Shown in pieces: positions 1-32,736 of a stretch of 32,736 bases of DNA. Numbering within the stretch: position 1 is the first letter of the stretch; each line of letters begins with the position of its first letter. A program made the translations under genes and the position numbers. Source of the stretch: a virus. The notes under the pieces are model-generated. The model had not been told where the DNA came from and did not search any database. It saw nothing but the letters and a program-made list of their open reading frames with translations. The stretch is from positions 1 through 32,736 of the IMG/VR virus record IMGVR_UViG_3300025395_000020; one strand, 5' to 3'.

Positions 1-90
1 GGCGACACCGGACATGACAGTTCCGCCGGTTGTTGCGGTGACGGTTGTGGGCGCGTTGCCCGACCAGGTGATGAAGCAGGGTGCTGCCAT
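1..90 (-). CDS. Small phage protein, N-terminal 30 residues only (cut by window edge)
   Basis: This is the last of three minus-strand genes at the left edge, and only its first 30 codons are inside the window. The ATG at 90-88 is preceded by a clear AGGAG Shine-Dalgarno (complement of 100-104) nine bases upstream, which fixes the start. The protein begins MAAPCFITWSGNAP and continues in a Thr/Val/Gly-rich stretch. Codons are mostly C- or G-ending and no stop occurs. I think it resembles small Thr/Val-rich virion-associated proteins of actinobacteriophages, but that is inference from style. Function is unknown. Confidence is good for a gene here and low for identity. Confidence 0.65.
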   Translation of the reverse strand, partial: MAAPCFITWSGNAPTTVTATTGGTVMSGVA

Positions 91-134
91 GGGTATCTAC
101 TCCTATGTTTTATGGCCGTGTGCTTGGATAAGTA

Positions 135-254
135 TTACTTTTTTGGTTGCGGTGTTTGGTGAGCGACACGTTTTTCTGCTGTTCGAGATGCTGTTTCGAT
201 GATTGCGCAGAAAATGAATGGGGTTGCGAGGTAGGTGGCGATGAAGAATATCAT
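135..254 (-). CDS. Putative 39-residue membrane-anchored small protein
   Basis: A short minus-strand ORF starts (ATG at 254-252) five bases after the stop of the decoration-like gene at 260-571 and ends with TAA at 137-135. The product has one hydrophobic segment at its N-terminus (MIFFIATYLATPFIFCAII, residues 1-19) and then a polar, basic tail rich in Arg, Lys and Gln, as in a single-pass protein with a cytoplasmic tail. No convincing Shine-Dalgarno precedes it, so translation would depend on coupling to the upstream gene. Its position between two better supported minus-strand genes argues for reality. Function is unknown; a tiny membrane protein in a structural region could be holin-like or host-modifying, but nothing here decides that. 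Confidence 0.45.
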   Translation of the reverse strand: MIFFIATYLATPFIFCAIIETASRTAEKRVAHQTPQPKK

Positions 255-259
255 CTCGG

Positions 260-571
260 TTAGGGGCTTTTGATTTCGAAGATTAGTTTTTTGTCGCTGA
301 TTCGGCCGATTACGGTGGTGATTGTATTTACCACTTTGTAGGTGTAGCCGGCTTTTCCGCCGGATACCCAGATGCTGGCGGTGTGGGGGGTGAAGGATTC
401 GTTGCTGAGTATGAGGCCCTGGTCGGCGGTCCATTGTGAAGTGATGATGGAGTCGGTGTTGAGCCAGCCGGTCCAGTCGATTTCGTAGTCGAGGTATTCG
501 TTGGTGCATTGGACGTATCTGCCGGGGGGCTGCCATTGCGGGTAGGCCAATCCCTCAAGTCCTGTGGTCAT
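260..571 (-). CDS. Ig-like small virion protein (head-fibre/decoration-type family)
   Basis: This 103-residue protein, first gene of the minus-strand group, has the layout of a family often found beside phage capsid genes: a short Pro-rich N-terminus, then LDYEIDWTGWL (around residues 28-38), a TSxW strand, a TASIWVSGGKAGYTYKV block (about 65-79) and a final Thr-rich strand with VIGRISDKK. The alternating strand pattern and the SGG-x-GxxY turn fit one beta-sandwich. Family members are usually called head-fibre, decoration or fibre-adaptor proteins; the exact role here is inferred. The ATG at 571 has a weak purine-rich stretch (GGGACGA) about seven bases upstream. Its orientation, opposite to the neighbouring capsid gene, is unusual. 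Confidence 0.7.
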   Translation of the reverse strand: MTTGLEGLAYPQWQPPGRYVQCTNEYLDYEIDWTGWLNTDSIITSQWTADQGLILSNESFTPHTASIWVSGGKAGYTYKVVNTITTVIGRISDKKLIFEIKSP

Positions 572-790
572 TTATTTATCGTCCCATTTGGTTCGTTATT
601 AATTACAGTCTTCTTTTCCGCGTGTCGCTTCTATTGTTTACTGGCAAACTTGTTTTAACGTCGTTGTCAGGCCAGTCGGTTGCCTTCCTCGCTACGCGCG
701 GGGCGGCGGCTCCTTCCCCGCCAAAGCGCGGGGCGGTTCACAATCCGGGATGGTTCAGTCGTCGCCTGACATGGGCTTACGCACCGAGAT
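572..790. other. Divergent intergenic region with competing GC-rich hairpins
   Basis: About 250 bases separate the minus-strand group from the capsid gene. The left end (572-660) is AT-rich and should hold the minus-strand promoter; a TAATTA-like box is present but no convincing -35, so I do not call it. The right part carries an 11-base direct repeat, GCGCGGGGCGG, at 696-706 and 726-736. Between the copies, CCCCGC at 716-721 can pair with GCGGGG of either copy (698-703, 12-base loop, or 728-733, 6-base loop), giving two mutually exclusive hairpins. A 64-codon plus-strand ORF in this stretch lacks a ribosome site and is not called. Function unknown, possibly a leader or transcription-control element. 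Confidence 0.5.
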
Positions 791-819
791 TTCGCATTGC
801 CAAAAAACCCATCTAATTA
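791..819 (+). promoter_or_regulatory. Possible capsid-gene promoter
   Basis: TTCGCA (791-796) and TAATTA (814-819) are 17 bases apart. The -10-like box ends six bases before a GTG at 826 and nine before the ATG at 829. The spacing matches the leaderless-type promoters of the island downstream. The Shine-Dalgarno-like AAGGA (819-823) in front of the ATG suggests ordinary initiation instead, so the call is tentative. Confidence 0.35.
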
Positions 820-828
820 AGGACTGTG

Positions 829-2277
829 ATGACTGACAACTCTCTTGAGAACCGCGGCCTCGTCGCCGCCGGTGGCATGGAGGACTTTCTCGCCACGCTG
901 ATCAAGCGCCGCGGGCAGGTTCACGAGGAGCGCGCCCGCGCCCAGCAAAAGGGTGAGGCCGTTCTTCTGCTGGCCCGCGAGCAAGGCCGCGAGCAACTGC
1001 AGCCGGAGGAAGACGCCGAGTTCCGCAAGTACATGGACGACATGAAGACCCTTGGGGCCGAGATCGTGGGCCTCGACGAGCGCATCGAGGAGATCCGCTC
1101 TGAGGTCGAGCGTTCGGGGCAGATCAACTCCAGCCTCGCTCGCATCCGTCGCGCCGAGGGCACGATCACCAAGATCCGCGAGCAGGCCATCTACCAGAAG
1201 GGTGACCCGCGCCGGTCCTACATGCAGGACATGATCAAGGTCGCCCTGAACGTCGATGACACCGGGGAGTGCCGCGACCGTCTGATGCGCCACGCGCAGG
1301 ACGTGGCCACCCTCCCGGAGTACACCGAGTTCCGTGACATCAGCCGTACCGGCGGCGAGGGCGGCTACGCCGTTCCGCCCGCCTGGCTGATGAACCAGTA
1401 CATTGAGCTGGCTCGCCCGGGTCGCGCGTTCGCGAACCTGGTTCAGCGTCAGCCTCTGCCTGGTGGAACTGACTCCATCAACATCCCGAAGATCCTGTCC
1501 GGTACCACGGTCGGTGTGCAGTCTGCGGACAACACCACTGTGTCGGACACGGACCTGACGGACACCTTCATCAACGCGCCGGTTCGGACGATCAGTGGTC
1601 AGCAGGGTGTCGCCATCCAGCTGATCGACCAGTCGCCCATCGCGTTCGATGACGTGGTGTTCCGGGACTTGGTGGCCGCTCACGCCGCCGCTACCGACAA
1701 GCAGGTCTTGGACGGTACCGGCACCGGCGGTCAGGTGCTTGGTGTGGACTACACTCCCGGCATCTCGACTGTCGCTGTGGGCAGCGTGACCATCCAGGGC
1801 GTGTACTCGGCTATCGCTAACGCGATTCAGTTGGTTCACACCCAGCGGTTCCTGCCGCCCGAGGTGATCGTCATGCACCCGCGTCGGTGGGGCTGGTTCC
1901 AGTCGCTGCTCGACACGGCCGACCGTCCGCTGTTCCTTCCCCAGGCCAACGGCCTGTGGAACGCGGCCGGCGTGCTGGAGGATGTCGCCTCGCAGCAGGT
2001 CGTTGGCCAGATGTTCGGTCTGCCGGTTGTGACCGACCCGAACATCTCGATCACCAACGGCGCGTTCAGCCCGTCTGGCGACGAGGACGTGATCTACGTT
2101 CTTCGCGCTTCGGACATCGTGCTGTGGGAGTCGGGCATCCGTGCCCGCGTCCTGCCGGAGACCAAGGCCCAGAACCTGACGGTCCTCCTGCAGATCTACA
2201 ACTACCTGGCCTTCAGTGCGGCCCGGTACCCGCAGTCCGTGGTGGCCATCTCCGGATTGACGGCTCCTACATTCTGA
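829..2277 (+). CDS. Major capsid protein (HK97 fold)
   Basis: This 482-residue protein forms the icosahedral shell. Residues 1 to about 120 are charged and helical (Glu/Arg/Lys/Gln-rich), fitting the scaffolding delta domain fused to many HK97-type capsid proteins and removed after assembly. The rest shows the expected landmarks: GGEGGYAVPPAWL opening the mature domain, a PLPGGTDSINIP strand in the E-loop/N-arm region, and a C-terminal half with VIVMHPRRWGWFQSLLDT and LPVVTDPNI, typical of the A- and P-domains. The ATG at 829 is chosen over GTG 826 because AAGGA lies five bases before it. Codons are strongly C/G-ending, unlike most neighbours, as expected for very high expression. No protease gene lies next to it in the window. 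Confidence 0.95.
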   Translation: MTDNSLENRGLVAAGGMEDFLATLIKRRGQVHEERARAQQKGEAVLLLAREQGREQLQPEEDAEFRKYMDDMKTLGAEIVGLDERIEEIRSEVERSGQINSSLARIRRAEGTITKIREQAIYQKGDPRRSYMQDMIKVALNVDDTGECRDRLMRHAQDVATLPEYTEFRDISRTGGEGGYAVPPAWLMNQYIELARPGRAFANLVQRQPLPGGTDSINIPKILSGTTVGVQSADNTTVSDTDLTDTFINAPVRTISGQQGVAIQLIDQSPIAFDDVVFRDLVAAHAAATDKQVLDGTGTGGQVLGVDYTPGISTVAVGSVTIQGVYSAIANAIQLVHTQRFLPPEVIVMHPRRWGWFQSLLDTADRPLFLPQANGLWNAAGVLEDVASQQVVGQMFGLPVVTDPNISITNGAFSPSGDEDVIYVLRASDIVLWESGIRARVLPETKAQNLTVLLQIYNYLAFSAARYPQSVVAISGLTAPTF

Positions 2278-2309
2278 TAGGTCTTAACGACCTACTAGTA
2301 GTCGGGCAG

Positions 2310-2335
2310 AACCCCCCCTCTTCGGAGGGGGGGTT
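2310..2335 (+). terminator. Intrinsic terminator after the capsid gene
   Basis: An 11-bp perfect stem (2310-2320 with 2325-2335) contains seven consecutive C-G pairs and is capped by a TTCG tetraloop. A T-rich tail follows (2334-2345). It sits 32 bases after the capsid stop codon. A ten-base palindrome, CTACTAGTAG (2292-2301), lies just before it. Confidence 0.93.
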
Positions 2336-2341
2336 TCTGTT

Positions 2342-2350
2342 TGTTATGCT
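2342..2350 (+). promoter_or_regulatory. Extended -10 promoter for a leaderless glycosyltransferase mRNA
   Basis: TGTTATGCT is an extended -10 element (TG-N-TATGCT) immediately after the capsid terminator. Six bases separate it from the ATG at 2357, so transcription should start at or next to the start codon. The gene has no Shine-Dalgarno, which agrees with leaderless translation. Confidence 0.65.
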
Positions 2351-2356
2351 AGCTGG

Positions 2357-3079
2357 ATGGCTTTTGATGATGAGTTGATTCCGGGTTTGGTCGGGGTACA
2401 TCCGGGTCGCCTTTTGGTGGCGTTTCCGCTGTATAAGCTTGTTTCGGCGGAGTTTTTTCGGCGGTGGCTGGATGTGGATAAGAAGCATGTTCAGGGCACT
2501 ATTTCGATTAATAATGTGTATATCATTGATGCTTTTGAGAAGTTGATTGATCACGCGTTGAGTATTCGCCCGTGGGATCGTTTGGTTTTTGTTGAGCAGG
2601 ATATGTTGTTGCCGTTGCATGCGTTGACGCGGATGGCTCATTATTCGGATGAGCAGGCTGTGGTGTGTGGGACGTATTTTAAGCACAAGCCGCCGCATGA
2701 TCCGATCGCGTATGTGGAGGGTGTGGACGGTAATTACAATGCGGTGTGGGGGAAGACTATTCAGGAGTGGTTGTCGGTTCCTTCGTTGCATGAGGTTGAT
2801 GGTGTGGGTTTTGGTTGTACGAGTATCGCTCGTCATGTGTTGGAGGATTGGGATACGAGTTTGTCGTTGTTTTTGAATGAGGAGAAGATCGGGCACGATT
2901 TGTGGTTTTGTCGGCAGGTTCGGAAGCAGGGGCATAAGGTTTTTGTGGATACGGGTGTGGTGTGTGAGCATTTGTCTGAGGTGCCGGTGGGGGTTGAGGA
3001 TAATCGGCGGTGGGTGGGGTCGGGGGAAGATCCTATTTTTGACACGTTGAATGCTGCTTTGCGGCGGGCGCAGGAGTGA
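2357..3079 (+). CDS. Glycosyltransferase, GT-A-like
   Basis: This 240-residue protein looks like a compact GT-A glycosyltransferase. An N-terminal Rossmann-like strand (RLLVAFPLYKLVS, about residues 18-30) is followed by a helix. RLVFVEQDMLL (about 75-85) resembles the acidic metal/nucleotide-sugar site (an ExD variant of DxD). The later DGVGFGCTSIAR and GHDLWFCRQVRKQGHKVFVD blocks match the acceptor and His-containing metal regions of phage enzymes of this type. Such genes are common among actinobacteriophage structural genes, and some are known to decorate capsid or tail proteins. Its place directly behind the capsid gene suggests virion glycosylation; the target is inferred. It has its own promoter, uses T-ending codons unlike the capsid gene, and probably starts leaderless. 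Confidence 0.8.
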   Translation: MAFDDELIPGLVGVHPGRLLVAFPLYKLVSAEFFRRWLDVDKKHVQGTISINNVYIIDAFEKLIDHALSIRPWDRLVFVEQDMLLPLHALTRMAHYSDEQAVVCGTYFKHKPPHDPIAYVEGVDGNYNAVWGKTIQEWLSVPSLHEVDGVGFGCTSIARHVLEDWDTSLSLFLNEEKIGHDLWFCRQVRKQGHKVFVDTGVVCEHLSEVPVGVEDNRRWVGSGEDPIFDTLNAALRRAQE

Positions 3080-3091
3080 CGGACTCGGGGC

Positions 3092-3120
3092 TTGACCGAT
3101 GATGTCAACTATGATACAAA
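3092..3120 (+). promoter_or_regulatory. Promoter TTGACC-17-TACAAA for the small zinc-motif gene
   Basis: TTGACC (3092-3097) and TACAAA (3115-3120) are separated by exactly 17 bases, and the -10 is extended (TGA just before it). Seven bases later comes ATG 3128. The TTG that could be read as an upstream start codon at 3092 is therefore better explained as the -35 box. Confidence 0.7.
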
Positions 3121-3127
3121 TAGTGTC

Positions 3128-3289
3128 ATGTTTTATAAAACACTAGGGATCAGGTGCGATACCTGCGGCGACACCTTTGAATACCACGATGACGACGCCA
3201 CCGTCGTCGCGGTCACGACTCACGCTCGCGTTGATGGTTGGGCGATCAGCTCGCGGGGTCACTATTGCCCCTCGCATAGGCAGCGATAA
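3128..3289 (+). CDS. Small CxxC/CPxH (zinc-ribbon-like) protein
   Basis: The 53-residue product carries CDTCG near residue 10 and YCPSH near residue 47, four potential zinc ligands about 35 residues apart, with an acidic, Thr/Val-rich middle and ARVDGWAIS before the second knuckle. Tiny proteins with this CxxC ... GW ... CPxH layout are common as accessory genes in actinobacteriophages; no function is established that I can name. I place the start at ATG 3128, not TTG 3092, because the upstream bases form a good promoter. There is no Shine-Dalgarno, so leaderless translation is expected. Confidence 0.7.
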   Translation: MFYKTLGIRCDTCGDTFEYHDDDATVVAVTTHARVDGWAISSRGHYCPSHRQR

Positions 3290-3296
3290 CCCCGAC

Positions 3297-3326
3297 CTGG
3301 CGTTTAAGCCAGTGCGCTGCTATTAT
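3297..3326 (+). promoter_or_regulatory. Promoter with overlapping inverted repeat
   Basis: TGCTATTAT (3318-3326) is an extended -10 element six bases before ATG 3333. The place of the -35 box has no TTGACA match but holds a perfect inverted repeat, CTGGC-N6-GCCAG (3297-3312), positioned like an operator. The repeat could instead be a weak hairpin ending the previous gene. It probably drives the leader ORF at 3333 and the genes at 3401 and 4012. Confidence 0.55.
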
Positions 3327-3332
3327 TGTGTC

Positions 3333-3374
3333 ATGCAGGCCGAGGCCAGACGCCTTAGCCGTCCGGATAGATAA
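3333..3374 (+). CDS. Arg-rich 13-residue leader peptide
   Basis: A mini-ORF, MQAEARRLSRPDR, begins where transcription from the 3318-3326 promoter should start and ends with TAA 14 bases before the GAAAGG ribosome site of the next gene. Four of its thirteen codons are Arg (AGA, CGC, CGT, AGA). It could be a leaderless uORF that tunes the downstream gene, or a chance product of a leaderless start. No attenuator hairpin was seen between it and GTG 3401. Confidence 0.4.
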   Translation: MQAEARRLSRPDR

Positions 3375-3400
3375 AGTTCCACCTGGTAGAAAGGTTTTTT

Positions 3401-4009
3401 GTGAACATCAACGGCATGTTCGAGGGTGTTTTGGATGTGGATATTGAGGCGCAGCAGATCGTGACCCGCGCGCAACGCAGGTTGATTCATGATGCGTTCG
3501 GTGACGGGGTTGATGTGGCGCAGGAGGTGCGGTTCGCGTGCCGTATTGCCACTGACGTGAACAAGGCGATCGAGAACGGTATCGAGTTCGATAACGGTAA
3601 GACGTTTGTGCCTAATCCGAAAGCTCGGGCGCAGTTCGGGAAGAATAAGCGCGGTAAGCCGTATTTGACGTTCGGTTTGGTTGATGTGGACAGCGGTGAG
3701 CGTTTCACGTTGACGTGGGAGGGCGCTGCGGTGCCTTTGTCGATGGTGCGTGCCGCTATCGCGCATGACGAGGGGCGTAACGTGAAGGCTTCTACGGTGG
3801 AGTTGCCGTTTGAGAGCGCGAAAGTTCACGAGACAGGTAATAAGTATGGGCGCAAGAAGCCTGATCCGCGCCCAAATCACGACACGGACGCGGACGGGAA
3901 TCCCTATCCGCGGCCTAAGCGCCGCCAGCACAGCCGCATGTGTCGCAGCGACTTGGACACGTTGAAGGCGTTGCGGAAGTCTATGTACATGCGTAAGGGA
4001 AGAGGTTGA
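3401..4009 (+). CDS. Hypothetical protein, 202 residues
   Basis: I do not recognise this protein. It starts at GTG 3401, six bases after a good GAAAGG site (3389-3394). The N-terminal half (residues 10-75) looks helical with regularly spaced charges (IEAQQIVTRAQRRLIHDAFG). Residues 85-125 could form a small beta domain (KPYLTFGLVDVDSGERFTL). The C-terminus from about residue 145 is basic and low-complexity, with many Lys, Arg, Pro and Asp, ending in short basic helices; nucleic-acid or capsid binding would fit but is not shown. It follows the Arg-rich leader ORF and sits two bases before the 40-residue ORF at 4012, so the two are probably co-transcribed. Confidence 0.75.
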   Translation: MNINGMFEGVLDVDIEAQQIVTRAQRRLIHDAFGDGVDVAQEVRFACRIATDVNKAIENGIEFDNGKTFVPNPKARAQFGKNKRGKPYLTFGLVDVDSGERFTLTWEGAAVPLSMVRAAIAHDEGRNVKASTVELPFESAKVHETGNKYGRKKPDPRPNHDTDADGNPYPRPKRRQHSRMCRSDLDTLKALRKSMYMRKGRG

Positions 4010-4011
4010 TC

Positions 4012-4134
4012 GTGGCGGAGAAAGAAGTTAAAGCGGAGAAGAAGGATGTTCGTCCTCCTACTGTGATTGATTGGGATGAGGCAATCGCGAGTTTCAAGGT
4101 GATGATGAAGAAGGTGTACGGAACTAGGGGCTAG
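4012..4134 (+). CDS. Small hypothetical protein, 40 residues
   Basis: A GTG at 4012 lies six bases after GGGAAGAGG (3997-4005) and two bases after the stop of the preceding gene, so the start is well supported. The product opens with VAEKEVKAEKKDVRPP, a highly charged segment, then IDWDEAIASFKVMMKKVY, which can form an amphipathic helix. The stop TAG at 4132-4134 overlaps the presumed -35 box of the next promoter. Function is unknown. Confidence 0.6.
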   Translation: MAEKEVKAEKKDVRPPTVIDWDEAIASFKVMMKKVYGTRG

Positions 4135-4160
4135 TCAAGGGGTGTGCTTCGGGTTACAAT
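4132..4160 (+). promoter_or_regulatory. Promoter of the WhiB leader
   Basis: TAGTCA (4132-4137) and TACAAT (4155-4160) are 17 bases apart; the -10 differs from consensus at one base. Six bases later comes GTG 4167, the usual distance from a -10 to the transcription start, so a leaderless uORF would begin the transcript. A terminator follows within about 55 bases. Confidence 0.6.
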
Positions 4161-4166
4161 AGCGGC

Positions 4167-4184
4167 GTGAAAGTTGTTCCCTGA
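4167..4184 (+). CDS. Five-codon uORF in the WhiB leader
   Basis: GTG AAA GTT GTT CCC TGA encodes fMet-Lys-Val-Val-Pro at the predicted 5' end of the leader transcript. It ends 12 bases before the terminator stem. An ORF this short is unlikely to make a functional peptide, but translating ribosomes there could influence folding of the downstream hairpin. The evidence is positional only. Confidence 0.35.
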   Translation: MKVVP

Positions 4185-4196
4185 ACCCGCGAATGA

Positions 4197-4221
4197 GGCT
4201 GCCTTTGTGGCAGCCTTTTTT
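4197..4221 (+). terminator. Intrinsic terminator in the WhiB leader
   Basis: GGCTGCC (4197-4203) pairs perfectly with GGCAGCC (4209-4215) across a five-base loop and runs directly into six T. It lies between a strong -10 box and the WhiB start, so it should end a transcript of about 55 bases unless antitermination occurs. The product could be a small RNA or an attenuated leader. Confidence 0.85.
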
Positions 4222-4245
4222 GTATCCGAAAGGCTTCCCTCGTCG

Positions 4246-4521
4246 ATGAGACATTTGCGTTTAGTTAGCGATGATGATTTTGATCCGCAGCTTCCGGTCA
4301 CGTATGAGAAGTGGCATGAGCAGGCGTTATGTGCGGAGACTGATCCTGAGGCTTTTTTCCCTGAGAAGGGGGGGTCGACGCGGGATGCGAAGAAGATCTG
4401 TCAGGGTTGCGCGGTGCGGGTCGACTGTTTGGAGTATGCGCTTGCTAATGATGAGCGGTTCGGTATTTGGGGTGGCCTTTCGGAGCGTGAGCGTCGTAGG
4501 TTGAAGCGCGGAATTTTTTAG
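4246..4521 (+). CDS. WhiB-family iron-sulfur transcriptional regulator
   Basis: The 91-residue protein has the WhiB signature: a first Cys in QALCAETDPEAFFPEKGG, then CQGCAVRVDC (C-x2-C-x5-C), which together ligate a 4Fe-4S cluster. The GIWGG turn follows and a basic tail, ERERRRLKRG, binds DNA. WhiB proteins are confined to actinobacteria and their phages and usually act with the principal sigma factor; phage copies can alter host gene expression. ATG 4246 is chosen because an upstream in-frame TTG (4174) would put a terminator hairpin inside the coding region. GAAAGG lies 12 bases upstream, rather far. The preceding promoter, uORF and terminator suggest attenuation, an arrangement recalling mycobacterial whiB7. 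Confidence 0.93.
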   Translation: MRHLRLVSDDDFDPQLPVTYEKWHEQALCAETDPEAFFPEKGGSTRDAKKICQGCAVRVDCLEYALANDERFGIWGGLSERERRRLKRGIF

Positions 4522-4553
4522 CGCGGCTGCTGGCTTTTCTTCTTTTGTGTGCA

Positions 4554-4559
4554 TATGCT
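4554..4559 (+). promoter_or_regulatory. -10 box of a leaderless promoter
   Basis: TATGCT lies six bases before ATG 4566, the same arrangement as at 2345-2357; both share TATGCTAG followed by four bases and ATGGC. No good -35 is present and the start codon has no Shine-Dalgarno, so a leaderless mRNA is expected. Confidence 0.55.
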
Positions 4560-4565
4560 AGTGCG

Positions 4566-5102
4566 ATGGCAGGAAGAAAACCGGTTAATCAGACAGCGGA
4601 ACCCCGTACGGGTCTAGTTACGGCAGTTCAGGGCCAGGACGGTCGTCTTGCGGCAGCTCCGGAGGGCGATATGTACGTTCGTGATCCGCGCGCTGCTCGA
4701 GCGAAAGCGATTCGGGAGCGGGTCGCGCTGCATGTTGAGCAGGGCATTCCCGTTCCGAAGCATTTGCAGGCCCTTTTTGATGAGTTGCCGCCCGAGGATG
4801 GCACTGTCAAGAATGAGGATGTGGAGCTTATTACTGAGGCCGGCGAGCATGTGGCCGAAGTGGATTTGGATGAGGGCGAGCCGCAGCCCAGCGGAACATA
4901 CGCGGCTCAGGGCGCTCCTAAGCACAGAGTCGCGGTAGAGCCTGCCGTCGAGCCTGAGCCTGTCGTCGAGTCGGAGTCGGCCAGTGAGGCGATCAGCCAA
5001 GAGACTATCGCTGAGGGTGCCGCTGGTTGTGGAACTGGTTCCGTAGAGGACAGCGACGCGTCGCCCCGCCCGAAGCGTGGCGCTCCGCGTAAAAAGGTGT
5101 AG
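4566..5102 (+). CDS. Hypothetical acidic protein with basic C-terminal tail
   Basis: I do not recognise this 178-residue protein. The start is set by the leaderless-type -10 box six bases upstream; a GTG at 4545 would lie upstream of that box. Residues 35-75 hold a charged, helical block (RDPRAARAKAIRERVALHVEQG) followed by IPVPKHLQALFDELPPEDG. From about residue 80 it becomes very acidic and low-complexity, with Val-Glu-Pro repeats (PAVEPEPVVESES), and it ends in a Lys/Arg tail, PRPKRGAPRKKV. Acidic spacer plus basic tail is seen in DNA-binding and scaffold-like proteins, but nothing here proves a role. It lies directly before the connector genes. Confidence 0.7.
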   Translation: MAGRKPVNQTAEPRTGLVTAVQGQDGRLAAAPEGDMYVRDPRAARAKAIRERVALHVEQGIPVPKHLQALFDELPPEDGTVKNEDVELITEAGEHVAEVDLDEGEPQPSGTYAAQGAPKHRVAVEPAVEPEPVVESESASEAISQETIAEGAAGCGTGSVEDSDASPRPKRGAPRKKV

Positions 5103-5143
5103 TCCGCCAGTCCTGTACGACACGGCGTAGCCTCCCACGATTT

Positions 5144-5164
5144 ATCGCCCCAGATTGGGACGAT
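5144..5164 (+). other. Hairpin upstream of the head-tail adaptor gene
   Basis: Nine-base arms (5144-5152 and 5156-5164) pair with one C-A mismatch around a GAT loop. There is no T-tract, so it is not a classical intrinsic terminator. It ends just before the GGTGAGG ribosome site of the next gene (about 5169-5175) and might shape the 5' end of the connector mRNA. Confidence 0.4.
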
Positions 5165-5181
5165 AGATGGTGAGGTGACGT

Positions 5182-5889
5182 ATGACTAATCCGCAGTGGA
5201 CCGCTCAAGAGCAAGCCAACGCCGACATCGACCATGCCTTGACGGCGGCGCAGGCCGCGCACGGCCCCGTTTTAGAGCAGTTGGTTTCGCCTAGCGACCC
5301 CGACTGGGCCAGCTACCAATCCGACAGCCCCGACTGGTTCATGAAGGCTGCGGGTGACGTGATCCGTAGGTATTGCGGTTGGCATATCTTCCCGAACATT
5401 AAAACGGTGGAGAAGAATATCCTGTGTGGTTCGCGGGGAATCATTGTGTTGCCGTCCAGGTATGTCACCCAGGTGGACAGTCTCATTGTGGGCGATGACG
5501 GTAACCTCGAATACCCTGACGCCCAGTGGATCGACCCTAAAGACTATGTGTGGCATGAGGCCGGCTGGATTCAACGTAAAGGCTACGCCTACTACCAGGG
5601 CTGGTACTACTCGGGCTACTACTACGGCAACGACCCCTACTATCTGCCCGTGTGGGATACCGGGCTGGCGACCTGCACCTTTTGGCACGGTTATGAGACG
5701 TTGCCGGATGAGGTGAAGGCCGTGGCGTTCGAGTTGGCGGAGCAGGCGATGGCGGTTCGTACCGGGAACGTGAAGTTGATGGAATCGCCGGGTGGTTATC
5801 GTGTTCAGACTTCCCAGAATTTTGGTTTGTCGTTGAACTGCGAGCAGATGAACAGGTTGGCTAATTATCGTATTGGGATGGTGGCGTGA
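5182..5889 (+). CDS. Head-to-tail adaptor (HK97 gp6-like)
   Basis: This 235-residue protein is the probable first ring under the portal. It has the expected helical content: an N-terminal helix, a SDPDWASYQSDSPDWFMKAAGDVIRRYCGWHI block (residues about 37-70) typical of gp6-like adaptors, a central beta/loop insertion, and a C-terminal helical pair (LPDEVKAVAFELAEQAMAVR, about 173-192). The insertion is remarkably Tyr-rich (GYAYYQGWYYSGYYYGNDPYY, split around residues 133-153). GGTGAGG provides a good ribosome site. The next gene starts inside its stop codon, and the order adaptor, closure, neck, terminator supports the assignment. Portal and terminase must lie outside the window. Confidence 0.8.
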   Translation: MTNPQWTAQEQANADIDHALTAAQAAHGPVLEQLVSPSDPDWASYQSDSPDWFMKAAGDVIRRYCGWHIFPNIKTVEKNILCGSRGIIVLPSRYVTQVDSLIVGDDGNLEYPDAQWIDPKDYVWHEAGWIQRKGYAYYQGWYYSGYYYGNDPYYLPVWDTGLATCTFWHGYETLPDEVKAVAFELAEQAMAVRTGNVKLMESPGGYRVQTSQNFGLSLNCEQMNRLANYRIGMVA

Positions 5890-6341
5890 TGGCGGCGCTG
5901 CCGAGTCCTGGTGGTCCACCGCAGGCATCGTTGTCGCTGATTCCCAGCCCCTACGTGATCGCCCACATTCAACGGTACGTGAGCGACCAGATAGATCCCG
6001 ACACCGGCAACGATGTGATCGTCGAGTTGCCGCCAGTGATTCGGATGGCGCAGTCCATTTCGCAGATCGGCCGACTGCGGGGATCATCAAGAAACATCTA
6101 CAGCCCCGAGTTCGTGAAGCGCGTCGAAACTGATCTTCATATCGCCGTGGCAGACCCGGCCACGTATGCACCGTTGGACCAGGTGTTGTTGTTCCCGGAA
6201 GTCGATGACGACGGTAACTATGTGCCAGGAACAGGGATGGCGTTCTTCGTGGACGGTGTTTCCTATGATGGCCGCGAGTCGCCGTGGCCTGTTTTCACGA
6301 AAGCTTTAGGCGGCATGGTTCGCTTGAGGAGGGTCACCTAG
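5889..6341 (+). CDS. Head closure protein (stopper-type connector)
   Basis: The 150-residue product is assigned mainly by position, immediately after the adaptor and before the neck and tail-terminator genes. The sequence contains beta-rich blocks expected of a closure ring (MAFFVDGVSYDGRESPWP around residues 118-135, and a final LGGMVRLRRV strand). ATG 5889 overlaps the TGA of the previous gene by one base (TGATG), indicating translational coupling; a GTG three bases earlier is less likely. The closure ring holds packaged DNA in the head and receives the tail. Confidence 0.7.
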   Translation: MAALPSPGGPPQASLSLIPSPYVIAHIQRYVSDQIDPDTGNDVIVELPPVIRMAQSISQIGRLRGSSRNIYSPEFVKRVETDLHIAVADPATYAPLDQVLLFPEVDDDGNYVPGTGMAFFVDGVSYDGRESPWPVFTKALGGMVRLRRVT

Positions 6342-6342
6342 C

Positions 6343-6735
6343 ATGGACGACCAGGGTGAAGATGTCACACCAGAACAGATCAGGCTGAAAAACGGATACT
6401 TGTGGGTCACAAGAGATTCGTGGAGAAAAATCCTGCATGCGCCACCCGTAGTCGAAGCCGTTAAGGCGCGGGCGCAAGAGATTTGCGATTTCGCTAATGC
6501 TCATTCCTCAATTCCGGGCGCGGTCTATAAGGTGACTTTTGAAGAAGACGAAGAAAAATTGAATTCATACACGCGATTCCGAGCTTTTGTTAGGCCGGCG
6601 AACGCTGCCGCAAAGTTAGACGCAAAAGATTTCGATACTTTGCACAAGGCCATGAACTACGAACCGTTTAACGACCCCATGCCGCCGTCGACGCCAGCTC
6701 CATCTGGAGCGCAATTTCCCCCTTACGAGGACTAA
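6343..6735 (+). CDS. Neck / tail-completion protein (HK97 gp10-like)
   Basis: The ATG follows an AGGAGGG site nine bases upstream. The 130-residue protein has the features of the gp10-like neck family: an N-terminal segment, a long helix (PPVVEAVKARAQEICDFAN, residues 34-52), strands with VYKVTFEEDEE and YTRFRAFVRPAN, and a helix around KLDAKDFDTLHKAM. It ends in a Pro-rich tail. In related phages this protein sits between the closure ring and the tail terminator. Codons here are A/T-richer (many GAA and AAA) than in adjacent genes, and the stop overlaps the next start (TAATG). Confidence 0.75.
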   Translation: MDDQGEDVTPEQIRLKNGYLWVTRDSWRKILHAPPVVEAVKARAQEICDFANAHSSIPGAVYKVTFEEDEEKLNSYTRFRAFVRPANAAAKLDAKDFDTLHKAMNYEPFNDPMPPSTPAPSGAQFPPYED

Positions 6736-7283
6736 TGACCACACCTAACTGGGCTAATGAGAATCCCCCGTACGGTCCTCCGCCGTATGACATGCCAGGA
6801 AATCCGGACGGTGAGCCTATCTTTGCAACGATTTACCCGCCCCCGGTGCAGGCGTTGACTGTGGCGTATCTGACGCCCCGGATCGCTCCTGTTCCAGTCG
6901 CGACCCGGCTTCCACAGCCCGAAAGAACCGAGGACACGATCTCGGGTTTTATTCGCATTGAGGCGGCCGGCGGCTCGTTGCGCCGAAACGAACTACTTTT
7001 CGATGTGGGTATTATTTTGCACTCTTACGCCCCGAATAATCAGGAATCGCAGGCGGAGATCAACATGATGCGCGCTGTTGCGCATATGGGTAACGCGCAG
7101 GGCCGTTATATTGTTCACCCAAGCCTTCAGCGGCCTTGGTTTGTGCAGTATTCACGAATAACCTCCCTGGCCATGAAGCAGTCCGATCCGCTAGTCAACT
7201 TGACCAGATTTAAGGCGATGGTGTCTTGGCGGGTGAAGGGGATGCTTGACCCGATTAATGAGTCGCCTGATTCGTTGCAGTGA
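6735..7283 (+). CDS. Tail terminator protein
   Basis: This 182-residue protein matches tail terminators by place (last connector gene, just before the tail tube) and layout: a Pro-rich, disordered N-terminus, an IFATIYPPPVQALTVAYL helix, RIAPVPVATRLP followed by SGFIRIEAAGG strands, a helix at SQAEINMMRAVAHMG and terminal strands. Terminators cap the growing tail tube and set its docking face. Its last 29 bases overlap convergently with the HNH gene on the other strand, so insertion of that gene may have replaced the original C-terminal codons or the spacer. Confidence 0.75.
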   Translation: MTTPNWANENPPYGPPPYDMPGNPDGEPIFATIYPPPVQALTVAYLTPRIAPVPVATRLPQPERTEDTISGFIRIEAAGGSLRRNELLFDVGIILHSYAPNNQESQAEINMMRAVAHMGNAQGRYIVHPSLQRPWFVQYSRITSLAMKQSDPLVNLTRFKAMVSWRVKGMLDPINESPDSLQ

Positions 7284-7764
7284 GGTGATCGACGCGGACG
7301 CATAGTTTGTTTCCGCATATATGCCGTATGCGGGTTCCTGCGGGGGGTGATCCGTGAGCGCGTTCCCAGGCGTACCGGTGAACGTAGATGAGTTTCTTTT
7401 GAAATCCTATGGCACCGAATCCTGATTGGTGAACGTATCCGGTCCACTGAAAGCAGTTACCGATAATGGGCTTATACACGGGGCCACCGACTAGTACATT
7501 GTTGATGAATCTGTCTTCGAGTGGCGCGGTTCGTCCTATGTTATTAACCGGTCCGGTTCCGCCGTATCGCCGTACTCTTTCGTAATGTTTTCGGCATAGC
7601 GGTTGACGTCTTTTCCTGCTTCTGAACATATTTTTAGTGCAGCCCGCTACGCAACATTTTTGTTTCGTTAGTGGATCTGACCTCACGATACTATCTTGGT
7701 GAACAATTATCGTATTCTTTTTGCGCCACGCCGATAAACATCCACTCATACCAGTTAAATTCAT
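7255..7764 (-). CDS. HNH homing endonuclease, minus strand
   Basis: The 169-residue product has two zinc-related parts. Residues 37-67 carry CCVAGCTKNMF and LCRKHYERVRRYG (C-x4-C ... C-x2-H), a DNA-binding knuckle common in phage HNH enzymes. The C-terminal domain has YVHRYAWERAHG, then RHICGNKLCVRVDHL, the HNH/beta-beta-alpha metal core with its H-x2-C ... C-x4-DH arrangement. All key residues are present, so it is probably active. It lies alone on the minus strand between tail terminator and tail tube, a typical homing insertion. An in-frame stop lies two codons before ATG 7764; no clear ribosome site is seen. It is AT-richer than its neighbours. Confidence 0.9.
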   Translation of the reverse strand: MNLTGMSGCLSAWRKKNTIIVHQDSIVRSDPLTKQKCCVAGCTKNMFRSRKRRQPLCRKHYERVRRYGGTGPVNNIGRTAPLEDRFINNVLVGGPVYKPIIGNCFQWTGYVHQSGFGAIGFQKKLIYVHRYAWERAHGSPPAGTRIRHICGNKLCVRVDHLTATNQATH

Positions 7765-7809
7765 GCCAGTCTATTTCATGACAGTCATCGATTAACGGGA
7801 GGAAACCTG

Positions 7810-8400
7810 ATGACCAACCTTACCATCACAGATTCAATCGCGGAGATCGCTGCACCGTCACCAAAGGTAACGGGCGGCGTTCTGTATGCGCCCCTCGGCA
7901 CGCCGCTGCCGAACGACGCAACCAGCCCCCTCGACGCGGCTTTCGTGACCCTCGGGCGCACCAGCGCTGACGGTATCGACAAGACCGAAGAGCGCAAGAC
8001 CACGGATGTGTTCGACTGGGGCGGCAACCTGGTCGCCGTGCTGCAGGACAGCTTCTCCATCATGCTGAAGTTCAAGCTGCTGCAGCTCATGAACGCCGAC
8101 GTTCAGTCCGCTGCCCACGCTGCGGCCAACGTGACCGTCACCCCGGCGACCAGCACGAACGGCACCGAGATCAAGTCGGTCATCAACGCCGCGCAGCTGA
8201 ACACCGGCATCTGGGTCATCGACGCCTACTACGAGAAGATGTCGATGCGGTTCGTTGTTCCGCAGGGTCGTCCCGTGAGCGTCGGGCCGGTCAAGTGGGT
8301 TAACAAGGAACTGGCGATGTACGAGCTGACCGTGCGCCCGTTCCCGGACGGCGACAACAACCACGCGTACGAGTACTGGAACGACGGGGTTACGGCGTAA
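7810..8400 (+). CDS. Major tail (tube) protein
   Basis: This 196-residue protein should form the stacked hexamer rings of the tail tube. It follows the connector genes, immediately precedes the chaperone genes and is preceded by a strong GGGAGGAAA site. The sequence is beta-rich, with a LGRTSADGIDKTEERKTTDVFDWGG segment split around residues 56-80 and FSIMLKFKLLQ, both typical of tube proteins in which early strands line the lumen. SMRFVVPQGRPVSVGPVKWV and ELTVRPFPDGDN close the barrel. Codons are strongly C-ending, as in the capsid gene, matching very high expression. Confidence 0.9.
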   Translation: MTNLTITDSIAEIAAPSPKVTGGVLYAPLGTPLPNDATSPLDAAFVTLGRTSADGIDKTEERKTTDVFDWGGNLVAVLQDSFSIMLKFKLLQLMNADVQSAAHAAANVTVTPATSTNGTEIKSVINAAQLNTGIWVIDAYYEKMSMRFVVPQGRPVSVGPVKWVNKELAMYELTVRPFPDGDNNHAYEYWNDGVTA

Positions 8401-8415
8401 TCCACAAACTGCGGG

Positions 8416-8444
8416 GGGTAGGCGACTACGACAGTCGCCTACCC
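8416..8444 (+). terminator. Strong hairpin after the tail tube gene
   Basis: A 12-bp perfect stem (8416-8427 with 8433-8444) closes a five-base loop 15 bases after the tube stop codon. A T-tract is missing, so it may act as a partial terminator or a 3'-end stabiliser that keeps tube protein levels above those of the chaperones. Confidence 0.7.
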
Positions 8445-8483
8445 TGTCGTGTCCGATAAACAATAAAACTATAAGGAGCTTCA

Positions 8484-8918
8484 ATGACAGTGGCGACTAC
8501 GGCTAAAGCACCAGCGAAGCGCACTACAGCCCGTAAAGCGACTAGGAAAACTAGCGAGACTGCCGCTCCGCGCAGTGTCGATGTCAATGAAGCGCCGGCC
8601 GAAATCCAATTGCCGAAAACGCATCCGATTTACGGCACCAAGAAGCTTTACTACTACCATCCCAAAGACGGCTCCGAGCCGATCATCTTTCCGCACATTT
8701 CCACGTGTCGGCCCACTGCATTGTTCTTCTATGAGAACCGAAACGTGGACGAGATGCATCAGGCATTCGCGTGGATGGATTTATGCGAGATTCCGACCTC
8801 GATCGGTAGGCGACTTTTCCTGCTTCCGGATGAGGAGCAGGGGGAACTGCTACGCCAGTGGTTCGGTGGGCTGAACCTGACCCCGGCTCCGGAGGTGAGT
8901 CCGCCGGGGGAATCGTAA
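8484..8918 (+). CDS. Tail assembly chaperone (G-type product)
   Basis: This 144-residue protein is the upstream frame of the chaperone pair that coats the tape measure during tail assembly. It starts after a good AAGGAG site. Residues 1-35 are a Lys/Thr/Ala-rich low-complexity tail. The folded part (about 45-135) holds KLYYYHPKDGSEPIIFP and a run of helices, FFYENRNVDEMHQAFAWMDL, ending in LLRQWFGGLNL. It ends at TAA 8918, only six codons after a GGGGGAA run, where part of the ribosomes should slip to make the longer product. Confidence 0.9.
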   Translation: MTVATTAKAPAKRTTARKATRKTSETAAPRSVDVNEAPAEIQLPKTHPIYGTKKLYYYHPKDGSEPIIFPHISTCRPTALFFYENRNVDEMHQAFAWMDLCEIPTSIGRRLFLLPDEEQGELLRQWFGGLNLTPAPEVSPPGES

Positions 8919-9337
8919 TGCTGGCGCGAGTGGTCGGCCAGCACTGGTTCCCTCTAGTGCGTGATGTTCTGTCTTTGGGGTACAAAACCGAAGACATGTT
9001 CACAACGTTGAGCGTCGCCGAAATGGTAGCCATTGTTCAGGCTGCCCCCCCAGATTCCAGCATTAGGTTCTTCATGGATGGCGGCTGGACCCGCACTGAT
9101 CATTTGCTTGCCAACATGCAGGAAGATAATGCCGGTTTAGCTAATTTGTCTAGCCCGTATGAGCGTCCGGGTGTCGAGGAGGAGGATCTCGGTGACCCGC
9201 GGAAGATGTTCGGCGGTAAGTCATCGGAGATGACGTGGGAAGAAGCCGCGGAGCGGGATAAAGAACGTTACGCGGCTGCGGCCAGGATGGCTGAGCAGGG
9301 CATTAAACCTAAAAATACTCGCGTGAGGACGCTGTAA
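8484..9337 (+). CDS. Tail assembly chaperone, -1 frameshift product (GT-type)
   Basis: The product is join(8484..8909, 8909..9337), about 284 residues. The downstream frame (minus one relative to the first) opens before the stop of the first ORF and runs to 9337 without a plausible independent start. After slippage the junction reads SPPG-GIVMLARVV. The added T-part has a helical domain (GQHWFPLVRDVLSLGYKTEDMF, split around residues 150-171) and an acidic, charged C-terminus with MTWEEAAERDKERYAAAARM. Chaperone pairs made by -1 slippage are a conserved feature of long-tailed phages. Its stop overlaps the tape measure start (TAATG). Confidence 0.88.
8906..8912 (+). promoter_or_regulatory. -1 ribosomal slippery site GGGGGAA
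   Basis: The heptamer is read G-GGG-GAA in the first frame, and G-GGG can re-pair perfectly after a one-base backward shift. It is the only evident slippery run in the overlap of the two chaperone frames. The A-site codon re-pairs less well (GAA to GGA), so slippage could be modest. Confidence 0.75.
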
Positions 9338-12300
9338 TGCCTGGGCCTACTGCGGAAAACCCCGGAGCTGAAGGCGAAGTTGGCGTAGCCAGTGTCGATG
9401 CCAACCAATACATCACTGTTCAAGCTTCTGCTGCAGGACTTTCAACGCACCTAGCAGAGGCTACTCAAGCCGAGATCGAAAAAGCCGGCGAAGACGGAAA
9501 AAAGCTCGTCGCCAAAAAGGGTAAAGAAATTCAGGACGCTATTGCTGACGTTGCAGTGGCAGGTGCGGAAGAACTTAAGGAAACCGTTGAAAAACTCGGT
9601 TCGGTTATTTCCTTCAACGTCTCAGACGTTATCACGAAAAAAGATATCACTAAACTTAAAAAACAAATTAGCGAAACCCTCGCCGCCGCCGCAGAAGCCG
9701 CTTCCCAGGGTCTTCCTGTGGTTGGAAAAACAGCAGGTACGGTTATTGCAGACGCCGCTGGTGATGGCATCAAGGACAGCAATAGTATTCCGTCGGCTAT
9801 TCAAGGAAAGACCAGGGAAGCGGCGGTAGCGGCCGAGGATACGGCCCATGCAACTGGGCAGCATATTTCTCAAAGTGCTGGTCAAGGAGTTTCGCAAAGG
9901 ACGGATATTGCCGACGGTCTTGTTGAGCAAGTTGCGTTAGCCGGAAGTCAAGTTGTTCCCGCTGCTCACGATGCGGGAACAAAGGCGGCTGAAGAAGCCG
10001 CGAGGGCAATTGCTGGTAGCAATGCGCTTTCGGATTCGATGGTGACGCGGCTTCATCGCGCGATGTATGGCACGGAGGAAGCGGCAGTAAGCGGCGGTAA
10101 AAAAGTCGGCGAAAACTTTTCGCAAGCACTTACCGACGCTGCCTCAACTGCTTTACCACCTGTCGTAGAACAAAATATCAAGGACGCCGAGAAGTCCGCT
10201 GCGAGTGGGGCCGAACGGATCGCGCAGGTCGCCGCTGAGGCCAAGGAGCGCGCTGCTGCTCAGCGGCTGGTTGCCGAGCAGCGGCAGGCCGCTGAGCGGC
10301 AAACAGCTGGCGAAAAGCAGGCCGTAGAAGCCAGCAAAACCGGTGAAAAAATTGGCGATAACCTGGCACAGGGTACGGAAAACGCGGCAGCCAGGATCGC
10401 CGCTAGCCTCGCCACTGTTCGACAGAACATTTTTGAAACTTCCAAATCGGCCGAGATTTTCTCTAAGAACGTTCCGATACTTCAGGCACTCGGGCCGACC
10501 TACCTGAGGGGAGAGTCTGGCACCGGTCCGCGAAGCTATGTCAACGAGGGTGCCGCTCACGCCGCACGTTTCGAGCGAGAAAAAGCTCAGCTTTTACGGC
10601 AGTACCAAGAAGACCTTCGCGAAGCCGTTGAAGAAAGTATCAGCGAACATTATGCGGAGCTGTCAGAGAGGGGAACCTACGAGAGCTACGCCCTTCATGA
10701 CGCGTCAGTAGCTAGTGCGAAAGAAAGCTTAAATAAGCTCAAGACGACCGTAAAGCCAACCTCTACAGACAATAAAATCAACCGTAAGCAGAACGCATTC
10801 TCCGCCTCACAGCGTCGAATAATGCAGGAAGAAATCGTCAGTATTCTGTCAGAGGCCAATAGTGTCGAGGGAGAGGAACGAAAACTTCCGCGAGCCGCCG
10901 ATAGTTTTGTTAGTAGGACAGCTGTCCAAAACGATCCTGAACTCATTAATCGGCTGTTGTCCGATCCGGAAGCAGTTATTGCGCCACTCGGCCTGAATGG
11001 CGCAGCGGTTGATCGAGCGGCGGTAGATGCAGAGATAGCGAAGCTAAACAAACTTCTTGCCGAAAGTAGACCAGGACGCGGTGGTGCGCCACCGAAAAAG
11101 CAGAGAACGCAGGCCGAGATAGCCGAAATCGTCAAAAAGATTGAGACGCACGAAGCCGCGTTGGCCGAACGCGATCGATACGATAACGCAATCTCATTGG
11201 CTTCCGATTTGGAAGCGCGGCTTTTAAACCGTTTCGCAGAAACGTATCTCACGGAGGAATTCACCAAAAAACATACTCGATCCGGCTCGGATTTGATGGC
11301 CAAGCATGGTCGGATTCGTGATCTTGATGCAAAAGCATTCGACACAGCGACTCGGCAATTAAGCAACCCTCTGGGAACAGAAGAAACTCCCGCACCTAGT
11401 CAGGGGTCAATTACAAGTAAAAGCACTGATGCGGGGTCCAGGGTCGGAAAAGGAATTTATAAAGAAGCTGATTCCAATGAACCGCCTACTAATCCTTATG
11501 AAATTGTCCCTACCCGTGAAAGCGGTTACATTCGCGTAGATGAATATGCGAATGTTAGAGACAGGCTCAAAACCTTTCAGGAAATTCTCAATCGAGGTGT
11601 TCCAAATTTTGTTAAGGGAATGGATCAGCCAGATCGTAGAAAACGAAAAGGCGAGAGCGACGAAGAATATCGAGCATACAGAGAAGCGCGTGCTCAATAC
11701 GGAGACTACCAAGAAGCATTTAATGAACAAGGCCCGCTGTTAGATAGGCTACGTGAACTAGAGCCTCAGCGTCTCAATAATGTTATTGCTCAGCAGCGTC
11801 AGTTTATCGCTAAAGGTGCGGTGCCGCAGCAGCTAATTGCTTCAGCTTTCGCTAGTTCAATTCCACCGGAAGTTCTTATTCCGGAGATGAAGAAGCAGAG
11901 AGTTTTTCAACCTTTTCAGCAGGAACAAAAACTTTACGGAATGTTTTCGGATGCGATAAAAAGGGTTTCTGCTCGGTATGCGGCCGAAAGCAAAGGACCC
12001 GAATCGCTTTTCGGGCCAGAGGCGACAAGTGCAGAGGCTTTTTATGAGTGGGCGGGTTCAGCGCGCGGTGGGAATATTGTTTCTAGTCCGGATCTGGCTC
12101 GAGATTATGCCGCTAAATTAGAACGCGCTGTACAGGTCGAAGATTATTTAGATGCTATTCAAACAAAAAATTCTATTAAACAAATAGAAGAAAATATTTC
12201 GAATCTTGAAAAAGAATACAAAGTTAGTCGTGGAAAGAACCGTGAAAATAAAGCGAAAGAGTTAGATAAAAAACGATCTAGACTTGAGGCTTTGCGGGCT

Positions 12301-15300
12301 CGTTTGGCGGACCTCCCAACCGTCCTTGCTGATGATTTAGCAAAGATTGAAAAACAAACTGCGAAAGGTATTCAAAAGGAGAAGAACGACGCCCGGAAAA
12401 TAATTGAGCGCGGCAACGCGGGAAGGGAAATGACGGCGGCTACTAAAGATTCCGCCGCCAGCGAATACTACTTAGCCGTAGAGAAACGCGAGCGCCTCAA
12501 GGCTTTGCTTGACGCTGAACTTATCACGGCAGAGCAACTTGAAGCTTACGGCCCGCTTCCGCCAGAGGGAGTCCTGACCGGAGAAAATCAAGTCGGTTTC
12601 ATTGATGAGCGCCGTCCGAATGGTGAAGTTTATAAACGCATCGTCGAGTCGAAACCAGGACGGGTTCGACCCGAAGCGCGGCGCGGACTAGGATGGGAAG
12701 CGGAGCGTCGCGCGCAGATAAACATGCGCGATGAGCGAAAGGGCCTGCGTGGAACTACTTACGAAAATCCATCCGCGTCCACGGTTCGCGCTCAGCAGGC
12801 AAGCTTAGACGCGGCACGTAAACGATTCGAGGAAGAAAATGCGGAAAAACGCCTCGAGTGGGAGCAGGACTGGGCCAAAGGAAGAATCACCAGCGATTTA
12901 GTTGGTCGCGGAGTAATCGGAGACAGGGCACCAGAAGAGGTCGCCGCCGAATGGCATGCAGCCGTTTTCGGTGATAACCCAGTCAATTTTCAGTCGGCCA
13001 GCGGACTTCAGCGAACTCAAGGATTAGTTAACAGTTTCCGCGATGTCGGAGATAACCGCAAAGCCCCAAGGACGAAGGGCGAGTTCAAAAACGATTTAGC
13101 CGCGCTATTCGGGGTTCCGCAAGATACGATCGATAGATTTTTGACCACACTGAATGATAGTGCCACGAAAAATCAAAATCGATATAAAGAATATCAAGAA
13201 TCTCCCGATGCATCTATCGATGCTCAAGTCGAAAAAAAGCTTGAACAAATTAAAGGCATGGCCGATTCGGATCGTCCATACCCGATTTCATCGGAAAAAG
13301 GTCCAGTCACCGCCGGCAAAAGATATGAAGACCGTGTCCGTCAAATCGAGACACTTAAATTACTTGATGAAAGAGACAGGAAAAAGGCTCAGATAACCGA
13401 TGACAAGATGCGGGAACGGGATCTTCAGAGGCGAGTCGATCAAGAATATAAGAAGTACGAGGATTCCCTCAAGCCTGTTTCGACCGAAGGTATCGAATTC
13501 ACCGAAATTCCGGCGACCTCAAAGCTTTCACGTCAAATAAAAGCAGTATCTCCTGCTGGTAACGAAATAACTTTTCCAATTGAAAAAGATATTAGTGATC
13601 TTGTTGAAAAACAGCACCGCAAGCGACCGGTCGATCGTGAACATCCACTGGTCAGTGGCCAGCCGCAATCGTGGAACTCGGATTACGAAGAGCGTCTTCG
13701 TAATATTTATGAGAAGAAACTTCGCGGCGAGTATGCAGAGCGCCTGGCAACTTATGAAAAATTCTCCGAAGAAATTGAAAATTTAGTCACAGAAGAGCGT
13801 GGAAAAAACCCGGAGGATAGAAGATACCGTAACTTTTACGAAAAAACCCCCTCGGCTTCCGGAACAATAGAAACTACGGTTTTGCGTTCCGCCTCAGAGG
13901 TTCCTAAGGCGGCATGGGACAAGGGGGCAATCCCGCGATTTGATGAAGACACTTTCCGATCTGCGATAATTCGTGATGTCGTTCGACGCGAACGATTAAA
14001 TCCCAGCGCCGTCGATAAAGAGCTTGAAGATGCCGTAACTCTGCTGAAAAACTCTAATCGAAAAGCGGACGCCGAGAATAAACTCCGTTTCGCGGATTTA
14101 GATGATTCCGAGGAAAAAGCTAAGATAGCCGCACTTACGACGAAGCTTGCGGAGCTGCGCGATCAAGTTACCGAAAGGACCAAGAAGCAATCCCGTCGGA
14201 AAACGCCCAAGGGCGTCGCCGAAGACCAGGGTGTTATCGATTCCCTTAACGCGGAGATCGACAAAGCCGAGAGTGATATAAAAAGAATAAGTAATAGTTA
14301 TTTTGCATCCGATGCGTACAAGAAGAAGTTGCGCGAAAGTGCTATCAAACCGGTTCTGGAAAACCGTATTGTTCTGACACCAACACGACCAGCTACCGCA
14401 GAAGAATACCAAACCTATTTCGAACGCACCGTTGATGCGACTTTTGCGGGTTACAAGAAAATGGGTTTCGGGGAAGGTGACTGGGCGAAGAATGCTAAAG
14501 CTGAACTTGATGCACAGATCGCCGAACAAGAAGCGCTTAACTCTGAGATCGAGAAAAACGCGGCTGAAGAAGCCAGATTAGAAAAGACATACAGCCAGGG
14601 TCGTTTGAAGAAGGCTGAATCGATAAAATCTAACCGCGATAAGGTAAAAGATCTCCAGAAGGCCAACAAAACGCTTCGCTCACGGCTGATCGCCACGGCG
14701 GACGGCGAGACCCTAAGCGATACTCTCGCTCGGCAAATGATTGCGAAAAGAATATCTGAGCTAGATTTAGCTAGAGGAAGATCGCCCGGTGCGCTACCGG
14801 CGTCAGTTTCTGAAGAAATGATCGGCTTCTTAGGCGAACACAGGGCAAACATTGCCGAGCTTAAAAAGGCATACGACACCGGCGGCTATAAAGCCATGCG
14901 GGCTGTTTACAAAAATTCAATTCCTAAATCTAGTGAGTTACCGACACCGGGCATTGAAGTTCCGATGCCGTGGGACACTATGCGGCAGGCCGCGTCGGCC
15001 CAGCTTGCAGAAGCTATTGACGTTTCTCATGCACCAGGTGGAGATATTACGTTGCGCGCTCAAGCGCTGCTAGACCAGCAAAGCCGCAAGGCTCTTCAAA
15101 ATCTTTCTCCGCGGATACGACAAGCAATGACTGAACTCGCTACTCGAAAAGATGAGGCGGGAAACTATCTATTAGGTGACGAGCAGCTTCAGTCTTTGAT
15201 CGAGGGATATTCGGCTACCGCTTTCGCTTCTACGCAAACTCAAATGCGAGAAAAGAGCCCCGTTCCCGGCTCTCCTCGAGGTCTTCCATCGAGTTATCAA

Positions 15301-18300
15301 ACTATGGAGGCCGTTGATTCAGCTTCATTTTCGCGACGCGGCCAACGCGCGGATTCTATGCGCGGTTCGCCAACTAATCCGAACATTCCGGTAGAGAGTG
15401 TTACTGCGATCGATTTGCTGAAATCTCAAATCGAAGAAATTAAAGGGGCTATCGCGGCATCTGAACTTGATGAATCGAAGCTTCATAAAAAGTTAGATCA
15501 GCAGGTTAATGAGGAGCGCCAAGATAATGCCCGTCGGGCATCTCAAATCGCAGAAATCGACACACAAGTACTAGAGCTTCGCGAAAAGCAGGAAACACTT
15601 AAGAGGCAAGTTGCTGATCGTCGCCGTAGCGATCGCACGCGAGCCGAAATTCAAAACAAGTTAGATGCGACGGAAACAGCTATAGCGGACCTTGATGCTG
15701 CACGCGCGTCAATTATTGCTCCTGTTGATTGGACTCCACTTCACGAGCGGAATGTTCGCTACGGAAAAGCACAGGAAACAGCAAATTATGTACTTACTAA
15801 TATGGAACGAAGCCTTTCGCGCGCGACTCCGGAATGGCGTGAAAGCCAACTCGCCAAGATGGAGGAAAGGATCTCGACCGCGACTCCCGAGTGGCGTGAT
15901 CAGCAGCGAGAGAAAATAACGAAACTGAGAAAGCAAATTATTGATTTAAAAAACGCGCCGGCTATCTCCGCGCTTTTGCGTGGGCTGAGGGACGAGAGAA
16001 TCGCTGAGTCCGAAATCGCGGCAGAAGTTAACCGACTGAACGGCGATTTGGCGGGTCTTCAGGACCGGAAAACCGAATTAGAAGGAGTGTTGTCGCGCCA
16101 ACGTAAGGATCACACGAAGGCCGAGACGCAAAGTCAAATAAATCAAATTGAAGAGAAAATCGCAGTTGTACAACGCGACCTTGAAGATAAATTGTTGGCC
16201 CAGTCCGAACAGGCGCTGGCCGACAGCGTCTACGGTGTTCGATTTCCTTCTTCTCCTTTTGTGCCGAGATCTTCGACGGGAATTGGTTCGGGTCAATACG
16301 CTCCCGCTCCCGGTGGCGTAGCGCTTGCGGAATATCCGCTGCCGACCCAGGAAACATATCTCAAGGAACTTGAAACGAAACGCGTCGAGGCGAACGCGCA
16401 GTTCGCGCGTCAGATTGCCGACAAGGCCAACCAAGAATCCCGGCTGAAATTAATTTCGCAGCTCGCGCCGATTTCGGTAGGCGGTTTTGGTCAGGGACTA
16501 GGATTAGAGCTAGCGGGTAACACCCTTATCTCTGAGTACATCAGAAAAGCTACTGAAACCAAAAAGGAATTTCCCACCGTCGCGCCTATCGACAAGGAGC
16601 GTCAACAGGCACTTGAAGCTAGGCTAGCCGCAGCCCAAGCCTTTCCGCGCTCGAGTTCAGATCCTTCTACGGTTATGGAAGGAGATATTGCCCCGCTGCT
16701 TGGCGGAAGCATTGCGATTCCGAACAGGACCTTGCAGCAGATTGATCCATTAGAGCTGTCGGAGATGTACCGGCTGGCCTTAAGTACCGGACTCCCTGGC
16801 GGTTATTTAGCGCAGGCTGAGTTGCGCGGCCCGGGTGCTTCTGCAGCATCTTCCGCCTTCCGTAAAAACTATTTGCGAGAAGTTTATGAATCGGCGGGTG
16901 CTGAAGATAAGCGCCCCCTTCCGCTTCCTCCTTTAGCTGATTTGCCGCCGGAATTGCAACAAAAATTGGCCGGACTTTACGATCCGGAAGGAAAACCAAA
17001 ATTTGAACCTTATTCCGGTAACTATGGTCCCGAGGTTTTAGCTTCAACAGTTCAACGCGGGGCGGGACTTGAATCTTTGCTTACCTCCGACCTCAGTCCT
17101 AACTGGCCGAGGCCACCTCATGCGCCGCCTTTCGTGAATTTCGGTGCGGGTCCGCTCGCGCCAGAATTACGAAGTCTTCTCGCGGAGTCGGAATTTCCGA
17201 ATTCCGGAGTTCCGCCGTTGCTGCCGCCGCCTCCACCGCCCACGGGAACAGGGGGATTGCCTGAAGAACCTGAAGAACCCGAAGAGAGCTATATAGCCCG
17301 TATGGCGCGTATGCGGGCCGAGGTTGAGGCGAAAATTCGTGAAGAAACCAAAAAGCTGGTCAATATCGAGAAGGGAAAGAAGACTAACGCGGAGCGCGAA
17401 TATCCACTAGCTGACGGTAAAAAGTGGAACAAAGATCATGAAGAGAAATTGACCGCGATTTACGCAGAGCAGGTCAAACAAAAATATTTAGAGCAACTCA
17501 AAGCCTTAGAACAACAAGCCTCGACATATTTGCTGCTCAACGAACGCCAGCGAAAAATCATGGACGAGATCAACAGCCCTCAAGGCTGGCAGAAAGCTCT
17601 GGGCGGGACAGGGTCGGACTGGATTGGGCCGGCCAGGTCGGCGGTTGAAGAATTCCGAAACGCGCAAATCGAGGCGCGCAAGCTGAATCAAATTAATCTT
17701 AGTCCCGCCGGTGCTTCAAGTAATGCGGAAAGCGCTCTCCTTCAGGTGCAGCGGAGGATCTCGGAACTTCAAAATGCGAGTTCGGGGTTTGGCAGCGCCC
17801 AGGCCATTTCAAAAGCCCAGGAGTTGCTGCGCGAGTACCAAGAACAGGAAAAGGTTCTGAAACAGCAGGTCTCAACTTACTCGCAACTTAGTGCTGAGCA
17901 GCGCAGATTAACGGATTTGATGAGGAGTTCTCGGGGCCTTGGAGCGCCGTCTTCTCTATCTGCTGAGGCGGATGCTCTTAAGAAGTCGTTTGCTCAAAAT
18001 CAGCAGTTTTTGGCTAATGAGCGTGGTTGGGCTAAAAAGTTTGGGCCGTCGTGGAAAGAGGAGATTCAAAAACTCCGCGATGAGGCTTTGGGTGGTTTCC
18101 AAACCGGTTCGTCGGCGAACAACGTGTTCGCCAACATGTTGCAGCACATGGGTGGCCCGCTGGCTAAGTTCGCCCCAGTGTTACGGAGTCAGGGAACTAA
18201 CGCGGGGCAGGCATTCGCGTCGGCCCTTGAAAAGGAATTGCAAAAAGTTGGTGGCGATGCGAAGAAGCTTTCGCCGGAATCGGTTCAAGCGGCAGCTGAT

Positions 18301-21300
18301 GTCAAGATGGCCGAGATGGGTGCGGCGCGGGGAACAGCTATGGTCGGCGGCATGGCCGCGGCGATTTTGGCTGGCGCTGATTTGGTCGCTCACGACGTTA
18401 AACGTGTTGCCGAGTTGGCGCAACAAGAATTCCAAGACATTTGGAAAGTTGGGAAACAAGCTGGCGACTTTTTGATGGACTCGTTCTCTAAGGCCATTGA
18501 AGGTAAGGTTCCGGACATTACTGCGGGTCTGGGTGTTGTTCAGAGCGCGTTTGAGGGGTTCATTACAGCGCCGCAAAACTTTGCGAATGCCGCCGTGGAT
18601 ATCACGGTCGGTTGGATACCGCTTATCGGCGGCATGGTTAAAAGCATGGTTGCGATTCCCGAAATGGTTTTGAATTCCGTGTTGCCGATTTTTGACGAGT
18701 TTAAGAGTTTAGGTGGGGCGTTCGCCCAAGAGATGATCGGAATTGGAGACGAGTGGCAGGAAGCTGCTCGAAGTATAGCGGGTCAAACTTTTGACGAAAA
18801 CAATCTCGAAAGTTATCTCAATATTGTTAAAGAGATCTCATCTTCTGGCGATTTGGTGCATTTCAAAGATGTTTACGAAACTATCGGCGAGTTGCACCAA
18901 CGGTTCGTGGGTATGGGAAAGCTTTCATTGCCGCAGTTGAAAGATCTTACCCTCACCCTCGCTCAGGGTAATGAGATTTTGAATACAAAGACCAATGTTG
19001 ATCTGCTGACTGGGGCTTTCAACGACTTTAAAACCAAGCCGGAAGACGCCGCCCGCACTCTGCTGCACATGATTAATATTTCGAGAATTACTGGGACCGG
19101 CATTAATGAGATGCTTGCTCAGGTCGACAAGAGTGGACCTACTTTCGAGGCTTTAGGTTACAACCTTGAGCAGAGCATGTACCTGATGGGAAAGTTTGAT
19201 CAAGAACTCGGTAAGCCGGCTGGCGAAAGACTCAGCCTTTCGTTAGGTAATGTCACCGAACATTTGGGACAGATGGGCTTCAATGACACCGCAGAGGGCT
19301 GGAAGTACCTTATAAAAACAGTTAATCAATTTTACGAGGCGGGAAACCGTACAGGTGGTATTGACTTTTTAACTCAACTCGGAATTAAAGGAAAGGCCGC
19401 GGGCGCGGTATGGAAGTCGATAACCGAAGGGGCGATGCGCAGCGTCGAAGACCTTGAGAGAATGAAAAACGCAGAGGGCAACCTGGATCAACCGCTCAAC
19501 CCTGCTCTTGAGAAAACGCGAATGCTTAAAGACGCGATGGAGCAGCTCTCCAACTCTATGAAAGCTGCTTTTGCTGGCGTAGGGGTACCTCTCGTCCACG
19601 TCCTTGTCGAGGTTGCCGATAAGGTTCAAGAGTTTGTTGAACATAATCAGAGCAAAATTTTGGGTTGGGCGGAAACTTTCTCTGACGCAATTTTCATTAC
19701 TTTCGGTTCGATGATTACGGAAATGGGTGATGCGATTAAACAAGGAGCGCCAGCTATCAACACCTTTTTCCATCAGATGTTGCAAATGCTTCTCGAAATT
19801 GATATGGCAGCGCAAAAGTTCCTGGACGGTTGGGGTTCTTTTATTCCCGGATCTGATGTGATGAAAAAAGCGCTGGTGGATGCAACTGTTCCGATTCAAG
19901 CGGCAATGCAATTGAATATCACCGATCCCACGGCGGCGATTGGCGATGTCGTGTCAAAATTCGGGCGAGGCGCGGTAGGGGCCGGGAAAGAATTACATTC
20001 TGGTATTGAAGATCAAAAAAACGAGGCGCAGGTAAGGGAAGGATTCAGCGCAAGCTATCTCGACAAGGAAAACGAAAAGCAATTTGGTTCGCTTTTGGTC
20101 CCAGGCGCGGAGGGTTTAAAGCTCGGCGGAGATGCGGATAACAGAAAATTTGTTGTTGATCAGCTGCGGAATCTTGGAATTACATTCCCGAATGAAAAAG
20201 AGGCTATCGATACCGGAAAAATCTCTGCCATTAACACCAATAAACCGGAAACGACTCAAGCTCTCATCGGGATGCTCAACAGCGATCTACTTCCAGCGAT
20301 ACGTGAACTACATCAGGGTGAGCCCGGAGCCGAAACGAAAACCCTTCAAGACTTTTTAGGAAAAGGTCTCACTATAAATGACGGAAACACGCCACTTAAA
20401 GTTTGGATAGTAAACAAAGATGCGTCCGAACCCGGTGCAGCGGCACCGCCCGGTGCGTCGGCGTCAGGTGCGGCAACACCCAATACTCTAAGGGACGGTG
20501 GAGGTCCTGGGGCATGGGGCTACAAGGACAAGACAGGCAAATTAGTCAGTCCGTTGATGCCAACGGAACCCAGCGACGCCGAGAAGCAGAAAAGAAAAGA
20601 CGAAGGTCTAGAGGCTGTACAGTTTGATCACGCATTCCCCGCGGACGCCGCAACGGTCGCGGCGTACAACGCCGCCCACCCGTTCCAAGGCATTAGACCC
20701 CTGGATTCGATGGACGGCGTTCCCAGGAATTTGCAACCTCTTGTTCGAATTCTTAACGGATTAGGTTTTGGACCCGAAGACACTCAACGAGAGCTTAGGG
20801 AAGCCGGGGATTATCTCAGCACCCTGCCGGTGATCGACGGTGTCATGAACGCTTTCGGAATGCAAGCGCCCGACGCGCATGCTGCGGGTGGTGATATTAG
20901 TTCTGATATTGATCTTCCACCAGGTTTGACGCCGCCTAATTCGAGTGACACGATGTTGTCGTGGTTGACGCCGGGTGAGTTTGTGGTGAATAAAAATTCG
21001 TCGGCGGCTTTTCATGATGTGTTGCAGAAGATCAACTCGGCACCGCATTTCAATGCCGGAGGCGGTACGTCGTCCGTTTCGCCGTCTACTTTGCCGGGCC
21101 AGTTGGGCCTTCCCGCGATTTTGCTTGCTAGCTCGGCACCGCCACTTGACGGCCACGCTATTTTGACTAGCGCTGGCATTCCGGATCGTTATCAGAATTC
21201 GTATGTTCCGGGTTTTGGTGTTCCTGGGGTTTCGATTCCGACCGATTTGTCTACTTCTGATAAAGGTGCGAAGAAGTCTGTTCAAGAGATTATGGATACG

Positions 21301-24300
21301 CTTGGCGTGCCGTCAAATTTGCAGGACGACAAAGGGATAACGCTTCCGGTTAGCTTCTCGACCACCGGATCTCCCCTTGCTTCTTTGGGGCAGCCGGGAC
21401 AGCCTCTTTTAGCCCCGGGTCAGCCGATACCGGCGAGTGTGGACGGGGAGCATCCGCAGATCACCGCAGCCCTCATGGCCGCGCGAACGTTTGGTCTCGG
21501 CACCAGAGGGCCTGGCGTTGATTTCGCTGGAGAAAGAAATCATCCTCATGATGGGAAGCTGCACCCGCAAGGTGAGGCAGGCGACTTCTCAGGGGGCAGC
21601 ACGGAGCAAATGGATGCCTTCGCCAATGCGATGATGTCGCCGCAGTTAGTTCCGTACATTCAAGAACTTATCCGTAAAGGCCCAGGAGTCACGCAGAATA
21701 TTCTTGGCGGAAAGCTCGTCCCAGCCATCGACATGCCAGGTAGCCCATATGTGACCGGTGGTCCAAACGGCGCTGGAGACCATACCACCCATGTGCATCT
21801 TGGCGTTCTCGACAATATGGCTCAGGCGTTTGAGCAGGCGCTCGGGGCTACCGGAATACCGGCCAATCTTTCGAGTTATGCTTCTGGGGCCTCCGCCGGT
21901 TTCCCGGGTATGGGCACAGGAACTGTTGACAGTAATTTGATGTCGGCTTTGCAGAGCGCTGGCATCCCACCGGAGATGTATCCGTTGCTAGTCGGTTTCG
22001 CTAAAACAGAAGGTAATAACGGTCTCGGCATTCCGACTTTGGGTTTCAAGGATGTTCAGGCGGGAAGTACCCTTGAGGGTCATGTAATGGCTTTGGCGAA
22101 GCAGCTTCAAGATCGTCAGTCTGTTGTGGGGCCGTTCCCTGCTGGCGGAAGTCCGCAGGATCAGGCTGCGTGGATGGCCGATGTTGTGGGCCAGAATGGT
22201 GTTCAGTCGGATATTTTTGGTGAGCGTCAGCCTGCCCGCGAGGAATACATCAATAGTATTGTCAAAAATTTCGGTGGTGTACCCACCAGTTTGAGTAGTT
22301 ACACTAGCGGCGGCGCTTTGCCGCATGTGTCGCTAGTTGATTCCGTAACCAGCGACGGGGCCGGCGGAGCCGGTCCTCCCGGCAGCGATCCCGACAAAGG
22401 ACCCAAAAACGTCAAACCGCACCGAATCCGCGAAGGCGGTCCGCCGAAACCGAACGGAATTCCCGACTTGACTCCAGTTGCACCGGGAACCGAACACGCC
22501 GTCGAAACCAACGAAGGATGGTTTTTATATACGTTCAATGACCCCAACCCGGAAATCCAAAAGCTCACCGCAGAACAAAAGGCACAGATTAACGACTACC
22601 TCAAAAAGTGGGCCTCTTTAAGTAAGAGAACACAAACCAACTTAGATGAACTTGGGAAGGCTAATAAAAAACTCGACAAGCTGCAACACGCTTACGACGA
22701 AATATTGAAAAGCGGCGATATCTTACCTGATCTGCAGAAAGCAATTTCGGAAGGAAAAATAGATGAATTCCTTAACAGTACCGAAGGGGAAACATATACA
22801 GCGTCACCGACCACGCAGGGCGGAAAATGGAAAACTGCTTATGACAATCTTCAGGCCGAAAAAGATCGCATAAAGACATTACTCGGCGAAAAAGAAGACA
22901 TATATGTAGAGGAAGGCATAGCCGGCGACGACTTAGTTCAGCCGTCGAGGAGATCACCCAAAAAAGGTGAGGAGAAGTACAACACTGACGCGGAATCATT
23001 AGGCAAGGGCCTGGTCAAGGGCCTGGCGGAGGAGCTTGGTTTTGGTGATATTTTCAAGAATTTGAAAGGGGAGAATGCTAAGCCTCCGTGGGAGTGGGGT
23101 ATTTGGAAGTCGGCGATGGCTGGTATCGGTTCCGGAATTTTCGGGGATGGTATCACCGGTATTTTGTCTAAACTTTTCGGCGGTAATGATCAACAGTCCG
23201 GGCAGGGTCCGTTCGCGCCGGGAGCGTTGCCGGGTCCGGCTGGGCCGAATGGTCCGGGAAATCTGGGGCTCCCCCCGGTTTCGCCGGGAGCTCATCCGGG
23301 GGGAGCCCCAGGCGCTCATCCCTCTTCGCCTGGTGGGGCTGTCGCGCCGCATGGAAAGCCTCTCTTTACCCGCGAGGGAGGGGCTGGCGACAGTGACGAA
23401 AGCGCGCAACTTAATGAACGTGCCTACGAGCATAATGCGCAATACGCAACAAAAATGGATAGATCCGGAAAATCTTATAACACACATTTGTCGCCAGAGG
23501 ACGAAACGGCATTTAGAGCCTGGCTTAAGAGTAAAAGCATCAAAAAAGAAAGTTTTGATCCAGATAAAAGTACTAATGATTATGATATGCGGGGATTCTG
23601 GAAATATAACCATGTAGCCGCGAATGCGTTACCGGCTGAGGAGAGCCCCGATAGGCATTTTCCAGATACGTGGAAAACCCCTTTCGACACAAGTTTCTCG
23701 GGAGAATCGAACTATGCAAATTCCGCTGCAGAGTCCTTAGTCTGGGAAGGGGACAGTCTGATCAATAAAACCACCGGAGAGATCGTATATCGTCATCCTT
23801 CAGGTGATGGACCAGCTGGAACTGGAACGAGAACTATTCCCGCGCCGCCGCCGACGACCTCGACAGCGTCGCCGACCACGACTCCGACGACTTCGACACC
23901 GTCGCCGACCACGACTTCGACTCCTACCACGACTTCGACTTTGCCGACGCCACCACAATTCGCCGGATTAGGAAATCGACAACTTTCCTCGTTAATGAAA
24001 TCTTCGTCGCAAGATCAAGACTTCACGGGGAACTTTGATCCAAGAGTTAAGATTGATACATCGAATGTGACGATTTCCGACGCAGACGGTAACGTACGCG
24101 ATGGCAAGGGGAATGTAGTTCCCGGGCTTCCCGCGCCGCCGGATCGAGTCGGCAGGGTTCAACTTTCTGACTTCACAGCACCGATCGCTCCCGAGCATAG
24201 CGCTGCTACGTACGGAAATCAGGGCTGGTTAGCTTCGAAGCTCGCCGGTAAGGGTTTTTCGTCAGATGAAGTTCGTGGGATTCTTGCTTTGAACGCTGCC

Positions 24301-25317
24301 GAGGGGGGCGACGCCGATTCTAGGAGTTTGCTTGGCTTTAAGGAGGGTCAGCCTTTCGGTGATATTACTGCGACTGGCCCCGAGGGCCATTTGAATACTT
24401 TTATGAAGCAGTGGACGGACATGAGTCGGCGTCCGAATGGTCAGATTCCGGGTGTCAATTCTTTAGGTCAAGTTAATAACTGGACTCAGTTTATGACCTG
24501 GATGCGGGAAAAAATTGTCAACCAGACGGGTGTTCAAAAGGATTTCAACGGAGAAAAACAGCCGTCCGCGGAGGACTATCAAAATAGAATGATGAAGAAT
24601 CTTTGGTGGTTACCACCGAATGTTCAAGGAAAGTGGGATGGAACTCGACCAAGCGGACCGCAAGCTGGCACCCCGAATAATCCGTGGCAAGGAACCCTGA
24701 CGAGCAGAACATCGTCCGGAAATATCACTTATGGTATCGGAGATTTGGAGGGCGGCGATTCGGGTCAGGGAAATCTGGGGATAGTTCGTGATCCTAATGC
24801 GGGTAATTTCAATCCAAATGTAAGGCTCGATACTTCTCATGCGCGTTTCGGGAGTGAAGGGCCTTCTCAGTGGCAATTATTTTTGGAGCGCGCAGAAACA
24901 TATTTTCCAGATGATCCGGCGACTTTTAATGTTCCGCACACTCAAATTTTGCCGGTCCCTAAGGGTGCTCCAGGGATTCCTGTTCCGCAGGGCAATTTGG
25001 GCGCGGGGTCGGCGTTATCGGGTGCTTTGCCGATGTTGGCTCCGTTGTTGCAGCTTATTCCGGGCGGTCAGGGGCTTGGCCAGGTGGTTTTGTCGGCGGC
25101 GAATGTTTTGGGAAGCATGAGGCCGGGACAGCGTGATGAGAATGTGAATTCTGGTGGCGGTGGTGGCGGGCCTGGGACAGCTATTTATGTGGATGCTTCT
25201 AATATGATGGACCCGGCGTTTGTTGGTCAGCAAGTGGCGAAGTACGCGCAGCCTGGTACTACGCCCCAGTCTCCGCAACCTCCGTCTGAATTGGTTAGTC
25301 CGACGTTGCATTTCTGA
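9337..25317 (+). CDS. Giant tail tape measure protein (5,326 residues)
   Basis: This protein sets tail length, threads the tube and is released on infection. It is one open frame of 15,981 bases, translationally coupled to the chaperone gene. Residues 1-350 are Ala/Glu/Lys-rich helices. About 350-2,850 are charged coiled coils with repeated modules and Pro-rich breaks (near 2,400-2,650). The tape-measure core begins near 2,850, with hydrophobic segments at about 2,999-3,021 and 3,087-3,120 followed by a TP901-like helical region. At about 3,870-3,900 is the common tape-measure motif SWLTPGEFVVNK. The C-terminal part has an M15-type peptidase signature (4,076-4,154) and two lysozyme-like domains (about 4,200-4,316 and 4,957-5,095) joined by low-complexity linkers. 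At about 0.15 nm per residue it predicts a tail near 0.8 micrometre. Confidence 0.95.
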   Translation: MPGPTAENPGAEGEVGVASVDANQYITVQASAAGLSTHLAEATQAEIEKAGEDGKKLVAKKGKEIQDAIADVAVAGAEELKETVEKLGSVISFNVSDVITKKDITKLKKQISETLAAAAEAASQGLPVVGKTAGTVIADAAGDGIKDSNSIPSAIQGKTREAAVAAEDTAHATGQHISQSAGQGVSQRTDIADGLVEQVALAGSQVVPAAHDAGTKAAEEAARAIAGSNALSDSMVTRLHRAMYGTEEAAVSGGKKVGENFSQALTDAASTALPPVVEQNIKDAEKSAASGAERIAQVAAEAKERAAAQRLVAEQRQAAERQTAGEKQAVEASKTGEKIGDNLAQGTENAAARIAASLATVRQNIFETSKSAEIFSKNVPILQALGPTYLRGESGTGPRSYVNEGAAHAARFEREKAQLLRQYQEDLREAVEESISEHYAELSERGTYESYALHDASVASAKESLNKLKTTVKPTSTDNKINRKQNAFSASQRRIMQEEIVSILSEANSVEGEERKLPRAADSFVSRTAVQNDPELINRLLSDPEAVIAPLGLNGAAVDRAAVDAEIAKLNKLLAESRPGRGGAPPKKQRTQAEIAEIVKKIETHEAALAERDRYDNAISLASDLEARLLNRFAETYLTEEFTKKHTRSGSDLMAKHGRIRDLDAKAFDTATRQLSNPLGTEETPAPSQGSITSKSTDAGSRVGKGIYKEADSNEPPTNPYEIVPTRESGYIRVDEYANVRDRLKTFQEILNRGVPNFVKGMDQPDRRKRKGESDEEYRAYREARAQYGDYQEAFNEQGPLLDRLRELEPQRLNNVIAQQRQFIAKGAVPQQLIASAFASSIPPEVLIPEMKKQRVFQPFQQEQKLYGMFSDAIKRVSARYAAESKGPESLFGPEATSAEAFYEWAGSARGGNIVSSPDLARDYAAKLERAVQVEDYLDAIQTKNSIKQIEENISNLEKEYKVSRGKNRENKAKELDKKRSRLEALRARLADLPTVLADDLAKIEKQTAKGIQKEKNDARKIIERGNAGREMTAATKDSAASEYYLAVEKRERLKALLDAELITAEQLEAYGPLPPEGVLTGENQVGFIDERRPNGEVYKRIVESKPGRVRPEARRGLGWEAERRAQINMRDERKGLRGTTYENPSASTVRAQQASLDAARKRFEEENAEKRLEWEQDWAKGRITSDLVGRGVIGDRAPEEVAAEWHAAVFGDNPVNFQSASGLQRTQGLVNSFRDVGDNRKAPRTKGEFKNDLAALFGVPQDTIDRFLTTLNDSATKNQNRYKEYQESPDASIDAQVEKKLEQIKGMADSDRPYPISSEKGPVTAGKRYEDRVRQIETLKLLDERDRKKAQITDDKMRERDLQRRVDQEYKKYEDSLKPVSTEGIEFTEIPATSKLSRQIKAVSPAGNEITFPIEKDISDLVEKQHRKRPVDREHPLVSGQPQSWNSDYEERLRNIYEKKLRGEYAERLATYEKFSEEIENLVTEERGKNPEDRRYRNFYEKTPSASGTIETTVLRSASEVPKAAWDKGAIPRFDEDTFRSAIIRDVVRRERLNPSAVDKELEDAVTLLKNSNRKADAENKLRFADLDDSEEKAKIAALTTKLAELRDQVTERTKKQSRRKTPKGVAEDQGVIDSLNAEIDKAESDIKRISNSYFASDAYKKKLRESAIKPVLENRIVLTPTRPATAEEYQTYFERTVDATFAGYKKMGFGEGDWAKNAKAELDAQIAEQEALNSEIEKNAAEEARLEKTYSQGRLKKAESIKSNRDKVKDLQKANKTLRSRLIATADGETLSDTLARQMIAKRISELDLARGRSPGALPASVSEEMIGFLGEHRANIAELKKAYDTGGYKAMRAVYKNSIPKSSELPTPGIEVPMPWDTMRQAASAQLAEAIDVSHAPGGDITLRAQALLDQQSRKALQNLSPRIRQAMTELATRKDEAGNYLLGDEQLQSLIEGYSATAFASTQTQMREKSPVPGSPRGLPSSYQTMEAVDSASFSRRGQRADSMRGSPTNPNIPVESVTAIDLLKSQIEEIKGAIAASELDESKLHKKLDQQVNEERQDNARRASQIAEIDTQVLELREKQETLKRQVADRRRSDRTRAEIQNKLDATETAIADLDAARASIIAPVDWTPLHERNVRYGKAQETANYVLTNMERSLSRATPEWRESQLAKMEERISTATPEWRDQQREKITKLRKQIIDLKNAPAISALLRGLRDERIAESEIAAEVNRLNGDLAGLQDRKTELEGVLSRQRKDHTKAETQSQINQIEEKIAVVQRDLEDKLLAQSEQALADSVYGVRFPSSPFVPRSSTGIGSGQYAPAPGGVALAEYPLPTQETYLKELETKRVEANAQFARQIADKANQESRLKLISQLAPISVGGFGQGLGLELAGNTLISEYIRKATETKKEFPTVAPIDKERQQALEARLAAAQAFPRSSSDPSTVMEGDIAPLLGGSIAIPNRTLQQIDPLELSEMYRLALSTGLPGGYLAQAELRGPGASAASSAFRKNYLREVYESAGAEDKRPLPLPPLADLPPELQQKLAGLYDPEGKPKFEPYSGNYGPEVLASTVQRGAGLESLLTSDLSPNWPRPPHAPPFVNFGAGPLAPELRSLLAESEFPNSGVPPLLPPPPPPTGTGGLPEEPEEPEESYIARMARMRAEVEAKIREETKKLVNIEKGKKTNAEREYPLADGKKWNKDHEEKLTAIYAEQVKQKYLEQLKALEQQASTYLLLNERQRKIMDEINSPQGWQKALGGTGSDWIGPARSAVEEFRNAQIEARKLNQINLSPAGASSNAESALLQVQRRISELQNASSGFGSAQAISKAQELLREYQEQEKVLKQQVSTYSQLSAEQRRLTDLMRSSRGLGAPSSLSAEADALKKSFAQNQQFLANERGWAKKFGPSWKEEIQKLRDEALGGFQTGSSANNVFANMLQHMGGPLAKFAPVLRSQGTNAGQAFASALEKELQKVGGDAKKLSPESVQAAADVKMAEMGAARGTAMVGGMAAAILAGADLVAHDVKRVAELAQQEFQDIWKVGKQAGDFLMDSFSKAIEGKVPDITAGLGVVQSAFEGFITAPQNFANAAVDITVGWIPLIGGMVKSMVAIPEMVLNSVLPIFDEFKSLGGAFAQEMIGIGDEWQEAARSIAGQTFDENNLESYLNIVKEISSSGDLVHFKDVYETIGELHQRFVGMGKLSLPQLKDLTLTLAQGNEILNTKTNVDLLTGAFNDFKTKPEDAARTLLHMINISRITGTGINEMLAQVDKSGPTFEALGYNLEQSMYLMGKFDQELGKPAGERLSLSLGNVTEHLGQMGFNDTAEGWKYLIKTVNQFYEAGNRTGGIDFLTQLGIKGKAAGAVWKSITEGAMRSVEDLERMKNAEGNLDQPLNPALEKTRMLKDAMEQLSNSMKAAFAGVGVPLVHVLVEVADKVQEFVEHNQSKILGWAETFSDAIFITFGSMITEMGDAIKQGAPAINTFFHQMLQMLLEIDMAAQKFLDGWGSFIPGSDVMKKALVDATVPIQAAMQLNITDPTAAIGDVVSKFGRGAVGAGKELHSGIEDQKNEAQVREGFSASYLDKENEKQFGSLLVPGAEGLKLGGDADNRKFVVDQLRNLGITFPNEKEAIDTGKISAINTNKPETTQALIGMLNSDLLPAIRELHQGEPGAETKTLQDFLGKGLTINDGNTPLKVWIVNKDASEPGAAAPPGASASGAATPNTLRDGGGPGAWGYKDKTGKLVSPLMPTEPSDAEKQKRKDEGLEAVQFDHAFPADAATVAAYNAAHPFQGIRPLDSMDGVPRNLQPLVRILNGLGFGPEDTQRELREAGDYLSTLPVIDGVMNAFGMQAPDAHAAGGDISSDIDLPPGLTPPNSSDTMLSWLTPGEFVVNKNSSAAFHDVLQKINSAPHFNAGGGTSSVSPSTLPGQLGLPAILLASSAPPLDGHAILTSAGIPDRYQNSYVPGFGVPGVSIPTDLSTSDKGAKKSVQEIMDTLGVPSNLQDDKGITLPVSFSTTGSPLASLGQPGQPLLAPGQPIPASVDGEHPQITAALMAARTFGLGTRGPGVDFAGERNHPHDGKLHPQGEAGDFSGGSTEQMDAFANAMMSPQLVPYIQELIRKGPGVTQNILGGKLVPAIDMPGSPYVTGGPNGAGDHTTHVHLGVLDNMAQAFEQALGATGIPANLSSYASGASAGFPGMGTGTVDSNLMSALQSAGIPPEMYPLLVGFAKTEGNNGLGIPTLGFKDVQAGSTLEGHVMALAKQLQDRQSVVGPFPAGGSPQDQAAWMADVVGQNGVQSDIFGERQPAREEYINSIVKNFGGVPTSLSSYTSGGALPHVSLVDSVTSDGAGGAGPPGSDPDKGPKNVKPHRIREGGPPKPNGIPDLTPVAPGTEHAVETNEGWFLYTFNDPNPEIQKLTAEQKAQINDYLKKWASLSKRTQTNLDELGKANKKLDKLQHAYDEILKSGDILPDLQKAISEGKIDEFLNSTEGETYTASPTTQGGKWKTAYDNLQAEKDRIKTLLGEKEDIYVEEGIAGDDLVQPSRRSPKKGEEKYNTDAESLGKGLVKGLAEELGFGDIFKNLKGENAKPPWEWGIWKSAMAGIGSGIFGDGITGILSKLFGGNDQQSGQGPFAPGALPGPAGPNGPGNLGLPPVSPGAHPGGAPGAHPSSPGGAVAPHGKPLFTREGGAGDSDESAQLNERAYEHNAQYATKMDRSGKSYNTHLSPEDETAFRAWLKSKSIKKESFDPDKSTNDYDMRGFWKYNHVAANALPAEESPDRHFPDTWKTPFDTSFSGESNYANSAAESLVWEGDSLINKTTGEIVYRHPSGDGPAGTGTRTIPAPPPTTSTASPTTTPTTSTPSPTTTSTPTTTSTLPTPPQFAGLGNRQLSSLMKSSSQDQDFTGNFDPRVKIDTSNVTISDADGNVRDGKGNVVPGLPAPPDRVGRVQLSDFTAPIAPEHSAATYGNQGWLASKLAGKGFSSDEVRGILALNAAEGGDADSRSLLGFKEGQPFGDITATGPEGHLNTFMKQWTDMSRRPNGQIPGVNSLGQVNNWTQFMTWMREKIVNQTGVQKDFNGEKQPSAEDYQNRMMKNLWWLPPNVQGKWDGTRPSGPQAGTPNNPWQGTLTSRTSSGNITYGIGDLEGGDSGQGNLGIVRDPNAGNFNPNVRLDTSHARFGSEGPSQWQLFLERAETYFPDDPATFNVPHTQILPVPKGAPGIPVPQGNLGAGSALSGALPMLAPLLQLIPGGQGLGQVVLSAANVLGSMRPGQRDENVNSGGGGGGPGTAIYVDASNMMDPAFVGQQVAKYAQPGTTPQSPQPPSELVSPTLHF
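13630..17508 (+). repeat. Duplicated coiled-coil module in the tape measure
   Basis: Two segments about 1,250 residues apart are clearly related. Residues about 1,432-1,475 (from 13630) read VDREHPL, then SWNSDYEERLRNIYEKKL and YAERLATYEKF. Residues about 2,684-2,725 (from 17386) read NAEREYPL, then KWNKDHEEKLTAIYAEQV and YLEQLKALEQQ. Shorter repeats occur too: ATPEWR at residues 2,163-2,168 and 2,182-2,187, and several basic-turn coiled-coil hairpins (near 570, 1,601, 2,088 and 2,248). This indicates growth of the N-terminal rod by internal duplication. Confidence 0.7.
21448..21840 (+). other. M15-type zinc peptidase domain within the tape measure
   Basis: Residues about 4,039-4,168 of the tape measure contain H-PQ-G-E-A-G-D (4,076-4,083), matching the HxxGxAxD signature of M15-like peptidases (VanX/VanY and related cell-wall carboxypeptidases). 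About 70 residues later comes THVHLGV (His 4,152 and 4,154), giving the third zinc ligand. The first His and the Asp are the other ligands. All three expected ligands are present, so the domain is probably active and would cut peptidoglycan peptides during genome entry. Confidence 0.7.
21934..22284 (+). other. Lysozyme-like domain A within the tape measure
   Basis: Residues about 4,200-4,316 form a helical domain with FAKTEGNN and LGIPTLGFKDV, then LEGHVMALAKQL, and NGVQSDIFGERQPAREEYIN at its end. Glu 4,225 in the first helix is the likely catalytic acid by comparison with lysozyme/transglycosylase folds, in which a Glu ends a helix just before a Gly-rich loop. It aligns with domain B (24205-24620) along its length. 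The family assignment is inferred from the pattern, not proven. Confidence 0.5.
23842..23955 (+). repeat. Thr/Ser/Pro mucin-like linker
   Basis: About 38 residues (4,836-4,873) consist almost only of Thr, Ser and Pro, in the pattern PTTTSTPTTTST. The DNA is correspondingly repetitive (recurring TCGCCGACCACGACTTCGAC-type units). It separates the Pro/Gly-rich and polar segments from lysozyme-like domain B. Such linkers are flexible and are favoured O-glycosylation sites in actinobacteria. Confidence 0.8.
24205..24621 (+). other. Lysozyme-like domain B within the tape measure
   Basis: Residues about 4,957-5,095 carry GILALNAAEGGDADSR and SLLGFKEG, then PEGHLNTFMKQWTDM, and TGVQKDFNGEKQPSAEDYQN. 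The matches to domain A fall in the same order: E-G near the first helix, LGFK, EGH, NGVQ or TGVQ, GExQP and Y-x-N. Glu 4,989 aligns with Glu 4,225. It is flanked on both sides by related strands, NFDPRVKIDTS (near 24028) and NFNPNVRLDTS (near 24805), suggesting that a cassette was duplicated. Confidence 0.5.
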
Positions 25318-25340
25318 ATTGGTTAGTCCGATGTTTAATT
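25285..25340 (+). repeat. 28-bp tandem duplication at the tape measure 3' end
   Basis: Copies at 25285-25312 and 25313-25340 match at 25 of 28 bases; the first 19 bases of each are identical. Because 28 is not a multiple of three, the second copy shifts frame and supplies the tape measure stop (TGA 25315-25317). The ribosome site of the next gene follows immediately (25341). Confidence 0.85.
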
Positions 25341-25352
25341 AGGAGTGTGGTT

Positions 25353-25763
25353 ATGGCGAGCAAGAAGGTCGTTGAGGATGTCGCCGAGGATGCCGTAGTT
25401 GAAGATGCTGCGCCGGTTCGGCGTGCGCCGGCGACGGTGCAGAAGCATGAGGATTGGTATTTGGTTACTTATGGTGGGTGGCAGATTAGTGTTGCGCCGG
25501 ATGGGTTGATTATGTTGCCGAGGCATCTTGAGCATGGTGATGTGGATGATTTTGTGGGGTGTATGGCGGTGGCTCGTGATGTTGCTGCGACGGTGGTGGC
25601 TTCTCATCATAAGTTGCAGTTGGCGGCTCAGGATAGGGTGGGCTTGTCGTCTCGTCGGGCGATTTTGAGTCAGGGTGGTCCGCCTGAGGGTGCTGTTCGG
25701 ATGCGTTCGGTGAGTGCGCAGCAGCGGTCTTCGGTGATTGGGCGGGCTAGGGGTGGTTCGTGA
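25353..25763 (+). CDS. Small tail-region protein, 136 residues
   Basis: ATG 25353 follows AGGAG (25341-25345) by seven bases, so it is preferred over an upstream GTG at 25347. The N-terminus is charged and low-complexity (Lys/Glu/Asp/Val/Ala). Residues 30-95 form the likely folded part, with DWYLVTYGGWQISVAPDGL and HGDVDDFVGCMAVARDVAATV. The C-terminus is basic and flexible. Small proteins of this kind commonly follow the tape measure in actinobacteriophages, but I cannot name a function. The stop overlaps the next start (GTGA), so it is in the minor tail operon. Confidence 0.75.
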   Translation: MASKKVVEDVAEDAVVEDAAPVRRAPATVQKHEDWYLVTYGGWQISVAPDGLIMLPRHLEHGDVDDFVGCMAVARDVAATVVASHHKLQLAAQDRVGLSSRRAILSQGGPPEGAVRMRSVSAQQRSSVIGRARGGS

Positions 25764-26908
25764 CGAATTTGATTGTTAATTTTGCGTCTGATTCGTCGTT
25801 TGTTGCGGAGTCCGGTCAGCGGCTTGCGCCGACCACGAAGGGTAATACGACCGCGACGGTGGGTCGTTATATCGCGAATGAGGCACCTATTCCGTTTAGT
25901 ATGTTGAATCCTGCGTTGCAGGGTTCGGGTGTAACGATGGTGTATTTGGATCCTGCGGGTAATATGCATAATTTGTCTGGTCCGAATGCGGGTTTGGAGG
26001 GTGCCCGTATTTGTACTCAGGTTTTTGGTGATCAGCAGTGGCATTTTGAGCAGGTTAGTGTCAATAGTCCTTATATTTTGGGTGCGCAGATTCAGCGCCA
26101 GAATTATCCGGAGCGGAAGTTCAATTTTGGGGTGATTATTGGTAGTCATGCGCCGCCGATGAGTGAGTATCAGTTTCGTTTGGCTGAGGATTATTGGTGG
26201 TCCGGCCAGGATGAGTCGAATGATGGCTGGTTTGGTGTTTATACGCGTTATTCGGGGTGGCGGTGGATTCCTGTTCGGCCTGAGGATACTGTTCGGACGC
26301 CGCAGAAGATGGATAGTACGGCGTATGGAAATAATTCTGTGCGTTGGGATATTACTTGGGTTGCGCAGCGACCTTATTTTACGAAGGTTGCGCGGTATCG
26401 GACTTTTCAGGCTTCTACGGGGGTGGCTAAGTCGGCCCCGAATTATTTGTTGACTGGTGTGACTCCGGGTTTGGCGAGTGGTAATTATTATTGGGGTACG
26501 TTGCCGTTGGCTAATGCTGGCGATTTGCCGAGTTATGTGTCGTATTTTGTGTCGTCGCCGGGGCAGGCTGTTGTTCAGGATAATTCTTCGGATCGTCTGG
26601 TTCCTCTTCCGCCTACTGTTTCTTCGGTGGGTACGTTTATGTGTGATTCTGAGCCTGGGATGCGGACGTTGACTGCGGCGAATGATCCGCTGGATAACGT
26701 TGTTTTTGATTTGATTCGTCAGAGTACGATTTTGAATTTCTTTTTATCGGCGGCGACGAGTGGTAGTACGCCGTTGCAGTTGCAGTTTCAGAATAGGTTT
26801 ATTTACACCATTCCGCCGAAGAGTGAGGTGTCGTTGACGGTTGGTCACAGTAATCCTAATGGTGTTATTACTGCTATTGTTCCGCAGCGTTTTAAGAGGT
26901 CGCGATGA
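25760..26908 (+). CDS. Minor tail protein, probable distal tail (Dit-like) component
   Basis: This 382-residue protein begins at a GTG that overlaps the preceding stop by four bases. Its position directly after the tape measure cluster is that of distal tail proteins, which build the hexameric hub at the tail tip. The sequence is beta-rich throughout and Trp/Tyr-rich in the middle (YWWSGQDESNDGWFGVYTRYS, split around residues 134-154). There are two likely sub-domains, residues 1-240 and 240-382, the second with SEVSLTVGHSNPNGVIT near the end. Assignment rests on position and composition. Codons are strongly T-ending, and the next gene overlaps by four bases (ATGA). Confidence 0.7.
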   Translation: MTNLIVNFASDSSFVAESGQRLAPTTKGNTTATVGRYIANEAPIPFSMLNPALQGSGVTMVYLDPAGNMHNLSGPNAGLEGARICTQVFGDQQWHFEQVSVNSPYILGAQIQRQNYPERKFNFGVIIGSHAPPMSEYQFRLAEDYWWSGQDESNDGWFGVYTRYSGWRWIPVRPEDTVRTPQKMDSTAYGNNSVRWDITWVAQRPYFTKVARYRTFQASTGVAKSAPNYLLTGVTPGLASGNYYWGTLPLANAGDLPSYVSYFVSSPGQAVVQDNSSDRLVPLPPTVSSVGTFMCDSEPGMRTLTAANDPLDNVVFDLIRQSTILNFFLSAATSGSTPLQLQFQNRFIYTIPPKSEVSLTVGHSNPNGVITAIVPQRFKRSR

Positions 26909-28860
26909 CGGATGTGGTTACTTCTGTTGCGGCTTTGGTGCCGACGACGAGTCCTTTTCAGTTGAATCGGTGGGTTGATGATTCGCTGCCGGTTCCGGGC
27001 GTGAATGGTGTGCCGGATATGGTGTCGCAGCCATTTGGGACCGCTTCGTATTTGCAGGGTTTCCGTACTGCGACTTTGGCGTGGCAAAATTTGAAGCCTT
27101 TGATTAGGCTCGCGGATTCTAATTTGGAGAATCTGTGGGAGCTGGATGGGGAGATTTCAGTCACCGCGGAGGAGCTTCTGACGGATACTGGCGTTTTGCG
27201 GGTTTCGGTTCCGTGGACGGGCTGGTTGCAGGATCTTCTTTTGAATCAAACTAAGCTTGCGCAGGATATCAATATTATTGTTGATTGGAATCCTCTTAAT
27301 CCTAATTGGCGTACTCGGTGGGGCGGTAAGGTCACTGAGATTCACGTCAAGAAGGACGATAAGGGTCTTCATACTATTGATTTGACTGCTTTGCATTTTC
27401 GTGAGCATGCGAAGAGGTTGTTGGTGGCGGCTAATCCTATTTTTCCGCCGGAAATTCAGCAGCCCAGGATGTGGGTGTTGCCTGGTCCTGCGCGGTCGAT
27501 TTGTGCGTTGACTGCTTTTATTAATTTGGCGCGTTTGTTTGTTCCTGGTTGGTCGGCTATTGCTAATGGTTTAGATCCGGTGGGTTGGTTGAATCCGTTG
27601 AATCCGGATGTGTTGGAGAATTTCTTGCCTACGGGTTGGCCTATTCAGGTTGCTTTTGTTGATTCTGCGTTGGATCAGTCGAGGTGGACTGCGTTGGGTG
27701 CGACGTGGACGACGTGGCATGAGACGTTTAAAGACGTGTTGATGGATGCCGGTTGTTGCATGAAGGCGTATACCTATTTGACGACTGATGAGGATTCTCC
27801 GAATACGGAGTTGGCGGCGTTGTTGGAATTGATTCCGGATGCCCTTTCGGGGATTTCTGGTTTGAATTTATCTCATTCTCAAGAGAATTTGGCGCGCGCG
27901 GTTTCGCCGATTAGGAATTGTGTTGTTTTCTCGTTTGAGAATGTGAGTGGCGTTACTGGTCCTACGGGTACCGTTGCGGATGGTTTGTTGAATACGGTTG
28001 CGGTGACTTTAGATGATTTGATCACCCCTGTTGTGATGGATTTGGGTAGTGGTCAGACGTTTGATTCGGGCCAGGTTTTGAATGGTGAACATGTTTACGA
28101 TGCGGTCGGTGTGAGTCAAACTTATCTGGTTGAGCAGCTTACTGGTGTTGCGCCCGCGCCGCCGAACGTTATTTGGTGGGATGGCTATTACAACGGGATG
28201 GTTAGCAGCGATTTGATTTACCATAAAGGTAATCCCAAGACGGTGATGACGGGATCTAAGAGTCCCACCATTGTCAATGAGGCGCAAACATTTGCGATTC
28301 GCTACGGTTTATCTCAGTTGCAGACGGTTATTAGCAGCAACCTCGCCGGTGGGGGTGTTGAGAGCGTTGGTGGGGCACCGCAGGGTGCGGGACTGGAAAA
28401 CCTCTATCAGGGCCAGCTCGACAACTCGTTATTTGCGTGGCAGAGATTCACCGACCCGATTCGCGCCCTGTGGGCGGGGGATCAATCCTGGCAGGAACAT
28501 TTTGAGCGGGGTTCTGGCACCGCATACACTTTGTCGTCCATTTTGACGCTGCGGTCGGGAAATTGGAAGACCAGGGCGTTTGCGGCGTTTCAAGCGCAAA
28601 CAAATGACGGTTTTCCGTGGATCGCCAACTATGATTACGGATTAGGTGATCGTGTCGGCTATGAGCAGAACGGCATCATTTATGTGGATAATGTTTACGG
28701 AATTAAAAGGGAGTGGAGCTGGAAAAAGCCGGTGAATGTGATATGCAAAGTCGGTGAGGATAGAAATAAAAGCGAGCCGCTTGCTGCCGCGTTCAAAACA
28801 ATCAGTACTTTGTATGGTTTCGTTTCTGCGCTGGCCGGCGAGGGCACTTTGTTTGAGTGA
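26905..28860 (+). CDS. Minor tail protein, Tal/gp37-like hub component
   Basis: The 651-residue product resembles the large second minor tail protein of actinobacteriophages, thought to form the central hub or plug at the tail tip. An N-terminal region (1-190) has FRTATLAWQNLKPLIRLADS and SVPWTGWLQDLLLNQTKLA, both split around residues 52-120, with the beta pattern of baseplate-hub proteins. The middle holds WTTWHETFKDVLMDAGCCMKA, and the final third is rich in Gly, Trp and Tyr, ending in VYGIKREWSWKKPVNV. ATG 26905 overlaps the previous TGA. Codon usage changes near 28,100 from T-ending to more mixed, suggesting that the C-terminal part was swapped in. Confidence 0.75.
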   Translation: MTDVVTSVAALVPTTSPFQLNRWVDDSLPVPGVNGVPDMVSQPFGTASYLQGFRTATLAWQNLKPLIRLADSNLENLWELDGEISVTAEELLTDTGVLRVSVPWTGWLQDLLLNQTKLAQDINIIVDWNPLNPNWRTRWGGKVTEIHVKKDDKGLHTIDLTALHFREHAKRLLVAANPIFPPEIQQPRMWVLPGPARSICALTAFINLARLFVPGWSAIANGLDPVGWLNPLNPDVLENFLPTGWPIQVAFVDSALDQSRWTALGATWTTWHETFKDVLMDAGCCMKAYTYLTTDEDSPNTELAALLELIPDALSGISGLNLSHSQENLARAVSPIRNCVVFSFENVSGVTGPTGTVADGLLNTVAVTLDDLITPVVMDLGSGQTFDSGQVLNGEHVYDAVGVSQTYLVEQLTGVAPAPPNVIWWDGYYNGMVSSDLIYHKGNPKTVMTGSKSPTIVNEAQTFAIRYGLSQLQTVISSNLAGGGVESVGGAPQGAGLENLYQGQLDNSLFAWQRFTDPIRALWAGDQSWQEHFERGSGTAYTLSSILTLRSGNWKTRAFAAFQAQTNDGFPWIANYDYGLGDRVGYEQNGIIYVDNVYGIKREWSWKKPVNVICKVGEDRNKSEPLAAAFKTISTLYGFVSALAGEGTLFE

Positions 28861-28866
28861 GGGTTG

Positions 28867-29451
28867 ATGCGCGAAAGAATTATTGAGGGGCAGCCCCTTG
28901 ACGGGGGTACTCCGAATCGTCGTACCCGGACCCTTCCCGGCCAGGCTGCGCCGCCGCTGCAGTTCGGTAAGCATGGGGAATTGACGTACGAGACGATTAA
29001 ACAGGCCAATCTGACCCCTGAGGAGGAGCGTCGCGCACTCGAGATGATGGATGTTCAGGCGGCTTACGTGGAGATTTTGGAGTGTTTGTCGTATCCCGTT
29101 GACCCTGAGGGCCATGTTCATGATTTGTCGGTGTTGGGAGCGACGAAGGTGGCGATTGCGTGGACGTTGGCTTTGAATGGGTTCCGCAATAGCGGGAAGC
29201 AGTACATTAAGAAGCGGTCGTTGAGTGTTCCGGGGGTGTATTCGGATGCGCATACGTGGGTCGATGTGCGGTCTCCTGATGACGCGGCCGAGGAGCTTAA
29301 GCCCGAAGACACTGCTAGTGACCATAGACTTCCTCCTGACACGCGTCGTCTGGCGGCTATTCGGGACGGTGCGCCGCCGATGCAGTTGCCGGACATGTGG
29401 AAGGTTAAGCCTGAAGTGGTGTACGTTGATGAGCCGCGTGGGGGTTCGTGA
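28867..29451 (+). CDS. Minor tail-region protein, 194 residues
   Basis: ATG 28867 follows GAGTGAGGG by a few bases; a TTG just before it is less likely. The N-terminus is Arg/Pro-rich and flexible. Residues 45-115 are helical, with LTPEEERRALEMMDVQAAYV and VLGATKVAIAWTLALNGF, and a KQYIKKR patch follows. The C-terminus is acidic and Pro-rich with a final VYVDEP segment. Proteins of this type sit between hub and fibre genes in many actinobacteriophages, but their role is unknown. The stop overlaps the next start (TGATG). Confidence 0.7.
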   Translation: MRERIIEGQPLDGGTPNRRTRTLPGQAAPPLQFGKHGELTYETIKQANLTPEEERRALEMMDVQAAYVEILECLSYPVDPEGHVHDLSVLGATKVAIAWTLALNGFRNSGKQYIKKRSLSVPGVYSDAHTWVDVRSPDDAAEELKPEDTASDHRLPPDTRRLAAIRDGAPPMQLPDMWKVKPEVVYVDEPRGGS

Positions 29452-31427
29452 TGACGATGCCGACGACCACGCCCAGCCTCGGTGAGATTGTTTATTTGGC
29501 GTCTTGCGCTGTGCAGATGAAGGTTGCTGCGTTGACGACGCCGTCTGATACGCCGAATCAGTACAGCGCATCGTTCAAGGTGATGGGCGATTCGGGGATT
29601 AATCTAGATGCGGTGATGGGTCCTGCCGGTCCCGACGGGAAGATCAGTTTCGCGCTCCGCGAGCAGGACAATTTGAGTGTTAATAGTGTGAATGATTTGC
29701 CGACGCTCTCGAATACTGCGGAGGATATCGGTAAGTATTGGCTGTTAGATGAGCTGGACGATCACGGTCATGTGTTGACGACGTGGTGTTACATATGGTG
29801 GGGGACGTATTACCGGCAGATCATGATGGGTTTGGTGGGTCATCCTGGCCCCGTGCCCGAGATTCATACGTTGTTGAATGATGTCGCGCCTGGTAGTCCG
29901 GCTAAGGTTGTGACTTCGGGTGGCGTTTTGAGGCCGACGTGGGAGTTTTTGTGTCCCTCGCCTGCCGGTCCGCCTGGCCCGAATGGTCTTCTTGTTGGTT
30001 TTCCGGATGTTGATGAGATATCTTCTGCGCCGCAGAGTGGATACGTTTTAGCGTCCACGGCAAATACGAACTCCAGCGGATTTCCGGTGTGGTCGCCGTT
30101 CAATTTTGAGCAGTATCTGCCGCAGCCTTTTTCTGTTCCGCAGTCGGCTTTCAATTCTTTCATTGGGGTGGGGGATCCGGGTCATGGGACGCAGGCCGCG
30201 ATTTTAAAGGGATTTACGCTTCCCGCGCAGAACTATCCGTGGACTCCTGTGGTGTGGGGGCATTTGTCGGCCGGCGGTTTAGCGTTGGGTGGCGATCCGA
30301 TGAAGATCGGCGCGGAAGTTCTTTTAAACGATCAATACAACGGCAAGTTGATTGGCCGCGGTTTCGGGAGAACTAACGGTGAAGTGAACATTATGCCGCA
30401 CTATTCGACCCCGACTGCGCGGAGCGCGAATTTGACTCCCACTAATCGGCAGGCTGTCATTCCCGCCAATCAATCGGCAACAATTTACGTCAACCTGTAC
30501 AACGACGGAAAGTACGGGGTATACAGTTTCCGGCCGACTATGAATATCAGCGCGCTGCAATCATTACTGAATAATCTTGGAAATGAGATTGGCGGGACTG
30601 TAGCGACCGTTCAGGGCGTTGTTGCGTCGCTGCAGAATTGGGTCGGCACCATTCCGACGCAGATACAAACCCAACTCGATGCGATCGCCAACCAGCTTCG
30701 CGCGAATCCCATTGTCAACGCATCCATTGACATCGTCACCCAATCGCTCACAAACTTTAACAACTATGTATCTACACTGGCCGATAAACTCGGCGTGACC
30801 AATATTTTATCTGAGGTGTCGACGGCGCTTGCTTCGTGGCAAACTTCTATCAGCAACGATCTTCAAAAAGCCCTAGACAATGTTGCGAATCAGTTCGGCT
30901 TCTCGGGTGTCGGTCACACAACGACGACGATTTCCGCCGCTATCAACACGTTGCAGCCGTCCCTTCAGCAGCTTTCGGACATGCTGAAAGGAAACTGGAT
31001 TCCTGACGTGGTTCAGCAGCTCGAATCATTCACCGGTTCGGTGACTACGCCGGTCCAATCGGCGTTGGATGCGGTGACGAACGCTATAAATCAGGGGGTC
31101 GGGCATTCCATTAGTGATGCTAAAAATTACTTGAATAGCTTCCAGTCGTCCCTGGATAGTGTTGCAAGTCAACTTGGCTTATCTGGAACTGGTAATGATA
31201 TTAGCCAGGTTGTTACCGGCCTCGTTGTCTGGGTGGAGGATAGCGCCCACCTTCCCGCGCCACTTCAAAACGCTATTAATGGTTTGCAGAGTTTTTTGGG
31301 CATTTCCGGTGGGTCGCTGTTAAGTATTCTTGATGGTTTGTTGGGTTTACTGGGTGGTTTATTTTCGCATTACAGTACGGATGCTCAGCTTTTCGTGATG
31401 GTTGTCCCTATGTTGCAGGAGGGCTGA
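29451..31427 (+). CDS. Minor tail / fibre protein with collagen-like motifs and helical repeats
   Basis: This 658-residue protein starts at an ATG overlapping the preceding stop. Its N-terminal 180 residues (GDSGINLDAVMGPAGPDG, TAEDIGKYWLLDEL, then PSPAGPPGPNG) are paralogous to the start of the next gene and probably attach both to the tail. Residues about 180-375 are a beta-rich middle. From about 375 to 600 come helical repeats of the form W/F-x-Q/T-S-x4-L-x4-D-x2-A-x2-L (for example SISNDLQKALDNVANQFGFS and SLDSVASQLGLSGTG), likely a trimeric coiled stalk. The C-terminus is hydrophobic and Gly/Leu-rich. Receptor contact is a reasonable inference. Confidence 0.8.
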   Translation: MTMPTTTPSLGEIVYLASCAVQMKVAALTTPSDTPNQYSASFKVMGDSGINLDAVMGPAGPDGKISFALREQDNLSVNSVNDLPTLSNTAEDIGKYWLLDELDDHGHVLTTWCYIWWGTYYRQIMMGLVGHPGPVPEIHTLLNDVAPGSPAKVVTSGGVLRPTWEFLCPSPAGPPGPNGLLVGFPDVDEISSAPQSGYVLASTANTNSSGFPVWSPFNFEQYLPQPFSVPQSAFNSFIGVGDPGHGTQAAILKGFTLPAQNYPWTPVVWGHLSAGGLALGGDPMKIGAEVLLNDQYNGKLIGRGFGRTNGEVNIMPHYSTPTARSANLTPTNRQAVIPANQSATIYVNLYNDGKYGVYSFRPTMNISALQSLLNNLGNEIGGTVATVQGVVASLQNWVGTIPTQIQTQLDAIANQLRANPIVNASIDIVTQSLTNFNNYVSTLADKLGVTNILSEVSTALASWQTSISNDLQKALDNVANQFGFSGVGHTTTTISAAINTLQPSLQQLSDMLKGNWIPDVVQQLESFTGSVTTPVQSALDAVTNAINQGVGHSISDAKNYLNSFQSSLDSVASQLGLSGTGNDISQVVTGLVVWVEDSAHLPAPLQNAINGLQSFLGISGGSLLSILDGLLGLLGGLFSHYSTDAQLFVMVVPMLQEG

Positions 31428-32736
31428 TGTCGGCACCTATCGGTGATGCTGTTTTTCTTGATAGCTATTTCATCAATACGCGCGTGTATGGTGTGGTTGT
31501 TCCTCCTGGTCAGCCGCCGGAGTTTTTGGCGACCTATGAGATTCAGGGCGATCAGGGCACGTTGTTGATTGCTGTCGCTATCGGCCCGGAGGGGCCTGCC
31601 GGGGCGGACATGTTCGCGTTGACGTTGATTAATGACACCACTGACGACCCGGCTAATCTTCCGCAAACACTGACGAACACTCCGGCGGATATCGGAAAAT
31701 ATTGGATCATCGACGATATCGATGCCAACAACGACATTATTGGTGCTTCGTTGTATGTGTGGTACGGGACGACGTTCAAAAGGTTGACGCTGGGAAGTCC
31801 CGGGCCGCAGGGTCCGGTTCCTATCATCACGCCAACTATTGAAGTTCTTGATCCGAAAGAAAACGCGAGTATCGCGACCGGGGGTACGCCGTGGGAGCCG
31901 ACGCTGCAGTTCAACCTTCCCCTTCCTGCTGGTCCGCAGGGGCCGGCGGCGGCGCTTGCATTATGTCCTGACGTGAACATGACCGGCATTCAGGCCGGGG
32001 ATGTGTTGGGTTACACCGGCAGCACCACGCCGGGGCTTCTGTCGCCGCCCAGCGGGATGACCATCACACCGTTTGGCACAGGCGGCACCCTGACCGCCTC
32101 AACCTACTACTACGTCGTCACCGCCAGCAACGCTAAAGGCGAGACAACGCCATCGAATGAAGTGTCGGCCACCGTCACCGGAACCACATCAAGAATCACA
32201 CTGACGTGGTCGCCAGCGGGGGAAAACAACTTCGCACCCACCAGCTACAACATTTACCGCGGCACCACCACAGGTGGAGAGCATAAATTGCTCACCCGGG
32301 TCTCGGGCAGCACACTAACCTACACCGATACCGGTGCCAACATTCAAACGGTGACGCTTGCCGGTAGCCCCACAAGCGGCACGTTCACGTTGTCGTTTGG
32401 TGGTCAGACCACGTCGGCGCTGGCCTACAACGCGGACGGGCCGACCGTTCAGGCGGCGCTACAAGCATTGTCCAGCATCGGGGCGGGGAACGCCACGGTA
32501 ACTACTGCCGTCACGGGATCGTACGCGGTGACGCTGACCGGAACACTCGCAAGCTCCACTCAACTTATTACGGCCACGTCGTCGCTGGTTCCCACTTCCA
32601 GTAGCACACTGACCTACACCGGCACCGCCGACGTTCAGGTCGTGACACTGGGCAGCCCTACTGGCGGCACTTTCACGCTCACGTTTGGTGGTCAGACCAC
32701 GTCGGCGCTGGCCTACAACGCGGACGGGCCGACCGT
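31427..32736 (+). CDS. Minor tail / fibre protein with FN3 and tandem repeat domains (3' end outside window)
   Basis: ATG 31427 follows AGGAGG by four bases and overlaps the previous TGA; the frame stays open to the window edge (436 codons seen). Residues 1-165 are the paralogue of the preceding protein's N-terminus, with EGPAGAD, TPADIGKYWIIDDID and PGPQGP collagen-like turns. Residues about 205-305 form a fibronectin type III domain (STYYYVVTASNAKGETTPSN and SYNIYRGTTTGGE). From about 306 come repeats of about 96 residues, with TFTLSFGGQTTSALAYNADG and LQALSSIGAGNATVTT. Such domains occur in adhesive phage fibres. Codons turn C-ending where the FN3 part begins, unlike the N-terminus, which suggests acquisition of the distal module. 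Confidence 0.85.
   Translation, partial: MSAPIGDAVFLDSYFINTRVYGVVVPPGQPPEFLATYEIQGDQGTLLIAVAIGPEGPAGADMFALTLINDTTDDPANLPQTLTNTPADIGKYWIIDDIDANNDIIGASLYVWYGTTFKRLTLGSPGPQGPVPIITPTIEVLDPKENASIATGGTPWEPTLQFNLPLPAGPQGPAAALALCPDVNMTGIQAGDVLGYTGSTTPGLLSPPSGMTITPFGTGGTLTASTYYYVVTASNAKGETTPSNEVSATVTGTTSRITLTWSPAGENNFAPTSYNIYRGTTTGGEHKLLTRVSGSTLTYTDTGANIQTVTLAGSPTSGTFTLSFGGQTTSALAYNADGPTVQAALQALSSIGAGNATVTTAVTGSYAVTLTGTLASSTQLITATSSLVPTSSSTLTYTGTADVQVVTLGSPTGGTFTLTFGGQTTSALAYNADGPT
32396..32736 (+). repeat. Long direct repeat in the fibre gene (288-base period)
   Basis: A 53-base block at 32396-32448 recurs without a mismatch at 32684-32736, where the window ends. It encodes FGGQTTSALAYNADGPT in both copies. 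The period is 96 codons, one protein repeat unit. Flanking parts of the unit are diverged, so the core is either conserved strictly or homogenised by recombination. Confidence 0.9.

Follow-up and report, generated by a model that had tools for sequence, protein, structure and literature searches.

The window analysed here, the whole of an IMG/VR metagenomic contig, is 32,736 bases long, is classed as linear and is probably a fragment of a genome. Its + strand carries, in order, genes for a major capsid protein, a WhiB-type regulator, a head-tail adaptor that matches PHROG 442, a major tail protein, a chaperone pair and a tape measure protein (TMP), and these are followed on the 3' side by a small open reading frame, a Dit-like protein, a Gp37-like protein and further tail genes (Table 1). 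The regulator gene (4174-4521, +; PF02467, E 3e-26) lies amid the head and tail genes, and an HNH endonuclease gene on the other strand (7255-7764, -; PF13392, E 7e-12), probably that of a homing endonuclease, overlaps the end of the gene preceding the major tail protein. Within the overlap of the two chaperone frames, GGGGGAA at 8906-8912 is a possible -1 shift site, non-canonical when set against the XXXYYYZ heptamer. At 31427-32734 (+), the open-ended frame of a tail protein that contains collagen-like Gly-Pro stretches and repeat units ending in TFGGQTTSALAYNADGPT is cut off by the contig end.

The first-pass annotation had described one uninterrupted frame of 15,981 bases coupled to the chaperone gene, and both parts of this description held. 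The frame at 9337-25317 (+) starts with ATG and runs through 5,326 codons to a TGA, with no N and no internal stop, and its codon-position composition is coding-like over the full length. The chaperone pair lies directly upstream, its stop codon sharing one base with the TMP start (TAATG, 9335-9339), and a GAGGA ribosome-binding site at 9325-9329 stands seven bases 5' of that start.

This frame encodes a single tape measure protein of 5,326 residues. We base the assignment on a PhageMin_Tail match (PF10145, residues ~3177-3412; E 6e-7, 29.9 bits, just below the curated cut-off of 33.2), a PHROG tape-measure match and a match to the family core HMM (E 2e-169, the window sequence being the seed of that model). 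The gene also holds the canonical position, directly after the frameshifted chaperones and before the Dit/Gp37-type tip genes, and the identity proposed on first reading is upheld. Three hydrophobic, membrane-like segments occur at residues 2999, 3089 and 3408 (hydropathy over 1.5).

The closest isolates are the Mycobacterium phages Bipper, Typha and prophiGD43A-5 (capsid 52-55%, Gp37 about 45% and Dit-like 41% identity), whose homologous capsid, tail and tip genes keep the same order. Since these nearest isolates are mycobacteriophages, the host is very likely an actinobacterium; the WhiB gene likewise agrees with the earlier suggestion of an actinobacterial phage.

Toward its C terminus the protein carries a cell-wall-hydrolase-like module (47.7% to the LilSpotty TMP, 52% to the StAugustine TMP) that also matches TMPs of other Mycobacterium, Gordonia and Rhodococcus phages. 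The H-x2-G-x-A-x-D ... H-x-H columns are invariant in the module alignment, and we take them to be an M15-type peptidase motif. A module of ~120 residues occurs twice, and its first copy had no match in isolate phages. The TMPs of relatives hold SLT or Rpf-like transglycosylase domains, and peptidoglycan-hydrolysing motifs are known in mycobacteriophage TMPs (PMC1796659).

Table 1. Features of the window, with positions counted from its first base; residue numbers refer to the TMP.
Feature	Position	Strand	Evidence or remark
Major capsid protein	826..2277	+	PF05065; 52-55% identity to Bipper, Typha, prophiGD43A-5
Major tail (tube) protein	7810..8400	+	PHROG 117, E 6e-41
Tail assembly chaperone, first frame	8484..8918	+	PHROG 3656
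Tail assembly chaperone, -1 frame extension	8858..9337	+	PHROG 3656/1326; 1-base overlap with TMP start
GAGGA site and TAATG stop/start overlap with chaperone frame	9325..9339	+	Sequence
TMP gene (5,326 aa in one frame)	9337..25317	+	Frame, TMP domain and family core HMM
Codons for ITVQASAAGL, residues 26-35	9412..9441	+	Counterpart of relatives' N-terminal tip motif
Putative insert, residues ~350-2,880 (bounds approximate)	10384..17974	+	Charge-rich, helix-predicted, homologue-free in searches
Helical-hairpin repeat copy 1, residues 552-619	10990..11193	+	Weaker: 7.6 bits; 100 local shuffles reach at most 3.2
~100-residue repeat, copy A, residues 1390-1493	13504..13815	+	E 2e-9
Helical-hairpin repeat copy 2, residues 1580-1654	14074..14298	+	Repeat search; AF2 pLDDT about 80
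Helical-hairpin repeat copy 3, residues 2050-2125	15484..15711	+	Repeat search; AF2 pLDDT 80-91
Helical-hairpin repeat copy 4, residues 2211-2290	15967..16206	+	Repeat search; AF2 pLDDT about 75-83
~100-residue repeat, copy B, residues 2646-2743	17272..17565	+	Match to copy A
Conserved TMP core incl. PhageMin_Tail, residues ~3026-3488	18412..19800	+	PF10145 and family core HMM
Cell-wall-hydrolase-like module, residues ~4063-4190	21523..21906	+	H-x2-G-x-A-x-D ... H-x-H motif
~120-aa module copy 1, residues 4198-4318	21928..22290	+	Internal repeat
~120-aa module copy 2, residues 4965-5094	24229..24618	+	Internal repeat
Dit-like minor tail protein	25760..26908	+	PHROG 106
Gp37-like tail protein	26905..28860	+	PF14594, E 1e-39

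Relatives and the position of the extra length

Relatives were found and placed with the Dit-like protein as query. Searches of IMG/VR returned 53 loci with this protein, 15 with the TMP core and 80 with Gp37, in overlapping sets; a search with a single core protein returned no relatives, and scans of genome contigs confirmed no prophage relatives. The TMPs of about 30 distinct IMG/VR relatives with a matching tail module range from 654 to 3,394 residues. None above 3,394 residues was met in the Dit-like, core and Gp37 searches, and none of the 15 loci from the alignment-based core search has a longer N-terminal arm.

In the tree of Dit-like proteins, the window pairs with L005 (IMGVR_UViG_3300013093_000001; 74% identity, support 100/99), which has a TMP of 2,100 residues, and is then joined by L017 (2,344) and L018 (2,643); a neighbouring clade has TMPs of 704-964 residues. 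The loci L006, L007, L008, L019-L022, L029 and L063 are a closely related clade with TMPs of this length, in which a PhageMin_Tail-type core went undetected apart from a marginal match in L006. The one from L007, which was scanned, holds an Rpf-like transglycosylase domain.

Among relatives with the core covered from near its start, an iterated core HMM places that start at residues 48-751, compared with residue 3,026 in the window. From the core onward the window protein has 2,301 residues, against 2,027-2,590 in near relatives, a range that L011 alone exceeds (3,314). Because 3,026 residues precede the core where relatives have 48-751, and the part from the core onward is ordinary, the excess length, judged by these alignments, is wholly N-terminal to the core.

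The extreme N terminus resembles that of the relatives. A tip motif (e.g., VDVAASAAGI or INVAPKMSGL) stands at residues 8-46 of 19 relatives' TMPs, and the window protein has a counterpart at residues 26-35. The pattern was found nowhere else in the window or relative TMPs compared and is expected 0.0005 times per shuffled window protein, having been written after the sequences on both sides had been viewed; a profile HMM of the tip gave a weak score of only 0.9 bits. Given a tip-like motif at the N terminus and an intact family core, there is a good but not conclusive sequence-based case that the block was inserted between tip and core within one gene, rather than two genes having been fused. 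The TMP family itself is already well known. The new element is the source of the length, which the first-pass annotation had not noticed: ~2,500 N-terminal residues that are absent from every relative.

Composition and predicted structure of the putative inserted block

Of residues 1-2,285, 32% are charged, with local values of up to 44%, compared with 16-19% for whole TMPs of relatives. Amphipathic helical periodicity is strong on both sides of the block (residues 1-350, z 10.5; residues 2,900-3,650, z 13.5) and is weak or absent between residues 350 and 2,900, with z from about -0.4 to 2.4. Third-codon G+C in residues 351-2,350 also departs from that of the C-terminal half, with a z of -3.75 after allowing for amino acids. 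Of valine codons, GTG accounts for 3% in residues 351-2350 (10387-16386) and for 20% in residues 2881-5326, and of leucine codons, TTG accounts for 13% and 31%, respectively; alternative start codons are therefore rare inside the block.

Two kinds of repeat were detected in the block, a ~75-residue unit in four copies and a ~100-residue unit in two. When residues 350-1400 and 1500-2650 were modelled with AlphaFold2 (AF2) from sequence without an alignment, the models contained helices, almost no strands and no compact domain, at a mean pLDDT of about 46. Within them, helical hairpins with pLDDT of 75-91 appear near residues 1590-1660, 2050-2126 and 2220-2290, and a further helical stretch lies near residues 940-1030. 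A Foldseek search with the second of these models, the one fragment so compared, yielded nothing with an E value under 0.5.

No homologue of the block turned up when 50,697 phage records were searched with tblastn, when IMG/VR was scanned with peptide patterns (six short peptides per scan), among PDB sequences or in Pfam, NCBIfam and PHROG, and the block is absent from all relatives' TMPs that were compared. Within the collections that these searches cover, the block is new. An N-terminal RNA polymerase found no support, the 5,326 residues containing no D.D.D (DxDxD/DFDGD) match and the block no family match. With regard to a two-barrel polymerase fold, the low-confidence models show helices and almost no strands.

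Tail length and the role of the block

Chaperones coat a tape measure protein, which starts tube growth at the tip and brings it to a stop at its own N-terminal, head-side end (PMC9022992, PMC5099701). We propose that an ordinary TMP of this lineage, consisting of an N-terminal tip, an amphipathic arm, a PhageMin_Tail core, cell-wall enzyme modules and a C-terminal tail-tip end, would have gained ~2,500 residues after the tip and ahead of the core. The protein would attach by its C terminus to the Dit/Gp37 tip complex while chaperones coat the chain, and the tube protein would polymerise around the TMP until its N terminus, so that added residues lengthen the tube. The block would be located in the tube lumen and would add length.

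Several siphoviruses show how TMP size translates into tail length. Phage TM4 has a TMP of 1,229 residues and a tail of 200 nm (0.163 nm per residue), and deletion of a 114-residue enzyme motif from this TMP shortens the tail by ~20 nm. In TP901-1, a tail of 118 nm corresponds to 0.145 nm per residue over ~810 of the 937 TMP residues, and N-terminal deletion or duplication changes tail length in proportion to residues. The TMP genes of Katyusha (9,084 bp, 3,027 residues) and of Hotorobo and Monty (9,984 bp, 3,327 residues) go with tails of ~500 nm and ~540 nm, respectively (PMC4982279, PMC4919401). P23-45 has a tail of over 800 nm with a TMP of 5,002 residues, the N-terminal part of which is an RNA polymerase. 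Scaled from TM4, Katyusha and Hotorobo, a TMP of 5,326 residues would give a tail of about 870 nm, similar to or longer than that of P23-45/P74-26. The predicted range is about 670-880 nm when the scale is varied from 0.126 nm per residue, the TP901-1 value with every residue included, up to 0.165 nm; if the ~2,500-residue block is left out, the predicted tail would be about 360-465 nm. The tail near 800 nm put forward in the first-pass annotation is likewise a prediction.

We think it somewhat probable that the block acts as a ruler, lengthening the tail of an actinobacterial siphovirus, and we favor this view since the enzymatic portions of other TMPs seem to contribute to tail length. Caution is due because of the hairpins and the absent amphipathic periodicity: a chain that doubles back in the predicted hairpins would span a shorter distance for each residue, and the block is carried by no relative that could lend it comparative support.

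The block could instead be cargo fused into the TMP, either injected or acting in the cell, with the other ~2,800 residues mainly setting a tail length of about 360-465 nm. We consider this rather unlikely, although in P23-45 a giant TMP does have an enzyme joined to its N terminus, the block stands apart from the remainder in its charge, its codon use and its helical periodicity, and the other ~2,800 residues by themselves make up a TMP of the size typical for this lineage. Against these points, the whole protein lacks the RNA polymerase DxDxD signature, sequence searches of the block against Pfam, NCBIfam, PHROG and PDB were negative, and the alignment-free models are helical, almost strandless and without a compact domain, the one fragment searched with Foldseek having no significant match. 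Furthermore, the internal enzyme motif of TM4 still added length, so cargo and ruler are not exclusive. A broader version, in which the block with its duplicated helical hairpins is an undescribed virion cargo delivered to the host by a tail ordinary for the lineage, or is both ruler and cargo, is likewise rather unlikely.

That the block is translated and then cleaved before or during assembly, and so would serve the mature virion neither as a ruler nor as cargo, seems improbable. TMP processing is known in lambda, where gpH is converted to gpH* at the C-terminal end, but we found no protease site or precedent for the removal of ~2,500 N-terminal residues, and TP901-1 without the N-terminal 30 residues forms no plaques. 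An assembly artefact, whether a metagenomic chimera that put foreign coding DNA into the TMP or a fusion of two genes, is the least credible reading: the record is linear, metagenomic and 32.7 kb long, and the block is in no relative and differs somewhat in codon use, but both joints would need in-frame, stop-free junctions over ~2,500 codons, a tip-like motif before the block and the core after it fit a simple two-gene fusion poorly, the chaperone coupling is intact, and the block shares sequence with no phage or virus record searched.

The ruler reading would predict a tail of record length, ~0.7-0.9 micrometre, and the cargo reading a new passenger protein inside the tail. Within one lineage with closely related tube and Dit-like genes, TMPs run from about 700 to 5,326 residues, and our literature search found no report of such a seven-fold spread within one closely related tail module. 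This series offers a natural test of whether each residue of the ruler adds to the tail, even those in a block that is un-ruler-like, and also bears on how tape measure proteins grow.

Comparison with known tape measures

The nearest tail modules in the Dit-like tree, those of L005, L017 and L018, differ from the window in having TMPs of 2,100, 2,344 and 2,643 residues without the inserted block. Bipper, Typha and prophiGD43A-5 resemble it in gene order and in their capsid, Gp37 and Dit-like proteins, and the family HMM finds the TMP core in prophiGD43A-5 and in the Bipper record (L059); their TMPs, however, have 1,561-1,565 residues, with the modelled core beginning at residue ~100. The Gordonia phages Hotorobo, Monty, Woes, Katyusha and GMA7 are likewise actinobacteriophages with unusually long TMP genes and with tails of ~500-540 nm that help to calibrate length (PMC4982279, PMC4919401), but their TMPs reach only ~3,030-3,330 residues and have no match to the inserted block.

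The first-pass annotation had also placed this protein at or beyond the size of the Thermus phage TMPs, and at 5,326 residues it is indeed larger than the 5,002-residue P23-45 gp96/P74-26 TMP (PMC10770324). No TMP above 5,002 residues was found in published reports, a comparison that covers the literature and is not a database-wide survey of lengths; the protein exceeds the largest published TMP we found, and longer unpublished ones may exist. P23-45 infects another host group, its TMP was not matched by the window protein in the phage collection, and the addition at its N terminus is an RNA polymerase that has the DFDGD motif, whereas here this motif is absent and no enzyme fold was recognised. 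Nevertheless, P23-45/P74-26 and the window share a TMP of more than 5,000 residues, in which a sizeable additional N-terminal region precedes membrane and peptidase-like parts (PMC10770324, PMC10034513), and a very long tail, which is known in the Thermus phages and predicted here.
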